Origin: Halopseudomonas phragmitis
GTDB lineage: Bacteria; Pseudomonadota; Gammaproteobacteria; Pseudomonadales; Pseudomonadaceae
NCBI RefSeq assembly: GCF_002056295.1
Contig: NZ_CP020100.1
Location: 3,743,501 to 3,807,500 of the forward strand
Length of the DNA stretch: 64,000 nt
Direction: 5' to 3'
Both the position numbers and the translations under genes were made by a program. The notes beneath the pieces are model-generated. The model was not told where the DNA came from. It saw only the letters and a program-made list of their open reading frames with translations, and searched no databases. Positions 1 to 64,000 of the stretch are shown piece after piece (the first letter of the stretch is position 1; each line of letters starts with the position of its first letter).

Positions 1-82
1 CGATCTGGTACATATTCTGCTTGCAAGGCTCTAGCCTGGCTACCGGAACTGCTTTCCGAACAGCACGAAAGGGAGAATCAGC

Positions 83-442
83 ATGATCGCCGAAGCCCAG
101 TTCAATCGCGCCACCCTCGATTGTATGACTGCACTGCGCAGACGCCTGAAACAAAGCCTGGGGGTTACCGTCCATCTGAGCGAGCCGGATGCTGCCGAAC
201 ACATGATCGACCTCAGTCGCGACTGCGCCCAGGACGACATCCGCGACCTGGGTGAACGTCTGGCCAGCATGCTCGAACCAATCGCTCCCGAGCCCGAGGA
301 AGCGTTCGGCCTGCAAAGCGCGATTGCCGCGCGCCAACGCCAGATGAGCCAGCCCCGCGCCACTCGCCCACCCGAGCCTGCCCCCGCCAGCATGGGCGCC
401 GGCAGCGTGCGGATCTATCGTGGCCAGGTTATTCGCAGCTAA
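83..442 (+). CDS. Hypothetical protein, 119 aa
   Basis: Short soluble protein of unknown function; I do not recognise the family. The ATG is preceded by a GGGAG ribosome binding site about 7 bases upstream, and codon use resembles the neighbours, so it is probably real. The first two thirds look alpha-helical and charged; the C-terminal third is rich in Pro, Ala and Arg and probably flexible. No signal peptide or membrane segment is visible. Its stop overlaps by 4 bases the end of the convergent epimerase gene. The 82 bases upstream hold nothing I can assign. Confidence 0.6.
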   Translation: MIAEAQFNRATLDCMTALRRRLKQSLGVTVHLSEPDAAEHMIDLSRDCAQDDIRDLGERLASMLEPIAPEPEEAFGLQSAIAARQRQMSQPRATRPPEPAPASMGAGSVRIYRGQVIRS

Positions 443-1482
443 CCCAGCGCATGGCCTGCACGCTCGTTGCTACTCCAGGCACTTTCCAGGCCAGCCGGCA
501 TTCCGGCTTCCCACCAGCGGGCAAAGGCCTCAAGCCCATCAGCCACACTGACCTGAGGTTGATAACCCAACTGCGCCCGCGCGGCGTCGATGTTCAGATT
601 GAAATCACGCGCCATGACCGCCATCCCCAGCCGCAGGATAGCCGGCTCAGGCTGACCAGGAGTCAGGTGCGCACGCCATTCGGCCAGGCAGGCCATGCCG
701 TAAGCCAACGGATAGGGTACATGACGGGTCAATGCTGGCATGCCAAGACGCTCCAGCAAACGATTGAAAGTCGGCCAGAACGCCACCGGCTCGCCATTGC
801 TGATGTTGTAGGCTTGCCCCAACGCCGCTTCGGGTGCGCGTATGGCCAGATCCAGAGCCAGATTGAGGTTTTCCACCGGCGTCAGGTCAACCTGATTCTC
901 ACCACGGCCAATGATCTTCAGACGCCCGCTTTGATGAGCCCGCAGCAAACGTGGAAAGATGGCCGTGTCGCCAGCACCAATCACGAATCGCGGCCGCAAG
1001 GCAATCACTTCGAGCCCCTGACGCCCGGCAGCGAAGACCTTCTGTTCGGCCAGATACTTGGTGGCCCCGTAATGGTCGAAAAACCGGGGCGGGACGAAGT
1101 CTTCGGTAATATCGCGGTGATCACGACCATCGAAATACATCGACGGTGACGACAAATGCACCAGGCGGCGTACCTTGCTACGCAGCGCGGCGGCCAACAC
1201 ATGCTCGGTCGTGCGTACATTGGCATCGTGAAAATAACTGTAAGGGCCCCAGGTGCCCACCGCACCGGCGCAATGCACGATGACCTCGCATCCCTCAGCC
1301 AGGCGCTCGGAGAATCCCGGATCCAGCAGGTCGCCCGCCAGGCACTCGGCGCCACGCTGCTTGAGCCAGCTCAGCGGCTCGGCCCGGCGTCCGCTGCAAC
1401 GTACCTCATAGCCCAGACTCAGGGCATGCGCCGCAAAGCGACCACCGATAAAACCACTGGCTCCGGTTACCAGAATTCGCAT
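439..1482 (-). CDS. NAD(P)-dependent epimerase/dehydratase (extended SDR family)
   Basis: Predicted oxidoreductase or epimerase of 347 aa. The N-terminus has the Rossmann nucleotide-binding motif GASGFIGG (residues 7-14). An SSPSMYF stretch and a YGATK motif carry the SDR catalytic Tyr and Lys. The length and the later text resemble the 3-beta-hydroxysteroid dehydrogenase/isomerase-like branch of extended SDRs; the substrate cannot be told from sequence. The start has a GGGAG ribosome binding site 8 bases upstream. It is a single gene, convergent with the small gene at 83-442 and unlinked in strand to the argP/lysE pair. Family assignment is secure; specific function is open. Confidence 0.85.
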   Translation of the reverse strand: MRILVTGASGFIGGRFAAHALSLGYEVRCSGRRAEPLSWLKQRGAECLAGDLLDPGFSERLAEGCEVIVHCAGAVGTWGPYSYFHDANVRTTEHVLAAALRSKVRRLVHLSSPSMYFDGRDHRDITEDFVPPRFFDHYGATKYLAEQKVFAAGRQGLEVIALRPRFVIGAGDTAIFPRLLRAHQSGRLKIIGRGENQVDLTPVENLNLALDLAIRAPEAALGQAYNISNGEPVAFWPTFNRLLERLGMPALTRHVPYPLAYGMACLAEWRAHLTPGQPEPAILRLGMAVMARDFNLNIDAARAQLGYQPQVSVADGLEAFARWWEAGMPAGLESAWSSNERAGHALG

Positions 1483-1563
1483 TATTGTTCTCCCTGTCGG
1501 ACTATGACTTTCCCCACCTTACTCCGCAGCGCCAGCCGGTACCAGTGGCGCGACGCCATCGCC

Positions 1564-2460
1564 TCAGCCCTGGCCCGCCGCCAACAGTGCGCTGGCGCGC
1601 TGAGCCAGTTCTGCAGTCAGGGTATCCAGCAGCCGACCACCATGACGCCAGTAGTGCCAATACAACGGCACATCCACCACCGCCCCCGGCACCAACTCGC
1701 GTAGAGCGCCGCTGGCCAGTTCCACCGGGATTTGCAGTGCCGGCACCATACCCCAGCCCATACCGGCACTGAGCAAACGGACAAACCCCTCGGACGATGG
1801 GCACAGGTGGTAGCGAAACTCACCGCCATAGTCCAACCCACTCAGAAACCGGTGCTGGAGCTGGTCATCAGGCCCAAAAACGATTGCCGGGGCGCGCCTG
1901 AGCGCCGTCTGACTCACCCCATCGGCAAAGTAGCGGGCTATGAACTCCGGGCTGGCCACCGCCAGATAACGCATATTCCCCAAGGCCAACACCCGGGCGC
2001 CAGCCACCGGCTGGGCACTGGCGCATACGCAGCCGGCCACCTCACCGGCACGCATGCGCCGCAACCCGACATCCTGGTCATCGACCACCAACTCGAACTG
2101 CAAGGCTTCACGAATACTCAACTCGGCAACCGCCTGGGCCCACCAGGTGGCCAGGCTGTCGGCATTCAAGGCAATGCGCAGGCGTGGCGGCAGATCGTCT
2201 TCACCAGCCATAGGGACAGCCTCGCGCAAGTCGCGCTCCAGCAACCGCACCTGCTGCACATGGTTGAGCAAACGCTGCCCGACTTCGGTGGCCTGGGGTG
2301 GATTCAGGCGTATCAGCACCGGAGCGCCGACCCGTGCCTCCAGCAACTTGACCCGCTGTGACACCGCTGATTGTGAAAGCCCCAGCATCTGGGCCGCCCG
2401 CTCAAACCCACCTTGCTCGATCACCGCCGCCAGGGCAGCCAACAACTTGTAATCCAGCAT
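1564..2460 (-). CDS. argP: LysR-type regulator, ArgP (IciA) family
   Basis: Transcriptional regulator of 298 aa with an N-terminal winged helix-turn-helix (about residues 3-60, with GFERAAQMLGLSQSAVSQR as the recognition region) and a C-terminal effector-binding domain. In the ArgP/IciA family this protein senses basic amino acids and activates the exporter gene argO/lysE. Here it is divergent from a LysE-family exporter with about 100 bases between, the classical arrangement for a LysR activator and its target. The argP-lysE-sodB-bifA order matches the P. aeruginosa PA4363-PA4367 region as I recall it. Assignment rests on family features plus context. Confidence 0.85.
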   Translation of the reverse strand: MLDYKLLAALAAVIEQGGFERAAQMLGLSQSAVSQRVKLLEARVGAPVLIRLNPPQATEVGQRLLNHVQQVRLLERDLREAVPMAGEDDLPPRLRIALNADSLATWWAQAVAELSIREALQFELVVDDQDVGLRRMRAGEVAGCVCASAQPVAGARVLALGNMRYLAVASPEFIARYFADGVSQTALRRAPAIVFGPDDQLQHRFLSGLDYGGEFRYHLCPSSEGFVRLLSAGMGWGMVPALQIPVELASGALRELVPGAVVDVPLYWHYWRHGGRLLDTLTAELAQRASALLAAGQG

Positions 2461-2560
2461 AAAATTTCCTTATGTGATATCAGGATTATTTGTTTTTCTT
2501 ATTAAAGAGTCCAGCGCAGACTCAGCAGCATCTTTCCTGTTATGAGTGAGCCCATCCGCC
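2461..2560. promoter_or_regulatory. argP/lysE divergent intergenic region
   Basis: A 100-base AT-rich gap between divergent argP and lysE. By LysR-family precedent it should hold the ArgP binding site and both promoters. I see a TTATGTGATATCAGG stretch near the argP start but no clean T-N11-A palindrome that I can assign with confidence. Confidence 0.45.
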
Positions 2561-3178
2561 ATGCCCGTACTACACAGCTATTTCAACGGCCTGCTGGTCG
2601 CCGCCGGACTGATCATGGCGATCGGTGCCCAGAACGCCTTCGTTCTCGCTCAGGGGCTGCGCCGCGAACACCATTTGAGCGCCGCGCTGGTATGCATGAG
2701 CTGCGATATCGTGCTGATTCTTGCCGGCACGCTGGGCCTGGCGGTACTGCTTCAACAATCGCCGCTGGCCATGGAAATCACTCGCTGGGGTGGGGTCGGG
2801 TTTCTTTGCTGCTATGCCTTTCTGGCCATGCGCCGGGCGTTTTCCAGTCAGGCACTGGGGGCCGATCAACAGCCGCCACGCAGCCGCAAGGCAGTACTGT
2901 TGGCGACCCTGGCAGTGACCTTGCTCAACCCGCATGTCTATCTGGATACCGTAGTACTGATCGGCTCGATCGGTGCCCAGCAAAGCTGGCCACTGCTGTT
3001 CGCTCTGGGCGCGGCCAGCGCCTCGATCATCTGGTTCTTCAGTCTGGCGCTGGGCGCCGCCCGGTTGGCTCCGTGGCTACGACGCCCATCGACCTGGCGC
3101 TGGATCGATCTGGGCGTGGCCGCCATGATGCTGAGTGTCGCCTGGAGCCTCGCCGCCCCGGCCCTGAAACAGCTCTGA
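2561..3178 (+). CDS. LysE/ArgO family amino-acid exporter
   Basis: Inner-membrane exporter for basic amino acids (lysine/arginine) of the LysE/ArgO/RhtB superfamily, 205 aa. The N-terminal helix contains the family hallmark [11 protein letters not shown], followed by about five more hydrophobic helices, giving the usual six-helix LysE size. I chose ATG 2561 because the N-terminus [12 protein letters not shown] fits the family; a GTG at 2546 in the same frame would add five residues. No strong ribosome binding site separates the two. Divergent from its likely activator argP and followed by sodB. Confidence 0.85.
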
Positions 3179-3204
3179 ATCGCTATATCCCTACACTTGT
3201 TACG

Positions 3205-3233
3205 TGGATAGCAGACCGCACAGGTGCTATGAT
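3205..3233 (+). promoter_or_regulatory. Predicted sodB promoter
   Basis: A sigma-70-like promoter about 40 bases before the sodB start. The -10 box is TATGAT (3228-3233) with an extended TGC before it. A -35-like TGGATA (3205-3210) lies 17 bases upstream and matches four of six consensus positions. Confidence 0.5.
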
Positions 3234-3270
3234 CAGGCTCTTCCGTGCACCTGATAAATGGAGAAACACC

Positions 3271-3852
3271 ATGGCTTTTGAATTGCCTGCACTTCCTTAC
3301 GAAAAGAACGCTCTGGAACCGCACATCTCCGCTGAAACCATCGAGTACCATTACGGCAAGCACCACAACACCTACGTGGTCAACCTGAACAACATGGTTC
3401 CCGGCACTGAGTTCGAAGGCAAGACCCTGGAAGAGATCGTCAAGAGCTCCAGTGGTGGTGTATTCAACAACGCCGCCCAGGTCTGGAACCACACCTTCTA
3501 CTGGAACTGCCTGAGCCCGAACGGCGGTGGCCAGCCGACTGGCGCCCTGGCTGACGCCATCAACCAGGCTTTCGGCTCCTTCGACAAGTTCAAGGAAGAG
3601 TTCACCAAGACTGCCATCGGCACCTTCGGCTCCGGCTGGGCCTGGCTGGTCAAGAAATCTGACGGTTCCCTGGCCCTGGCCAGCACCATTGGCGCCGGCT
3701 GCCCGCTGACCTCCGGTGACACCCCGCTGCTGACCTGCGACGTCTGGGAACACGCCTACTACATCGACTACCGCAACCTGCGTCCGAAGTACGTCGAAGC
3801 CTTCTGGAACCTGGTTAACTGGGATTTTGTGGCCAAGAACCTCGCCGCCTGA
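3271..3852 (+). CDS. sodB: Superoxide dismutase (Fe)
   Basis: Cytoplasmic iron superoxide dismutase converting superoxide to hydrogen peroxide and oxygen, 193 aa, the usual length. Metal ligands are His27 (in YHYGKHH), His74 (in NHTFYW), Asp157 and His161 (in DVWEHAYY). The overall sequence is typical of the SodB branch. The start ATG is preceded by GGAG. An in-frame open reading stretch continues upstream through the lysE region but has no matching protein content there, so 3271 is the real start. A strong terminator follows. In P. aeruginosa sodB also sits between lysE and bifA and responds to iron supply (known there, not shown here). Confidence 0.97.
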
Positions 3853-3872
3853 GACCCCAAATGAGCAGTACC

Positions 3873-3905
3873 ACACACCCCGCTTTTGCGGGGTGTGTCA
3901 TTTTA
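3873..3905 (+). terminator. Intrinsic terminator of sodB
   Basis: A perfect 11-bp inverted repeat (3873-3883 with 3888-3898) and a TTTT loop, followed after two bases by a short T-rich run. It lies 20 bases after the sodB stop. Confidence 0.85.
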
Positions 3906-3992
3906 TAGCAATGTCAAAGTGACTTTATTTTGACCTCAGCCCAGCACGATGTTAATACTCTAATACCGAAGTGCAGCCTGCGGGCCAGAACG

Positions 3993-4028
3993 CTTGCATG
4001 ATCATAATAACTACTTGCATGATGCAAG
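3993..4028. promoter_or_regulatory. Repeat/palindrome upstream of bifA
   Basis: Direct repeats of CTTGCATGAT start at 3993 and 4014, exactly 21 bases apart (two helical turns). The second copy is also the left part of a perfect palindrome CTTGCAT-G-ATGCAAG (4014-4028). This ends 35 bases before the bifA start codon, in an otherwise AT-rich leader. It looks like a regulator binding site, but I cannot name the protein. Confidence 0.45.
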
Positions 4029-4063
4029 GATTGCCAACCACAAGCATTGGATAGAGCACTAAC

Positions 4064-6130
4064 TTGAAACTGGAGCGTCGGCACAGCCTTTCCATCAAAC
4101 TGCTGCGTCTGGTCCTGATGTGGGCACTGCTGGTAGGTTTGATTCTCAGCTTTGCGCAGATCCTCTATGACCTGCGCAAGGAACGCAGTCTGATCGACAG
4201 CACAGCGACTCAGATCCTGGCCATGGCTCGTGATCCAGCTACTCAGGCGGTCTACAGTCTTGATCGGGAGATGGCCTTACAAGTGGTTGAGGGCCTGTTC
4301 GAGCATCAGGCCGTGCGCTTTGCCTCCATCGGCCACCCCGACGAATCGCCGCTGGCCATAAGAGAACGCCCCCTGATCGATACCCGCTCACGCGGGCTGA
4401 GCGACTGGCTGTTCGGGGTAGACCAGGACTACACCATCAAGCTCTTTGGGCGCGCGCCCTACAATGAATACTATGGCGATCTGCGCATCACCCTGGATAC
4501 TGCGCCCTACGGCCAGGAGTTCCTCCAGCGTTCACTGATCATCATGGTCTCCGGCACCCTGCGAGCCATGGCCATGGCCTTCATGCTGTATCTGCTCTAT
4601 CACATCCTGCTGACCAAGCCGTTATCGCGGATTATTGAGCACATTGCCGAGATCAACCCAGATCAGCCAGGCAAGAATCTGATCCCGATGCTGCCGGGGC
4701 ACGAGCGCAACGAACTGGGCATCTGGATCAACAAGGCCAATCAACTGCTCGATTCGATTGAGCGCAACAGCAGCCGGCGCCGCGAAGCCGAGGCAAGCCT
4801 GCTGCACATGTCCCAACATGACCATCTGACCGGCCTACCCAATCGCAGCATGTTGCAGGAACAGCTCAATCGCATTCTCGCCGATGCAGGCCGCCGTCAG
4901 CGCGGCGTAGCAGTGCTGTGCTGCGGCCTGGATGACTTTAAGGAAGTCAACGAACAGTTCAGCTATCAAAGCGGCGACAGTCTGCTGGTGGCGGTGGCTG
5001 ACCGCTTGCGCGCCAACAGTGCCCAGTTGGGCTGCCTGGCACGCCTGGGCGGCGACCAGTTCGCTCTGGTTCAGACCGGCGTCAGCGAACCCTACGAAGC
5101 GGCCGAACTGGCCCAGACCATCCTTGACGATCTGGTCCGTCCGTTCGAACTCGGCGCCCATACCGTAAGCTTACGCGCCACCATCGGTATCACCCTGTTC
5201 CCTGACGATGGCGACAACGCCGAAAAGCTGCTGCAAAAAGCCGAACAGACGATGATGCTGGCCAAGGCCCGCTCGCGTAACCGCTACCAGTTCTACATTG
5301 CCAGCCTGGACAGCGAAATGCGTATTCGCCGCGAGCTGGAAAAGGATCTGCGTGGCGCGCTGCAACGCAACGAATTTCACCTGCTCTACCAACCCCAGGT
5401 GTGTTTCGATACACACCAGGTAATCGGTGTCGAGGCCCTGCTGCGCTGGCAGCATCCCGAGCGTGGCCTAGTACCGCCGGACCTGTTCATCCCACTGGCC
5501 GAACAGAACGGCTCAATCATCGAAATTGGCGACTGGGTCCTCGACCAAAGCTGCCGGCAACTGCGTCAGTGGCACGATAGCGGCTTTCCACAACTGCGGA
5601 TGGCGGTCAACCTGTCGACCGTGCAACTGCACCATGGCGAACTGTCCAAGGTCGTCACCAACCTGATGCAACGCTACCAGCTCCCGGCCCAGAGTCTGGA
5701 GCTGGAAGTCACCGAGACCGGTCTGATGGAAGACATCAGCGCCGCCGCAGGACATTTGAACAGCCTGAAAAAGGCCGGGGTGCTGATCGCCATCGACGAT
5801 TTCGGTACCGGCTACTCGTCACTCAGCTACCTACGCGGCCTGCCGCTGGACAAGATTAAGATCGACAAGAGCTTCGTTCAGGATGTGCTGGTTGATGTCG
5901 ATGACGCCACAATCGTTCGCGCCATCATTCACCTGGCTCGCAGCCTCAACATGCAGGTAATTGCCGAAGGCGTGGAAACCAGAGAGCAGGAAGCCTACAT
6001 CATCGCCCAGGGCTGCAATGAAGGTCAGGGCTATCTCTACAGCCGCCCCCTACCGGCCAGCAGCCTGATCGACTGGCTGCGCAGCTATCAGAGCGAGATG
6101 GCCAGACAGACCGCGACCCAGGCCAACTGA
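4064..6130 (+). CDS. bifA: c-di-GMP phosphodiesterase BifA (degenerate GGDEF-EAL)
   Basis: Membrane-anchored enzyme of 688 aa that hydrolyses cyclic di-GMP. An N-terminal transmembrane helix (about 14-33), a periplasmic loop and a second helix (about 155-182) precede a GGDEF domain and a C-terminal EAL domain. The cyclase motif is altered to GGDQF (residues 329-333), as remembered for P. aeruginosa BifA, so it should not make c-di-GMP. The EAL motif is intact as EALLRW (457-462), with DDFGTGYSS further on. A TTG start is used because it gives the family N-terminus MKLE and no earlier ATG exists. In Pseudomonas BifA lowers c-di-GMP and so favours motility over biofilm. Context next to sodB supports orthology. 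Confidence 0.92.
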   Translation: MKLERRHSLSIKLLRLVLMWALLVGLILSFAQILYDLRKERSLIDSTATQILAMARDPATQAVYSLDREMALQVVEGLFEHQAVRFASIGHPDESPLAIRERPLIDTRSRGLSDWLFGVDQDYTIKLFGRAPYNEYYGDLRITLDTAPYGQEFLQRSLIIMVSGTLRAMAMAFMLYLLYHILLTKPLSRIIEHIAEINPDQPGKNLIPMLPGHERNELGIWINKANQLLDSIERNSSRRREAEASLLHMSQHDHLTGLPNRSMLQEQLNRILADAGRRQRGVAVLCCGLDDFKEVNEQFSYQSGDSLLVAVADRLRANSAQLGCLARLGGDQFALVQTGVSEPYEAAELAQTILDDLVRPFELGAHTVSLRATIGITLFPDDGDNAEKLLQKAEQTMMLAKARSRNRYQFYIASLDSEMRIRRELEKDLRGALQRNEFHLLYQPQVCFDTHQVIGVEALLRWQHPERGLVPPDLFIPLAEQNGSIIEIGDWVLDQSCRQLRQWHDSGFPQLRMAVNLSTVQLHHGELSKVVTNLMQRYQLPAQSLELEVTETGLMEDISAAAGHLNSLKKAGVLIAIDDFGTGYSSLSYLRGLPLDKIKIDKSFVQDVLVDVDDATIVRAIIHLARSLNMQVIAEGVETREQEAYIIAQGCNEGQGYLYSRPLPASSLIDWLRSYQSEMARQTATQAN

Positions 6131-6136
6131 AGCGTT

Positions 6137-7069
6137 TTAGCCAGCCTGGACCAGCGCCAGCAACAGCCAGCCACTGGCCGTAGCGCAAAGCAGAAATCCA
6201 CCAAGACTCAACAGCGATGCCCGGCGCATGCGCCGGCTCAAATGCTCTTCATGGTGATCCGACAACAGAAACGGCAGCCCCCGATGAGGTGGCTTGCCCA
6301 GCGCATGCACCACCGGCGCCTGCCCCGCCACCCGAGCCTGACGTCGCGCCTCCTCACCGGCAGCCTGACGCACCTGCTCCCATTCACGCTCATCCAGCCT
6401 TCCATCACCATTACGGTCGAACCGACTGAGCAGATCCGGGTAGTCGGCTTTCCACTGGCTGATGATCTGACGGGCAATGGCCTGCTCATCGATCGCCTCA
6501 CGCCCACCGCCACGGCTTTGGAACCAGCCCAGAGCGTACAGGGTTTCGCCCTCCTGCAACCATTCCTCGGTATAGCGATAACGCCGCCCAAGCAGGCTGC
6601 TCATGATGCCGGTACGCACCGAGCGCCCAGCCGGCCAACGCTGGCTGCCTTCCCAGCGTTTACGCTGACGCGGATGCACTTCGGCCCCCAACGGATTGAT
6701 CCAGCAACTGCCGGTCGCATCGCGCAACAGAAACGGCCGTTCCGAGACACCCCGCTCAACGGTGCGCCAGTTGCTGTTCTTGCCCGAACGACGGTATTCC
6801 TCGACCTGAAACCGATACCACAGGCATGAGATTTCGCTGAGTGGCGACAACAGCGGGGCATACCCGCCAGCATCGACCTGACCCTGTAACTCGACCAGCC
6901 CTTGAGCCGCCGAGCGAATCCGCGAGGTCGGGGTATCTTCAATCCAGCGCGCCCGGCGCAGCCGGGTCAGCCAGTTGTACAGCGTGATCAGGGTGAATAG
7001 CCCGGCCAACCCAACAGCCATGGCGTAATGCGGGTACGACAACAGCATGACGCCGTGCACATCAATCAT
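6137..7069 (-). CDS. GIDE-domain membrane protein with EF-hand-like loop
   Basis: Membrane protein of 310 aa, function unknown. It has an N-terminal transmembrane helix (about 13-33), a central region resembling the GIDE/BAM fold first described in the mitochondrial E3 ligase MULAN/GIDE, a single EF-hand-like loop, and a C-terminal hydrophobic helix (about 284-307). The loop runs from Asp218 through Asn220, Asp222, Arg224 and Asp226 to Glu229, matching calcium-ligand spacing. There is no RING domain. The start overlaps the LemA gene stop by 4 bases (ATGA), so the two are co-translated. The GIDE assignment is from sequence feel and from the common LemA-GIDE pairing in bacteria. Confidence 0.7.
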   Translation of the reverse strand: MIDVHGVMLLSYPHYAMAVGLAGLFTLITLYNWLTRLRRARWIEDTPTSRIRSAAQGLVELQGQVDAGGYAPLLSPLSEISCLWYRFQVEEYRRSGKNSNWRTVERGVSERPFLLRDATGSCWINPLGAEVHPRQRKRWEGSQRWPAGRSVRTGIMSSLLGRRYRYTEEWLQEGETLYALGWFQSRGGGREAIDEQAIARQIISQWKADYPDLLSRFDRNGDGRLDEREWEQVRQAAGEEARRQARVAGQAPVVHALGKPPHRGLPFLLSDHHEEHLSRRMRRASLLSLGGFLLCATASGWLLLALVQAG

Positions 7070-7647
7070 GAAAACAGAGCCCGGATATCCACATCGGCCT
7101 TTTCAGCCTCAGAAAATTGCAGCAGATCAGCCGATGGAAAACTGAACATCCGTGCAATCAAAACATCGGGGAACTGTTCAATCCGCACGTTGTTGATGTT
7201 CACCGCCGCGTTATACAGCTCACGCCGATCGGCAATACCATTCTCCAGACCGGTGATCCGCTCCTGCAGATGACGAAACGACTCATTGGCCTTGAGTTCA
7301 GGATAATTCTCAGCCAAGGCGAACAACTGACCCAAACCGGCTCGCAGTACGGTTTCAGCCTGCCCAAGTCCCTTGACGTCGGAACGCTCACGGGCCTGAG
7401 CCACGGCACCACGGGCAGCGACCACCCGTTCCAGCGTTTCCTGTTCATGCTGCATGTAGCGCCGGCAGGCCTCCACCAGTTTCGGCAACTCCTCATGACG
7501 CTGACGCAGCAGTACATCGATATTGGCCCAGGCCTGGCTGACCGCATGCTTGATGCTCACCAACTGGTTGTACAACACGATGGCATACAGCCCGGCAACT
7601 ACCAGCACGGCGATGATCGCCCAGGTAACGGGATTGGTCAGATCCAT
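7066..7647 (-). CDS. LemA family protein
   Basis: LemA-family protein of 193 aa: one N-terminal transmembrane helix (about 8-28) followed by a long helical domain. The family hallmark is the early segment with VLYNQL, then AWANIDVLLRQRHEELP. Function in bacteria is poorly known; the domain is thought to face the periplasm or outside. I chose ATG 7647 over ATG 7653 because the GAGGGAG ribosome binding site abuts the upstream ATG but lies 6 bases from the downstream one. It heads a two-gene operon with the GIDE protein, overlapping it by 4 bases. Confidence 0.85.
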   Translation of the reverse strand: MDLTNPVTWAIIAVLVVAGLYAIVLYNQLVSIKHAVSQAWANIDVLLRQRHEELPKLVEACRRYMQHEQETLERVVAARGAVAQARERSDVKGLGQAETVLRAGLGQLFALAENYPELKANESFRHLQERITGLENGIADRRELYNAAVNINNVRIEQFPDVLIARMFSFPSADLLQFSEAEKADVDIRALFS

Positions 7648-7812
7648 TAGCATCTCCCTCTATCATTTGTCATTATCGGCACCTCTGCGGCTCCATTGCG
7701 CCAATTTCATGAGACGTTTTGCAACAGGCGGCACTGGATAATAGCCGCATTCGGCGCATAATAGGCAGCTTGCAATCTGCCCTTGTGCCGCACTGCCTGG
7801 AAGGATCCGAAA

Positions 7813-8931
7813 ATGTTGTTGCGCCGCTTCGTTGTCATGCTGGTACTGTTCTTTCTCGTGGTACTGGCCCTGGCCGCCTATAAAGGCTGGTCAATCTATC
7901 AGCAAATCCAGATGTTCAGCGCACCGCAGCCCCCGATTCAGGTAGCCGCGGCGGCCGCAGAACAGAAACTCTGGGAAACCCGTCTGCCTGCGATTGGTTC
8001 GCTGACCGCCGCCCTTGGTGTGGAACTGACCGCCGAAGTCAGTGGCACCGTCGAACAGTTGCACTTCCACTCCGGACAGCGGGTCGAGGCCGGTCAGCCG
8101 CTGCTGAGCATGAACACCGCCGTTGAACAGGCCAGCCTGAAAACCGCTCAGGCCCAGGCCGAACTGGCCCGACTCGAGTTCAACCGGCAACAGAACCTGT
8201 TCGAGCGCCAGAGCATTTCCCGCAGTCAGTTCGACCAGGCCCGCTCTACCCTGCAACAGGCCAGTGCCCAGGTCGAAGAACTGCACGCCATCCTTGAACG
8301 CAAACGCATCGTCGCACCGTTCAGCGGTCGCATCGGCATCAGCCAGATCGACCCCGGCGACTACCTGTCACCCGGCACCGTAATCGCCACCCTGCAGAAC
8401 CTCGAGGATTTGTTTGTCGACTTCTTCGTGCCTGAACAGCTGTACCCGCAGCTGGCACTGGAGCAGTCGGTACTGGTGCGGGTTGGGGCCTATCCGGGCG
8501 AAGAGTTCAAGGGCCAGATCGCCGCCATCAACCCCCGGGTTGAGACCGGTTCGCGCAATTTGCAGGTCCGCGCCAAGGTTGGCAATCCGGATGAGCGCCT
8601 GCTGCCCGGCATGTTCGCCGACCTGGAAGTGGTGATGCCTACTCCCGAACCGCAGATCGTGCTACCGGAAACCGCCATCACCTACACCCTCTATGGCAAC
8701 TCGGTATACGTAGTCAAACCCCGGCAGGATGAGGCTGGCAACGAACTGAGTGACGAAGACGGCCAACCGCAACTGGAAGTCGAGCGACGGTTTGTCAAAA
8801 GCGGGGACCGGCGGGCCGGTGAAGTGGTCATTCTCGAAGGGCTTGAAGCCGGCGAACTGGTCATCACTGCCGGTCAGCTCAAGCTGGATAACGGTGCGCA
8901 TGTAAGCATCAACAACAGCAATCCCCTGTAA
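7813..8931 (+). CDS. RND efflux membrane fusion protein (MexV-like)
   Basis: Periplasmic adaptor of an RND efflux pump, 372 aa. A hydrophobic N-terminal anchor (about 5-25) is followed by a biotinyl-lipoyl-like domain, an alpha-helical hairpin and beta-barrel/membrane-proximal domains. The segment VAPFSGRIGISQIDPGDYL is typical of HlyD/AcrA-type adaptors. ATG 7813 is chosen because AAGGAT lies 6 bases upstream; an in-frame TTG at 7783 would add ten residues with no clear site. It is 12 bases from the RND permease gene, so they form an operon. Position after bifA and the LemA pair resembles mexVW in P. aeruginosa. No outer-membrane factor gene is linked, so an unlinked channel is probably shared. 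Confidence 0.88.
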   Translation: MLLRRFVVMLVLFFLVVLALAAYKGWSIYQQIQMFSAPQPPIQVAAAAAEQKLWETRLPAIGSLTAALGVELTAEVSGTVEQLHFHSGQRVEAGQPLLSMNTAVEQASLKTAQAQAELARLEFNRQQNLFERQSISRSQFDQARSTLQQASAQVEELHAILERKRIVAPFSGRIGISQIDPGDYLSPGTVIATLQNLEDLFVDFFVPEQLYPQLALEQSVLVRVGAYPGEEFKGQIAAINPRVETGSRNLQVRAKVGNPDERLLPGMFADLEVVMPTPEPQIVLPETAITYTLYGNSVYVVKPRQDEAGNELSDEDGQPQLEVERRFVKSGDRRAGEVVILEGLEAGELVITAGQLKLDNGAHVSINNSNPL

Positions 8932-8943
8932 GGCGAACCCAGC

Positions 8944-11900
8944 ATGGCTTTTACCGATCCTTTCATCCGTCGCCCGGTACTGGCGACGGTGATCAGCCTG
9001 CTGATCGTCCTGCTCGGCCTGCAGGCTTTCACCAAGCTGACCATCCGCCAGTATCCACAACTGGAAAATGCCCTGATCACGGTGACCACCGCTTACCCAG
9101 GCGCCAACGCCGAGGTCATTCAGGGCTACATCACCCAACCGATCCAGCAAAGCCTGGCCAGCGCCGAAGGTGTCGATTACATCAACTCGGTCAGCCGCCA
9201 GAACTTCTCGGTGGTGCAGGTCTATGCCCGTCTGGGCGCCGATACCGACCGGCTGTTTACCGACATCATGTCCAAGGCCGCCGAAGTCCGTAACCAGTTG
9301 CCGGCCGAGGCTCAGGACCCGGTAATCAGCCGCCAGGCCGCCGACTCCACAGCGCTGATGTATGTCAGTTTCTTCAGTGAAACCCTGACCAACCCGCAGA
9401 TCACCGACTATCTGTCGCGGGTGGTCCAGCCGCGTCTGGCAACCCTGCCCGGCATCGCCGAAGCCGAAATTCTCGGCCAGCAGAACTTCGCCATGCGCCT
9501 GTGGCTGGACCCGGTACGCATGGGCGCCCATGGGGTGACGGCAAGCGATATCAACCAGGCCGTCAGCCGCTACAACTTCCTCTCCGCTGCGGGTGAAACC
9601 AAGGGCGAGTACGTGGTGACCAGCGTCAACGCCTTCACCGACCTGAAAGACCCGGAAGCCTTTGCCGCCATCCCGATCAAGACTGACGGCGACACCCGGG
9701 TGCTACTCAGAGATGTTGCCCGGGTCGAACTGGGCGCGGAAAGTTACGACGCCATCAGCTTCTTTGACGGCATACCCTCGGTCTATATCGGCATCCAGGG
9801 AACCCCCACCGCCAACCCGCTGGAAGCCATCCAGTATGTCCGCGAGGCCATGCCGCTGATCGAGGCGCAGTTGCCACCGGAGCTGAAGCTGTCGATTGCC
9901 TACGATGCCACCGAGTTCATCCAGGCCTCGATCGACGAAGTAATCAACACCCTGGCCGAAGCCGTGGTCATCGTCATCGTGGTGGTATTCCTGTTCCTGG
10001 GCTCTCTGCGCTCGGTCCTGGTGCCGATCGTCACCATCCCGCTGTCGATGATCGGGGTACTGTTTTTCATGCAGTTGATGGGCTACTCGATCAACCTGCT
10101 GACGCTGCTGGCCCTGGTCCTGGCTATCGGCCTGGTGGTCGACGACGCTATCGTCGTGGTGGAAAACATCCATCGGCATATCGAAGAAGGCAAGCAGCCA
10201 GTGCAAGCGGCACTGGAAGGCACGCGCGAGATCGCCATGCCGGTGGTGGCCATGACCATTACCCTGGCGGCGGTCTACGCTCCGATCGGCTTTCTGGAAG
10301 GCCTTACCGGCGCACTGTTCAAGGAGTTCGCCTTCACCCTGGCCGGCGCCGTGATCATTTCCGGCATCGTCGCCCTGACCCTGTCACCGATGATGTGCTC
10401 CAAGCTGCTGCGCCACGAGGAAAACCCCAGCGGGCTGGCTGCCCGCCTGGACAAGCTGTTCGACGGCTTGCAGCAACGTTACCGGCAACTGCTGCACCAC
10501 AGCCTCAACACCAAGAGTGTCACCCTGACCTTTGGCGCTCTGGTACTACTGCTGATTCCGGTGCTGCTGGCCTTTACCCGCAGCGAACTGGCCCCGGAAG
10601 AGGATCAGAGCATCATCTTCATGATGGCCAGCGCACCCAAGAGCGCCAACCTGGAGTACCTAACCCACTACACCGACGAACTGACCCGTAAACTCAAGGA
10701 ATTCGACGAGTATGAGTCGCACTTCCAGATCAACGGGTTCGACGGAGTGCAAAGCGGTATCGGTGGTTTTCTGCTCAAGCCCTGGGATCAGCGCGAGCGC
10801 AGCCAGATGGAGCTGCTGCCGATAGTCCAGCAGGAACTGGACAGCATCGCCGGCCTGCAGATCTTCGGCTTTAACCTGCCATCGCTGCCCGGCACCGGTG
10901 ACGGGCTGCCACTGCAGTTCGTGATCAACACTCCCAACGACTACGAAACCCTGTTACAGGTTACCGAGCGAATCAAGCAACGGGCGCTGGAAACTGGCCA
11001 GTTCTATTTTCTGGATATCGATCTGGCATTCGACAAGCCGGAGCTCACCGTGGAAATCGCCCGCGAGAAAGCGGCTCAGATGGGCGTGACGATGGAAGAT
11101 ATCGGCTCGACCCTGGCCACCCTGCTCGGCGAAGGGGAAATCAACCGTTTCACTATTGACGGACGTAGCTACAAGGTAATCGCCCAGGTCGAGCGTCCGT
11201 TTCGTGACAACCGCGATTGGCTCAAGCATTACTACGTGCCCACCGTGGATGGTGACATGGTCGCGCTGGGTACCCTGATCACGATGGGCGAGCAGGCCCG
11301 GCCAACCCAGCTCAACCAGTTCCAGCAACTCAATGCAGCACGGATTCAGGGGGTTCCCGGTGTCAGCATGGGCGAGGCGCTGAAAACACTGGAGCAGATC
11401 GCCGCTGAAGAACTGCCCCAGGGCTTCACCGTCGACTATGCCGGCGCCGCGCGTCAATTCAAGCAGGAGGGTGCGGCGCTCTACATCACCTTCGGCCTGG
11501 CGCTGGCGATCATCTATCTGGTCCTGGCCGCCCAGTTCGAAAGTTTCCGCGATCCGCTGGTGATCCTTGTTACCGTACCGCTGTCGATCTGCGGCGCGCT
11601 GATCCCGCTGTTCCTCGGGTTCTCGACCATGAATATCTATACCCAGGTGGGTCTGGTGACTCTGATCGGCCTGATCAGCAAGCACGGTATTCTGATCGTC
11701 GAGTTTGCCAACCAGTTGCAGCGTGAACAGGGCATGGCCCTGCGCGAAGCGGTCGAAGCCTCGGCGGCGATCCGCCTGCGTCCGGTCTTGATGACTACTG
11801 CGGCAATGGTCTTCGCCATGATCCCGCTGCTGTTGGCCCAGGGTGCCGGTGCGGTCAGCCGTTTCGATATCGGCATGGTGATTGCCAGCGGCCTGACCAT

Positions 11901-11973
11901 CGGCACGCTATTCACCCTGTTCGTACTGCCAGCGGTATACCTGGCAGTAGCCAGGCAGCACGAACAGGTCTGA
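8944..11973 (+). CDS. RND multidrug efflux permease (MexW-like)
   Basis: Inner-membrane proton-driven drug/H+ antiporter of the HAE-1 RND family, 1009 aa, near the family norm of about 1020-1040. It shows the N-terminal MAFTDPFIRRPVLATV start, two halves of periplasmic loops and twelve expected transmembrane helices. The fourth helix carries the proton-relay aspartates in GLVVDDAIVVVENI. A second-half motif GLISKHGILIVEFANQ is also present. AAGG lies 8 bases before the ATG. Together with the adaptor upstream it forms a two-gene pump resembling MexVW and the wider MexF/MexW-type branch. Substrates cannot be predicted. Confidence 0.93.
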   Translation: MAFTDPFIRRPVLATVISLLIVLLGLQAFTKLTIRQYPQLENALITVTTAYPGANAEVIQGYITQPIQQSLASAEGVDYINSVSRQNFSVVQVYARLGADTDRLFTDIMSKAAEVRNQLPAEAQDPVISRQAADSTALMYVSFFSETLTNPQITDYLSRVVQPRLATLPGIAEAEILGQQNFAMRLWLDPVRMGAHGVTASDINQAVSRYNFLSAAGETKGEYVVTSVNAFTDLKDPEAFAAIPIKTDGDTRVLLRDVARVELGAESYDAISFFDGIPSVYIGIQGTPTANPLEAIQYVREAMPLIEAQLPPELKLSIAYDATEFIQASIDEVINTLAEAVVIVIVVVFLFLGSLRSVLVPIVTIPLSMIGVLFFMQLMGYSINLLTLLALVLAIGLVVDDAIVVVENIHRHIEEGKQPVQAALEGTREIAMPVVAMTITLAAVYAPIGFLEGLTGALFKEFAFTLAGAVIISGIVALTLSPMMCSKLLRHEENPSGLAARLDKLFDGLQQRYRQLLHHSLNTKSVTLTFGALVLLLIPVLLAFTRSELAPEEDQSIIFMMASAPKSANLEYLTHYTDELTRKLKEFDEYESHFQINGFDGVQSGIGGFLLKPWDQRERSQMELLPIVQQELDSIAGLQIFGFNLPSLPGTGDGLPLQFVINTPNDYETLLQVTERIKQRALETGQFYFLDIDLAFDKPELTVEIAREKAAQMGVTMEDIGSTLATLLGEGEINRFTIDGRSYKVIAQVERPFRDNRDWLKHYYVPTVDGDMVALGTLITMGEQARPTQLNQFQQLNAARIQGVPGVSMGEALKTLEQIAAEELPQGFTVDYAGAARQFKQEGAALYITFGLALAIIYLVLAAQFESFRDPLVILVTVPLSICGALIPLFLGFSTMNIYTQVGLVTLIGLISKHGILIVEFANQLQREQGMALREAVEASAAIRLRPVLMTTAAMVFAMIPLLLAQGAGAVSRFDIGMVIASGLTIGTLFTLFVLPAVYLAVARQHEQV

Positions 11974-12112
11974 GCAAAGCAGGTTAGGGAGACGCTGACT
12001 AAACCAGCTTCAGTGTTAGCCCAATTGTCGCTGACCCGCCCTGCACACGCCGGGGCCCCTCCGGGCCCGGCCAATCGAGCGACTGAGCTTGTGTGCAGTT
12101 GTGCACTCCGGA

Positions 12113-12147
12113 GTCATGGCGAGCCGCGTAGCGGCGTGGCCATCCAG
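12113..12147. repeat. Degenerate copy of dispersed palindromic repeat
   Basis: A diverged copy of the GTCATTGCGAGG...GGCAATCCA repeat seen many times in the right half of the window. It lies directly next to the 3' end of rpoS. A GC-rich hairpin-like stretch (about 12050-12070) precedes it and may help stop transcription from the RND gene, although no T run follows. Confidence 0.55.
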
Positions 12148-12149
12148 AC

Positions 12150-13151
12150 TTACTGAAACAGCGACTCCCCGGTCAGCCCATGCTGTTCGAGAATATCGCG
12201 CAGGCGCTTGAGCGCTTCGACCTGAATTTGCCTGACCCGCTCGCGGGTCAGGCCGATCTCCCGGCCGACTTCTTCCAGCGTGCTGCTTTCATGGCCGCGC
12301 AAGCCGAAACGCCGGGTCACCACCTCACGCTGCTTCTCACTCAGCTCGGACAGCCACTGGTCGATACTGGAATTGAGGTCATCATCCTGCAGCAGTTCAC
12401 AGGGATCGGTGACATGGTCGTCGGTCAGGGTGTCGAGCAGGGTCTTGTCCGAGTCGGGCCCCAGCGACATGTCCACCGAGGCCACCCGCTCGTTTAGCCC
12501 AAGCATGCGTTTGACATCCTCGACCGGCTTGTCGAGCAGTTGGGCAATTTCTTCTGGCGACGGTTCGTGATCGAGCTTTTGGGTCAGCTCACGCGCAGCG
12601 CGCAGGTAGATGTTGAGTTCCTTGACCACATGAATCGGCAGACGGATGGTGCGGGTCTGGTTCATGATCGCCCGCTCGATGGTCTGGCGGATCCACCAGG
12701 TGGCGTAGGTCGAGAAGCGGAAGCCACGTTCCGGGTCGAATTTCTCGACCGCCCGGATCAACCCCAGATTACCCTCTTCGATCAGATCAAGCAGAGTCAG
12801 CCCACGATTGACGTAGCGCCGGGCAATCTTCACCACCAGTCGCAGGTTGCTTTCAATCATGCGTTTGCGCCCGGCCGGGTCACCCTTCTGCGCCAGTCGC
12901 GCAAAGTGGACCTCTTCCTCGGGAGTCAATAGCGGGGAAAAACCGATTTCATTCAGATAAAGCTGGGTGGCGTCGAGTTGCTTGGTGAACTCGAACGCAT
13001 TCTCGCGCTTGTGGTTACGCGGTGTTGCGGTCTTGGTGCGAGTATCAGAGCCTTCCATGTTGCCCTCCTCATCGTCCATGCCGTCGCCCTCGAACAGTAC
13101 GACATCGTCCTCTACAACGTGTTCAGGCTCGTTATTATTATTGCGTGCCAT
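12150..13151 (-). CDS. rpoS: RNA polymerase sigma factor RpoS
   Basis: Stationary-phase and general-stress sigma factor, 333 aa, matching the Pseudomonas length. After an acidic N-terminus come region 1.2 ([18 protein letters not shown]), region 2 with the core- and -10-binding segments ([33 protein letters not shown]), region 3, and region 4 with the -35-binding helix ([19 protein letters not shown]). I place the start at ATG 13151; an in-frame ATG at 13166 is possible but has a weaker site. It lies downstream of nlpD on the same strand with about 175 bases between, and in Pseudomonas the rpoS promoter lies in or near nlpD. Confidence 0.96.
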
Positions 13152-13326
13152 TATTGCGTGCCCCATTCCAGTCGAATCACGATTCGGTACCAGATCCCGA
13201 AGGATCACAGCGGTCCCCCACAACCTGTCAGCAGGCCAAAGCATCACCCTCCTGGTAACCCTCCTCAGCCTATCTGGCAGCCTGCCTATAATCTATGACA
13301 ACCATATTGCGATTATTCACCGGCCT

Positions 13327-14199
13327 TCACAGTTTGGGTAAATACGTCAAAGGATCAACCGGTTGCCCCCTGCGACGTATTTCAAAATGCAACTTAACCC
13401 TGTCAGTGCCGGTACTACCCATCTCGGCGATCACCTGCCCCGCCTTGACCTGGTCCCCCTCATTGACCAACAAACGGTTGTTGTGGGCATAGGCACTGAG
13501 ATAGGTGTCATCGTGCTTGATGATAATCATCTCGCCATAACCGATGAGACCACGCCCGGCATAGACCACCGCACCGTCTGCAGCAGCCTTCACAGGCTGT
13601 CCCAATTGGCCGGCAATATCAATCCCTTTATTCAAACTTCCGTTTGACTGAAACCGGGCGATCAACGGCCCTTGAGCTGGCCAGTTCCAACCGGACACCC
13701 GCGAAGGCACGCTGGGTGATGCTGGAGTGGCTGCTGGCGTAGCAGGACGGCTGGCCGGGGCCGGGGCGGTAGCTCTGGGCTGGGTGGCTGGAGCGGTTGT
13801 CCGGGGTGGCGTTGTCGCTGGCCGGCTAGTGGCTGCGGTCGTGGCTGGCCGCGCGGTTTGGGTAGTGCGGGCGGGCGTGCCGGCAGTACCTGGACGCAGG
13901 CTGATGCGCTGACCCGGGTAGATGGTATAAGGCGCGTTGAGGTTGTTGTTGGCGGCCAGCGCACGCCAATCCCAGCCGTAGCGGAAGGCGATTTGATACA
14001 GCGTCTCACCGCGCTGCACGGTGTGCTGGCCGGAAGTGACCTGTTGCGCCGTCTGGGCCCGCTGGCCACCGCGGCTGCGGTCATCGATCGGTACCGTGGT
14101 CGACGGTCCTGCGCAGGCAGCCAGCAGCCCGGCCAGCAGCATCAACCCCAGCTGCCGCCCCCGCGCCATTAGCGGTCCGCCCACCACAGACATCCCCAT
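13327..14199 (-). CDS. nlpD: NlpD-like murein hydrolase activator lipoprotein
   Basis: Outer-membrane lipoprotein of about 290 aa that activates peptidoglycan amidases at the septum. It has a lipoprotein signal ending in a LLAAC lipobox, a LysM peptidoglycan-binding domain (HTVQRGETLYQIAFRYG), a long low-complexity Pro/Ala/Thr linker, and a C-terminal LytM/M23 domain. The M23 zinc ligands look incomplete, as expected for an activator rather than an enzyme. Start choice is uncertain: ATGs at 14199, 14193 and 14169 are in frame; 14199 is the best placed relative to an AGGAG, though 11 bases away. The nlpD-rpoS order is conserved in gammaproteobacteria. Confidence 0.92.
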   Translation of the reverse strand: MGMSVVGGPLMARGRQLGLMLLAGLLAACAGPSTTVPIDDRSRGGQRAQTAQQVTSGQHTVQRGETLYQIAFRYGWDWRALAANNNLNAPYTIYPGQRISLRPGTAGTPARTTQTARPATTAATSRPATTPPRTTAPATQPRATAPAPASRPATPAATPASPSVPSRVSGWNWPAQGPLIARFQSNGSLNKGIDIAGQLGQPVKAAADGAVVYAGRGLIGYGEMIIIKHDDTYLSAYAHNNRLLVNEGDQVKAGQVIAEMGSTGTDRVKLHFEIRRRGQPVDPLTYLPKL

Positions 14200-14227
14200 G
14201 ACCCATTCAGCTCCTAACGGTTCCGCA

Positions 14228-15172
14228 TCAGCGCTCGGCCTGGCGTCCCCAATATTCCAGTGTCAACACTAATACCACGGCAAGCAGCATCAACGCCAAC
14301 CCACCCTGCCAGTAGGCTGGCTCACCGGTGAGCTGCTGAAACTGGGCCGGCCAGACATTGCTCTGCACCAACGGTTCAAGCTGACCCTGTGAGTTCTCAC
14401 GCCAGCTCAGGGTCTGCTTCCACGGCCAGACTTTATTCAGCGAGCCAATCAGCAAACCGGTCAGAAACGCCAGGGTGACACTGCGGGCATGGCTCAGCAG
14501 CCAGGACAGCAACCGCGAGAAACTCAGCAAGCCGGCCACGCAGCCCAGAATGAAGATTGCCAGCAACCCGACATCGAAGTTTTTGACCGCCTGCAACACG
14601 CTTGCGTACAGCCCCAGCAGCAACAGAATGAAGCTACCGGAAATGCCGGGCAGGATCATCGCGCAGATAGCAATCGCTGCGCCCAGGAAGATCACCGGGC
14701 CGGTAACCGGTAACTGCAGCGGAACCGCCACGGTAATCAGATAGGCAAATACCGTGCCGAGCAGCAGAGCCAGCACGCTCCAGGCGCTCCAGCGTGGAAT
14801 CTGCCGTCCAACCAGCAATACCGAGACCACAATCAGACCAAAGAAGAACGACCAGATCAGTTGCGGGTGCTGTTCCAGCAAGTAACTGATCAGTCGTGCC
14901 AGACTGGCAATACTGGTAAAGATGCCGGCCAGCAGAATGCACAGAAAGGTTCCGTCAATGGCCTGCCAGGTCTCGCGCACACGCCCACGGGCCAGCCACA
15001 GCAACTTGTTCGGCGTGCAGGCAGCAACCGCCGCCAGCAGCCGATCGTAGATGCCACTGATGAATGCGATAGTCCCGCCAGACACACCAGGCACCACATC
15101 CGCAGCGCCCATGGCCATGCCCTTGAGAAAAATGGCCAGAAAAGCCAGACCACGCTTGATCGGGTTACTCAA
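14228..15172 (-). CDS. DUF368 membrane protein, predicted undecaprenyl-phosphate translocase
   Basis: Polytopic inner-membrane protein of 314 aa with about nine hydrophobic helices. The N-terminus has the DUF368 signature [24 protein letters not shown]368 proteins (named PopT in some species) have been proposed to return undecaprenyl phosphate to the cytoplasmic face for reuse in cell-wall synthesis. Its start overlaps the pcm stop by 4 bases, so it belongs to the ispF-truD-surE-pcm operon and leads towards nlpD-rpoS. In P. aeruginosa, as I recall, pcm and nlpD are adjacent with no such gene, so this is an insertion relative to that layout. Confidence 0.88.
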
Positions 15173-15843
15173 GAATTGATGGCTCCTGCCAACAAGGGAA
15201 CAAAACGTACCGGTTCGACCTGCTGACGGATGAACTGTTCCCCGTCACGAATGATCAGGGTCAGGTATTGCTCACGCGCGCCGACCGGGATCACCATGCG
15301 GCCTCCGTCGGCCAGCTGTGCCAGCAGCTCGGCCGGCACTTCGGCCGGTGCTGCGGTAACCATGATCGCGTCATAGGGTCCGTACTGAGGCCAGCCCCAG
15401 TTGCCATCGGCATGCCGAAACACCACGTTACGAATATTGATGTCCTTGAGCACCGCCTTGGCCCGCTCCTGCAGTGGCAGGATGCGTTCAACGGTAAAGA
15501 CCCGTTCGACCACCTGGGCCAGAATCGCAGTCTGGTAACCCGAGCCGGTGCCGACCTCCAGCACCTTGTCCAGCGGCCCGCCACCGAGCAGCAGCTCGGT
15601 CATACGCGCGACTATGTAGGGCTGCGACAGGGTCTGATTGTGGCCAATCGGCAATGCGGTATCTTCATAAGCCCGGTGCGCCAGCGCCTCATCAACGAAC
15701 AGATGCCTGGGGGTACGGCGAATCGCTTCGAGTACCTGCAAGTTGCGGATGCCCTCCTCGAACAGCCGTTCCAGCAAACGTTCGCGGGTACGCTGCGAGG
15801 TCATGCCAATGCCGTGTTTATAAAGATCTTCGCGCACGCTCAT
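15169..15843 (-). CDS. pcm: Protein-L-isoaspartate O-methyltransferase
   Basis: Repair enzyme of 224 aa that uses S-adenosylmethionine to methylate isoaspartyl residues in damaged proteins. The SAM-binding motif I is [15 protein letters not shown], preceded by the family-specific region around [16 protein letters not shown]. Length is normal. It overlaps surE upstream and the DUF368 gene downstream by 4 bases each, indicating translational coupling. The surE-pcm linkage is widely conserved and tied to stationary-phase survival. Confidence 0.96.
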
Positions 15844-16592
15844 ATACCCAGGTCGTTCAGCCAGTCACCGAGGCGGTCGAATACCTCGAAATGGGTCTTG
15901 TCGATCCGCAGTGGCGTTACCGACACGTAGCCCTGCATAACCGCATGGAAATCGGTGCCGTCGCCACCATCCTCGGCATCGCCAGCCACCGAAATCCAGT
16001 AGCCTTCCTTGCCGCGCGGGTCGACCCATTTGACCGGCTTGGCAGCCCGCGCCCGGTGCCCCAACCGGGTTAGCTGAATGCCTTTGATATGCTCCAGCGG
16101 CAGGTTGGGAATATTGATATTGAGCACCGTTCGCGGTGGCAATTCAAGCTGCTCGTGGGCCGTCACCAGTTGCCGGGCGATGGCCGCAGCCGCCGGAAGA
16201 TTGTCCGGCTGACGCCCGACCAGGGAAAAGGCCATGGCCGGTCGCGCCAGGAAGCGTCCTTCCAACGCAGCCGCCACTGTGCCGGAGTAGAGCACATCAT
16301 CTCCCAGGTTGGCGCCCAGGTTGATACCCGCAACCACCATGTCGACGCTGTCGTCGAACAACGCATTGAGCCCCAGGTGCACGCAATCGGTCGGCGTACC
16401 GTTCAAACCGATAAAGCCGTTGTCCAGGGTGAACGGGCGCAAGGGCTTGTCCAGGCTCAGGGCGCTGCTGGCGCCGCTGCGGTCTTCGGCCGGAGCCACT
16501 ACCACGCAGTCGGCATAATCCTCGAGCGCGCCATGCAGCGCCTTGAGCCCCGGCGCCAGTACGCCATCGTCATTGGCAATCAGAATACGCAT
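15840..16592 (-). CDS. surE: 5'/3'-nucleotidase SurE
   Basis: Survival protein SurE, a metal-dependent nucleoside monophosphate phosphatase of 250 aa. The N-terminus [15 protein letters not shown] carries the paired aspartates that bind the metal, and the conserved [10 protein letters not shown] and SGINLGAN-like segments (here [18 protein letters not shown]) follow. It shares one base with the truD stop (TGATG) and overlaps pcm by 4 bases, so it sits in a tightly packed operon. Confidence 0.96.
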
Positions 16593-17650
16593 CAGATATC
16601 ACTTTGCAGGCTGCCCTGCGAGTTGCTGGTCAACTCAACCAGCTCACGCAATACCGCTGTAGCGAAACAGCCGGTCGGCAGGGTGAATTCAAGTTCAAGA
16701 CAATCCGCTGACGGATAATGCCACGTCAGGCCGCTGATGGGGAGGCGCAAAACACGTCGCTCCTGCTTCAGGCCAGCGGCCGCCAGCCAGGCGACCAACT
16801 CGGCCTCGGCTGCCGCCTGCGTCAATTCCAGGGTCAGGGTATCGGCACCGACCGCCGGCTCGCCCTGCCCCCACAAGGGACCGGTGGGATGCAGATCCAG
16901 CGCGGCCAGGCGCGGGTCATCCGCTACCAGCTCAGTGGCCGGGAAATGGCTACGACTATCGGTAAAGGCCAACAGATCGCCGGGCAATACCTGATCCCAG
17001 CTTCCGGCCCCAACCCGCTCAGCCAACACCCGATTGAACAGCAGACTACGGGCGCTCGACAGCAGCCGCGAGCGCGTACCCCTGGCCGGTGGTAAGGCCG
17101 CGCGCTGAGCCCAACTGCGCGCCTGTTCGATATTGCCGCCCTGATGGCCAAAACGCTGGGGCCCGACATAGTTGGGCACACCGGCGACCGCCAGTTGCTG
17201 CAAACGCTGCTCCAGCGCTGCGCGATCGGCCTGCAGTTCATGCAGGCGAATGAGGAACCGGTTGGCGCTGTGAGCGCCACGCTGCAGCTTGCGTCGATGC
17301 CGACCCTGAGCGCTGCAACGCAGCTCATCCGACCACAGCGCAGACAGATCCGGGTCAGCCTTGCCCGGTAGTTGCACGCTGAACCATTGCCGAGTCAGGG
17401 CCTGGCGATCCTTGAGCCCGGCATAGCTGACATCACGCACAGCCACACCCGCCGCCCGCGCCAGTCGGCGGGCCACTTCTTCGGTATTGAGACCGCGCTT
17501 TTCCAGCAGCAACCACAGATGCTCGCCCTCGCCGCTGAGCGGAATATCGAGCACTTCGGTTACCTGAAAGTCGTCCGGCGTAGCCTTGAGCCACGCGCTG
17601 CCGCAAGGGGCGCCCCAGGCCCGGGGGCCAAGTAGTTGCTCTTCGGTCAT
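16592..17650 (-). CDS. truD: tRNA pseudouridine(13) synthase
   Basis: Enzyme of 352 aa that converts U13 of tRNA to pseudouridine. The catalytic region is [14 protein letters not shown], whose Asp is the nucleophile, and the TruD-specific [14 protein letters not shown] segment follows near residue 160. It overlaps ispF by 4 bases and surE by one base. The ispF-truD-surE-pcm order is conserved across gammaproteobacteria. Confidence 0.96.
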
Positions 17651-18120
17651 CGGGGCAACAACAGGGCCACAGCGTGAACGGCGATACCCTCCTCCCGTCC
17701 GGTGAACCCCAGCTTTTCGGTAGTAGTGGCCTTGACATTGACCTGATCGAGCTCAACGCCCAGATCAGCAGCGATATGAGCACGCATGCTCTCGATGTGT
17801 GGCGCCATCTTCGGCGCCTGGGCAACGATGGTGGCATCGACGTTGCCGACCTGCCAACCCTTATCCTGCACCAGGCTCAGCGCATGGCGCAGCAGCACCC
17901 GGCTGTCGGCACCTTTGAAACGGGGATCGGTATCAGGAAAGTGCCGACCGATATCGCCCAGCGCCGCAGCGCCGAGCAAGGCATCGGTCAGGGCATGCAG
18001 CAATACGTCACCATCGGAGTGGGCAATCAGCCCATGGTGATGAGCAATCCGAACCCCTCCCAGGGTAATGAAATCACCATCCCCAAAGCGGTGAACATCG
18101 TAACCGTGACCTATGCGCAT
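17647..18120 (-). CDS. ispF: 2-C-methyl-D-erythritol 2,4-cyclodiphosphate synthase
   Basis: Non-mevalonate isoprenoid pathway enzyme of 157 aa that forms 2-C-methyl-D-erythritol 2,4-cyclodiphosphate. Zinc ligands Asp8 and His10 are in GHGYDVHRF; the [18 protein letters not shown] segment and the C-terminal [13 protein letters not shown] are characteristic. It is the first gene of the operon running through truD, surE, pcm and the DUF368 gene. Confidence 0.97.
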
Positions 18121-18178
18121 TGCTTACCCCGCCTGCAGAAAACCGGGGGGTGATGTTACCCTGTTTACCCTCTACAAG

Positions 18179-18232
18179 GTAGGAGCGGCCTTGCTCCTGC
18201 CCCCTTGTTTCGCGGCTGCCAGGCGCCCCTAC
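18179..18232. repeat. REP-like Pseudomonas repeat
   Basis: A stretch opening GTAGGAGCGGCCTTGCTCCTG, whose GGAGC and GCTCC arms form a small hairpin, and ending in a TTCGCGG...CCCCTAC arm. This resembles the REP sequences common between Pseudomonas genes. It fills the gap between ispF and fghA and differs from the other repeat family in this window. Confidence 0.65.
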
Positions 18233-18253
18233 TGAAGCTATTTACCGTGCGAC

Positions 18254-20280
<2,027 letters not shown>

Positions 20281-20335
20281 TCAATTGTGGATAATCTCCC
20301 AATCAACAAAACATTATTGCTAGTCAGGGATAATC

Positions 20336-21229
20336 ATGAACCAATGGGAAGGCATCGATGAGTTCGTTGCGGTCGCCGAACTGGGCCACTTCAGCGGCGC
20401 CGCCACACGTCTGGGCGTGTCCTCCTCACACGTCAGCCGCCAGGTAGCCCGGCTGGAAGATCGCCTGCAGACCCGCCTGTTCTACCGCAGCACCCGCCGA
20501 GTCAGTCTGACCGAAGCTGGCCAGACCTTCCTCCAGCACTGCCAGCGGCTGATCGATGCCCGCGACGAAGCCCTGCAGGCGATCACCGATCTGGGCGGCG
20601 AACCCAAAGGCCTGCTGCGCATGACCTGCGCGGTCGCCTACGGCGAAAGCTTCATCATGCCGCTGGTCAACGAGTTCATGCAGCAGCATCCGCAACTGCG
20701 GATCGAGATGACCCTGACCAATCAGACCCTGGACCTGCTGCACGGCAGTTACGACCTGGCAATCCGTCTGGGCCGGCTGCAGGACTCCAGCCTGATCGCC
20801 ACCCGTCTGGCACCCCGACGCATGTATCTGTGCGCCGCACCCAGCTACCTGGCCCGCTATGGCGCCCCGCACAGCCTGTCGGAACTGCCGAGGCACAACT
20901 GCCTGATCGGCAGCAGCGATACCTGGACCTTCCAGCAGGATGGCCGCGAACTGCCGATCCGGGTACACGGCAACTGGCGCTGCAACAGCGGCCAGGCGGT
21001 ATTGGATGCGGCGCTGCGCGGCTTCGGCCTATGCCAATTGCCGGATTACTATGTGCGCGAACACCTGCGCAGCGGCGCCCTGCGCGCCCTGCTCAACCAG
21101 CACCAGCCGCCACACACCGCGGTCTGGGCACTGTATCCCCAGCAGCGGCATCTGTCGCCCAAGGTCCGGCAACTGGTCGATCACCTCAAAGCCGGCCTGG
21201 CCCAGCGCGCGGAATACCAGCAAGACTGA
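20336..21229 (+). CDS. gfnR: LysR-type regulator of formaldehyde detoxification (GfnR-like)
   Basis: LysR-family regulator of 297 aa: N-terminal winged helix (GHFSGAATRLGVSSSHVSRQ) and a C-terminal periplasmic-binding-like effector domain. It is divergent from adhC-fghA across about 105 bases, as P. aeruginosa gfnR is, as remembered, from its adhC-fghA genes, where it activates formaldehyde neutralisation. Name given by context and family rather than by any unique motif. Confidence 0.78.
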   Translation: MNQWEGIDEFVAVAELGHFSGAATRLGVSSSHVSRQVARLEDRLQTRLFYRSTRRVSLTEAGQTFLQHCQRLIDARDEALQAITDLGGEPKGLLRMTCAVAYGESFIMPLVNEFMQQHPQLRIEMTLTNQTLDLLHGSYDLAIRLGRLQDSSLIATRLAPRRMYLCAAPSYLARYGAPHSLSELPRHNCLIGSSDTWTFQQDGRELPIRVHGNWRCNSGQAVLDAALRGFGLCQLPDYYVREHLRSGALRALLNQHQPPHTAVWALYPQQRHLSPKVRQLVDHLKAGLAQRAEYQQD

Positions 21230-21345
21230 AAACACTGCTTTGTGATGGTGCAACGCCAGTAGGCGCTGCACTAAAAGGCAGAGCGACCAGCCAGACCATC
21301 ACCCCCGCCTCCCGGCAAGTGCCCGGTTTAGCCGCATCCGGCGAC

Positions 21346-21362
21346 TTGGCACAGTTTTTTCA
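21346..21362 (+). promoter_or_regulatory. Possible sigma-54-type promoter of amt
   Basis: TTGGCACAGTTTTTTCA matches the -24 element (TGGCAC) at correct spacing, but the -12 element reads TTTCA instead of TTGCA, losing the G of the GC pair. Ammonium transporter genes are often NtrC/RpoN controlled, so the near match is worth noting. The rest of the gap from 21230 holds an imperfect hairpin (21248-21271), possibly ending gfnR transcription. Confidence 0.3.
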
Positions 21363-21436
21363 TTCCTCCAGAGAAAGTTTAATTCCTGAAACTCACCAGC
21401 CCTGCTGGTCAACAACCCTCTGGGGAGCCAAAACCG

Positions 21437-22771
21437 ATGGATGGATTATCTATAGAAGTCGCCTACGCGCTGGATACCTTCTACTTTCTGATGTGCGCCG
21501 CCCTGGTGATGTGGATGGCAGCCGGCTTCGCCATGCTCGAAGCCGGACTGGTCAGGGCCAAGAACACCGTTGAAATCCTCAACAAGAATGCCCTGCTGTA
21601 CGGCATCGCCTGCACCGTCTACCTGCTGGTCGGCTACAACGTCATGTACCCGGACAGCCCGATCAGCTCGGTAATCCCCAATCTCGGCTTCCTGCTCGGT
21701 GAGGACAACAGTGCCGAGGCCGTGTTAGCCGGTGGTGATGACGCACCCTACTACTCGAACATGGCTGACTTCATCTTCCAGGCGGTGTTTGCCGCCGCGA
21801 CCATGTCGATCGTCTCCGGCGCCGTGGCCGAACGTATGCGCCTGTGGCCGTTCCTGGTGTTTGCAGTATTCATGGTCGGCTTCATCTACCCGGTCGAAGG
21901 CTACTGGAAATGGGGTGGCGGCTTCCTCGACCAACTGGGCTTCCAGGATTTCGCCGGCTCGGTCGTGGTACACATGGCTGGTGCTGCCGCTGCTCTGGCT
22001 GCGGTGATTCTGGTTGGCCCGCGCAAAGGTCGCTACGGCAAGAACGGCGAAGTTTTCGCGATTCCCGGGGCCAACCTGCCACTGGCCACCCTCGGCATGT
22101 TCATCCTGTGGATGGGCTGGTTCGGCTTCAACGGCGGTTCGGAACTGAAGATCGCCAATGTCGAAGAGGCCAACGCAGTCGCCAAGATCTTCGTCAACAC
22201 CAACGCCGCAGCCGCCGCCGGCATGGTCGTGGCCGCGCTGTTCTCCCGCGCCCTGTTCGGCAAGACTGACCTGACCATGACCATCAACGGTGCGCTGGCC
22301 GGCCTGGTCTCGATCACCGCCGAGCCGCTGGCGCCAAGTGCCGGCCTGGCGGTAATGATCGGGGCCGTGGGTGGCATCGTCGTGGTGCTATCGGTCCTGG
22401 CCCTGGACAAGTGCAAGCTGGATGACCCGGTAGGCGCCATCTCGGTTCACGGCACCGCCGGTATCTGGGGCATCTTCGCGGTGCTGCTGAGCAACGAAGA
22501 CGCCACTTTCTTCGGTCAGTTGATCGGCACCGTGGTGACCTTCGCCTGGATGTTCGGCATGTCCTTCATCGTACTGTTGGCGATCAAGGCGGTGATGGGG
22601 CTGCGGGTCAGCGAAGAAGAGGAACTGGTCGGCATGGATCTGGAAGAGTGTGGCATGTCGGCCTATCCGGAGTTTGCCCCGGCCAGCCAGCCGATGGTCA
22701 CCCCGCCCAAGGCACCGGGTGCCCACAGCAAGGAACCGCTCGCCAGCGACAACCCACTCACGGCCAAGTAA
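21437..22771 (+). CDS. amt: Ammonium transporter (Amt family)
   Basis: Inner-membrane ammonium channel/transporter of 444 aa with about eleven helices. Family features are AGFAMLEAGLVRAKN near the N-terminus, GSVVVHMAGAAAALAA with the first pore His, and ISVHGTAGIWGIF with the second. The N-terminus has no cleaved signal, unlike E. coli AmtB. A cytoplasmic tail of about 65 residues, Pro-rich at its end, follows the last helix. No glnK is adjacent. Followed by a bidirectional terminator. It fits functionally with the amide-nitrogen regulon further right, but they are not linked. Confidence 0.93.
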   Translation: MDGLSIEVAYALDTFYFLMCAALVMWMAAGFAMLEAGLVRAKNTVEILNKNALLYGIACTVYLLVGYNVMYPDSPISSVIPNLGFLLGEDNSAEAVLAGGDDAPYYSNMADFIFQAVFAAATMSIVSGAVAERMRLWPFLVFAVFMVGFIYPVEGYWKWGGGFLDQLGFQDFAGSVVVHMAGAAAALAAVILVGPRKGRYGKNGEVFAIPGANLPLATLGMFILWMGWFGFNGGSELKIANVEEANAVAKIFVNTNAAAAAGMVVAALFSRALFGKTDLTMTINGALAGLVSITAEPLAPSAGLAVMIGAVGGIVVVLSVLALDKCKLDDPVGAISVHGTAGIWGIFAVLLSNEDATFFGQLIGTVVTFAWMFGMSFIVLLAIKAVMGLRVSEEEELVGMDLEECGMSAYPEFAPASQPMVTPPKAPGAHSKEPLASDNPLTAK

Positions 22772-22783
22772 CCGGCACACAGC

Positions 22784-22810
22784 AAAAAGGGGCCGCAACG
22801 GCCCCTTTTT
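22784..22810. terminator. Bidirectional terminator between amt and DUF4168 gene
   Basis: A perfect GGGGCCG/CGGCCCC stem (22789-22795 with 22799-22805) and a CAA loop, flanked by A5 on the left and T5 on the right. It can end transcription of both convergent genes. Confidence 0.9.
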
Positions 22811-22827
22811 GCATGCCCGCCTCAGAC

Positions 22828-23214
22828 TCAGTTGTGCTGCTGGGCTCGCTGCTGCAGCTCAGGATCGGTTTGAATACGGGTGGCGATTTCGTTGTAACGC
22901 CCCACATCCAGGCCTTCATCCTGTACAGCTTCGACCATTTTCTCCTGGGCCTCCAGTTGCAGTGACTGGGCCTCTTCCTGGTTGTCTACCTGACCCAGGC
23001 GCTGGGAGAAATCATCGCGGATCTCGTTAACCTTGCTTTCAGCACTGACAAACTTCTGCAGATCGGCATCGCTAACCGGTGCGGCGGCCTGCTGCTCAGG
23101 CTGGCCATACTGCTGCCCGGCGGCCGGATCCTGGGCCTGGGCCATGGCCACAGGGGCGGCGATGGCGAATGAAGCAAAACCCATGGCGATAGTCAGTTTT
23201 TTCAAAGTAGTCAT
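22828..23214 (-). CDS. DUF4168 secreted protein
   Basis: Small exported protein of 128 aa. ATG 23214 is chosen because AAGGAG lies about 6 bases upstream; it gives a classic signal peptide (MTTLKKLTIAMGFASF... ending at AMA-QAQ). The mature part is Gln-rich then helical, with the DUF4168 pattern of SDADLQKFVSAESKVNEIRDDF. Function is unknown; members are periplasmic. Upstream is an AT-rich gap to the divergent kinase gene. Confidence 0.8.
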   Translation of the reverse strand: MTTLKKLTIAMGFASFAIAAPVAMAQAQDPAAGQQYGQPEQQAAAPVSDADLQKFVSAESKVNEIRDDFSQRLGQVDNQEEAQSLQLEAQEKMVEAVQDEGLDVGRYNEIATRIQTDPELQQRAQQHN

Positions 23215-23379
23215 GCACTTCTCCTTTGTTGAAGTCACCCAACACATTCCAAGAGCCGTGCCAATTCACCAAAATCAACAACAAGACCATGATTTAAAAG
23301 GAAAAAACAATAAAAAATCGAAATTTTAAAACACGCTGGAGCTGGCGACTTTTCCAGCAATAATGTATACATTTTAAAC

Positions 23380-24900
23380 ATGAGCAAAAAATACCCGTTC
23401 AGATTCAACACAGTTACCCGCCCCGTAGGCCTGCGACGCTTGAGTAGTCTGCAACGTACCCTGCTGCTGTTTGTGGTTCTGCCTTTGCTGATCCTTACCG
23501 CCCTGGGCATCCGCTTTGGCCTGGGCCAGGCCAGCCAGTTTCAGGAGCAACGGCTGAAGAACGATCTGGAGCTGATCGGCCGGGCAATCAGCATTCCGGT
23601 CGGCGCCGCACTGGGCCAGGATGATCGCCAGGCCATCGAACTGGCCCTGGGTTCAGTGTTTGTGCTTGGCGAGGTCTATGGCGCCTCGGTGTTCGATGTC
23701 AACGGTACCCGCATCGCCTCGGCCGGCATTACCGAAAGCGACCTCAGCCGCACCACCATTCCCGAACGGATCGTCGCCACCGGGGAAAAGCAGGAAGCCT
23801 ATAGTCGGGTGGCCGGGCGCGAGCTGTTCTCACACTTTCTACCTCTGTTTGACAACGCCGGGCAGATCAAGGGCCTGATTCAGATCACCCGCCGTGCCAG
23901 CGATTTCAGCCGGGCGCTGGACCAGTTGAAGATCATCGCCTGGCTGCTCTGGGGGCTGCTCGGGCTGAGCATCCTTGGCGCCGTGCTACTGGGTCATTAC
24001 GGCGGTATTGGCCGGCATGTCGACAAGCTGCTGGCCCATATGCAACGCGTCGCCCAGGGCGATCATTCACACCGGGCCGCGCTGGAGGGTCCAAGCGAGG
24101 TCGCCACACTGGCCGCCGGCCTGAACCAGATGCTCGACAGCATCGAACGCACCCAGCGTGAGCTTGATGAACACAGGACCGCCGAAACCCAACTGTTGGC
24201 CCGGCTCAAAGACAACGAAAAAATGGCCGCCATTGGCGGCATGGCCCGGGGCATCGCACATGAACTGGGCGCGCCACTGAGCGTGATTGACGGCCGTGCC
24301 AGACGTCTGCAACGCAGCGCTGAACTGGATGAGCAGCAACAACGCCAGCTCGACGGCATCCGCTCTCAGGTAGCCCGCCTGACCCATACCGTGCGCCAAC
24401 TCTTGGACTACTGCCGGCCCATGGCACCGCAACCGCGCAGCCTGGAACCGGCCCAACTGATCGAAACCGTGACCGAAGCCATGCGTCCGGAACTGGAAGC
24501 CAGCGGCAAACAGCTCCAGACCGAGATTCCCACCGGGCTGCCGACTCTGACCGGCGATGCCGGACGCCTGGAACTGGCCTTGCTCAACCTGTTGCGCAAC
24601 GCCCTGCAAGCAGCCCACCAAAGCATTCAGCTCAGCCTCAAGACTGAAGGCGAACACCTGCTGATCCTGATCCGTGATGACGGCCCGGGGCTACCGCCCA
24701 CAATAACGGTCGAGCAACTGCTGGAACCCTTCTTTACCACCAAATCTCCTGGCGAGGGCACTGGCCTGGGTCTGGCCATCGTCCAATCGGTTGCCGAAGA
24801 ACACGGCGGCCAGCTGGAACTGAGCAACGCGCCCCAGGGCGGCTGCCTGGTTCGCCTGAGCCTTGCACTGAATCCGGAGAACTCCCATGCCCCAACCTGA
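23380..24900 (+). CDS. Sensor histidine kinase
   Basis: Membrane histidine kinase of 506 aa: transmembrane helix (about 25-45), periplasmic sensor of about 135 residues, second helix (about 185-205), HAMP linker (about 207-260), HisKA with phospho-acceptor His294 in GIAHELGAPLSV, then a HATPase_c domain with DDGPGLPP and GTGLGLAIV. Its end overlaps the response-regulator gene by 14 bases, so they form one two-component system. No ribosome binding site stands out before the ATG; the leader is AT-rich. Stimulus unknown. Confidence 0.9.
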   Translation: MSKKYPFRFNTVTRPVGLRRLSSLQRTLLLFVVLPLLILTALGIRFGLGQASQFQEQRLKNDLELIGRAISIPVGAALGQDDRQAIELALGSVFVLGEVYGASVFDVNGTRIASAGITESDLSRTTIPERIVATGEKQEAYSRVAGRELFSHFLPLFDNAGQIKGLIQITRRASDFSRALDQLKIIAWLLWGLLGLSILGAVLLGHYGGIGRHVDKLLAHMQRVAQGDHSHRAALEGPSEVATLAAGLNQMLDSIERTQRELDEHRTAETQLLARLKDNEKMAAIGGMARGIAHELGAPLSVIDGRARRLQRSAELDEQQQRQLDGIRSQVARLTHTVRQLLDYCRPMAPQPRSLEPAQLIETVTEAMRPELEASGKQLQTEIPTGLPTLTGDAGRLELALLNLLRNALQAAHQSIQLSLKTEGEHLLILIRDDGPGLPPTITVEQLLEPFFTTKSPGEGTGLGLAIVQSVAEEHGGQLELSNAPQGGCLVRLSLALNPENSHAPT

Positions 24901-26266
24901 ACGCATTCTGCTGGTGGAAGATGACAGCGGCCTGCGTGAGCTGCTGCAGGAAGAACTCGAGGCCGAGGGCTATCAGGTCAGCGCCTGCGCCGATGCCGAA
25001 CAGGGCGCACGGCTTCTGGCCGAGATGCAGCCAGACCTGCTGGTCAGTGATCTGCGCCTGCCCGGCGCCGACGGTCTGACCCTGCTGCAACCCAGCCATC
25101 AGCTCAGTCGCCCACCGGCAGTATTGATCATCACCGCTTTCGGCTCAGTACAACAGGCGGTTCAGGCGCTCAAGGCAGGAGCCGATGACTTTCTCACCAA
25201 ACCGCTGGAAATGGATCATTTCCTCCTGACTGTCAGTCGACTGCTGGAAAACCGCCGACTGCGCACCGAAGTCCAGCGTTACCGCTCGATGCTCGCAGTC
25301 GAGCAGTTCAACGGCATCGTCGGTCAGAGTCCAGCCATGCAGCAACTGTTTCACCAGATCCGCCAGATTGCCCCGGCCGACGGCCCGGTACTGATCCAGG
25401 GCGAAAGCGGCACCGGCAAGGAACTGGTAGCCCGCGCCCTGCACGACCTCAGCGCGCGCAAGGACAAGCCCTACCTTACGGTCAACTGCGGCGGCATACC
25501 TGGCGAGCTGATGGAAAGCGAATTCTTCGGCCACGCCGCCGGAGCCTTCACCGGCGCCCGGCAGCAACGCGCCGGGCTGTTCCAGCAGGCCAACGACGGC
25601 AGCCTGCTGCTCGACGAACTCGGTGAAATGCCGCTGGCACTACAGGCCAAGTTGCTCAGGGCCCTGCAAGACGGCCGCGTCCGCCCGGTCGGCAGCGATC
25701 ATGAAATTCAGGTCGACGTGCGGGTCATTGCCGCCACCAACCGCAATCTGAGTGACGCAGTTGCCGCCGGCGAGTTCCGCGAGGATCTGTTCTACCGGCT
25801 GGAAACCTTCACCCTCCAGGTGCCCCCGCTACGCGCCAGGGGCGATGATATCCAGCGCCTGGCCGAGCTGTTTCTGACCCGCTTCAACACCCGGCGCCAG
25901 CGACGTATTCGCGGGTTTACCGATGAAGCGCTGGCGTTGCTGCTCAGTTATAACTACCCCGGCAATGTCCGCGAACTGGAAAACGCCGTCGAGCGTGCCG
26001 CCACTTTCTGCAGCGGTCCCTACATAGACGCCGCCGACCTGCCCCAGCGCATCCGTGACAATAGTGCTGAACAGGAAACGTCCAGCTCCAGTCAAGGCTC
26101 GGCCTTCAACCTCCCGCTCAACCAGGACCCGAGCGGCCTGCCCGACCTGGAAAGCGTCCAGCGCCAGTACATCCACCAGGTACTAAAAGCCACCGGCGGC
26201 AACAAGCGCAAGGCCGCCGAGATTCTCGGCATCACTCGTCGCACGCTGTATCGCTGGCTGGAATGA
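24887..26266 (+). CDS. NtrC-family sigma-54-dependent response regulator
   Basis: Activator of 459 aa working with RpoN. Receiver domain with Asp12/Asp13, phospho-Asp55 (LLVSDLRLPG) and Lys105; AAA+ domain with Walker A GESGTGKE (172-179), the sigma-54 contact loop GAFTGA (219-224) and Walker B LLDELGE; C-terminal Fis-type helix-turn-helix (about 437-459, KRKAAEILGITRRTLYRWL). Cognate to the kinase immediately upstream. Targets are not evident from the neighbourhood. Confidence 0.93.
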   Translation: MPQPERILLVEDDSGLRELLQEELEAEGYQVSACADAEQGARLLAEMQPDLLVSDLRLPGADGLTLLQPSHQLSRPPAVLIITAFGSVQQAVQALKAGADDFLTKPLEMDHFLLTVSRLLENRRLRTEVQRYRSMLAVEQFNGIVGQSPAMQQLFHQIRQIAPADGPVLIQGESGTGKELVARALHDLSARKDKPYLTVNCGGIPGELMESEFFGHAAGAFTGARQQRAGLFQQANDGSLLLDELGEMPLALQAKLLRALQDGRVRPVGSDHEIQVDVRVIAATNRNLSDAVAAGEFREDLFYRLETFTLQVPPLRARGDDIQRLAELFLTRFNTRRQRRIRGFTDEALALLLSYNYPGNVRELENAVERAATFCSGPYIDAADLPQRIRDNSAEQETSSSSQGSAFNLPLNQDPSGLPDLESVQRQYIHQVLKATGGNKRKAAEILGITRRTLYRWLE

Positions 26267-26348
26267 CTGACGATTCCGCTGCTGATTGACAGTGTCGCCA
26301 GCGGAGCCTGGCGGCTAGTCTGGCGGCACCTTGTACAGGAGCACCGCC

Positions 26349-27032
26349 ATGGCTTTCGTCAAACCCTTCTTCGATGTCGGGCTGTTCAGCAACCGTGCAG
26401 AACAGCAGCAACAGTTCTGGACCGAACAGGTCGGCCTGAGTCTGGACCACACCCTCAAGCTCGGTGGCGGCGTACTGCAACACCGCTACCAGACCGACGC
26501 CGCCGTCATGAAAGTGAATGTCGCGCGGGATCCTCTGCCACCTGGCGGCGACGGCCCGCTGCAACAGGTGCTGGTCGCCTGCTCCGACTGCACGTCAGTC
26601 GAATCGCTGCGCGACCCTGACGGCAATCGTATAACCCGGGTGCCACCAGGCCACAGAGGCATTCAGGGTCTGGCCGTGGAGCTGCAGGTAGCCGATGTGG
26701 CTGCCAGCAGTGCCTATTACCAACAAGTGCTGGGGCTGACGCTGCAAGCGCCTGGAATTCTCACCTGTGGCCAGGGCCTGGTGTTTCTGCAACAGGGTCA
26801 GCCTGCCAACCCGTCCGGCTCAACGCCCCTGGCAGCCACCGGCTTGCGCTACCTGACCCTGCAAGTGCCCGACTGTGACGCCGCCTATGCCCAGGCGATC
26901 GCCGCAGGAGCCACTTCTGGCCGTGCGCCGGTGACGCTCGGCAGCACCGCACGGATTGCCTTCGTCATAGACCCCGACGGCCTCTGGATCGAGCTGTCCG
27001 AACGCGCCTCCTTGACCGGCAAGGCGGTCTGA
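26349..27032 (+). CDS. VOC (glyoxalase/dioxygenase fold) family protein
   Basis: Protein of 227 aa with two vicinal-oxygen-chelate modules, each recognisable by the paired pattern near FVKPFFDVGLFSNRAEQQ and LAVELQVADVAASSAYYQQVLGL, and a C-terminal FVIDPDGLWIELSE. The family includes glyoxalases, dioxygenases and resistance proteins; substrate is unknown. ATG 26349 has AGGAG 8 bases upstream; an in-frame TTG at 26331 is rejected. It stands alone between the two-component system and the MacAB operon. Confidence 0.8.
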   Translation: MAFVKPFFDVGLFSNRAEQQQQFWTEQVGLSLDHTLKLGGGVLQHRYQTDAAVMKVNVARDPLPPGGDGPLQQVLVACSDCTSVESLRDPDGNRITRVPPGHRGIQGLAVELQVADVAASSAYYQQVLGLTLQAPGILTCGQGLVFLQQGQPANPSGSTPLAATGLRYLTLQVPDCDAAYAQAIAAGATSGRAPVTLGSTARIAFVIDPDGLWIELSERASLTGKAV

Positions 27033-27140
27033 AAGGCCCCAGCCCCGACGCACTCATTTACAGATTCTTTACCGAGCTCCAGCTCCCAGTTGACACTGGG
27101 GGCTTTACACTTGGCCCATGATAACTCTCTGGACCAAGCA

Positions 27141-28361
27141 ATGAGCGCCGCAAAACCCAATCGCAAACGTCGCACCCCCTGGATCATCGCCATCGCCGTG
27201 GCCGCTATCGGCCTGTCTGGCTGGTACTGGATCAGCAATGGCCAGGGTAACCCCGAGTACACCGTTGTCAGCGTCACGCGTGGTGATATCGAAGATAGCA
27301 TCACTGCCCTCGGCACTCTGGAGCCACTCAATTATGTCGACGTGGGTACCCAGGTTTCCGGCCAGCTCAAGGTTCTGCATGTCGAACTCGGTGATCAGGT
27401 CGAGCAGGGGCAACTGTTGGCCGAAATCGATCCGACCGTGTACCTGGCCCGGGTAGAAGCCAGCACCGCGCAACTGGCCAACCAGCAGGCCCAGCTCAAG
27501 GACCGCGAAGCCCAGCACGATCTGGCACGACTGCAGGCCGAACGGCAACGCAACCTGTTCCGTGAAGACGCCACCAGCCGCGAAGCACTCGAGACCGCCG
27601 AAGCCAGCCTGCGCTCAGCCGCTGCCCAGATCGATGTACTCAAGGCCCAGATCCGCCAGACCGAATCAAGCCTCAAGGCCGACCAGGCCGATCTGGGCTA
27701 TACCCGGATCTACGCACCGATGACCGGCACCGTAGTCCAGCAACTGGCCAACCAGGGCCAGACCCTGAACGCCAACCAGACCGCACCAGTGGTGGTACAG
27801 ATCGCTGACCTGTCGACCATGACCGTGCGCACCCAGGTATCCGAGGCCGACATCAGCCAGCTCCGCGTCGGCATGCCGGCCTACTTCTCCACTCTCGGCC
27901 AGCCGACCCGGCGCTGGGAAGGCGAGCTGCGCCAAATCCTGCCGACCCCAGAAGTGATCAACAACGTAGTGCTGTTCAACGCCCTGTTCGATGTACCCAA
28001 TCCTGGCGGCGACCTGCTGCCGCAAATGAGCGCCCAGGTGTTCTTCGTCCGCGCCGCCGCTGACAATGTACTGACCGTGCCGGTGTCCGCTCTGCGTCAA
28101 GTCAACCACGCGGAACGTGGCCGTCAGGCCGACGGTATGGACCAGAGTAAGCAAGCCAGTCGCGGCCGCCCCTATGAAGTACAGGTACTGGACGCCCAGG
28201 GCCGCCCGCAGAACCGCATGGTACGTATCGGCGTGCGCACTCGCGTGCTGGCCGAGGTTATCGACGGCCTGGAAGAAGGCGACCGGGTGGTAACCGGCAA
28301 CCTGCGCACCAGCGCCCAAAGCAGCCAGCCGCAAGGCGGCCCGCCGCGCAGGTTCATGTAA
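27141..28361 (+). CDS. macA: MacA-like periplasmic adaptor
   Basis: Membrane fusion protein of 406 aa for a MacAB-type exporter. N-terminal transmembrane anchor (about 12-31), split lipoyl domain ([19 protein letters not shown]), a long alpha-helical hairpin, and barrel domains. The motif [15 protein letters not shown] is typical of MacA. ATG 27141 is preferred over an upstream GTG/TTG extension. It is 2 bases from the transporter gene. Organisation adaptor-ABC-channel is like MacAB-TolC and the pyoverdine-linked PvdRT-OpmQ of P. aeruginosa. Confidence 0.88.
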
Positions 28362-28363
28362 TC

Positions 28364-30310
28364 ATGAGTACCCCACTGATCCGCCTCGAAGGCATCGGCA
28401 GAACCTACCGCAATGGCGAGCTGGCCACGACGGTGCTGCGCGACGTCAATCTGGATATCCAGCAGGGCGAATTCGTCGCCATCATGGGTACCTCCGGCTC
28501 CGGCAAATCGACCCTGATGAATTTGCTCGGCTGCCTGGACCAGCCCAGCACCGGACGCTACCTGTTCAATGGCGAGGACATTGCCCGGTTCAGCAGCGAC
28601 GAGCTGGCCAGCCTGCGGCGCAAGACCTTTGGCTTCATCTTTCAGAGCTATCACCTGATCCCCTCGGCCACCGCCACCGAGAACGTCGAGGTACCGGCTA
28701 TCTACGCCGGCCTGCCGCGTGAACAACGGCACCAGCGGGCCCAGGAACTGCTTACCGAACTGGGCCTGGGCGAACGCCTGAACAACCGGCCCAGCCAGCT
28801 TTCCGGTGGTCAGCAGCAACGGGTATCGATCGCTCGGGCGTTGATGAACGACGCCCAGGTAATACTGGCCGACGAGCCCACCGGCGCACTCGACAGCCAG
28901 AGCGGCCGCGATGTACTGGCCCTGCTCAAACAACTGCACCAGCGCGGCAAAACCGTCATCGTGATCACCCACGACCGCGACGTGGCCAGCCATGCCGACC
29001 GGCTGATCGAAATCCGCGACGGCCAGATCATTCATGACAGCGGCAACCCGACGCCGGAGCAACAGACCCTAGCCACACCGGTGGCCGACGAAGATCACCC
29101 CGCCAGCGCCGCCCTGGCCGATACCGGCGAGGCCGTGCGCATGGCCCTGCGGGCACTCAAGGCCAACCTGTTCCGTACCGTACTGACCCTGCTTGGTATC
29201 GTCATCGGCGTAGCCTCGGTGGTGGTGATGCTGGCAGTTGGCAACGGCGCCCGCCAGGAAGTGCTGGACCGCATCAGTTCGATGGGCACCAACCTGCTGC
29301 TGGTACGCCCCGGCGCGCCCAACACCCGGCGCTCGCAGGACGGCTCCACCAACACCCTGACCGTGCAGGATGCCGAACAGGCCGCCCTGGTCGACAACGT
29401 GGTCGCCGCCGTACCGGAAATGAACGGCCGGGTCACAGTGCGCAGCGGCAACACCGACTACCAGACCCAGGTCACCGCCACCAGCGCCGACCTGCCCATC
29501 GCCCGCGACTGGCCGGTGGCCTCGGGCGTGTTCATCAACGACGAGGACGACCAGCGCTATGCTGCCGTCGCCGTGCTCGGACGTACCGTGGCCACCAATC
29601 TGTTCGGCAACGCCGACCCGATTGGTGAATACGTGCTGATGAACAATGTCCCGTTCCAGGTCATCGGGATCATGAGTGAAAAAGGCGCCGCCCCTTGGGG
29701 AGCCGATCAGGACGACGTGGTCTTCGTCCCGCTCAACACCGGCAGCCTGCGCCTGATCGGCCAGCGCTACCTGAACTCGATCACCGTCATGATCGACGAT
29801 CTGCGCCAGGCAGATGCCACCCAGGAAGCGGTGTTCCAGGCCATCCTGCAGTCGCATGCCGGGGTCGAAGACTTCCAGATCCGTAACATGGCCTCACTGC
29901 TGGAAAACGTCGCCCAAACCCAGAACACCTTCACCGTGTTGCTCGGCTCGATCGCCGCCATTTCCCTGCTGGTAGGCGGCATCGGCGTAATGAACATCAT
30001 GCTGGTCAACGTCACCGAACGCACCCGCGAGATCGGCATCCGGGTCGCCACCGGTGCCCGTACCAGCAACATCCTCCAACAGTTCATCGTCGAGGCCGTG
30101 GTGGTCTCGGCCATTGGCGGCGCCCTGGGCGTGATCGGCGGCCTGGCCTTTGCCGGCGGCCTGCAGTTCTTCGGCACTGCCATCCAATTTACAACCGGCC
30201 CGGTACTGCTGGCCTTCGGCTGCGCTTTCGCTACCGGCCTGATCTTTGGCTACATGCCCGCCCACAAGGCGGCGCACCTTGACCCTGTGGTGGCTCTCAG
30301 TGCGGATTAA
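28364..30310 (+). CDS. macB: MacB-like ABC transporter (ATPase and permease fusion)
   Basis: Inner-membrane ABC exporter of 648 aa. N-terminal ATPase domain with Walker [10 protein letters not shown] (42-50), signature LSGGQQQR, and Walker B with DEPTGALD; then a transmembrane helix, a large periplasmic domain, and a C-terminal FtsX-like block of three helices. It works as a dimer with the MacA hexamer and an outer-membrane channel, all encoded here. Possible substrates of this family are macrolides, lipopeptides or siderophores; none is indicated by neighbours, and no pyoverdine genes are in view. Last codons overlap the channel gene. Confidence 0.92.
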
Positions 30311-31700
30311 ACCGACCTTTCTTAAACCGACTCTGATCACCGCAGCCCTGGCCCTCAGCGGCTGCGCCATCAACGCACCGCTGCCAGACGCTCAGATTGC
30401 TGCGCCGACCCAGTGGAGCCAGCCAGCTGATCAGTCAAGCTGGCCGACCAGCGCCACTTGGGACAGTTACGGTTCCGCCGAACTCCAGGCGCTGCTGCAA
30501 CGCGCCCGCACCAACAACCTGGATCTGGCCAGCGCTGCCAGCCGCCTAGTGCAGGCCGATGCTCAATTGCGCCAGACCGGCGCCAGCCTGCTACCTCAGG
30601 CCAGCGGTGGCCTGGGCACCACCCGCAGTGACAGCAGCCGAACCGATGCCAATGGCGACAGCAGCCGCACCAGCTACAGCGCCAACCTGAATGTCAGCTA
30701 TGAAGTCGACTTCTGGGGCCGCAACCGCAATCTGGTGGAGTCGGCCCGGGCCAGCCTGGACGCCAGCCGCTTCGACTACTCGACCCTGATGCTCAGCATC
30801 GAGGCCAGCGTCGCCAACACCTGGTTCCAGCAGTTGGAAACCGAACGCCGCCTGCTCCTGGCGCGCGAGAATCTGGCAGCCGCCGAGCGGGTACTGGAAC
30901 TGGTCGAAGCCCGTTACCGCTACGGCGCTGCCGACAGTCTGGAACTCAGCCAGCAGCGCACCCTGGTCACCCAGCAGCGGGCCAGCCTGCCAAGCCTGGA
31001 GCAGCAACAACTGGCCCTGCGCAACGCCATGGCCCTGCTGCTCGGCGAAGCACCGGACGCCGAACTGCCAGTTCCCGGCGATCTGCAAAGCCTCCAGTTC
31101 CCGGCTATCGAAGCCGGCTTGCCAGCCGAGCTGTTGCAGCGCCGCCCGGACATCCGCGCCAGCGAAAGCCGGCTGGTCGCCGCTAATGCTGATCTGGGCG
31201 CCGCCCGCGCAGCCCTATACCCCAGCATTCAGTTGACCGGCCAGTACGGCGCCCAAAGCCTGGCGCTCTCGACCCTGGTCAACAACCCAGTCACCAGTTG
31301 GTCACTGGCCGCCGGCCTGACCCAGCCGATTTTCCAGGGCGGGCGCCTGCGTGCCCAGGTAACCCAGGCCGAAGCCCGGCAGGAAGAACTGCTGATCGAC
31401 TATCAACGCAGCATACTGAGTGCCTTTGGCGAGGTGGACACCGCCCTTGGCGCCCTGCGTCAGGCTCAGGTGCGTCACGACTATCTGGCCCAGGCCACCG
31501 AAGAAGCCGAACTGGCCTTCCGCCTGGCCGAAACCCGTTACCGCGCCGGTGCCATCACCCTGCAAACCCTGCTCGACACCCAGCGCACCCTGTTCCAGAG
31601 CCAGGACAGCCTGGCCCAGCAACGCTCAGCCTGGCTGCAGGCCAGCGTTGATCTGTTCCGGGTACTGGGCGGCGGCTGGGCCGAAACCAGCGATAGTTAA
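30300..31700 (+). CDS. Outer-membrane efflux lipoprotein (NodT/OprM family)
   Basis: TolC-type channel of 466 aa. I chose GTG 30300, overlapping the macB end by 11 bases, because it gives a proper lipoprotein signal with lipobox ALSGC; a longer frame upstream lies inside macB. The family pattern of two repeated OEP domains is seen, with motifs such as [16 protein letters not shown] and [20 protein letters not shown]. It completes the MacAB-type tripartite exporter. A terminator follows. Confidence 0.9.
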
Positions 31701-31721
31701 GTGGGCGCGCATGCGCCCAAC

Positions 31722-31757
31722 AAAAAAGGCCCCATCGGCGTATGCCGTGGGGCCTTT
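31722..31757. terminator. Bidirectional terminator after efflux operon
   Basis: A 10-bp perfect stem (31725-31734 with 31748-31757) with an inner CGGC/GCCG extension. A6 on the left and TTT on the right allow it to serve the convergent CsbD gene too. Confidence 0.85.
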
Positions 31758-31771
31758 GCTCTACCCTGTGA

Positions 31772-31969
31772 TCAGAGCTTGTCGCTGAAGTCGCGCAGCT
31801 CCTGCTGGGCCTTCTCCTTGGTCCAGCCATAGCGTTCTTGCAGCTTGCCGGTCAGATAATCGCTGTGGCCTTCGACCACATCCAGATCGTCGTTAGTCAA
31901 GTTGCCCCAACGCTCCTGAATCCGGCCGCGCAACTGCTTCCACTTACCCTTGATGATATCGCTGTTCAT
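31772..31969 (-). CDS. CsbD family stress protein
   Basis: Small hydrophilic protein of 65 aa. MNSDIIKGKWKQLRGRIQE and the following WGNLTNDDLDVVEG define the CsbD family, known as sigma-B or RpoS type stress-induced proteins without a defined biochemical role. ATG 31969 is used because AGGAGG lies 5 bases upstream. Next gene upstream on the same strand is the BON protein, another envelope-stress type, 57 bases away, so co-expression is possible. Confidence 0.9.
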   Translation of the reverse strand: MNSDIIKGKWKQLRGRIQERWGNLTNDDLDVVEGHSDYLTGKLQERYGWTKEKAQQELRDFSDKL

Positions 31970-32026
31970 GTTGCCTCCTGGTCGACTGAACCGGGCCGGG
32001 AGTCTCCCGGCCCACGGTGTCATGAC

Positions 32027-32383
32027 TTATTCGGCTACTTGCAGAGCGTCAGCGGAAACGTCCTGGACACCCTCGATGTTCCGGGCAGTGCTGATGGCCA
32101 GATCACGCTCGGCCTCGGTAGCCACCACACCCGACAGCGTCACCACGCCCTGCTTGGTCTCAACCCCGATATCCATCGCGCTCAAAGCCGATTCGGCAAC
32201 GAAGCTGGATTTGACCTTCCCGGTGATCCAGGTATCCGAAACACTCTGCTGAGCAGAGTCCATGGCATCAGCAGCCCTGTCGCGGGTAGTGTATTCATCG
32301 GCATGTACGCTGGCGGACATGGCAAGACCCAGCGCAGCGGCAGTCAGGGTGGCAATGGCAAAACCTTTGGTAGACGTTTTCAT
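32027..32383 (-). CDS. BON-domain periplasmic protein (OsmY-like)
   Basis: Exported protein of 118 aa. Signal peptide (MKTSTKGFAIATLTAAALG... ending at VHA-DEY), then one BON domain (about 51-116) with the pattern WITGKVKSSF...GVVTLSGVV. BON proteins bind phospholipid and are induced by osmotic or envelope stress. ATG 32383 has AGGAG about 8 bases upstream. OsmY has two BON domains; this has one. Confidence 0.88.
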   Translation of the reverse strand: MKTSTKGFAIATLTAAALGLAMSASVHADEYTTRDRAADAMDSAQQSVSDTWITGKVKSSFVAESALSAMDIGVETKQGVVTLSGVVATEAERDLAISTARNIEGVQDVSADALQVAE

Positions 32384-32716
32384 GGATTCAACTCCTGTTG
32401 CTTTCCAGTCAACTCTGCAACTCAAAACAAGCTGCAGGCTCACAGGGACTGTCGCAAGCCCTGTGCCAACTCGACAAACAACACAAAATCCATATTTTTC
32501 AATTATTTAAAGAACACACAAAACTATATGAATCGTGCAATTCACCGAATCGGCTCGCCTCCGGCCGTGCAAATTGCATGACCCGGCCACGGACTCCAGC
32601 TAGCCGCAGCCGAACGACGGCGGTAAGCTACCCATCCCGAGAGTACACGGGCAGCTCCCCGGCGAGCAGCGCTTATCAACCGGCTCTCAACCTGTTTTCA
32701 GCCAAGGGAGAACACC
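32384..32716. other. Non-coding gap upstream of BON gene
   Basis: About 330 bases with no convincing gene. It holds an AT-rich stretch (about 32480-32560) likely to carry the promoter of the BON gene, and an inverted repeat CACAGGG/CCCTGTG (32441-32465) that would form a hairpin in the BON leader. I could not place -10/-35 boxes with certainty. Confidence 0.5.
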
Positions 32717-33163
32717 GTGTCAGCCATCCTGCACATCGCCACCCTGTGCAATCGCCAGTTCCAACTTCATCCGGCTTCACTACGTCAGGTAATCGTGCAT
32801 CTGGATGGCCTCGACGCCCTGTGCAAAACCCTTGGCGTCACCCCGATCAGCCACTTCATCGACCTCACTGCAGTGGAATTCGAAGAAGCGGCAGCCCTGG
32901 CTGGCGACACCAATACCTCCAGCAGCCTCGATCCGGAAACCGGGCTGGCCTATGGCATCGAAGACATGGAATGGCTGCCGATCAGTACCGGCATGATCAG
33001 CTTTGAAGCCCTGATCAGCCATCTGCAGCGCAACCACCCGAAGGAACTGAACGGCGCACCGTTAATGCAACTGGTGGAAGAACTGCAACGCTGCGAAACA
33101 ACCCTGGCACCGCTGGAGATCGAAGGCGGGCAATTCAATTTGAGCGCCTGCACTCGTGCCTAG
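32717..33163 (+). CDS. Hypothetical protein, 148 aa
   Basis: Unrecognised soluble, acidic protein. A GTG start with AAGGGAG 6 bases upstream supports translation. The first half looks like a beta/alpha fold with VIVHLDGLDALCKTLGVTPIS; the second is helical. No membrane segment, signal or cysteine motif. Convergent with the membrane protein at 33309-33680. No function is offered. Confidence 0.7.
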   Translation: MSAILHIATLCNRQFQLHPASLRQVIVHLDGLDALCKTLGVTPISHFIDLTAVEFEEAAALAGDTNTSSSLDPETGLAYGIEDMEWLPISTGMISFEALISHLQRNHPKELNGAPLMQLVEELQRCETTLAPLEIEGGQFNLSACTRA

Positions 33164-33308
33164 GGTCTAACGTCAACAGACCCTAATGATTTACCGCCAA
33201 CAACACCTGGCCGAAACCATCCACCAGATCGTTTCCTGACAGCACTGGCAGGTGCTGTAAGGCACTGATGCTCCACAGAGAACGTAAGAAAATAGGAAAT
33301 GAGCCTGT

Positions 33309-33680
33309 TTAGCGATAACAGAGGACTGCAATCAGGCTCGCGATAGCACCCACACCCAATGAGAACCAAGGTTCGCCGGGCGACAGCAGACTCATCCACC
33401 CCCACGACAAAAGTGCGCCCAGCACCATCGTCAGCGGCAGCACCTGATGCCAGTCCCAGCGCAGCCGCATCACCCCGTGCAAACACCCCGTTAACAGTGC
33501 CGGCACACCCCCTAACACATACCCCGCCATCACCATGACCAGAAAGACCCGGTACTCATGCACAGCCAACTCGCCTAGAAGTTGCACCATAAATGGCCCA
33601 ATCACCAACAAAGTCCCGAACAAGGGTCCTATCAACGCAAAGCACAACCCTGCACGCAGTACTGGCCAGACTGATTTCAT
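33309..33680 (-). CDS. Small four-helix membrane protein
   Basis: Hydrophobic protein of 123 aa with four predicted membrane helices and few charged residues. Family not recognised. Its start overlaps the stop of the flavin-binding protein gene by 4 bases, so the two are translated together. Confidence 0.7.
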   Translation of the reverse strand: MKSVWPVLRAGLCFALIGPLFGTLLVIGPFMVQLLGELAVHEYRVFLVMVMAGYVLGGVPALLTGCLHGVMRLRWDWHQVLPLTMVLGALLSWGWMSLLSPGEPWFSLGVGAIASLIAVLCYR

Positions 33681-34279
33681 AAATCAGCCTCGTAGCGCGC
33701 CAGCATCTGCGCCTGAGTTTCCGGTTCGGCGGTATCGCCAGTCTGATCCTTGATCATTTGTCCCATGCTTGGCAGCACCTCGCGCGGCTGGCGGCTGGAC
33801 TTAGCCCACAGGCCAGAGCGCATCAACGCCTTGGCGCAGTGCAGATAAGCTTCGCGCACTTCAACCCTGATCACTAGCCGTGGCGCACGCTTGTCGTCGG
33901 CAAAACGAGCGCACAATGCTGGCTCGGCCAATAAGCGCGCAATTCCGTTGACCCGAAGGGTTTCATCAATACCAGGGATCATGAACAGTAACCCGACCTC
34001 AGGCCGGGCAATCAGGTTTTCCAGAGAGTCCAATCGATTGTTGCCGGGTGAATCAGGAATCAGCAGGTGACACTCATCTTCCACCTGCACAAACCCCGGA
34101 GCCCCACCACGCGGCGAGGCATCCAGTCCAGAACTGTTGCCCGACGCCAGTACCACGAACGGTGACAGGGCAATAAAACGCTGACAGTGCTCATCCAGTT
34201 TCACCAACTGCTTTTTCAGCGCCCGCTCCTTGGCCGGCGGGTACAACGCGCGCAACGCCTCAACTGACTCAATCAACAT
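33677..34279 (-). CDS. Pyridoxamine 5'-phosphate oxidase-like FMN-binding protein
   Basis: Split-barrel flavoprotein of 200 aa. The segment FVVLASGNSSGLDASPRGGAPGFVQ and the later LPDSPGNNRLDSLEN-like text (here IPDSPGNNRLDSLENLI) match the MSMEG_1061-type branch of PPOX-like proteins; substrate unknown. ATG 34279 is chosen for GGGAG 7 bases upstream. It is divergent from a TetR regulator whose palindrome lies about 150 bases upstream, so it may be a regulatory target. Confidence 0.8.
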   Translation of the reverse strand: MLIESVEALRALYPPAKERALKKQLVKLDEHCQRFIALSPFVVLASGNSSGLDASPRGGAPGFVQVEDECHLLIPDSPGNNRLDSLENLIARPEVGLLFMIPGIDETLRVNGIARLLAEPALCARFADDKRAPRLVIRVEVREAYLHCAKALMRSGLWAKSSRQPREVLPSMGQMIKDQTGDTAEPETQAQMLARYEADL

Positions 34280-34430
34280 GCCCCACTCCCTGGCAAAAAA
34301 ACGAAAGCGACACTTTACCGCTCGCAGCGCAACCGGCAAGCCCCGCCCTCTGATCACAGAGCAAGAACCACAATCTCATAGCGCAGCATGCGCATTACCC
34401 CTCAAAAATGGCAGAAACAACACTTACCAC

Positions 34431-34446
34431 TAGACCGACCGGTCTA
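34431..34446. promoter_or_regulatory. TetR-type operator
   Basis: TAGACCGACCGGTCTA, a near-perfect palindrome (7 of 8 positions per arm), ends 12 bases before the TetR gene start. Position and form fit self-repression by the downstream regulator. The divergent PPOX gene could also be controlled from here. Confidence 0.7.
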
Positions 34447-34458
34447 CATACTATTCCC

Positions 34459-35073
34459 ATGAAAACCCATGACACCAAACAGCGTCTGATTCTTGCCATG
34501 GTCGATGCGCTTCAGCGCAAGGGCCTGCACGGGGTTGGTCTGAACGAATTGCTTGAGCGTGCAGAGGCGCCCAAGGGTAGCCTTTATCACCACTTTCCCG
34601 GCGGCAAGACCGAGCTGGCGGTGGCGGCCATTGAGCATATCAGCCGCAAGATCGACGTTTTCTTTGTGCAGTTGTTCAACGAGCAGCCCGACCCGTTGCA
34701 AGCCATGGAGCGCTGGCTGGAGAGCATGCTTGAACAACTGGAACACAGCCGCTTCGAGCGCGGCTGCCCGCTGGCGACCATTGCCCTGGAAAGCACCCCG
34801 GACGATGTCGAGATTCGCGCCGCCCTGGCCCAGACCTTTGCCAGCCTGCGCACAGCCCTGGCCAAGCAGCTGCACGGTTTGGGCTTTGCTGCAGAGCAGG
34901 CCGACAGTTTCGCCAGCCTGTATATCGCCCTGTACGAGGGCGGCCTGCTGCAGGCCCGTGTCGCCGGCAGCGGCGAACCGCTGAAACAGGCCGGTCAGGC
35001 CCTGTTTCGGCTCATCCATCATTACCCGCGAGATACCAGTCATGACCACAGAACTGCCGCAGATCAGGCGTGA
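34459..35073 (+). CDS. TetR/AcrR family repressor (YxaF/LmrA type)
   Basis: Repressor of 204 aa. N-terminal helix-turn-helix (LNELLERAEAPKGSLYHHFPGGK) and a C-terminal ligand domain with ERGCPLATIALE, resembling the YxaF/LmrA branch. ATG 34459 follows the operator; an upstream in-frame start would run through the palindrome. It overlaps the next gene by 32 bases, so the hydrolase and thioesterase downstream are probably in its operon. Confidence 0.88.
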   Translation: MKTHDTKQRLILAMVDALQRKGLHGVGLNELLERAEAPKGSLYHHFPGGKTELAVAAIEHISRKIDVFFVQLFNEQPDPLQAMERWLESMLEQLEHSRFERGCPLATIALESTPDDVEIRAALAQTFASLRTALAKQLHGLGFAAEQADSFASLYIALYEGGLLQARVAGSGEPLKQAGQALFRLIHHYPRDTSHDHRTAADQA

Positions 35074-35929
35074 AGACTTCCGCCTGCTGGCTACCGACGG
35101 CTACCCGCTGGCCGCCAGCATCTACCATGCCGAGCAACCCAAGGCCCACCTGCTGGTTGGCGCGGCGACCGGCGCTCCGCGCGGTTTCTATCGACGCTTT
35201 GCCGAATACGCCGCGCAGCAGGGCTTCTCTACTCTGACCCTGGACTATCGCGGCATAGGCGAATCCAAGCCCGACAACCTGCGCGGCTTCGACATGCACT
35301 ATCTGGACTGGGCGACCAAGGATCTGGCCGCCGCGCTGGACTACCTGCACCGGCCCGAACTGCCGCTGTTCATGGTCGGCCACTCGTTCGGTGGCCATGC
35401 CTTTGGCCTGCTGCCCGGCCATGAACGGGTCAGCGGCCTCTACACCTTCGGCACCGGTGCCGGCTGGCACGGCTGGATGCCAGGCGTCGAACGTTATCGG
35501 GTGGCGTTCATGTGGAAAGTCGTAGCCCCGCTGATCGTCGCCAGCAAGGGCTATCTGGCCTGGGCCCGGCTGGGCATGGGTGAAGACCTGCCCAAGGGCG
35601 TCTACACCTGGTGGAAACGCTGGTGCAGCTTCCCACGCTACTTCTTCGAAGATCCCAGCATGGCCGGCATTGATGAGCAGTTCGCCCAGGTACGCACGCC
35701 GATCATTGCCGCCAACAGCCTGGACGACCTCTGGGCCCAACCGGCCTCGCGTGAGGCCTTCATGGCCGGCTACCGCAACGCCCCCTACCAGGCCCGCGAT
35801 ATCGACTCACAGGCCGAAGGTCTGGGTGCGATTGGCCACATGGGCTACTTCCGCGGCAACGCCCAGCCACTCTGGGACGAAGCATTGAACTGGTTCCAAC
35901 AACTACAGGGTCAGGCCCAAACGGCCTAA
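35042..35929 (+). CDS. Alpha/beta hydrolase
   Basis: Serine hydrolase of 295 aa. The nucleophile elbow is GHSFGGHA; the oxyanion region LVGAATGAPRGFYRRF and DYRGIGES precede it; the catalytic His is in IGHMGYFR near the C-terminus. The start lies inside the end of the TetR gene. Substrate unknown; neighbour is a hotdog thioesterase, hinting at ester or thioester chemistry. Confidence 0.88.
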   Translation: MTTELPQIRREDFRLLATDGYPLAASIYHAEQPKAHLLVGAATGAPRGFYRRFAEYAAQQGFSTLTLDYRGIGESKPDNLRGFDMHYLDWATKDLAAALDYLHRPELPLFMVGHSFGGHAFGLLPGHERVSGLYTFGTGAGWHGWMPGVERYRVAFMWKVVAPLIVASKGYLAWARLGMGEDLPKGVYTWWKRWCSFPRYFFEDPSMAGIDEQFAQVRTPIIAANSLDDLWAQPASREAFMAGYRNAPYQARDIDSQAEGLGAIGHMGYFRGNAQPLWDEALNWFQQLQGQAQTA

Positions 35930-35940
35930 CAGGAGACACA

Positions 35941-36372
35941 ATGAATCCGAAAAACATGACCGGCCTGGAAATCATGCAGGCCTTCGCCCAGGGGCTGTTT
36001 CCCCGCCCCGGCATATCCAGCACCATGCCGATGGACATGCAGCATGTGGAAGCCAACCGCGTAGTTTTTGCCGTCACCGCTGATGAGCGCCACACCAACC
36101 CGCTCGGCGGCGTCCACGGCGGCTTTGCCGCTACCGTGCTGGACTCGGTCACCGGCTGCGCCATCCATACCGCGCTGGCTACGGGTGAAAGCTATGGCAC
36201 CATCGAACTGAACGTGAAGATGTGCAAACCCATCCCCTTCAACAAGACCCTGACCGCCGAAGGCAAGGTCATCAACATCACCTCACGCCTGGCCATCTCT
36301 GAAGGCAGCATCCGTGATGAAAACGGCACCCTCTACGCACATGCCACTGCCACCTGCATGATCTTGCGCTGA
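35941..36372 (+). CDS. PaaI-family hotdog thioesterase
   Basis: Acyl-CoA thioesterase-like protein of 143 aa with a single hotdog domain. The segment RHTNPLGGVHGGFAATVLDSVTGCA contains the active-site pattern of the PaaI family. GGAG lies just before the ATG (AACAGGAGACACA). It is 11 bases from the hydrolase and likely in the same TetR-controlled operon. Substrate is not evident. Confidence 0.87.
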   Translation: MNPKNMTGLEIMQAFAQGLFPRPGISSTMPMDMQHVEANRVVFAVTADERHTNPLGGVHGGFAATVLDSVTGCAIHTALATGESYGTIELNVKMCKPIPFNKTLTAEGKVINITSRLAISEGSIRDENGTLYAHATATCMILR

Positions 36373-36390
36373 GACAAAAGATACCCAGAA

Positions 36391-36480
36391 CGCCTCAAGA
36401 GGCGCGCCGCGACGTGGCAATCCAGCCTTTTACCAGGCAACTGGATTGCCACAGGCCAAGACCTTCGCAATGACCGCAAG
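36391..36480. repeat. Dispersed palindromic repeats, inverted pair
   Basis: Two members of the GGCAATCCA/CATTGCGA repeat family in opposite orientation. Their inner ends form a perfect 12-bp inverted repeat GTGGCAATCCAG (36414-36425) / CTGGATTGCCAC (36441-36452). The right copy runs to about 36474 and reads through CGCAATGAC. Confidence 0.75.
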
Positions 36481-36614
36481 CCAGTATCACCTCGGCGTTG
36501 GCACCACCTGCGAAAACACGCCCGCCCGCACCGCACTCGACCCTGCCACCATCCTCGGTCATCATGGGCAACGGCAGACTTGTTGCTGAACTCTCTCGCT
36601 AGCGGGACCCGACC

Positions 36615-37259
36615 ATGACCCCGGAACGCCTCAATACCGAACTCGACCAACCCGCAATCATGCACAGCCAAGACCTGCCCTGGCTGGCCAGCCCGCTGGC
36701 GGGTGTCGAGCGTCGGCCCTTGTACCGCCTGGGCGGTGAACAGGCGCGCGCCACCAGTCTGGTGCGTTATGCACCCGGCAGCCATTTCAGTGCGCACCTG
36801 CATGACGCCGGGGAAGAGTTTCTGGTGCTCGAAGGCGTTTTTGAGGACCAACACGGCCAGTACCCGGCAGGCACCTATGTGCGCAACCCGCCTGGCAGCA
36901 GCCACACCCCCGGTTCAAGCACCGGCTGCATGATCTTCGTCCGGCTACGGCAGTTTCACCCGCAGGACCGCGAGCAGTTGGTGCTGCCACTGCGCACCGA
37001 CGCAACCCAGCCCCTGTTCGAGAACATCCACGAACGGGTCTGGGTAGAAAAGCTCATGCCCGGCGCAACGTTCAAGCAGGACAATGCACGCGGTCTGGAG
37101 TTACTGGTGCTGGACGGCGCGGTCAACGGCAGCGACTTCGCCCTCAAGCCGCTGAGCTGGATGCGCCTGCCCGCGGGCACGCCCCTGGAAGTGGTGGCCG
37201 GTGCTCAAGGTGCGCGCCTGTGGATTAAGGACGCCACGCTTGAGCTGGGGCTGCCCTGA
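36615..37259 (+). CDS. Cupin-domain protein (ChrR-like)
   Basis: Protein of 214 aa with two cupin modules. The first has HLHDAGEEFLVLEGVFED and PPGSSHTP, which supply the usual His/Glu/His metal ligands; the second is more degenerate. It resembles the cupin part of ChrR anti-sigma factors but lacks the N-terminal zinc anti-sigma domain and no ECF sigma gene is adjacent, so an anti-sigma role is unlikely. Function open. The gap after it (37260-37405) holds nothing I can assign. Confidence 0.78.
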   Translation: MTPERLNTELDQPAIMHSQDLPWLASPLAGVERRPLYRLGGEQARATSLVRYAPGSHFSAHLHDAGEEFLVLEGVFEDQHGQYPAGTYVRNPPGSSHTPGSSTGCMIFVRLRQFHPQDREQLVLPLRTDATQPLFENIHERVWVEKLMPGATFKQDNARGLELLVLDGAVNGSDFALKPLSWMRLPAGTPLEVVAGAQGARLWIKDATLELGLP

Positions 37260-37405
37260 CCCCAAGCACATAACGCCAACCCTGTGTCGCGCCCGAACGT
37301 AGCACACCAGACTGCACGCCCACCTGGGAAGCGTTGCGCGCCTGCGCAATGCTGAAACTCTCAGCCCATACAGCTCAGCAAACACCCCACAAACCGCCCC
37401 ACCCC

Positions 37406-38200
37406 TCAACCAAACCGCGGCGCACGTTTGCCCTTGAACGCGGCGATGCCCTCGGCTGCCTCTGCCCCGCCCAGCGCCTGCGCCATCAACTGCTTCTCAC
37501 GCTCCAGCTGACGCTCGAACAACTCACGCCCCGGCCCGTCCAGCAGTTCCAGAATCGCCGCCTGCGACTCACGCGGCCCGGCGGCCAACTCCTGCGCCAG
37601 CTCCAGCGCCACATCCAATGCCGCACCCTGCTCCACCACCCGGTTAACCACACCCGCCGCCGCAAAGCGCTCCACCGGCAAACGACCGCCAAACAGGGCA
37701 ATCTCTGCCGCCAACTGATGCGGCAAGGTCAGGGCCAGAAAGGCCGAGCCACCACCATCGGGTACCAGCCCGGCCTTCACATAGGCCATGGAAATGTAAC
37801 TGCCCTGCGCCGCCACAATCAGGTCGGCGGCAAACGCCAGTGACGCCCCGGCCCCGGCCGCGCCACCTTCGATCGCGGCAATCACCGGTTTGGGGAAGAA
37901 TTTCAGCTTGCGCACCAGGCTATGCAGCCGCTCAATCAGCGCGGCGCGCTCCTGCGTCGGCAGCGCCGCACGGGTCGCCAGTGAGTCCAGATCACCACCG
38001 GAACAGAAGAAATTACCGGCCCCGGTCAGCACCACATTGGCAATCGCCGGATCAGCCAGCGCCGCGTCCAGATACGCCTCCATCTGCACATACATCGCGG
38101 TTTCCAGCGCATTGCGCTTGTCCAGGCGATTGAGGGTGAGCACGCAGGTCGGGCCATGGTTGTGGGCCAGCACGCTGGCGTTGGCAGCAGGTTGGGTCAT
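37406..38200 (-). CDS. Enoyl-CoA hydratase/isomerase family protein
   Basis: Crotonase-fold protein of 264 aa. Oxyanion-hole segments are GNFFCSGGDL and EGGAAGAGASLAFAADL. The position of the first catalytic Glu of classical hydratases appears to be Tyr (in MAYVKAGLVPDGGG), while a Glu remains in LAAEIALFGG. The PDGGG text is like isomerases and the oxepin-CoA hydrolase/alternative branch, so simple hydratase activity is doubtful. Single gene, divergent from the spermidine-synthase-like gene. Confidence 0.83.
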   Translation of the reverse strand: MTQPAANASVLAHNHGPTCVLTLNRLDKRNALETAMYVQMEAYLDAALADPAIANVVLTGAGNFFCSGGDLDSLATRAALPTQERAALIERLHSLVRKLKFFPKPVIAAIEGGAAGAGASLAFAADLIVAAQGSYISMAYVKAGLVPDGGGSAFLALTLPHQLAAEIALFGGRLPVERFAAAGVVNRVVEQGAALDVALELAQELAAGPRESQAAILELLDGPGRELFERQLEREKQLMAQALGGAEAAEGIAAFKGKRAPRFG

Positions 38201-38366
38201 TATCGATTCCTCAGCTATCTGTCTGCGCAGTGTGTGCGCCGCTGGCCCAGGTGTCCATGCATCGTGCCGCGACAGAAAGCCCGTGAATGACCGGTCAAAA
38301 GCATTCCTTGGTAGTCATACCCGGCGATCAGGCATACTGCCGCACTCACTCCCCACCGAGACCGTC

Positions 38367-39065
38367 ATGAAACGCTTCGTCCTGCTCGATACCACGCCCA
38401 TCCCCAACAACGGCGGCGCCCTGTCCCTGTTTGAGTACGGCGAAGACTTCGTCATCAAGCTCGAAGGCGGCAAGGGCGGGCAACTGATGAATACGCGCAT
38501 GCACGGCTCCGAAGACGCTCTGGCTGAAATCCCCTGCAAGCAAGTCGCCGCCAGACCCGCCGCCCGGGTGCTGATCGGCGGGCTGGGCATGGGTTTCACC
38601 CTGGCCTCCGCACTCAAACACCTGGGCCCGGATGCCGAGGCGCAGGTCGCCGAACTGGTGCCCGGCGTCATCGAATGGAACCGTGGGCCACTGGGCGCCA
38701 AAGCCGGCAACCCGTTGAACGATCCGCGCACCACAGTGCTCAATGCCGACGTGGCCCAGGTACTGCAAGCCGAGCCCAAGGGCTATGACGCCATCATGCT
38801 GGATGTCGACAACGGCCCCGAAGGCCTGACCCATAGCGCCAACACCTGGCTCTACTCGCTCGACGGCCTGCGCACCTGTGCCCGCGCCTTACGCCCCAAG
38901 GGCCTGCTGGCCGTGTGGTCCGCCAGCGCCGACCGGCAATTCTCCCAGCGCCTGAACCAGGCCGGCTTCAAGGCCGAGGAAGTGCAGGTCTACGCCCACG
39001 GCAACCGCGGCCCCCGTCACACTATCTGGATCTGCCAACTGAAATCCGCCGCTGGCAAAGCCTGA
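38367..39065 (+). CDS. Spermidine synthase-like methyltransferase-fold protein
   Basis: Protein of 232 aa with the Rossmann-like fold of polyamine aminopropyltransferases. Motif I is VLIGGLGMGFTLA; AQVAELVPGVIEWNR and MLDVDNGPEG follow as the ribose and acidic motifs. It lacks the usual N-terminal beta domain length, so true spermidine synthase activity is uncertain. ATG 38367 begins the conserved part; the frame is open further upstream but overlaps the crotonase gene antisense without homology. Confidence 0.82.
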   Translation: MKRFVLLDTTPIPNNGGALSLFEYGEDFVIKLEGGKGGQLMNTRMHGSEDALAEIPCKQVAARPAARVLIGGLGMGFTLASALKHLGPDAEAQVAELVPGVIEWNRGPLGAKAGNPLNDPRTTVLNADVAQVLQAEPKGYDAIMLDVDNGPEGLTHSANTWLYSLDGLRTCARALRPKGLLAVWSASADRQFSQRLNQAGFKAEEVQVYAHGNRGPRHTIWICQLKSAAGKA

Positions 39066-39105
39066 GCGCTAGACTGAATACAGAACCCATCACGCGAGAG
39101 CGACC

Positions 39106-39450
39106 ATGAGCAAGCACAGCAGCGCCGACAGCCGCGAACAGGGCTACCGGGAAAAAGCCCTGAAAATGTACCCCTGGGTATGCGGCCGCTGCGCGCGTGA
39201 ATTCAGCGGCAAACGCGTCAGCGAACTCACCGTGCACCACCGCGACCACAATCACGACAACAACCCCGAAGACGGTTCCAACTGGGAGCTGCTTTGCCTG
39301 TACTGCCACGACAACGAACACGCCCGCTATACCGACCAGCAGTACTTCAGCGAATCCTCGACAGCTACCCCCAAAACCCAGAAAGCCACGCACAAAGGGT
39401 TGGCGGGGTTGGGAGCGTTACTGGGTAAGACGGAAGACAAAGAGGCCTGA
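39106..39450 (+). CDS. yajD: YajD-family HNH nuclease
   Basis: Small protein of 114 aa with a zinc-binding HNH motif: CGRCAREF, then VHHRDHNHDNNPEDGSNW, then CLYCHDNEH. This is the YajD family of predicted HNH endonucleases found widely in gammaproteobacteria, with no known cellular role. It starts 40 bases after the spermidine-synthase-like gene on the same strand, so the two may be co-transcribed. Confidence 0.88.
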   Translation: MSKHSSADSREQGYREKALKMYPWVCGRCAREFSGKRVSELTVHHRDHNHDNNPEDGSNWELLCLYCHDNEHARYTDQQYFSESSTATPKTQKATHKGLAGLGALLGKTEDKEA

Positions 39451-39465
39451 AAAGCCCCTTCCCGG

Positions 39466-39581
39466 TCATTGCGACGGTCGTCGGCTAGGTGGCTGTCCTG
39501 CGGTCACTGCGACAGTCGTCAGGCAGGTTGCCGCCCCTGCCGTCATTGCGAAGACCGTCAGGTCTGAAGCAATCCATGCGG
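39466..39581. repeat. Dispersed palindromic repeats, three partial copies
   Basis: Three GTCATTGCGA-like or GTCACTGCGA-like half units at about 39466, 39501 and 39543, the last running to a GCAATCCA end near 39577. They fill the gap between convergent yajD and the phosphodiesterase gene. Confidence 0.7.
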
Positions 39582-40388
39582 CTAGACCTTACCGGAACCA
39601 GAATCGCCGCTACCCGGCTGCAGCGTCAGAATGTGATCGGTAAACACCCAGTCCACCCCACGACTCACCTCGCGGTTGAGCACAAACCTATTCTCGACCA
39701 ACCCGGTGCCGATCTGCCGGCCCTGTTCACGCAACTGACGCAAACACCCCGCCCCCATCAATACGAACGAGCCCGCCAGCGCGCCGTGCCCCAGCGCCAG
39801 ATTTTGCCTGAGAATCTCAGCCGTATTGGCCTCGGCCACATCGACAAAAGCCGAACGCGGGATATCCCTGAAGCCTTCAAGATGGTCAGGCACCAGGCTG
39901 AGCAGATGGTAGTCCTGACCAGGAGTCAATGAAGCCAGCCACGGCGTGATGCGCTGCGGCAGGCTGGCACGGTCGCGCCAGGACTCCTTGATTTCCAACA
40001 TCAGGTGCATGCGCCCGGCGCTTAACTGCAACACTTCATCCAGATGCGGAATCTGCGGCACCGCCGCACGCAGATCACGAAAGCGGGTCTGGGCAATGAT
40101 GATGTCCGGCCGGTTGAACAGACGGCCGCAATCCGCATCATGATGCACCACCGGCTCGCCATCGCGGGTCAGGTGGATATCCATTTCTGCCCCCCAGACA
40201 CCCATGTGCAAACACAGCTCGAAGGCTTCCAGGGTGTTCTCCAGCACCAGACCGCGAGGCCCATCACCGTGCGCACCACGGTGGGCTACCAGCCCTACAT
40301 CCGCACAATTGACCGGCACTCTGCTCTGCGGCGCCCAAGCCCACAGGCGATTTGCCAGGGTGTTGAGTCTGTCAGCGATGGTGGTCAT
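39582..40388 (-). CDS. Glycerophosphodiester phosphodiesterase family protein
   Basis: GDPD-family enzyme of 268 aa. The motif VAHRGAHGDG with LENTLEAFELCLHMGVWGAEMDIHLTRDG-like text (key residues His, Arg, Glu, Asp) and VVHHDADCGRLF are the catalytic and metal-binding parts. It likely hydrolyses glycerophosphodiesters to glycerol 3-phosphate plus an alcohol. No signal peptide is visible, suggesting a cytoplasmic form. Single gene. Confidence 0.88.
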   Translation of the reverse strand: MTTIADRLNTLANRLWAWAPQSRVPVNCADVGLVAHRGAHGDGPRGLVLENTLEAFELCLHMGVWGAEMDIHLTRDGEPVVHHDADCGRLFNRPDIIIAQTRFRDLRAAVPQIPHLDEVLQLSAGRMHLMLEIKESWRDRASLPQRITPWLASLTPGQDYHLLSLVPDHLEGFRDIPRSAFVDVAEANTAEILRQNLALGHGALAGSFVLMGAGCLRQLREQGRQIGTGLVENRFVLNREVSRGVDWVFTDHILTLQPGSGDSGSGKV

Positions 40389-40790
40389 AGACTTTATATG
40401 AGTTATTGCCTGTGCTCAGGATATGCCTTTGGAGGGGGAAGTGCTATGTGTGGTTGGTTACCGTGATGGTGTTGGCAAGCTGGCTTTATACTCAGAAATT
40501 GCAATACTTGGAAAGATATTAATAAATCCTCTCTTTCTCATCTTTCCACCCTGTAAGAATACCTCTAGCGTGTTAGCTAGAGCAGCGACTGAGTGGAAAC
40601 TGGCTCAATTGTCCATTTTATTTCAGACAATGCCGATCCTCTCGAGCACATCAAATAGTTCCGTGCTATACAACAGGCACTGCGACCTAAATAACAGCAT
40701 TGATAGCCTTTTTTTGCGCGGTCTGTAAGAATTTTCAAGACGTCCCCCGAGGTAATACATCCGAATTTAACGGACAACAGAGGGTTAAGC
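40389..40790. other. AT-rich non-coding gap
   Basis: About 400 bases of lower GC than the neighbours, between two divergent genes. An inverted repeat CTCTAGC/GCTAGAG lies at 40563-40582, and an AGAGGG ribosome binding site precedes the PAS-protein ATG. Short open frames here do not look like protein. The compositional change marks the left edge of the less typical 40-50 kb region. Confidence 0.5.
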
Positions 40791-42551
40791 ATGTTTAATC
40801 TGTCGGCATTTCGCAGGGCCAGTGACACACTGCAGGCCATAGAGGCCACCCAAGGAGTGATCGAGTTCGATCTTCGCGGCAATATCGTTCGCGCCAACGA
40901 CCTTTTCCTGCAGTTGATGGAATACCGACTGGACGAGGTGCGTGGCAAACACCATCAGCTGTTTGTCGAGCCGGAACTAGCTGCCAGTAGCGACTACCGG
41001 CATTTCTGGGAAGCCCTGCGAGCGGGCAAAGCGCAAAGCGGTGAATTCCAGCGGGTCAGTAAAAGCGGTCGTCGTGTCTGGATTCAGGCCACCTACACAC
41101 CGATACGTCGCGCCGGCCGGGTGGTGCGCATCATCAAGTTCGCAAGCGATATCACGGCCCAAGTTAACCAACGGGCCGACATGGAATCGCAGATGGCCGC
41201 CATCGATCGCGCCCAAGCAGTAATTGAGTTTACCCCGGACGGCATTATCCGTTATGCCAACCGCAACTTCCTGCAATTAATGGGCTACCGGCTGGAGGAG
41301 ATTCGCGACCAACACCACCGCATGTTCGTGAGTGACCAAGAAGCACGCTCGCAAGCCTATGCCGACTTCTGGGCGCAGTTACGCCACGGTCACTTCCAAA
41401 CCGCGGAGTACCCACGTCTGGCCAAAGATGGTAGTACCGTGTGGATACACGCTACCTACAACCCAATCCTCGATGCTGACGGTAAGGTAGTCAAGGTCAT
41501 CAAGTTTGCCAGTGATATTACCGCTGAAATTATACGCAAGCAGGAGTTCGAACTGCTGTCACTGGTTGCCAACGAAACCAGCAACTCGATCATCATAAGC
41601 GACCCGCAGGGAAGGGTGCAGTACGTCAATTCAGGTTTTACAACACTGACAGGCTTCACACTTGAGGAACTCAGGGGGAAAAAACCCGGCGACTTCCTGC
41701 AGGGGCCGGGTACCGACATGCAGACAGTCACCGAGATTCGTCAGCACCTGCAAAATCACTCCCCCTTCTACAGCGAAATTCTCAACTACAATAAACAACG
41801 CGACCCCTACTGGGTCTCACTGGCGATCAATCCAGTATTCAACGAACAGCGCCAACTAACCCATTTCATCTCGATCCAGGCCAATATTACCAGCAGCAAG
41901 CAACACGCTATCGAGGCCGAAAAACGCTTCTCTGCCATCGGCGTCAGCAATGGAGTGGCCGAATGGAGCAGCGACGGGCGTCTCATTAAAGCTAACAGCT
42001 ACATGCTCCAGCACCTTGCCCATAGCAACGAAGCGGAACTGCTGGCATGCAACCACAACCTGCGCAACTTGATCAGCAGTGAGGCTTTCCGCAGCCTGCT
42101 CGCAGGCCAGCAGTTCGTCGGCGAATTTGCTGTACCCGATGTCAACGGCAAGCCAATTCAATTCAAGGGTACGCTCTGCCCAATCACCGACGCCGAAGGA
42201 CAGGTGCGTCAGATCGTCAGCTACGGCACAGACGAGCACGCTCAGCACGAGGCAGCCAAGGTCACCGAGCATGAAATGGGGCTTGTACAAGAATCCAGTC
42301 GCAAAGTGGCGGACATCGTTGGCAGTATCAACAGCATCACCGAAAAAACCAACTTGCTGGCCCTGAATGCGGCGATCGAGGCCGCCCGCGCCGGTGAGCA
42401 GGGTCGCGGCTTCGCCGTGGTGGCCGACGAGGTGCGCAAGCTGGCTCAACAGTCATCCGCCTCGGCGGCAGAAATCGGTGTGCTGATCAAAGAATCGAGC
42501 GAGCGCATCGAACGGCTCGGCGCAGCTCTGTATAATCTACGCAACAAATGA
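40791..42551 (+). CDS. Soluble four-PAS chemoreceptor-like protein (BdlA type)
   Basis: Cytoplasmic protein of 586 aa with no transmembrane helix: four PAS domains (about 18-122, 136-244, 255-367, 378-480) then a short methyl-accepting signalling domain (about 495-586). The receptor tip motif is present ([20 protein letters not shown], then [13 protein letters not shown]), but the descending helix ends soon after, so methylation helices are mostly absent. PAS1 and PAS2 are close copies, suggesting duplication. The PAS-PAS-MCP plan resembles P. aeruginosa BdlA, a biofilm-dispersal sensor, but with two more PAS domains. Convergent with a diguanylate cyclase. Confidence 0.85.
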
Positions 42552-42562
42552 GGAACAACAGA

Positions 42563-43513
42563 TCAGGCACAGACCAGTGCGCCACCGCCGGCATCCTTGA
42601 CCTGATACAAGGCATCGTCTGCCAGACGCAACAGCGTCTGGCAGTCAGGACAATCCGCCGCTTTACCCGGCACCCGGGTTACCAGACCGACGCTAGCACC
42701 AACCTTCGCGCCATCCGGCGACGCTAGGGCCAGAGCAGCCACGCCGTCAATCACACCCCGGGCCACCCGCAGAGCACCCTCAGCATCGGTATCGCGTAAC
42801 ACCAGCACAAACTCATCGCCCCCGTAACGGACTGCTAAATCCGTGTCACGCCGAGCACAGCGCTGCAGCACCGCCGCCACACGCACCAATGCACGATCAC
42901 CATCTAGATGCCCGTAACTATCATTGAAGGGTTTGAAATTGTCCAAATCGATCATCAGCAGACTCAACGGACTCACCGCACGCTGACCACGACGCCAACT
43001 TCTGGCCAGAAAACCCTCAAACCGACGTCTATTAGCGAGCCCAGTCAATGGATCATGTTGTGCCGAGTGTTCGACTGCCTGCTCGACTAGCTTACGCTGG
43101 GTAATATCTTGATGGCTTACGGCAAAACAGCGAATACCCGGATACTGCACTGGCAGCACTCGCAAAATAAACCAACGCTGCTCACCGGGACTATGACAGG
43201 GGTACTCATGACGAAAGTGCTTAAGCCGGCCAGAGAGCACCGCCTCCAGGCCTGCAACAACCTGAACAGCATCATCATCGCCGCAGCTGGTCGCAGCCTT
43301 GCAGACACTCAGATAATTTTTCCCAACCCAATCGAAATCGTAGGTCAACCCGTTACACTGGGCAAAATTTATCCAGCTACGATTAACGAAAAAAATCTGC
43401 CCCTCAACATTAATAAGCGCAAGCTGATCTTCCAAAGAATCGAGTACGGCACGATAAAATTTCTTGTCCAAGTGCGCCTCGGGTGCAACACCTTCAAACA
43501 ATTCAACGTCCAT
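42563..43513 (-). CDS. PAS-GGDEF diguanylate cyclase
   Basis: Cyclase of 316 aa making c-di-GMP from GTP. An N-terminal PAS domain (about 12-140) precedes a GGDEF domain with an intact YGGDEF active site and the DLDNFKPFNDSYGH metal/GTP segment. No transmembrane part. An inhibitory RxxD site is not evident at the usual place before the GGDEF motif. ATG 43513 is chosen because GGAG lies about 6 bases upstream; upstream in-frame starts lack a site. It is convergent with the PAS chemoreceptor-like gene, 11 bases apart. Confidence 0.9.
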   Translation of the reverse strand: MDVELFEGVAPEAHLDKKFYRAVLDSLEDQLALINVEGQIFFVNRSWINFAQCNGLTYDFDWVGKNYLSVCKAATSCGDDDAVQVVAGLEAVLSGRLKHFRHEYPCHSPGEQRWFILRVLPVQYPGIRCFAVSHQDITQRKLVEQAVEHSAQHDPLTGLANRRRFEGFLARSWRRGQRAVSPLSLLMIDLDNFKPFNDSYGHLDGDRALVRVAAVLQRCARRDTDLAVRYGGDEFVLVLRDTDAEGALRVARGVIDGVAALALASPDGAKVGASVGLVTRVPGKAADCPDCQTLLRLADDALYQVKDAGGGALVCA

Positions 43514-43788
43514 AGCGTCTCCGAAAACATTGTCGACCATGCACACCTGCGTAAGCACTTAAATGACGCAGAATAACAGCTTGCAAGCAAGGGTTGACAA
43601 ATGACAAACCTCCAAAATTTTAGAAATATGATCTTGATAAGACTTCACATATTACGCCCCTTCTGAGCATACCCGTCAGGTGGCTGATAATGCATTTTGT
43701 GGGCTTGAATATGGCTCAAAAATATACGCAGCCCAGCACTCGTCGTATAAAGAGAAATGACATACAACTTATACCTCAACAATCCCCC

Positions 43789-46272
43789 CTACGCCGCCAT
43801 ATCCTCACAAGCCAGGAAAATATCATTCCCCTCATACTGCAATGCCGGGCGTTGCTTGACCACGCTGACCACCACCGGTTTTAGGATGAAGTTGGCCATG
43901 GCCCGTTGTTCGGATTTGGCGGCGTGGATGATTTCCAGGGTTTTGGGTTGGAGGATCTGGTCCAGGTTGCGGTTCAGGTTTTGCAGTTCGTCCTTGGTCA
44001 GCATAAAGCTTACGGCCAGGTATTCGAGCTGCTGCTGTACCAGCTTGAGCATACGCACGCGGTCTTCTTCCATGAGTTTGCCGGCGATCTTGTTGGTGAT
44101 GACCGAGGAAATCACCCCGCCGATGATGCCGCCTGCGGCGCGGCCAAGCATGGCGGAGACCGGGCCGAGCGGGCTGAATACGATGCCGCCGGCAATCGAG
44201 CCGATGGTGCCACCGGCAATGCCGGAAGACACCACGGCAAGGTTTTTGACGAACTGGGCTTTGGAGATGCGGCCGCGGACCATCTTGACCATATCCGGGC
44301 CGGTGGTGACGGCGATCAGCACGATGGAGGTGATCACGGTGCCGCGCAGGGCTTTGTTGAGGCTGTTCTTGGAGCTGACGCCAAAGCCTTTTTGCAGCAG
44401 GCTGCGTTTGCTGTGCGACAGTGCTGAGACGTCGATCTTGCTCAGCACCTTCTGCACCACGGCGACCCGGTTGAGCTGCTGTGCGCCAACGTACACGGTC
44501 AGGCTTTTGCCGAAGGTTTTGCCGCCCTGGATGGCGGCGACCTTGAGTGCCTGCTTCTTGTCACCGGTGGAGGCGTAGTAGACGCAGGCGCTCAGGGCAA
44601 AGCTGATGCCGCCGGCTACGGCGCCAACAATGGCCCCTTCGGCGATGTCATAGGTGACCGATTCAAGGGTGCCGAACTTGGTGATGTTCTTGGCCTGGTC
44701 GTAGGTCAGGTGCCCTTTGACCACCAGGTCTTTGGCCTGTTCGGGGTCGCTGACGCCCGGGACCTTGCCGTCCTTGATCTTGTTTTTCATGGTTTCCACG
44801 GCCAGTTCGTACTGATCCTTGGGCACCTCGATCTGCATGGGCTTGCCCTGGGCATCCAGGTATTTGTAGCTGCCATTCTGCCCATCGAACCCGGCACCAA
44901 CGCTGCGTGCGGCGGTTTGGCAGTATTTGGTTTGCAGGCTGGCACCGTCGACCAGGCGGTCTGCGCCGTTCTTGGCATTGTCGCCGCCAACAAGTTCCGC
45001 CTTTTTCATCATCAGCTTGTCGATCCGATGGTTGGCGTTTTCAGCGGCAAAGCCGTGGCCCTGGCCGCCGGTGGCGAACAGCTTGTGGTTGGCATCCAGC
45101 GCCGCGCCACCGGCCATCAGCACAAAACCACTGGTGGCGGCGCTGTCGAGAAAGTCCTTATAGGGCTTGTCTTTGATTTCCAGGCACAGGTTTTCGGTTT
45201 CGCGGCAGGTGCTGGAGCAGAACCATTCGCCCTGCTCGGGCACGTGGCCCTCTTCAGCGTGCCCGCAGGAGGTGCATACCCGGATGTTGTCGATCTGTTT
45301 CAGCGGTACGAAGAAGGCCTCGGTGCCAATGCCGTAGATCACGCCCAGCCCGGCGCTGAATTCGAGAAAGTCCCGGGCCTGCTCTTCATTCAGGCGATAG
45401 GTCTGGCCGATCAGTTGCACCACTGCATCCAGGTCCAGGCGGGCCGATGGGTTGATCATATGTTCGATGCGTCGGCGGTTGTGCGCGTCCCACTCGGCCT
45501 TGAAGACCCAGGGGTCAGACAGTATCTCGTACTCGTGCAGCACGCCCCGCTCGACCAGCAGGACGACGCAGCCCTGATACAGCGCCTCGGCATCGGCCTG
45601 ATCCAGGTGGTGTTCATCGGCCAGCGTTTCACAGTGTTCCCGGGCGTTGAGTTGCTCGGTCTCGGACAGTTCGGCAAACGCCTGGGTGCAGAAGGTCCGG
45701 CGCTCGTGGCTGTCCATCAGGGCGTACAGTTGCACCAGCAGGGCAGCCACCCAGTAAGCGCCGCCCAGCCAGGCTTGCAGGCCGTTCAGTGGCTCGATCG
45801 CGGCGGCAATCCAGGGTGAGATGATGGCGCACAGGGTCAGCAACAGGGCGGCATGGAACAGGGCCCAGCCTTGCCGCTCTTTCTTGAGCAGCAGGGTGTG
45901 ATTGGCGTTGATTGCATTGAGCCCGCGGGTCTTGAACACGGCGCCGATGACCGCCAGCGCCAGCAGCAGCGTGATCAGGTTGCGGTAGTAGCCAAAGCCC
46001 GAATCCTGCAGCCCGTAGTAACGCCCTTCCAGGTAGACCCAGCCAACCAGCAGGCTGAAACCACTCAGCATCAGGTAAGGCATAACCAGCTTGAGTCGCA
46101 GGGCGTTGGCGAACTTTTCCAGCAGAATCGCCAGCAAGGCGGCCGGCCCCATGAACACCGCAGCGACCATGCCCAGCACGCCGCCGGCCACTACCACGAT
46201 GAATTTGAACAGTTTTTTCAGCAAGACAATGCCAACAACCAGACCGACCAACCCTAGCAAGAGATACAGCAT
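43789..46272 (-). CDS. Large membrane protein of unknown function with four-Cys motif
   Basis: Unrecognised protein of 827 aa. The N-terminal 190 residues contain about six hydrophobic helices. A soluble part follows with a helical region, then a probable zinc site of Cys333, Cys336, Cys352 and Cys356. Residues about 410-530 form a conserved-looking domain with AKNGADRLVDGASLQTKYC, whose Asp438 and Gln447-x-Lys449 spacing recalls PD-(D/E)xK nuclease cores (weak inference). The C-terminal 300 residues have Gly-rich membrane segments (about 543-566, 645-657, 677-728) and a helical tail. GGAGGGAG precedes the ATG. Divergent from a WYL regulator. Confidence 0.75.
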   Translation of the reverse strand: MLYLLLGLVGLVVGIVLLKKLFKFIVVVAGGVLGMVAAVFMGPAALLAILLEKFANALRLKLVMPYLMLSGFSLLVGWVYLEGRYYGLQDSGFGYYRNLITLLLALAVIGAVFKTRGLNAINANHTLLLKKERQGWALFHAALLLTLCAIISPWIAAAIEPLNGLQAWLGGAYWVAALLVQLYALMDSHERRTFCTQAFAELSETEQLNAREHCETLADEHHLDQADAEALYQGCVVLLVERGVLHEYEILSDPWVFKAEWDAHNRRRIEHMINPSARLDLDAVVQLIGQTYRLNEEQARDFLEFSAGLGVIYGIGTEAFFVPLKQIDNIRVCTSCGHAEEGHVPEQGEWFCSSTCRETENLCLEIKDKPYKDFLDSAATSGFVLMAGGAALDANHKLFATGGQGHGFAAENANHRIDKLMMKKAELVGGDNAKNGADRLVDGASLQTKYCQTAARSVGAGFDGQNGSYKYLDAQGKPMQIEVPKDQYELAVETMKNKIKDGKVPGVSDPEQAKDLVVKGHLTYDQAKNITKFGTLESVTYDIAEGAIVGAVAGGISFALSACVYYASTGDKKQALKVAAIQGGKTFGKSLTVYVGAQQLNRVAVVQKVLSKIDVSALSHSKRSLLQKGFGVSSKNSLNKALRGTVITSIVLIAVTTGPDMVKMVRGRISKAQFVKNLAVVSSGIAGGTIGSIAGGIVFSPLGPVSAMLGRAAGGIIGGVISSVITNKIAGKLMEEDRVRMLKLVQQQLEYLAVSFMLTKDELQNLNRNLDQILQPKTLEIIHAAKSEQRAMANFILKPVVVSVVKQRPALQYEGNDIFLACEDMAA

Positions 46273-46439
46273 GCTCCCTCCAAAGAGCGAAATAGCGCGA
46301 TGCCATCATGCCATGCGCCACTCACCAATATTCTGCCGATAAACGCAACAAACTGTGCCGCCGTTTCGCCTGAAAACACACATTGCCGGAGCAAAAAAGA
46401 AAATCGACGGACAGCCCGACAGCAAGCATGGCATCATCA

Positions 46440-46458
46440 TGCGACCATTTATGTCGCA
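46440..46458. promoter_or_regulatory. Predicted WYL-regulator operator, copy 1
   Basis: Inverted repeat TGCGAC-N7-GTCGCA, 38 bases before the WYL gene start and within the 223-base divergent gap shared with the large membrane protein gene. The same 19-bp arrangement recurs after the WYL gene at 47498-47516. Confidence 0.55.
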
Positions 46459-46495
46459 GCAAGATGTCTCAGCACATTCAGCCCAAGGACCGACC

Positions 46496-47497
46496 ATGAG
46501 CCAGCGCGATACCCTGTTCCGCCACCTCGCGATTCTGCAGATGCTGCCGCGGGCACCGCACAGCCTGAGTACCACCACCATTGGTCTGCGTTTGGAGGAA
46601 CAGGGCTACGGCATGACGCCGCGCTCGATCCAGCGTGATCTGGAAAAGCTCGCTGAGCACTTCCCGCTGCAGTGCCACAAGGAGTCCAAGCCCTATCGCT
46701 GGAACTATGTGGCCAACTACAACAGCGACCTGCCCGCCCTGGATACTGTCACTGCGCTGACGCTGGTGCTGGCCGAGGAGTCGGTGCGCGGGCTGTTGCC
46801 TAAGGTGGCGATGGACAAGATCAGCTACAAGTTCCAGAGTGCCCGCAAGCATCTGGAAGGGCTGCAGGGTAATGGTTTCTCGCAGTGGAGCCAGCGTGTG
46901 CGGGCGATCCCCAACGGCAAGTCGCTGATCCCCGCCGAGATCAAGCCGGCCATCTGGGAAGGGCTGACCGATGCCCTGCTCAATCATTACGCCGTGGACG
47001 TGAGCTATCTGAGCCGCTTCAAGGGGGAACTCAAGCACTACACTCTGCACCCGCTGGGGCTGGTCACCCGCGACAGCAGCTCCTATCTGCTGGCCACGGT
47101 GAACGAGCATGAAGACGTGCGCCAGTTTGCCCTGCACCGCTTTCGCAAGGTCAAACCCAGCGCCAGCCTGTACCGCGCCCAGCCAGGCTTCAACCTGCAG
47201 CAGTATATTGACCAGGGGGCATTCGGCTTTCCGCTGGCGCAGGAGCCGGTGAAACTGGTGGCGCGCATTACCAACTCAATGGCCTGGCTGCTGGCGGAAA
47301 CACCCCTGAGCCGGGACCAGTCACTGTCCGAGCCGGACGCCGAGGGTTGGGTACGGCTGGAAGCCACGGTGCCCAACGATCAGCAGACCCAGTGGTGGAT
47401 CATGGGTTTTGGCGCCAGTATCGAGGTGCTCGAACCACGCACCTGGCGCGAGCAGATTTTGCAGCAGGCTCGCGAGATAGTGGCGCGCGGAGCCTGA
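46496..47497 (+). CDS. WYL-domain transcriptional regulator
   Basis: Predicted regulator of 333 aa. An N-terminal winged helix-turn-helix (about 5-65, with TTIGLRLEEQGYGMTPRSIQRDL) precedes a WYL domain (about 145-225; VDVSYLSRFKGELKHYTLHPLGLV) and a C-terminal WCX extension. WYL regulators such as BrxR and CapW bind nucleic-acid-type ligands and often control phage-defence or mobile-element genes. ATG 46496 has AAGGA 7 bases upstream; in-frame ATGs further up run through the operator. Divergent from the large membrane protein gene. Confidence 0.87.
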   Translation: MSQRDTLFRHLAILQMLPRAPHSLSTTTIGLRLEEQGYGMTPRSIQRDLEKLAEHFPLQCHKESKPYRWNYVANYNSDLPALDTVTALTLVLAEESVRGLLPKVAMDKISYKFQSARKHLEGLQGNGFSQWSQRVRAIPNGKSLIPAEIKPAIWEGLTDALLNHYAVDVSYLSRFKGELKHYTLHPLGLVTRDSSSYLLATVNEHEDVRQFALHRFRKVKPSASLYRAQPGFNLQQYIDQGAFGFPLAQEPVKLVARITNSMAWLLAETPLSRDQSLSEPDAEGWVRLEATVPNDQQTQWWIMGFGASIEVLEPRTWREQILQQAREIVARGA

Positions 47498-47516
47498 TGC
47501 GACACAACTTGTCGTA
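47498..47516. promoter_or_regulatory. Predicted WYL-regulator operator, copy 2
   Basis: TGCGAC-N7-GTCGTA with the flanking GCA also shared with copy 1. It starts just at the WYL gene stop and lies 42 bases before the small membrane gene, which suggests that gene is controlled by the same protein. Confidence 0.5.
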
Positions 47517-47529
47517 GCAGGCCGGCATC

Positions 47530-47557
47530 ATCCTCGTATCGCGTCACGAGGATACGA
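47530..47557 (+). promoter_or_regulatory. Nested inverted repeats over a ribosome binding site
   Basis: Two overlapping inverted repeats: ATCCTCGT/ACGAGGAT (47530-47537 with 47546-47553) and TCGTATC/GATACGA (ending 47557). The right arms contain the GAGGAT ribosome binding site of the small membrane gene that starts at 47559, so an RNA hairpin could hide it, or a protein could bind the DNA. Confidence 0.5.
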
Positions 47558-47558
47558 A

Positions 47559-47783
47559 ATGGCCGTTGCTCCGCTGCATGACCTGCTGTTCATCACTGCC
47601 CTGCTCTGCGGGCTGAACCTGCTGTTGTGGCTCAAGCTGGCACTGGCAGCACAGCTGGGCCGCTGGCTGTCGCAGGGTTGGGTATCCAAACTCGACACCC
47701 TGCGGGGCTGGCTGGGCTGGAGCGCGGCGGCACTGGCGTTTGCCAGCGTGTTGCTGGCGTATGTGGCGGTGTTGGTGTGGTGA
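47559..47783 (+). CDS. Small two-helix membrane protein
   Basis: Protein of 74 aa with two hydrophobic helices (about 9-31 and 52-72) joined by a short basic, Trp-containing loop. Family unknown. It follows the WYL gene by 61 bases, with an operator-like repeat and nested inverted repeats before it. Size and topology resemble small accessory or toxin-like membrane proteins, but nothing specific can be claimed. Confidence 0.65.
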   Translation: MAVAPLHDLLFITALLCGLNLLLWLKLALAAQLGRWLSQGWVSKLDTLRGWLGWSAAALAFASVLLAYVAVLVW

Positions 47784-47813
47784 GGGGCTCTTCCCACGAC
47801 AACTTTCTGGCCC

Positions 47814-49148
47814 TTAACGTTTTTTTGCCAGCAATTCGGAACGCCCAATTATCGCGTTGGTACGCTCCGGTTTACGCGGTCCTGAGAAGCCTGCATCTGC
47901 GATGGCAGTATCCAGGCCACGAAACTGGGGTGCGGCTTTGGCGCTGCGTAATGTCTCCATTCCCTCATTCCAGGCATGCACCATGTGCTTGGCCACATCG
48001 CGCCAGGCCGGTTCGTTCTTGGCGGCTTCAATGACTTCTTTGCCTACCTCTACCGCTGACTGACAGAGCTGATCGACCATAGCAGCGTACTGAGCCGGGG
48101 GAATGCTCAAGACAGCTTTGAAGAATGTTTCCAGCGAACGGCCCGGCGTCCAGGTTTGCCGGCCGGCAATGGAGAGCCCAGGGGGACTGGCTGCGAAGCG
48201 TGGATAGGCCTGCGTGGTCACCAGGTCATAGACCGGGGTAAAGCCCACGTCGGCCAGGGAGGTGTAATACAGTGCGATGTTTTTTGCGTGACAATCTGCA
48301 TTGCGCACCACGTAATTGGTCAGCAGTTGCCAGCCCAGGTGCTCGCGCTGTTCACGCAGGTGATCTGCGCTTATGTAGGGCCGGGTGGCGTTCCACACCT
48401 GCTCAATGGAGGGACGGTATTTCTCGTGTGGCGGCAGGCCCAACAGCCCACACGCGTCTTCCATACCAAACCGGGGAACGCCCTGCTCATCAACATCAAA
48501 GCGGTCCACGACCAGTACTCTGCCATCCTCCGACATACTGCACCTGGCAACGGGGACGACATTCAGCCGTGCCAGAACGCGCATGGTGTAGAACTCGTTG
48601 AAGCCTAGAAATGGGGTGCTGTCATCAGAGCCTTTGATGATATGAAACCCCGTCCTTAACGTCGGTTTGCCATGCAGTGGCTGGTTGTGTACTGCATCTT
48701 TGGCAATGAACTTTGGTACGACTCCCGAGACAGCTACCCGCGCATACTGGCGCACAAGTCTGGCGAAGTGTTCCGTGGTGTTTTCCGCTTGGAGCAGTTG
48801 GCTGATTTCAAGCGGGTCCATGTCGATGCCGGGGCGAACGCCCTCAGGCGTAACCGCCACCCTGCCAATACCGGTGGCGCCGACCAGCCCCAGAAGCGAT
48901 AAGTCGGTGCCATCAAGCAGCGCTCCGAACTCTTCACGAATAACCCCCAGCAAATAGCCCTCGGGCAGGTTCTGCCGGAAAAATGGAAACAAATCACGAG
49001 GCCAGCGCCATGGCTCTTCGCGAACTGGCATTGTCAGGCTGACGAAGTCTGCCAACTCGGTGCCCGGAAGATATTTCAGGACGTACTCATCACGCTCCCG
49101 GTAGAGCTTGGCCACATGTTTTGCATTGACGTGTACGTCGAGAATCAT
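47814..49148 (-). CDS. hipA: HipA-family serine/threonine kinase toxin
   Basis: HipA-type kinase of 444 aa. An N-terminal HipA-N subdomain (with NLPEGYLLGVIREEFG) leads to a kinase with the nucleotide loop SGVVPKF (141-147), the catalytic loop NADCHAKN (283-290, Asp285 and Lys289) and the metal Asp308 in VYDLVTT. E. coli HipA phosphorylates glutamyl-tRNA synthetase and arrests growth; other HipA branches use other targets. It is 2 bases downstream of the HipB-type antitoxin. All key kinase residues seem intact, so it is probably active. Confidence 0.92.
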   Translation of the reverse strand: MILDVHVNAKHVAKLYRERDEYVLKYLPGTELADFVSLTMPVREEPWRWPRDLFPFFRQNLPEGYLLGVIREEFGALLDGTDLSLLGLVGATGIGRVAVTPEGVRPGIDMDPLEISQLLQAENTTEHFARLVRQYARVAVSGVVPKFIAKDAVHNQPLHGKPTLRTGFHIIKGSDDSTPFLGFNEFYTMRVLARLNVVPVARCSMSEDGRVLVVDRFDVDEQGVPRFGMEDACGLLGLPPHEKYRPSIEQVWNATRPYISADHLREQREHLGWQLLTNYVVRNADCHAKNIALYYTSLADVGFTPVYDLVTTQAYPRFAASPPGLSIAGRQTWTPGRSLETFFKAVLSIPPAQYAAMVDQLCQSAVEVGKEVIEAAKNEPAWRDVAKHMVHAWNEGMETLRSAKAAPQFRGLDTAIADAGFSGPRKPERTNAIIGRSELLAKKR

Positions 49149-49150
49149 GG

Positions 49151-49411
49151 TTACCCTCTCTCGGAACGCTGTTCGGCAAGGATATCCTCAACGGTACGCG
49201 TATGGCCGGCCTTGACCAGCTTCAAGTCATACCCTGCGGCCTCCAGCAGGCGAACCAGCGCCGAAACGCTCATATCCCCCTTGGCCAAGGTTTCCATGCG
49301 GGCCACAGTGGAGCGTGATACACCGGCACGCTTGGCAATGGCTTCCTGGCTCAGGTTCGCGTCACGGCGTGCTTGCTTGAGCATTTCGGCAACGTCGTAC
49401 AGTGAGGACAT
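49151..49411 (-). CDS. hipB: HipB-type antitoxin, XRE-family regulator
   Basis: DNA-binding antitoxin of 86 aa with an XRE/Cro helix-turn-helix (about 10-65; LSQEAIAKRAGVSRSTVARMET). ATG 49411 has CAGGAG 6 bases upstream. It should neutralise HipA and repress its own operon by binding the palindromes upstream. The C-terminal tail after residue 66 is the usual toxin-contact or degradation tail. Confidence 0.92.
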   Translation of the reverse strand: MSSLYDVAEMLKQARRDANLSQEAIAKRAGVSRSTVARMETLAKGDMSVSALVRLLEAAGYDLKLVKAGHTRTVEDILAEQRSERG

Positions 49412-49412
49412 T

Positions 49413-49557
49413 TGTAGCTCCTGAGCATCAGAAATAGACAATTCACCGAAAAATGTAGCCTGCAAGCTACATTTATACAAGTTCTGCCTATAAAACATTG
49501 TAGCCCTTAAGCTACATATCTGCCCGACCTGGTACATTTTGTAGCTTACAAGCCACA
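49413..49557. promoter_or_regulatory. Four HipB operator-like palindromes
   Basis: Four sites of the form TGTAGC-N6-GCTACA: 49413-49430 (diverged right arm, overlapping the hipB ribosome binding site), 49454-49471 (perfect), 49499-49516 (perfect) and 49540-49557 (one mismatch). Centres are 41, 45 and 41 bases apart, about four helical turns, so four HipB dimers could bind the same DNA face. The region is AT-rich, with a TATAAA box between the second and third sites as a possible -10 for hipBA. This differs from the E. coli HipB sequence. Confidence 0.85.
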
Positions 49558-49668
49558 AATACCAGCTGTGATATGCGTATCTGGTGTCGCTATGACAGAG
49601 GTCCATTTTTTTGGGGGGGAATGGAATGGATGGAGCGGTCAGACTTGGCGCTGGCGCTGGCTTCCCCA

Positions 49669-49690
49669 GGCGCGAGCGGATGCTCGCGCC
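49669..49690. terminator. GC hairpin between hipBA leader and fmdB
   Basis: Perfect 9-bp stem GGCGCGAGC/GCTCGCGCC with a GGAT loop, 17 bases after the fmdB stop. No T run follows on either strand, so termination is only possible. Confidence 0.4.
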
Positions 49691-49706
49691 TCCCAGGGGG
49701 GACAGG

Positions 49707-50075
49707 TTAGTGGCTGATCATCCAGGGCCGGGCGGAGGGGAACATCTTTTCGCCGTTGGCGGTCCAGAACAGTTTTGATTTACCGAGTTTCTGATGCGCG
49801 CAGCCGCAGCCCTTGCCGTGCTTGTGCTCGTGCCGGGCCTGTTCTTCGGCGCGGTACTCGGGCGTGGACAGGATCGGGCTGTGCATGGCCTTTTCGTTGC
49901 GGTCCTTGGCCTTGCGTTCACTGTCGTCGACCTTGAACAGGTGGCTCGGTAGCAGGATCACCTTGGCTGACATCACGCCGCACTGCGGGCAGGGCTGCGG
50001 TTTGTCGAACTCGTCCATGGTGGCCAGGGCATGGAAAATTCCATGCTCCTGGCACTTGTAGTCATACAAAGGCAT
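49707..50075 (-). CDS. fmdB: FmdB-family zinc ribbon protein
   Basis: Protein of 122 aa beginning MPLYDYKCQEHG, the FmdB zinc-ribbon start, with likely metal ligands Cys8, His11, Cys29 and Cys32. A His/Cys-rich stretch (HEHKHGKGCGCAH) lies towards the C-terminus. FmdB was first named next to formamidase in Methylophilus and is thought to be regulatory. It follows fmdA by 6 bases, so it is the last gene of that unit. Confidence 0.85.
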   Translation of the reverse strand: MPLYDYKCQEHGIFHALATMDEFDKPQPCPQCGVMSAKVILLPSHLFKVDDSERKAKDRNEKAMHSPILSTPEYRAEEQARHEHKHGKGCGCAHQKLGKSKLFWTANGEKMFPSARPWMISH

Positions 50076-50081
50076 GGCGGC

Positions 50082-51314
50082 TTACTCCTTGTCTTTCGAC
50101 AGCGGTACGTCCATGCCGCCGGACACTTTGGTTTGCGGGCCGCTGGCGCTGGGGTTGATGTCGAAGTCGAAGATGCCGGTCGGCAGCCACAGGGTGGCGC
50201 AGGCGTTGGGTACGTCGACCACGCCGCTGATATGCCCTTCCACCGGGGCGCAGCCCAGCAGTGCGTAGGCCTGGGCGCGGCTGTAGCCAAACTTGGTCAG
50301 GTATTCGATGGCATTGAGGCAGGCCTGGCGGTAGGCGATATGCACGTCCAGGTAGTGCTGCTTGCCCTGCTCGTCGACCGAGATGCCTTCGAAGATGACG
50401 TAGTCGTCGTAGCGCGGCTTGATCGGGCTGGGTTTGAAGATCGGGTTCTTGATGCCGTACTTGGCTACGCCGTCCTTGATCAGGTTGACCCGCAGGTGAA
50501 TCCAGCCAGCCATTTCAATGGCGCCGCAGAAGGTGATTTCGCCGTCACCCTGGCTGAAGTGCAGATCGCCCACCGACAACCCGCCGCCCTTGACGTAGAC
50601 CGGGAAGTAGACCTTGGAGCCGCGCGACAGGTCCTTGATGTCGCAGTTGCCGCCATGCTCACGCGGCGGTACGGTGCGCGCGCCTTCGGCAGCGGCCTTG
50701 GCTTTGGCCTCGCCGCTCAGGCGGCCCATGTGCGCGGTTTCGGCATAAGGCAAGTTGGCCAGGCCGGGGACGCGTTCGGGGTCGGTTTCAAACAGTTCGG
50801 TTTCGCGCTTGTTCCACTCTTCGAGCATTTCCTTGGACGGCAGACAGCCGATCAGGCCGGGGTGGATCAGGCCGGCGAATTCGACATTCGGAATGTGCCG
50901 GGACTTGGTGAACATGCCGTTGAAGTCCCAGATGGATTTTTGCGCTTCGGGGAAGTGCTCGGTCAGGAAGCCGCCACCGTTCTGCTTGGAGAAGAAGCCG
51001 TTGAAGCCCCACTGACTTTCGTCGAAGGTGCCGATGTCGAGGATGTCGACTTCCAGCAGGTCACCCGGTTCGCAGCCTTCCACGCCAATCGGGCCGGACA
51101 GGAAGTGCACCTGGCTCAGGTCAACGTCACGCACGTCGTCGGCGCTGTCGTTGTTGGCGATCTGGCCGCCGGTCCAGTCGTAGCATTCAAGGATGAAGTC
51201 GTCGCCAGGCTTGACCGTGGCGACCATGGGAATGTCCGGGTGCCAGCGGTTGTGGACCATGTCGTTTTCGTAGGGCGACTTTTTCAGATCGATCTTGATG
51301 ATGGTGTCAGCCAT
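50082..51314 (-). CDS. fmdA: Formamidase
   Basis: Acetamidase/formamidase family enzyme of 410 aa that hydrolyses formamide to formate and ammonia. The FmdA pattern is clear: HNRWHPDIPMVATVKPGDDF, ECYDWTGGQIANNDSADDV, and CGAIEMAGWIHLRVNLIKDG. The start has CAGGAG upstream. It has its own promoter region carrying the palindrome shared with urtA, and is separated from the upstream ATPase gene by repeats, so it can be expressed on its own as well as with the amide cluster. Confidence 0.94.
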   Translation of the reverse strand: MADTIIKIDLKKSPYENDMVHNRWHPDIPMVATVKPGDDFILECYDWTGGQIANNDSADDVRDVDLSQVHFLSGPIGVEGCEPGDLLEVDILDIGTFDESQWGFNGFFSKQNGGGFLTEHFPEAQKSIWDFNGMFTKSRHIPNVEFAGLIHPGLIGCLPSKEMLEEWNKRETELFETDPERVPGLANLPYAETAHMGRLSGEAKAKAAAEGARTVPPREHGGNCDIKDLSRGSKVYFPVYVKGGGLSVGDLHFSQGDGEITFCGAIEMAGWIHLRVNLIKDGVAKYGIKNPIFKPSPIKPRYDDYVIFEGISVDEQGKQHYLDVHIAYRQACLNAIEYLTKFGYSRAQAYALLGCAPVEGHISGVVDVPNACATLWLPTGIFDFDINPSASGPQTKVSGGMDVPLSKDKE

Positions 51315-51386
51315 TGTCAGCTCCTGAGGGCAGATGGGGGTCGAAATGAACTACCGGGTCACTATCGCCAAGCGCTGGCCTGGCGA

Positions 51387-51428
51387 CCATTCGTGAAATG
51401 ACACCCCTGTCTACGTCATTTGACGTAG
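51387..51428 (-). promoter_or_regulatory. fmdA upstream regulatory site (7-2-7 palindrome)
   Basis: CTACGTCATTTGACGTAG (51411-51428) is a perfect palindrome with the 7-2-7 layout TACGTCA-TT-TGACGTA known for NarL/LuxR-family regulators. On the fmdA strand it is followed 11 bases later by ATTT-N2-CGAATGG (CCATTCG at 51387-51393 on the plus strand). The same two elements occur at identical spacing before urtA. It starts about 97 bases before the fmdA start codon. Confidence 0.75.
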
Positions 51429-51469
51429 ATGGTATGGGGAGGCTGATTCAGGGGTGGGGATGCCTTTGT

Positions 51470-51678
51470 GGATTGCCACGGCGCTGACGCGCCTCGCAAT
51501 GACGGGGTGGGGGGCGGTGGATTGCCGCGGCACTGCGTGCCTCGCAATGACGAGGTGGGGGGGCCGCGGCGGCGGATGACTGCCCCCTGCGCCTCGCAAT
51601 GACGCGGTGAGGGGGACGTTGCGCCGGGGCTGGCCCCTTCTCCGTCATCGCGAAGGCCGTAGGCCTGTGGCGATCCAG
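51470..51678. repeat. Cluster of dispersed palindromic repeats
   Basis: Copies at 51470-51503, 51519-51551 and about 51574-51603 (partial) in one orientation, and 51644-51678 in the other. Unit: GGATTGCC-GCGG-N(10-12)-CCTCGCAATGAC, itself able to fold. They fill the gap between the AmiB-like gene and the fmdA control region. Confidence 0.85.
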
Positions 51679-51680
51679 GG

Positions 51681-52718
51681 TTAGTCGGTGGGGAAGACTT
51701 TTAACTGTCCGTTCTGGTAGTCGGCGATGAACAGGCTGGCACTGGGGGTTTGCAACAGGGCGTGGGCGAGTCTTGGGGTGAGTATTTGGCGTACCTGGCG
51801 CGCCAGGTCGCGGGCGCCGTAGCGGCGGTCATAGCCCTGGCACAGGAAGTGGCGGGCGTTGGCGGTGAGGCGCAGTTCGGCCTGCTGTCTAGCCAGGCGG
51901 CGGGTCAGGCGTTGCAGTTCAATATCCAGCAATGGTTCGCTGAGGTCATCGTTCAGACGCTGGTACTGGACGATATGGTCGATGCGGTTGATGAACTCAG
52001 GGTCGAAGCGCTGACTCAGGGCCTGGTCAAGTATCTGCCGCTCCTGGGCGGTGCTTGGGCCAAGCCAGCGCCACCAGCCGGAGCGAAAGCGGCCGTGGTA
52101 GCGCGCCAGTTCAGCGGCACCGAGGTTGCTGGTGAGAAAGATCAGGCTGTTGCGAAAATCCAACGTGCGGTTGCCGGCCGGCAGGGTCAGTTGGCCGGCG
52201 TCGAGGACGTTGAGCAGGGTACGGATGACCTCGCTGCTGGCCTTTTCCAGTTCGTCGAGCAGGACAATGCCGGGCTTGCTGTAGCTGCCACGGATTTTGT
52301 CGGCATCGAACAGGGTGTGGCCTTCCTTGCTGCCGACGTAGCCGGGCGGCGCGCCCGTCAGTGCCGAGGCGTAGTGTTCCTGGCTGAGGGTATTCATGTC
52401 GATGCGGCACATGGCGTCCGGGCTGCCGTGCAGCGCCTCGGCCAGTACCCGCACGGTTTCGGTCTTGCCGACGCCGGTCGGGCCCATCAGCAGGCAGACG
52501 CCAAGCGGTCGCTGTTCCGGGGCCAGGTCGGCGCGGATGACCTGCAACAGGTCGCTGAGGGTGGCGAGGGCGGCGTCCTGGCCGATGATGCGCTGGTGCA
52601 GGAGTTGGCTGACCTGCTGCGGGTCGAAGGTAAAGCGGGTCTGGCGTAGGCCGGTTTTGCTCGGGCGCTGGGCCAGCAGGTCGCGGTTGGCGGCAAGGCG
52701 TTCGTTGGCGAAGGGCAT
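51681..52718 (-). CDS. AmiB-like AAA+ ATPase of the amidase operon
   Basis: Single-domain Clp-type AAA+ protein of 345 aa. Walker A GPTGVGKT (79-86), pore-like GAPPGYVGSKEG, Walker B VLLDELEKA, sensor LTSN and a C-terminal small domain with YDRRYGARDLARQV. It resembles the ClpB/ClpX core without the N-terminal domain and lacks an obvious ClpP-binding loop. In P. aeruginosa the second gene of the amidase operon, amiB, encodes a similar ATPase thought to act as a chaperone. It follows amiE here too. ATG 52718 is preferred over longer frames that run through the repeats. Confidence 0.85.
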   Translation of the reverse strand: MPFANERLAANRDLLAQRPSKTGLRQTRFTFDPQQVSQLLHQRIIGQDAALATLSDLLQVIRADLAPEQRPLGVCLLMGPTGVGKTETVRVLAEALHGSPDAMCRIDMNTLSQEHYASALTGAPPGYVGSKEGHTLFDADKIRGSYSKPGIVLLDELEKASSEVIRTLLNVLDAGQLTLPAGNRTLDFRNSLIFLTSNLGAAELARYHGRFRSGWWRWLGPSTAQERQILDQALSQRFDPEFINRIDHIVQYQRLNDDLSEPLLDIELQRLTRRLARQQAELRLTANARHFLCQGYDRRYGARDLARQVRQILTPRLAHALLQTPSASLFIADYQNGQLKVFPTD

Positions 52719-52762
52719 GGACCTGTCCTTGTCTGTGGTAGTGAATAGATTGCCGTGTCGGT

Positions 52763-52869
52763 GGATTGCCACGGCACTGCGTGCCTCGCAATGACGGGGG
52801 TGGGGGTGTTACACCGGTACTTGACTCCCCCCTCCCCGTCATCGCGAGGCCGTAGGCCGTGGCGATCCA
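52763..52869. repeat. Inverted pair of dispersed repeats between amiE and ATPase gene
   Basis: Copies at 52763-52795 and 52838-52869 in opposite orientation. In the transcript they could form a long hairpin, which may lower or protect message between the two genes. Confidence 0.8.
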
Positions 52870-52879
52870 TGCCGGCAAC

Positions 52880-53926
52880 TCAGCCCCAGGCACCCCTCTC
52901 CTTGCCGGCCACTGGCAGTTCACCTACCGGGCAGTCGGCCACGCCTATGGTGCTGCGGGTCATGGCTTCGACCTGGTCGCGGGCTTTTTCTGCGTCCATG
53001 ACCCAGGTGCGGTAGAAGTCGAACGGGCAGTCAGCCACGCCGCGGTCCCCATCGCCGGAGTTAAACACGCCGGTGTAGCCACGGTGCAGCAACTTGAACA
53101 GGTGGTTCTGCGACTGGTCGTTGGCGCGCGCGTCGCGGATCTGGCTGACCGACAGCTGGGCGTACTGCACGCCCATATCTTCCTCGCCGCATTCGCCCAG
53201 GGTGCGGCCGTCGAAGCCGATGATCGCTGAGTGGCCGAAGTAGGAATACACGCCGTCAAAACCGGTGGCGTTGGCCACGGCGACGTAACAGTTGTTGGCC
53301 CAGGCCATGCTCTTGGCCATCATGATCTGCTGTTCCTTGGCCGGGTACATGTAGCCCTGACAACGGACGATCAGTTCGGCACCCTTCATCGCGCAGTCGC
53401 GCCAGATTTCCGGGTAGTTGCCGTCGTCGCAGATGATCAGGCTGATTTTCAGGCCCTTGGGGCCTTCGCTGACGTAGGTAGTATCGCCGGGGTACCAGCC
53501 TTCGATCGGGCACCAGGGGATGCACTTGCGGTACTTCTGGACGATCTCGCCGTCGCTGTTGATCAGCACCAGGGTGTTGTACGGCGCCTTGTGCGGGTGC
53601 TGTTCGTGGCGTTCGCCGGTGAGCGAAAACACGCCCCAGGTGTTGGCGTCGCGGCAGGCCTGGCTGAAGATCGCGGTTTCATCACCGGGGATGCTGGCGG
53701 CGGTGGCCATCATCTCGTCGTTGTCATACATAATCCCCATGGTGCTGTATTCGGGGAAGATCACCAGGTCCATGCCGGGCAGGCCCTGCTTCATGCCGCG
53801 AATCATGTCGGCAATCTTGTGCGCATTCTCAAGCACCTGCCCGCGAGTGTGCAGGCGCGGCATCTTGTAGTTCACCACGGCAACGCCGACGGTGTCCTTG
53901 CTGCTGGAAATGTCACCATGACGCAT
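52880..53926 (-). CDS. amiE: Aliphatic amidase
   Basis: Nitrilase-superfamily amidase of 348 aa that hydrolyses short aliphatic amides (acetamide, propionamide) to acid and ammonia. The Glu-Lys-Cys triad is Glu59 (VIFPEYS), Lys near 134 (YRKCIPWCP) and Cys near 166 (ICDDGNYPE). The N-terminus [27 protein letters not shown] is very like P. aeruginosa AmiE. AAGGAG lies before the start. It is 27 bases after urtE, in line with the transporter operon. Confidence 0.95.
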
Positions 53927-53953
53927 GGCGGACTCCTTATCGCTGATTGATGG

Positions 53954-54643
53954 TCAGACGGCCAGGTAGGAAGCGATCTTGGCTTCGTCGACGCTGGCTC
54001 TGAGTTCTTCATGGACGATCTCGCCCTTTTCGATCACCAGAATGCGGTCGGCAATATCGAGGGCGAACTTGAGCACCTGTTCGGAGACGATGATCGACAG
54101 GCCACGCTGATCGCGGATGGTTTTCAGGGTGCGGGCCATGTCGCTGATGATCGACGGCTGGATGCCTTCAGTCGGCTCGTCGAGCAGCAGTAGTTTGGGG
54201 TCGCTGGCCAGGGCGCGGGCAATTGCCAGTTGCTGCTGCTGACCACCGGAGAGGTTGCCGCCGCGCCGTGAGCGCATTTCCAACAGCACCGGGAACAGCT
54301 CGTAGAGATCGTCCGGCACGCTGCGCCGACCGGTCACGGTCAGACCTGTTTCGATGTTTTCCTTGACTGTCATGGTCGAGAAGATCATCCGCCCCTGGGG
54401 TACATAGGCCAGCCCGGCCTTGACTCGCTGGTGGCTTTTCAGGCCGGCGACTTCGCGCTCATCCAGGGTCACGCTGCCGCCCTGGCTCGGGATCACACCC
54501 ATCAACGACTTCATCAGCGTGGTCTTGCCCATGCCGTTGCGGCCCATGATGGCGACGATTTCATTCTTGCCGACGCTGAAATTGAGATTGCGCAGGATCT
54601 GGCTCTGCCCGTAGGCCACGCTGTAATCGGATACGTTCAACAT
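53954..54643 (-). CDS. urtE: ABC transporter ATP-binding protein UrtE
   Basis: Second ATPase of a branched-chain-amino-acid/urea type ABC importer, LivF/UrtE family, 229 aa. Walker A GRNGMGKTT, signature LSGGQQQQLAIARAL and Walker B LLLLDEPTEGIQPS. ATG 54643 has AGAGGG 6 bases upstream; a longer TTG start is rejected. It begins 12 bases after urtD. Confidence 0.92.
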   Translation of the reverse strand: MLNVSDYSVAYGQSQILRNLNFSVGKNEIVAIMGRNGMGKTTLMKSLMGVIPSQGGSVTLDEREVAGLKSHQRVKAGLAYVPQGRMIFSTMTVKENIETGLTVTGRRSVPDDLYELFPVLLEMRSRRGGNLSGGQQQQLAIARALASDPKLLLLDEPTEGIQPSIISDMARTLKTIRDQRGLSIIVSEQVLKFALDIADRILVIEKGEIVHEELRASVDEAKIASYLAV

Positions 54644-54654
54644 GTTCTGCCCTC

Positions 54655-55407
54655 TCAATGGCCCAGATAGACTTCGATGACCTTGGGGTCGGCCTTGACC
54701 TTCTCCGGCGAACCCTCGGCCAGAATGCGGCCCTGGTGCAGCACTGTGACCTTGTCGGCGATTTCCGCCACGAACTGCATGTCGTGCTCGATCACGATCA
54801 TGGTGTGTTCCTTGGCGATCTCACGCAGCAGCACGGCGGTCTGCCGGCGTTCGTTGACCGACATGCCGGCCACTGGCTCATCGAGCATCAGCAGTTCGGG
54901 TTTCTGGATCAGCAGCATGCCAATCTCCAGCCACTGTTTCTGGCCATGACTGAGCAGGTCGGCCTGGGTGTGCAGATGCTCGGAGAGGAAAATCCGCCCG
55001 GCGATTTCCTCGATGCGCGCTACCACCTCGGCGCTGCGCTTGAAGGCCAGGCTGCCGAACACCCCACGCCCGCTGGGGTAGGAGATTTCCAGGTTCTCGA
55101 ACACGGTCAGGTCCGGGTAGATCGAGGGGTTCTGAAACTTGCGCCCGACCCCGGCCTTGACGATCTGGTGCTCCTTGAGCCGGGTCAGTTCACGGTTGCG
55201 AAAGCGGATCGAACCGTCAGTGGCCTTGGTACGGCCACAGATCAGATCCAGCACTGTGGTCTTGCCGGCGCCATTGGGGCCGATGATCACGCGGATCTCG
55301 TTCTGGTCGACATAGAAGCTCAGGTCGTTGACTGCCTTAAAGCCGTCGAACGAGACCGTGAGCCCCTCCACGGCGAGGATGAAATCGGTATTGGATCCCT
55401 GGCTCAT
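54655..55407 (-). CDS. urtD: ABC transporter ATP-binding protein UrtD
   Basis: LivG/UrtD-type ATPase of 250 aa. Walker A GPNGAGKTT, signature LSHGQKQWLEIGMLL, typical of UrtD because the motif has SHGQ rather than SGGQ, and Walker B MLDEPVAGMS. Its start overlaps the urtC stop by 4 bases. Confidence 0.93.
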   Translation of the reverse strand: MSQGSNTDFILAVEGLTVSFDGFKAVNDLSFYVDQNEIRVIIGPNGAGKTTVLDLICGRTKATDGSIRFRNRELTRLKEHQIVKAGVGRKFQNPSIYPDLTVFENLEISYPSGRGVFGSLAFKRSAEVVARIEEIAGRIFLSEHLHTQADLLSHGQKQWLEIGMLLIQKPELLMLDEPVAGMSVNERRQTAVLLREIAKEHTMIVIEHDMQFVAEIADKVTVLHQGRILAEGSPEKVKADPKVIEVYLGH

Positions 55408-56561
55408 GAGCTGGCTCCCTGGCTGCTGGGTTGAAGGACGTCAATGCGCGGCTCGCCCGGCTTGCCGAACAGGCGATCAAGCAGCCGGTCGACATGCGGC
55501 GCCACCCAGTTGGCGTACAGGCCGGCAATGCCATTGGGCAGCGCCAGCACTACGCCGATGAAGATCAGGCCCATGGCGAACAGCCACAGATCCGGGAAGC
55601 TCTCGCCGAACAGGGTCTTGGCCACGCTGACCAGCAGCACGCCGTAGACCGCGCCGATGATCGACAACCGGCCACCGACGGCGCAGAAGATCACCATCTC
55701 AATCGATGGCACTACCCCGACGAAGCTCGGCGACATGAAGCCTTCCTGCAGGGTGAACATGGCCCCGCCGATGCCAGCAAAGGCGGCGCCGACGCAGAAC
55801 ACGAAGACCTTGAAGTTGGCGATGTCGTAACCGGAAAAGCGCACCCGGTCCTCCTGCCCGCGCATTGCCACCAGAATCCGTCCGGTCTTGCTGCGGCGGA
55901 TGTACTGGGCGACCAGCAGGCAGACGAACAGCAGCGCCACGCAGACGAAGTAGAGAATGTAGCTGGCCTCGTCGGTGTGGATGTTCCAACCCTTGAGCGT
56001 GCGCAGATCGGTGATGCCATTGACCCCGCCAGTCAGACCCTGCTGGCCGATGATCAGGATGGTCAGAATCGCGGCGATCGACTGGGTGATGATGGCGAAG
56101 TACACCCCACCGACCCGGCGCTTGAACATCGCTACGCCGATCAGGTAGGCGACGATGCTCGGCACCACGACCACCGCGATGATGGCGAAGGTCAGGCTGT
56201 AGAAGGGTTCCCAGAACCACGGCAGTTCGGTGATGCGGTTCCAGTCCATGAAATCCGGGATACCCGGAGTGGTCTGGATCGCGGTGTTTTCCGGGGTCGA
56301 GGCCTCGAGCTTGAGGTACATGGCCAGGGCGTAGCCGCCCAGACCGTAGAACACCCCCTGCCCCAGGCTAAGGATGCCGCCGTAGCCCCAGCACAGCACC
56401 AGGCCAACGGCGACGAAGGCAAAGCTGAGGAACTTGCCGACCTGATTCAGACGCATCACGTCCAGCGCCAGCGGCAGCGCCACCAGCAGCACCAGCGCCA
56501 GCACCAGAAACGACAGCAGATCCTGGCGCGGCATGAACTCCTTGAAGGATGAGAATGGCAT
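55404..56561 (-). CDS. urtC: ABC transporter permease UrtC
   Basis: Inner-membrane permease of 385 aa with about ten helices, LivM/UrtC family. CWGYGGILSLGQGVFYGLGGYALAMYL is the family core motif. GGAG precedes the ATG. Partner of UrtB in a heterodimeric channel. The long helix-rich N-terminus matches UrtC length. Confidence 0.93.
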   Translation of the reverse strand: MPFSSFKEFMPRQDLLSFLVLALVLLVALPLALDVMRLNQVGKFLSFAFVAVGLVLCWGYGGILSLGQGVFYGLGGYALAMYLKLEASTPENTAIQTTPGIPDFMDWNRITELPWFWEPFYSLTFAIIAVVVVPSIVAYLIGVAMFKRRVGGVYFAIITQSIAAILTILIIGQQGLTGGVNGITDLRTLKGWNIHTDEASYILYFVCVALLFVCLLVAQYIRRSKTGRILVAMRGQEDRVRFSGYDIANFKVFVFCVGAAFAGIGGAMFTLQEGFMSPSFVGVVPSIEMVIFCAVGGRLSIIGAVYGVLLVSVAKTLFGESFPDLWLFAMGLIFIGVVLALPNGIAGLYANWVAPHVDRLLDRLFGKPGEPRIDVLQPSSQGASS

Positions 56562-56573
56562 GACGGGCTCCTC

Positions 56574-57500
56574 CTAGCGGCGCACTTTGAGACTGAACAA
56601 CCCCTGGGGGCGGAACATCAGGATGATCACCACCACCAGCAGGGTCAGAACCTTGGCCATCGAACCGCCCATGAAGAACTCCATGATCGATTGTGACTGC
56701 GAGATGCTGAATGCCGAGGCGACCGTGCCAAACAGGCTGCCGGCGCCGCCGAACACCACCACCAGGAAGGTGTCGACGATGTACAGCTGGCCAGAGCTGG
56801 GGCCAGTGGAACCGATCATGGTGAAGGCACTGCCGGCGACCCCGGCAATGCCGCAACCCAGGGCGAAGGTCAGGCGGTCCACCCGGGCCGTGTTGATGCC
56901 CACAGCGCCCGCCATGTCGCGGTTCTGCACCACGGCGCGCACCTGCTTGCCCCAGCGCGAGCGGTACATCAGCACCGCCACGGTGACTGTGGCCAGCACC
57001 GCCAGGGCCATGACGAACAGGCCGTTGATCGGCACCTCGATCATGTCGGTGAGCTGGTAGGAACCCATCAGCCAGTCGGGAATCACCACCCCGACCTCAC
57101 GGGCGCCGAAGATCGAGCGGTAGGCCTGCTGCAGAATCAGGCTCAGGCCCCAGGTGGCCAGCAGAGTGTCCAGCGGGCGATGGTAGAGAAAGCGGATCAG
57201 TCCCCATTCGACGATCACCCCGAGCAGCGCCGCAGCGAAAAAGGCGAGGACGATGGCGAACAGGAAGTAGGAGCCGAACAGCTCGGGAAAGTGGTTGGCG
57301 AACAGGTTCGAGGTCATGTAGGTGACATAGGCACCGAGGATCATGAACTCACCATGCGCCATATTGATGACCCCCATCTGGCCGAAAATGATGGCCAGGC
57401 CCAGGGCCATAAGAACGAACACCGCGAACAGGATCAGACCGGCAAAACCCTGCATGGCAAAGATCGCGGTCAGCTCGGCGGCAGAGAAGTCAGAGAACAT
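56574..57500 (-). CDS. urtB: ABC transporter permease UrtB
   Basis: Inner-membrane permease of 308 aa with about eight helices, LivH/UrtB family. GQMGVINMAHGEFMILGAYVTYM is the family hallmark. It lacks the long periplasmic N-terminal extension of some UrtB proteins. GGAGGAAGG lies before the ATG. A hairpin separates it from urtA. Confidence 0.93.
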   Translation of the reverse strand: MFSDFSAAELTAIFAMQGFAGLILFAVFVLMALGLAIIFGQMGVINMAHGEFMILGAYVTYMTSNLFANHFPELFGSYFLFAIVLAFFAAALLGVIVEWGLIRFLYHRPLDTLLATWGLSLILQQAYRSIFGAREVGVVIPDWLMGSYQLTDMIEVPINGLFVMALAVLATVTVAVLMYRSRWGKQVRAVVQNRDMAGAVGINTARVDRLTFALGCGIAGVAGSAFTMIGSTGPSSGQLYIVDTFLVVVFGGAGSLFGTVASAFSISQSQSIMEFFMGGSMAKVLTLLVVVIILMFRPQGLFSLKVRR

Positions 57501-57544
57501 GGTCCTTCCTCCGGCAGATGGACAGGCAAACCAGGCAAAACGGT

Positions 57545-57568
57545 CCCGCCGGCCGACTGGCCGGCGGG
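57545..57568 (-). terminator. Hairpin between urtA and urtB
   Basis: Perfect 10-bp stem CCCGCCGGCC/GGCCGGCGGG with a 4-base loop, 10 bases after the urtA stop. On the transcript strand a TTTT follows four bases later, so it may act as a leaky terminator or as a 3' stabiliser, giving more binding protein than permease. Confidence 0.6.
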
Positions 57569-57578
57569 GTATACAGGC

Positions 57579-58841
57579 TTACTGGTAACCGGCCGGGAAC
57601 GGATCGGGTTCCATCAGCTCTTCGGTCTCGTAGACCACCTTGAACTGGCCGTCACGCTGGGCGTGGCCGATGCGGGTCTTGGACCACAGGTGGTGGTTTT
57701 CGTGGATGCGTACATAACCTTCCGGTGCGGTGGTCAGCTCGATGCCCGGCGAGGCTTCGCGCACGCGGTCAACATCGAACGAGCCGGCCTTCTCCACGGC
57801 GGCCTTCCACAGCCAGGGGCCGAGATAGGCGGCCTGGGTGACGTCGCCGATCACCGCATCAGCACCCCAGCGGGCCTTGAAGGCTTCGACGAAAGCCTGG
57901 TTGTTTTCATTCGGCAGGCTCTGGAAGTACTTCATCGAGGCATAGGCACCCTCGATGTTGTCACCGCCGATACCGAGAATTTCATCCTCGGTGACCGAGA
58001 TGGTCAGCAGGGTGAAGTCTTCCTTGGTCATGTCCAGACCCGCGGCCTTGAGCTGGCGGTAGAAGGCCACGTTGGAGCCACCAACCACTGAGGCGAAGAT
58101 CACGTCCGGCTTGCGCAGGCGGATGCGGTTGATCACCGAGTTGAAGCTGGTGTGGCCGAGCGGGAAGTAGTCCTCACCGACCACCTGGCCACCCAGGTGC
58201 TGCTCGATGTGGGTACGGGCGATCTTGTTCGAGGTGCGTGGCCAGATGTAGTCCGAGCCGATCAGGTAGAAGGTCTTGGCACCCTTGTCTTCAGACACCC
58301 AGTCAAGCCCGGCGAGAATCTGCTGAGTGGCTTCCTGGCCGGTGTAGATCACGTTGGGCGACTGCTCCAGCCCCTCGTAGAAGGTCGGGTAATAGAGCAT
58401 GCCGTTGTTGCGCTCAAAGATCGGCAGTACCGCCTTGCGCGAGGCCGAAGTCCAGCAGCCAAACACCGCTGCCACCTTGTCCTGGCGCAGCAGCTTGTTG
58501 GCGCGGTCGGCGAAGGTCGGCCAGTCACTGGCGCCGTCTTCCTGAACGTATTCGATCTGCCGTCCGAGTACCCCGCCCATGGCGTTGATCTGCTCGATGG
58601 CGAGAATCTCGGCCTGCACCGAGCCCTCTTCACTGATCGCCATGGTGCCGGTGATCGAATGCAGGATGCCGACCTTGACGGTGTTGTCGGTCACCGCCAG
58701 GCCAGTGGTGTTGACCTCAGCGGTGCTCGGGTTGGCCGTGGCGGTCAGGCTGATGCCGGACAGCAGCACGGCGGCGGACATGGCCGCGATCGAACGCGCC
58801 AGAAAACTGCGGCGGGACAGCTTGGGTTTGGAGTGCTCCAT
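57579..58841 (-). CDS. urtA: Substrate-binding protein UrtA (urea/short-amide ABC transporter)
   Basis: Periplasmic binding protein of 420 aa, UrtA family, related to AmiC of the amidase system. N-terminus has a twin-arginine-like signal (SRRSFLA then a hydrophobic stretch to about residue 36). The mature start VKVGILHSITGTMAISE and the YYPTFYEGLEQSPNVIYTG segment are typical of UrtA. GAGGAA precedes the ATG. First gene of the transporter-amidase operon. With no urease nearby and two amidases downstream, amides may be the main ligand. Confidence 0.93.
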   Translation of the reverse strand: MEHSKPKLSRRSFLARSIAAMSAAVLLSGISLTATANPSTAEVNTTGLAVTDNTVKVGILHSITGTMAISEEGSVQAEILAIEQINAMGGVLGRQIEYVQEDGASDWPTFADRANKLLRQDKVAAVFGCWTSASRKAVLPIFERNNGMLYYPTFYEGLEQSPNVIYTGQEATQQILAGLDWVSEDKGAKTFYLIGSDYIWPRTSNKIARTHIEQHLGGQVVGEDYFPLGHTSFNSVINRIRLRKPDVIFASVVGGSNVAFYRQLKAAGLDMTKEDFTLLTISVTEDEILGIGGDNIEGAYASMKYFQSLPNENNQAFVEAFKARWGADAVIGDVTQAAYLGPWLWKAAVEKAGSFDVDRVREASPGIELTTAPEGYVRIHENHHLWSKTRIGHAQRDGQFKVVYETEELMEPDPFPAGYQ

Positions 58842-58948
58842 GGTGATTCCTCGTGTCGGTGAAACTGGGAAAAAACGGCACCACCGGGGCAGATCCGGTG
58901 ATGCCTTAAGCGCACGACTCGCATTCTGCTAAGCACCCATCAAGCTGC

Positions 58949-58990
58949 CCATTCGACAAATACCCCAGCCGCCTACGTCATTTGACGCAT
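58949..58990 (-). promoter_or_regulatory. urtA upstream regulatory site (7-2-7 palindrome)
   Basis: CTACGTCATTTGACGCAT (58973-58990) repeats the fmdA palindrome with two changes at one end, and CCATTCG (58949-58955) lies at the same 18-base offset as at fmdA. On the urtA strand both promoters then show GCTTRGC about 14 bases further on. It begins about 132 bases before the urtA start. Confidence 0.75.
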
Positions 58991-59069
58991 GGCCGGCAGG
59001 TTCGCTGCGGTATAGAAATTAGCGCGGTTATATGTATTCGGAACGGCCTGCCCGACGCGAACCACGCAT

Positions 59070-59281
59070 GGATTGCCACGGGCCTGCGGCCCTCGCAATG
59101 ACGGTGAGTGAAGGCGATGACGGGAGGGGGACTAGCCTTGTCATTGCGGGGACGCTAGCCCCGTCAGTGCAAAGACGCCACAGCGCGTCATTGCGAGGAG
59201 CAGAGCGACGCGGCAATCCAAACGCCCTGCCCAACGCGAACCCGGCATGGATTGCCACGGGCCTGCGGCCCTCGCAATGAC
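59070..59281. repeat. Cluster of dispersed palindromic repeats
   Basis: Copies at 59070-59102 and 59249-59281 in one orientation, 59187-59220 in the other, with two partial units at about 59140 and 59163. The two same-strand copies lie in longer matching segments of about 65 bases, suggesting a recent duplication. They fill most of the gap between urtA and the sensor-kinase gene. The rest (59282-59471) shows only a ribosome binding site and no clear promoter. Confidence 0.85.
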
Positions 59282-59471
59282 GGGAGGGGGGCTGACCGGA
59301 AAGGAGCAGATGAAAGGCTCGCTTAAATAGACAAGCTGGCATGTATATTGAGAGAGAGCCTGCCAGGGGGCGGCCAGTGCAGCGTTACAGCGAACTGGCC
59401 ATCCGGATATCGCACCATGCCGGTGCAGATCGAGCCGCCAGTGTCACCAAAACTGGCACCGAGGGGAGTCC

Positions 59472-62400
59472 ATGACTGCCAGGCAACACATCTTCCGCGT
59501 GCGCCGCAACTACAACCAGTGGGTCGCCAACGAAACGCTGGAGGACTACGCCCTGCGCTTCACCGCCAAAAGCGCCCGACGCTGGCCGGCGTCACGGGTG
59601 GCCGGTACTGCGCTGGGGGCTATCTCGTTTCTGGCCCTGGAAGCGATTGGCGGCGCCATTACCCTGCATTACGGCTTTACCAATGCGGTGGCGGCAATTC
59701 TGGCGGTCAGTCTGGTGATTCTGCTGACCGCCATCCCGATCAGCTATTACGCTGCCCGCTACGGGGTCGACAGCGATCTGCTGACCCGCGGTGCCGGCTT
59801 TGGTTACATCGGTTCGACCATCACCTCGCTGATCTACGCCAGCTTCACCTTTATCTTCTTTGCCTTGGAAGCAGTGATCATGGCCATGGCGCTGGAGCTG
59901 CTGTTTGGCGTGCCGCTGGCGCTGGGCTACATCATTTGCGCACTGGTGATCATTCCGCTGGTGACCCATGGCATCACCCTGATCAGCCGCTTCCAGCTAT
60001 GGAGCCAGCCTTTCTGGATCATCCTGCAACTGGTGCCGTTCGTCTTCATCATCTATGCCGACGCCAGCGCGGTGCAGGACTGGACCCAGTTCGCCGGCCG
60101 TGAGCCGGGCAGCGATCCGGCCAGCGGGCTGAACCTGCTGATGTTCGGCGCCGCCGCTGCGGTGATGTTCTCGCTAATCGCCCAGATTGGCGAGCAGGTC
60201 GATTTTCTGCGCTTTGTACCCAAGGCCGAGCCCGGTAAAAGTCTGCGCTGGTGGGCGGCGGTGATGGCCGGCGGGCCGGGCTGGATCATCATCGGCGCGC
60301 TGAAAATTCTGGCTGGCTCGTTCCTGGCCGTGCTGGCGCTAAACCACGGGGTGCCCTACGAGGAAGCCGCCGATCCGACCCGCATGTACATGATCGCCTT
60401 CGGCTACCTGACCAACTCGCCACAGGTGGCGCTGGCTGCAGCCGGTATCTTCGTGATCCTGTGCCAGGTCAAGATCAACGTCACCAACGCCTATGCCGGC
60501 TCGATTGCCTGGTCGAACTTCTTTTCCCGGCTGACCCACAGCCACCCCGGCCGGGTGGTCTGGCTGGTGTTCAACGTCAGTATCGCGCTGCTGGTGATGG
60601 AGCTGGGGGTATACCGGGCGCTGGAAGAAACCCTGGGCTACTACGGCATCATCGCCACCGCCTGGGCCGGCGCACTGGTCGCCGATCTGGTGATCAACAA
60701 GCCGCTCCGGCTGTCGCCCAAGCATATCGAGTTCAAGCGTGCGCATCTGTACGACATCAATCCGGTGGGGGTCGGCGCCATGCTGCTGGCCACCCTGGTC
60801 GGATTCCTAAGCTTTGCCGGGCTACTCGGTGAAGTGGCGCAGGCTCTGGCGCACTTCATTGCCCTGGGCACTGCCCTACTCTGCGCCCCGCTGATCGCCT
60901 GGCTGACCGGCGGACGTTATTACCTGGCGCGCGAGGTGATCCGCCTGCAACCCGAGGCTGACGAACGACTGGCCTGCTGCGTGTGCGAAAACCGTTTCGA
61001 GCCCGAAGACATCACCCATTGCCCGGCCTATGGCGGACAGATCTGCTCGCTGTGCTGCTCGCTGGATGCCCGCTGCGGCGACTACTGCAAACCCGGCGCC
61101 GGCTATGCCGAACAGATGCGCGGTTTTCTCCGGCTGCTGCTACCCGAGCGGCTGATGCCACGGGTCGGCTCACGGATCGGTCATTTTCTTGGCCTGCTGG
61201 CGCTGATCAATGGCGTTACCGGTCTGCTGCTGGCACTGATTTACTACCAGACACCGTTCAGCGACAGCGCCACCCAGGCCCTACTGGCCAGCACCCTGTG
61301 GAAGGTGTTTTTCATTCTGCTGATCATCACCGGGGTGATCAGTTGGCTGTTTGTACTGGCCAACGACAGCCGCCGGGTCGCCCAGGAGGAATCCAACCGG
61401 CAGAACCGCCTGCTGCTGGAAGAGATCGAAGCCCACGAGCTGACCGACCGCGCACTGCAGCAGGCCAAGGAGCAGGCCGAAGCCGCCAACCAGGCCAAGA
61501 GTCGTTACCTGACCGGCATCAGCCATGAGCTGCGCTCACCGCTCAATGCAGTACTCGGTTACGCCCAACTGCTGGAACAGGACCCGCAGATTCCAGAAAT
61601 TCGCCGCCCGGCGCTGGGGGTGATTCGCCGCAGCGGCGAGTACCTGGCCGATCTGATCGAAGGGCTGCTGGATATTTCCAAAATCGAGGCCGGACGCCTG
61701 GAGCTGCACCTGAGCGAAGTGCGCATCGACCTGCTGCTCGATCAACTGGTCCACATGTTCCGCCTGCAGGCCGAGGCCAAGGGCCTGGCGTTCGAGTTCC
61801 ACTGCCAGGATCGCCTGCCGTGCTGGGTACGTACCGACGAAAAGCGCCTACGTCAGATTCTGATCAACCTGCTGTCCAACGCCATCAAATACACCGAATC
61901 CGGGCATGTGCGCCTGACCCTGCGCTACCGCAGCGAGGTCGCCGAGTTCAAGGTCGAAGACAGTGGCGAGGGTATTCGCCGCGAGGATCTCGAACGCATC
62001 TTCCAGCCCTTCGAACGGGTGCGCAATCCCGGCTCGACCGCCTTCGGCACCGGGCTGGGACTGACCATTACCAAGCTGCTGTGCGAAATCATGGGTGGCG
62101 ACATCAGCGTGCAGAGCCACCCGGGCCAGGGCAGCACTTTCAAAGTCGCACTGCTGCTGGCCAGCGCCCGGCGCGACAGGCCAGACGATCCGCCCCCGGC
62201 ACTGCGGCCACCGCACGGCTATGCCGGCCCGATCCGGCGCATTGTGGTGATCGACGACGAAGACTCACACCGCCAGTTGATGACCAACCTGCTCACGCCT
62301 TTGGGCTTTGAGGTACAGACCCTGGCCAACCCCTTGCTGGCCGTGGAACTGCTGCGCCAGCAACCAGCCGACCTGCTGCTGCTCGATCTGAACATGCCCG

Positions 62401-62846
62401 GCCAGGACGGCTGGAGCCTGCTGGCCGAACTGCGCGCCAGCGGCTGTACCACACCGGTTATCGTGCTGTCCGCCGATGCCGCCGACGGCGGCCAGTCTCA
62501 GCTACCGGCACTGCATCAGGGCTACTTTATCAAGCCGGTGCAACTGGCCCAGTTGCTCGAACAGATCGGCCTGCTGCTGCAATTGCAATGGCGCCATGAA
62601 CCGGCGATGCCGGCAGCTCACACACAACCTGCGCCAGCCCCGGCCACACCCCTGCCCGGCCTGCCGACCTTGCAGGCACTGGCGTCCATCGGCCATCGCA
62701 AGGGCCTGCTTGAAGCGCTGTACCAGTTGCGCGAGCAAGACAGCACACGCCATGACTACTACAACCAACTGATCGGCCTGGCTGAGGCCTTCCAATTCGA
62801 AGCCCTGCAGCAACGGCTTCAGGTAACCGACAATGAATGCTCTTGA
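59472..62846 (+). CDS. NCS1-type permease fused to hybrid histidine kinase
   Basis: Protein of 1124 aa. Residues about 25-485 form a 12-helix NCS1 (cytosine/purine/allantoin-type) permease-like domain. Then comes a Cys-rich segment (502-539, nine Cys, including CCVC and CSLCC) likely to bind metal or an Fe-S centre, two more helices (about 568-590 and 610-631), a coiled coil, HisKA with His685 (SHELRSP), HATPase_c with GTGLGL, and a receiver with phospho-Asp972 and Lys1021. The last 80 residues are helical and may be a degenerate phosphotransfer domain. GGGGAG precedes the ATG. Its end overlaps the LuxR-type regulator gene by 14 bases. A transporter-like sensor next to amide genes suggests it senses amide or related compounds, as CbrA uses an SLC5 domain. 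Confidence 0.88.
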   Translation: MTARQHIFRVRRNYNQWVANETLEDYALRFTAKSARRWPASRVAGTALGAISFLALEAIGGAITLHYGFTNAVAAILAVSLVILLTAIPISYYAARYGVDSDLLTRGAGFGYIGSTITSLIYASFTFIFFALEAVIMAMALELLFGVPLALGYIICALVIIPLVTHGITLISRFQLWSQPFWIILQLVPFVFIIYADASAVQDWTQFAGREPGSDPASGLNLLMFGAAAAVMFSLIAQIGEQVDFLRFVPKAEPGKSLRWWAAVMAGGPGWIIIGALKILAGSFLAVLALNHGVPYEEAADPTRMYMIAFGYLTNSPQVALAAAGIFVILCQVKINVTNAYAGSIAWSNFFSRLTHSHPGRVVWLVFNVSIALLVMELGVYRALEETLGYYGIIATAWAGALVADLVINKPLRLSPKHIEFKRAHLYDINPVGVGAMLLATLVGFLSFAGLLGEVAQALAHFIALGTALLCAPLIAWLTGGRYYLAREVIRLQPEADERLACCVCENRFEPEDITHCPAYGGQICSLCCSLDARCGDYCKPGAGYAEQMRGFLRLLLPERLMPRVGSRIGHFLGLLALINGVTGLLLALIYYQTPFSDSATQALLASTLWKVFFILLIITGVISWLFVLANDSRRVAQEESNRQNRLLLEEIEAHELTDRALQQAKEQAEAANQAKSRYLTGISHELRSPLNAVLGYAQLLEQDPQIPEIRRPALGVIRRSGEYLADLIEGLLDISKIEAGRLELHLSEVRIDLLLDQLVHMFRLQAEAKGLAFEFHCQDRLPCWVRTDEKRLRQILINLLSNAIKYTESGHVRLTLRYRSEVAEFKVEDSGEGIRREDLERIFQPFERVRNPGSTAFGTGLGLTITKLLCEIMGGDISVQSHPGQGSTFKVALLLASARRDRPDDPPPALRPPHGYAGPIRRIVVIDDEDSHRQLMTNLLTPLGFEVQTLANPLLAVELLRQQPADLLLLDLNMPGQDGWSLLAELRASGCTTPVIVLSADAADGGQSQLPALHQGYFIKPVQLAQLLEQIGLLLQLQWRHEPAMPAAHTQPAPAPATPLPGLPTLQALASIGHRKGLLEALYQLREQDSTRHDYYNQLIGLAEAFQFEALQQRLQVTDNECS

Positions 62847-63750
62847 ACGCCCACGCGACACCATCCTTATCGTCGACGACGCTCTGGACAGCATCCGCAT
62901 GCTCAACGATGTGCTGGAAAATGCCGGCATGACCGTGCTGGTCGCCCTAGAAGGTGCCCAGGCTCTGAACATCACCCGCAACATCACCCCTGACCTGATC
63001 TTGCTCGATGCGCTGATGCCGAACATGGACGGCTTCGAAACCTGCCGCCAGCTCAAGACCAACCCGGCGCTGACCGATGTACCAATTATTTTCATGACCG
63101 GCCTGAGCGACACCGAACATGTGGTCATGGGCCTGAACAGCGGCGGCGTGGACTACGTCAACAAACCGATCAAGGCCGACGAACTGCTGGCCCGCATGCA
63201 GGTCCATCTGGCCAACGCCCGCATGGCCCAAAGCGCCCGCATGGCACTGGATCACACCGGCCATTACCTGTTCGCAGTGGATGCCAAAGGTGAACAACTC
63301 TGGGCCACCCCGCAGGTCAGCCAGCGCCTGCACCAGTGCGGCTATGCGCATACCGACAACCTGCAGCTACTGGCCGGCGAACTCGCTACCTGGCTCAGCC
63401 ACAGTCCCCAGCCCGGCCACCACCTGACCCCCGCGCGAGCCAGCAAAGACGGCCCGGTAATCGAATTTCTCGCCAGCGTATCAGCCCAGGAACACCTGCT
63501 GCGGCTGGTCGACAACCCGCGCAGCGATGATGCCTGCGAGCGCCTGCGCGACCACTTCGGCCTGACCGGGCGCGAAGCCGACGTGATGCTGTGGATCGCC
63601 AACGGCAAGACCAACCGCGAAATCGGCCAGATCCTCGACATGAGCCCACGCACGGTGAACAAGCACCTGGAACAGGTGTTCCGCAAACTGGGGGTGGAAA
63701 ATCGCACGGCCGCGGCTGCGGCAGCGATTCGGTGTTTGGCGCGGTTTTGA
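62833..63750 (+). CDS. LuxR/NarL-type response regulator
   Basis: Regulator of 305 aa: receiver (about 8-125) with Asp15/Asp16, phospho-Asp59 (LILLDALMPNMDG) and Lys111; a middle linker domain of about 115 residues; and a C-terminal LuxR/GerE helix-turn-helix (about 242-300; LTGREADVMLWIANGKTNRE). The long middle part is unusual for NarL-type proteins. It is encoded directly after, and overlaps, the permease-kinase fusion. The likely targets are the 7-2-7 sites before urtA and fmdA. Confidence 0.9.
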   Translation: MNALERPRDTILIVDDALDSIRMLNDVLENAGMTVLVALEGAQALNITRNITPDLILLDALMPNMDGFETCRQLKTNPALTDVPIIFMTGLSDTEHVVMGLNSGGVDYVNKPIKADELLARMQVHLANARMAQSARMALDHTGHYLFAVDAKGEQLWATPQVSQRLHQCGYAHTDNLQLLAGELATWLSHSPQPGHHLTPARASKDGPVIEFLASVSAQEHLLRLVDNPRSDDACERLRDHFGLTGREADVMLWIANGKTNREIGQILDMSPRTVNKHLEQVFRKLGVENRTAAAAAAIRCLARF

Positions 63751-63762
63751 GGCTGCCTGGAC

Positions 63763-64000
63763 TTACTCGTTATACCAGCCAACCAGCACCAGGTAACGTC
63801 CAACCCGGCGAATCGCTGCGGTTTTTGCTTCAACCTTCTGGGTCACAGGGTTGCGCCACTGATAGCTGAATTCACCTTCATCACGGTTCTGCATCAAAGC
63901 AACCACGGGGGCGCCCAGGTCACTGCCGGCATGATCCTTGACCGTTTCAAACCGGGTACCTACCAGGCCGTGATTGTACCCATGGGCCAGGAAACGCCGG
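63763..64000 (-). CDS. Partial gene, Cache-domain protein C-terminus
   Basis: An open frame on the minus strand enters from the window edge and stops at TAA (63763-63765), giving about 78 residues that end in YQWRNPVTQKVEAKTAAIRR-type text followed by VGRYLVLVGWYNE. This pattern is that of single Cache (sCache_2) sensor domains. The 5' part lies outside the window. Because it ends at the Cache domain, it is a stand-alone periplasmic Cache protein rather than a receptor. It is convergent with the response-regulator gene, 12 bases apart. Confidence 0.75.
   Translation of the reverse strand, partial: RRFLAHGYNHGLVGTRFETVKDHAGSDLGAPVVALMQNRDEGEFSYQWRNPVTQKVEAKTAAIRRVGRYLVLVGWYNE

Follow-up and report, generated by a model that had tools for sequence, protein, structure and literature searches.

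A conserved two-part operator at the urtA and fmdA promoters of Halopseudomonas phragmitis and its putative transporter-fold two-component switch

Results

Genes of the locus

The window, that is, the whole 64,000-nucleotide stretch of Halopseudomonas phragmitis DNA analysed here, carries formamidase, amidase and Urt transporter genes on the minus strand and a sensor-regulator gene pair on the plus strand:

49707..50075, minus strand: fmdB-like zinc-ribbon protein (family search)
50082..51314, minus strand: fmdA, formamidase (NCBIfam NF045496, 793.7 bits)
51681..52772, minus strand: AAA+ ATPase, a relative of the second ATPase half of ClpB (family search and gene neighbourhood)
52880..53926, minus strand: amiE, aliphatic amidase (NF009802, 713 bits)
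53954..54658, minus strand: urtE, ATP-binding protein (ORF, named from the gene order conserved in relatives)
54655..55407, minus strand: urtD, ATP-binding protein (ORF, named likewise)
55404..56561, minus strand: urtC, permease (ORF, named likewise)
56574..57500, minus strand: urtB, permease (ORF, named likewise and not from a family search)
57579..58841, minus strand: urtA, substrate-binding protein (TIGR03407, 546 bits)
59472..62846, plus strand: sensor with an NCS1-fold transmembrane domain, a Cys-rich segment and a HisKA-HATPase-receiver hybrid kinase (Pfam and fold model)
62833..63750, plus strand: response regulator with a receiver domain and a LuxR/GerE helix-turn-helix (Pfam)

The AAA+ ATPase gene adjoins amiE in many relatives.

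The sensor combines HisKA, HATPase_c and receiver domains in a single chain and is thus a hybrid sensor histidine kinase. The model of its membrane domain adopts an NCS1-like fold, and the best folds found with VIA-align were CodB and Mhp1; these are NCS1 transporters and have the general fold in common with SLC5. No Pfam match to the SSF (SLC5) domain was obtained among 30 members; residues 1-560 gave no significant Pfam match in these 30 sequences, residues 561-670 being scanned within the whole protein, and a sequence profile of the sensor domain had no relevant match among solved structures. The linker between the transporter and kinase parts, the place of the STAC domain in SLC5/STAC sensor kinases (CrbS, CbrA, RpuS), contains invariant cysteines and short predicted strands. 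The sequence-only reading had placed a NarL/LuxR-family regulator at 62833-63750, and the domain searches bear this out, with a receiver domain (PF00072, 93.6 bits) followed by a C-terminal GerE/LuxR helix-turn-helix at residues 244-296 (PF00196, 65.9 bits). Asp59, Thr89 and Lys111 are invariant in 33 regulator sequences, in agreement with a NarL/FixJ-type phospho-acceptor.

A palindrome shared by the fmdA and urtA promoters

A pattern scan of the window located the 7-2-7 palindrome that had been proposed for both promoters, with one arm changed at urtA. It is present as TACGTCATTTGACGTA, an exact match, at fmdA and as TACGTCATTTGACGCA, with one change, at urtA:

51412..51427, minus strand: putative distal operator (site 1) of fmdA, TACGTCA-AA-TGACGTA, perfect 7-2-7
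58974..58989, minus strand: putative distal operator (site 1) of urtA, TGCGTCA-AA-TGACGTA

At up to three mismatches the 7-2-7 pattern has three matches in the window against 0.84 expected from shuffles, and at least three were reached in 4 of 100 shuffles. A genome-wide scan was run with TACGTCANNTGACGNA; throughout the 4.04 Mb genome, urtA and fmdA are the sole places within one mismatch. With two mismatches allowed there are 15 forward and 13 reverse matches, fewer than for the reversed control pattern (27 and 42). All 19 two-mismatch places were inspected as candidate further members of the regulon and rejected, none having a second copy of at least seven matches or a correctly placed -10. 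Eighteen of them fall in frames that run for over 400 bases without a stop, which is weak evidence for coding because the genome is G+C-rich. Across 38 genomes (relatives plus its own), the combined motif occurs without mismatch in four only (G000, G018, G014 and G003), as two copies each, 7.2-7.7 kb apart; the remaining matches are one at three mismatches (G024) and two control matches.

The second block as a probable weaker operator copy

Downstream of each palindrome lies ATTTNNCGAATGG, which without mismatch is found in the window at 51387-51399 and 58949-58961 only, in each case on the minus strand. Allowing two mismatches gives 11 matches against 11.8 expected, and the short block is therefore uninformative by itself. 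The earlier description of an ATTT-N2-CGAATGG element in the same register at both promoters holds for its presence, order and identical spacing; the gap, however, is 12 bases (51400-51411 and 58962-58973) and not 11, and the block is better described not as an element of its own but as part of a weaker operator copy that lies 22 bp downstream. We aligned 60 of 68 promoters, eight near-duplicates having been dropped; sites with more than three mismatches, less than 40 bases from the start or with fewer than 102 bases available had been excluded before the 68 were assembled. The alignment gives the following features:

51390..51405, minus strand: putative proximal operator (site 2) of fmdA, GGTGTCA-TT-TCACGAA, 9/14 matches, with 22 bp between its centre and that of site 1
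58952..58967, minus strand: putative proximal operator (site 2) of urtA, TGGGGTA-TT-TGTCGAA, 8/14 matches
51361..51366, minus strand: predicted -10 of fmdA, GATAGT, at the conserved position 62-67 from the palindrome start
58923..58928, minus strand: predicted -10 of urtA, CAGAAT, at the same conserved position 62-67

Site 2 of fmdA includes most of ATTT-N2-CGAATGG. At the window's own promoters the second copy is weak (9/14 at fmdA, 8/14 at urtA); across the 60 promoters, operator-like bases T1, G4, A7, C13, G14 and A16 stand in frame in the +22 register, and in two relatives (L134 and L135) the block is a near-perfect operator copy. The best offset of a second copy at urtA promoters is +22 in about 17 of 33, with +29 as a competitor in about 5 of 33. 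By the promoter alignment, the centre of site 2 lies 31.5 bp ahead of the conserved -10, which would place site 2 over the -35 region. In most Rhizobiales promoters the centre of the single operator is likewise 31.5 bp from the -10. In the comparison with other classes, the loose operator pattern is found with at most one mismatch at 61 of 66 urt promoters, against a mean of 0.2 and a maximum of 1 in 66 shuffled upstream regions, in shuffles that ignore relatedness.

The block might instead be the site of a different protein, such as a nitrogen-status activator, or an extended -35 element, with only the palindrome belonging to the regulator. In some relatives (L067, L068, L072 and L077) it does form a dyad of its own, ATTCG-N-CGAAT, and its consensus runs into ATGG past the 7-2-7 frame, touching the -35 region. 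We nevertheless regard this reading as unlikely, given the in-frame operator bases at the fixed +22 offset, the nearly perfect copies in the two relatives and a distance to the -10 equal to that of the single Rhizobiales operator. The second block reads best as a degenerate second operator copy, 22 bp downstream and overlapping the -35 region.

A probable third promoter at the kinase-regulator operon

The 31.5-bp spacing from operator to -10 is also found on the kinase side of the urtA palindrome in most sequences, and the divergent kinase-regulator operon is therefore probably served by this palindrome as well. Read in the opposite direction, it would be the proximal operator of a third promoter:

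59013..59018, plus strand: predicted -10 for the kinase-regulator operon, TAGAAA as part of TATAGAAAT, at position 40 from the palindrome start

TA is present at position 40 in 23 of the 31 non-redundant kinase-side sequences, counted at no more than one mismatch.

Co-occurrence with the regulator and promoter exchange

Among 293 genomes, the palindrome is present in 52 of the 80 with the sensor or regulator gene versus 5 of the 213 without. The exact palindrome is missing in the other 28 of the 80, and part of these 28 were inspected, some showing a site that is degenerate or has one arm only. Four genomes (G040, G103, G310 and G316) have palindromes with no evident link to the system. Across the order, the operator is found together with the regulator, and the two recur jointly in other classes. 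Within the genus, all eight fmdA genes of the window's type have the palindrome; fmdA genes of another type have a sigma54-like promoter in 16 of 16 cases and the palindrome in none. The -24/-12 element (TGGCA[CT]..TGC[TA]) is correspondingly found at 0 of 8 loci of the window's type, the window included, versus 16 of 16 of the other. No regulator of this kind was found at these 16 loci, and a sigma54-activator gene is present at all three loci of the sigma54 type that were examined.

It has to be considered that another DNA-binding protein recognises the palindrome and that the adjacent regulator is a mere genomic neighbour. Two genomes (G227 and G327) do retain the palindrome ahead of fmdA, and the membrane part of the kinase was not found there. 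Against such a reading, which we consider quite improbable, stand the co-occurrence over 293 genomes and across classes and the absence of the palindrome from all 16 same-genus loci of the other promoter type, where no such regulator was found. The co-change of regulator residue 276 with the operator, C5/G12 accompanying Asp276 in 15 of 17 rows and T5/A12 accompanying Asn276 in 64 of 71, was rejected as proof of binding: the tree gives Asp276 one origin in a single clade, and the co-change of recognition helix and operator is therefore a hint only. Altogether, the comparative evidence supports the proposal that urtA and fmdA form one putative regulon of the neighbouring LuxR-type regulator acting through the 7-2-7 site. 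The two entry points proposed for it are retained, and the kinase-regulator operon is probably to be added as a third promoter.

Proposed mechanism

Since the two-part site is conserved in many bacteria along with the sensor-regulator pair, this pair very probably switches the nitrogen-scavenging genes on, and we are confident that it is, together with this operator system, a dedicated two-component switch for the scavenging of urea and short-chain amides. The sensor (59472-62846) would detect amide or urea, or the flux of either, and activate the response regulator (62833-63750) by phosphotransfer; a dimer of the latter would then bind the inverted repeat TACGTCA-N2-TGACGTA. At urtA and fmdA the two copies, 22 bp apart, would lie on one face of the DNA, with the strong copy distal, at about -65, and the weak copy proximal, at about -43, these distances resting on inferred transcription starts. 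Binding at the strong site probably helps to load the weak site cooperatively; the latter, which overlaps the -35 region ahead of the conserved -10, would contact RNA polymerase in class II activation. In the opposite reading, the urtA palindrome would stand at about -43 relative to the promoter of the kinase-regulator operon and provide autoregulation. A comparable arrangement occurs at E. coli uhpT, where the LuxR-type regulator UhpA has two sites upstream of a sigma70 promoter, the distal one stronger and the proximal one weaker; that system differs in responding to sugar phosphate, in its sensor UhpB/UhpC and in the site sequence. A UhpA site is mentioned in PMC5352689.

A repressor, perhaps the unphosphorylated regulator, could also act from site 2 over the -35 region and block the promoters until amide is present. 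This is quite improbable, as weak -35 hexamers and a strong upstream site at about -65 would fit activation, and activation by the related CrbR requires its site at -52 to -36 (PMC5715377). Chance likeness of the two promoters, or an RNA hairpin or terminator, draws only on the short block's weak statistics within the window and is refuted by the conservation of the motif pairs in other species and classes (shuffled controls), and the palindrome, being upstream of the predicted -10, would lie outside transcripts from these promoters, which argues against a hairpin or terminator.

Discussion

The closest known system to the activating switch proposed here is the CrbS/CrbR acetate switch, which has in common with it a hybrid histidine kinase with a fused transporter-like membrane domain, a LuxR-type regulator, an inverted repeat just upstream of the promoter and targets that include the transporter of the substrate (PMC5715377). 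Its inverted repeat (ACTU motif) spans -52 to -36, immediately upstream of an RpoD promoter, and differs in sequence, as in TACTACCATCGTCGAAT at acs; the CrbS sensor has an SLC5 domain with a STAC domain, that of the window a modelled NCS1 fold with a Cys-rich segment, and the window's promoters add the strong distal copy at about -65 and serve urea/amide genes (PMC5715377). The RpuS/RpuR pyruvate switch of Sinorhizobium fredii likewise pairs a transporter-like hybrid kinase with a LuxR-type regulator over a transporter operon, but has an SLC5/STAC sensor, an imperfect direct repeat in place of a palindrome, and pyruvate as its substrate (PMC9100948). EupR of Chromohalobacter salexigens is a NarL/FixJ-family regulator of uptake with a putative hybrid kinase bearing a symporter-like domain; there the sensor domain is of the SSF type with PAS domains, the process is ectoine uptake, and no defined operator was seen in the text consulted (PMC2964678). 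The same gene cluster has been annotated in Ectopseudomonas guguanensis G3, where a second urtABCDE operon lies beside a LuxR-family two-component regulator and, by locus tags, fmdA adjoins it; the available text gives the annotation only, without operator, regulon or mechanism (PMC13296017). Among the matches listed, we found no published regulation, binding or expression work on this system in the open-licence literature.

Many bacteria can use urea and short-chain amides as a source of nitrogen, and the open-licence literature, among the matches listed, yielded no specific urea/amide regulator for the bacteria considered here. On balance, we favour the view that an NCS1 nucleobase-transporter fold has been turned into a hybrid-kinase receptor for urea and amides, forming a widespread and apparently undescribed class. 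Two Urt transporters that are only distantly related, and the amidases, would be under its control through a portable operator grammar, in which the operator is centred 31.5 bp ahead of the -10 and a strong copy may be added two helical turns upstream; in one genus this control would alternate with that by a sigma54 activator. If true, a simple rule would predict urea/amide-controlled promoters across Gamma- and Alphaproteobacteria. A transporter-fold receptor would be added beyond the SLC5/STAC family, bearing on the question of signalling by binding versus transport. Sister species would also offer a natural pair of promoter types for the same genes, two-component/sigma70 and activator/sigma54, useful for regulation-swap studies.

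Two-part sites at the urtA and fmdA promoters

The sequence-only reading proposed that urtA and fmdA share a compound control site, a palindrome followed by ATTT-N2-CGAATGG at a distance of 11 bases. We located both parts at both promoters, and the two-part sites are real; the gap measures 12 bases in each.

51412-51427, minus strand: fmdA palindrome, TACGTCAAATGACGTA
51387-51399, minus strand: fmdA second block, ATTTCACGAATGG, 12 bases after the palindrome
58974-58989, minus strand: urtA palindrome, TGCGTCAAATGACGTA
58949-58961, minus strand: urtA second block, ATTTGTCGAATGG, 12 bases after the palindrome

The whole genome (4,035,153 bases) holds no third place within one mismatch of TACGTCANNTGACGNA. 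Reading all 19 places with two mismatches revealed no good second copy (at best 6/14 matches) and no -10 at the right spacing; 18 of these places are enclosed by stop-free frames longer than 400 bases. The second block by itself is unremarkable, with 11 matches at up to two mismatches against 11.8 expected.

A reading of the second block came from sliding the operator consensus along non-redundant promoters of urtA (33), fmdA (18) and another UrtA class (9). In all three classes +22 is the best non-zero offset, with mean matches of 6.7/14, 6.9/14 and 7.0/14, respectively, against 3.4-3.5 at other offsets. None of 2,000 shuffles of the downstream letters reached the +22 score in any class, although such shuffles ignore relatedness. 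For individual promoters, +22 scores highest in about 17/33 urtA, 12/18 fmdA and 6/9 other-UrtA cases (ties shared). The second block is better read as belonging to a degenerate operator copy (site 2) than as a separate element, ATTT-N2-CGAATGG being the right part of that copy plus its flank. In the +22 frame, site 2 reads GGTGTCA-TT-TCACGAA at fmdA (9/14 matches) and TGGGGTA-TT-TGTCGAA at urtA (8/14), and it is near-perfect at two other loci (TACGTCA-TG-CTGCGTA in L134 and TACGTCA-TC-CTGCGTA in L135).

Counted from the first base of the palindrome, a NANANT hexamer starts at position 62, 31.5 bp past the centre of site 2, in 26/33 urtA, 14/18 fmdA and 5/9 other-urtA promoters. At urea-type UrtA loci of named genomes, mostly Rhizobiales, 15 promoters in a non-redundant set of 22 have NATA[GC]T starting at position 40, likewise 31.5 bp past the operator centre. 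Towards the kinase, position 40 from the urtA palindrome is occupied by TA in 23/31 cases, with TANNNT in 11/31; in the window the sequence there is TATAGAAAT (59011-59019). A single distance thus suits most of the promoters in these sets, the kinase side included. The palindrome lies 498 bases from the kinase start in the window versus 107-408 elsewhere (loci having a site with at most one mismatch within 500 bases). REP-like repeats (core CGTCATTGCGAGG with GTGGCAATCCA) occupy this gap at 59042-59293 and are also found upstream of fmdA, at 51468-51627.

Other ORFs lie nearby. The one at 51681-52772 is related to the second ATPase half of ClpB and recurs beside amiE; we take it to be of the type named AmiB in the amidase operon of Pseudomonas. 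Inspection by eye also suggests a HipBA toxin-antitoxin pair, formed by a HipA-like ORF (47814-49148) and, before it, a small helix-turn-helix ORF (49151-49606).

Conservation of the palindrome

In a sample of 293 genomes of the order, the regulator (E up to 1e-60) is present in 76 and the membrane part of the kinase in 79. Among 60 loci fetched around the regulator, 32 carry a close UrtA (at least 60% identity), always divergent from the kinase (32/32). As far as the fetched stretches reached, amiE and/or fmdA mostly lie beyond urtE; amiE is placed between kinase and urtA in L067-L069 and L074. The palindrome upstream of urtA is kept with up to three mismatches in 30 of these 32 loci, exactly in 23, and L083 and L091 keep its promoter-side arm alone. 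When further loci and the window are counted, the far arm reads TGCG in 30/38, TACG in 7/38 and TGGG in 1/38. The fmdA palindrome is perfect in all eight genus members of the window's type. A second UrtA class from other families (35-41% identical) also has the exact palindrome in front (L100, L113-L115, L117, L118, L121-L123 and L130). Among the best 80 of 579 relatives in named genomes, the same unit recurs in Rhizobium, Bradyrhizobium, Shinella, Methylobacterium, Alcanivorax and others; here the looser TACGNNANNTNNCGTA (at most one mismatch) occurs in 61/66 urt promoters, versus an average of 0.2 of 66 for shuffled upstreams.

The exact palindrome TRCGTCAWNTGACGYA occurs in 57/293 genomes of the order sample: in 52 of the 80 that have regulator or kinase (it is absent from the other 28) versus 5 of the 213 that have neither. 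In two genomes initially scored as regulator-negative (loci L177 and L178), the regulator does occur below the cut-off, split into two pieces. G227, from the sample, and G327, of the same genus, keep the palindrome before fmdA; searches of both with the whole kinase gave matches confined to the general kinase region. Palindromes in G040, G103, G310 and G316 have no evident explanation. Two copies in G316 lie near an ORF resembling, by eye, an IS3-type transposase. At L116 and L184, two identical and unexplained palindromes 234 bases apart lie close to an ORF that resembles an IS3-type transposase, and no urt genes were found in the vicinity.

A promoter swap within the genus

FmdA was found in 24 of 37 genus genomes, eight times with 91-100% identity and 16 times with 76-78%. 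The first kind has the palindrome (8/8) and no sigma54-like element (0/8); the second has TGGCA[CT]..TGCT at -24/-12 spacing (16/16) and no palindrome within 160 bases (16/16). The regulator was found in 7/8 first-kind genomes (G327 being the exception) versus 0/16 of the second kind. In the three second-kind loci that were read further (L181, L182, L183), an ORF between fmdA/fmdB and amiE encodes a protein with GAF, sigma54-activator and Fis-type HTH domains, and the urtA promoters carry a sigma54-like element too (3/3); the set of urtABCDE, amiE and fmdA is kept, with this activator gene replacing the two-component pair. Across the genus the palindrome is found in nine of 37 genomes, seven having two copies and the regulator, and G327 and G012 one copy each; in G015, where the regulator sits on a 5-kb contig, the palindrome is lacking. 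Because of this swap to sigma54-like promoters, the palindrome is, judged by sequence comparison, a companion of the regulator rather than of the target genes.

Features of the regulator and sensor

In 96 regulator-operator pairs, Asn at helix residue 276 goes with T5/A12 in 64/71 and Asp with C5/G12 in 15/17, while Thr (8) is mixed. Since D276 has a single origin in the tree, this co-change is a hint of recognition, not a test of it. Between receiver and helix-turn-helix, the regulator (62833-63750) has some 100 conserved residues (~135-235) that belong to no Pfam family and by eye resemble a degenerate PAS domain. In the part of the sensor encoded at 59472-61151, eight cysteines at residues 502-539, between transporter-fold domain and kinase, are invariant in 30 aligned sequences; this segment, with its short predicted strands, is a possible metal-binding linker.

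A model for activation

The nearest described system is CrbS/CrbR, which, in the available part of its report (PMC5715377), likewise pairs a transporter-fused hybrid kinase with a LuxR-type regulator and depends for activation on an inverted repeat that spans -52 to -36. RpuS/RpuR (PMC9100948) and EupR (PMC2964678), as excerpted, are of the same general kind, and the sensors of all three systems are of SLC5/SSF type. The excerpted text of a genome paper (PMC13296017) annotates the same gene cluster with two-component genes and carries nothing on regulation; the matches listed in the open-licence literature include no study of this urea/amide regulation.

A transcription start 6-8 bases past the -10 would centre site 2 at about -43 and the palindrome at about -65. 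Our best reading of these arrangements has the regulator acting as a class II activator, together with autoregulation from the shared palindrome. The regulator bound at about -43 would activate transcription, and the strong copy lying two helical turns upstream may help to load that site cooperatively. The kinase-regulator operon would be autoregulated through the palindrome that it has in common with urtA. Judged from the targets, the obvious guess is that the compound sensed would be urea or a short amide.
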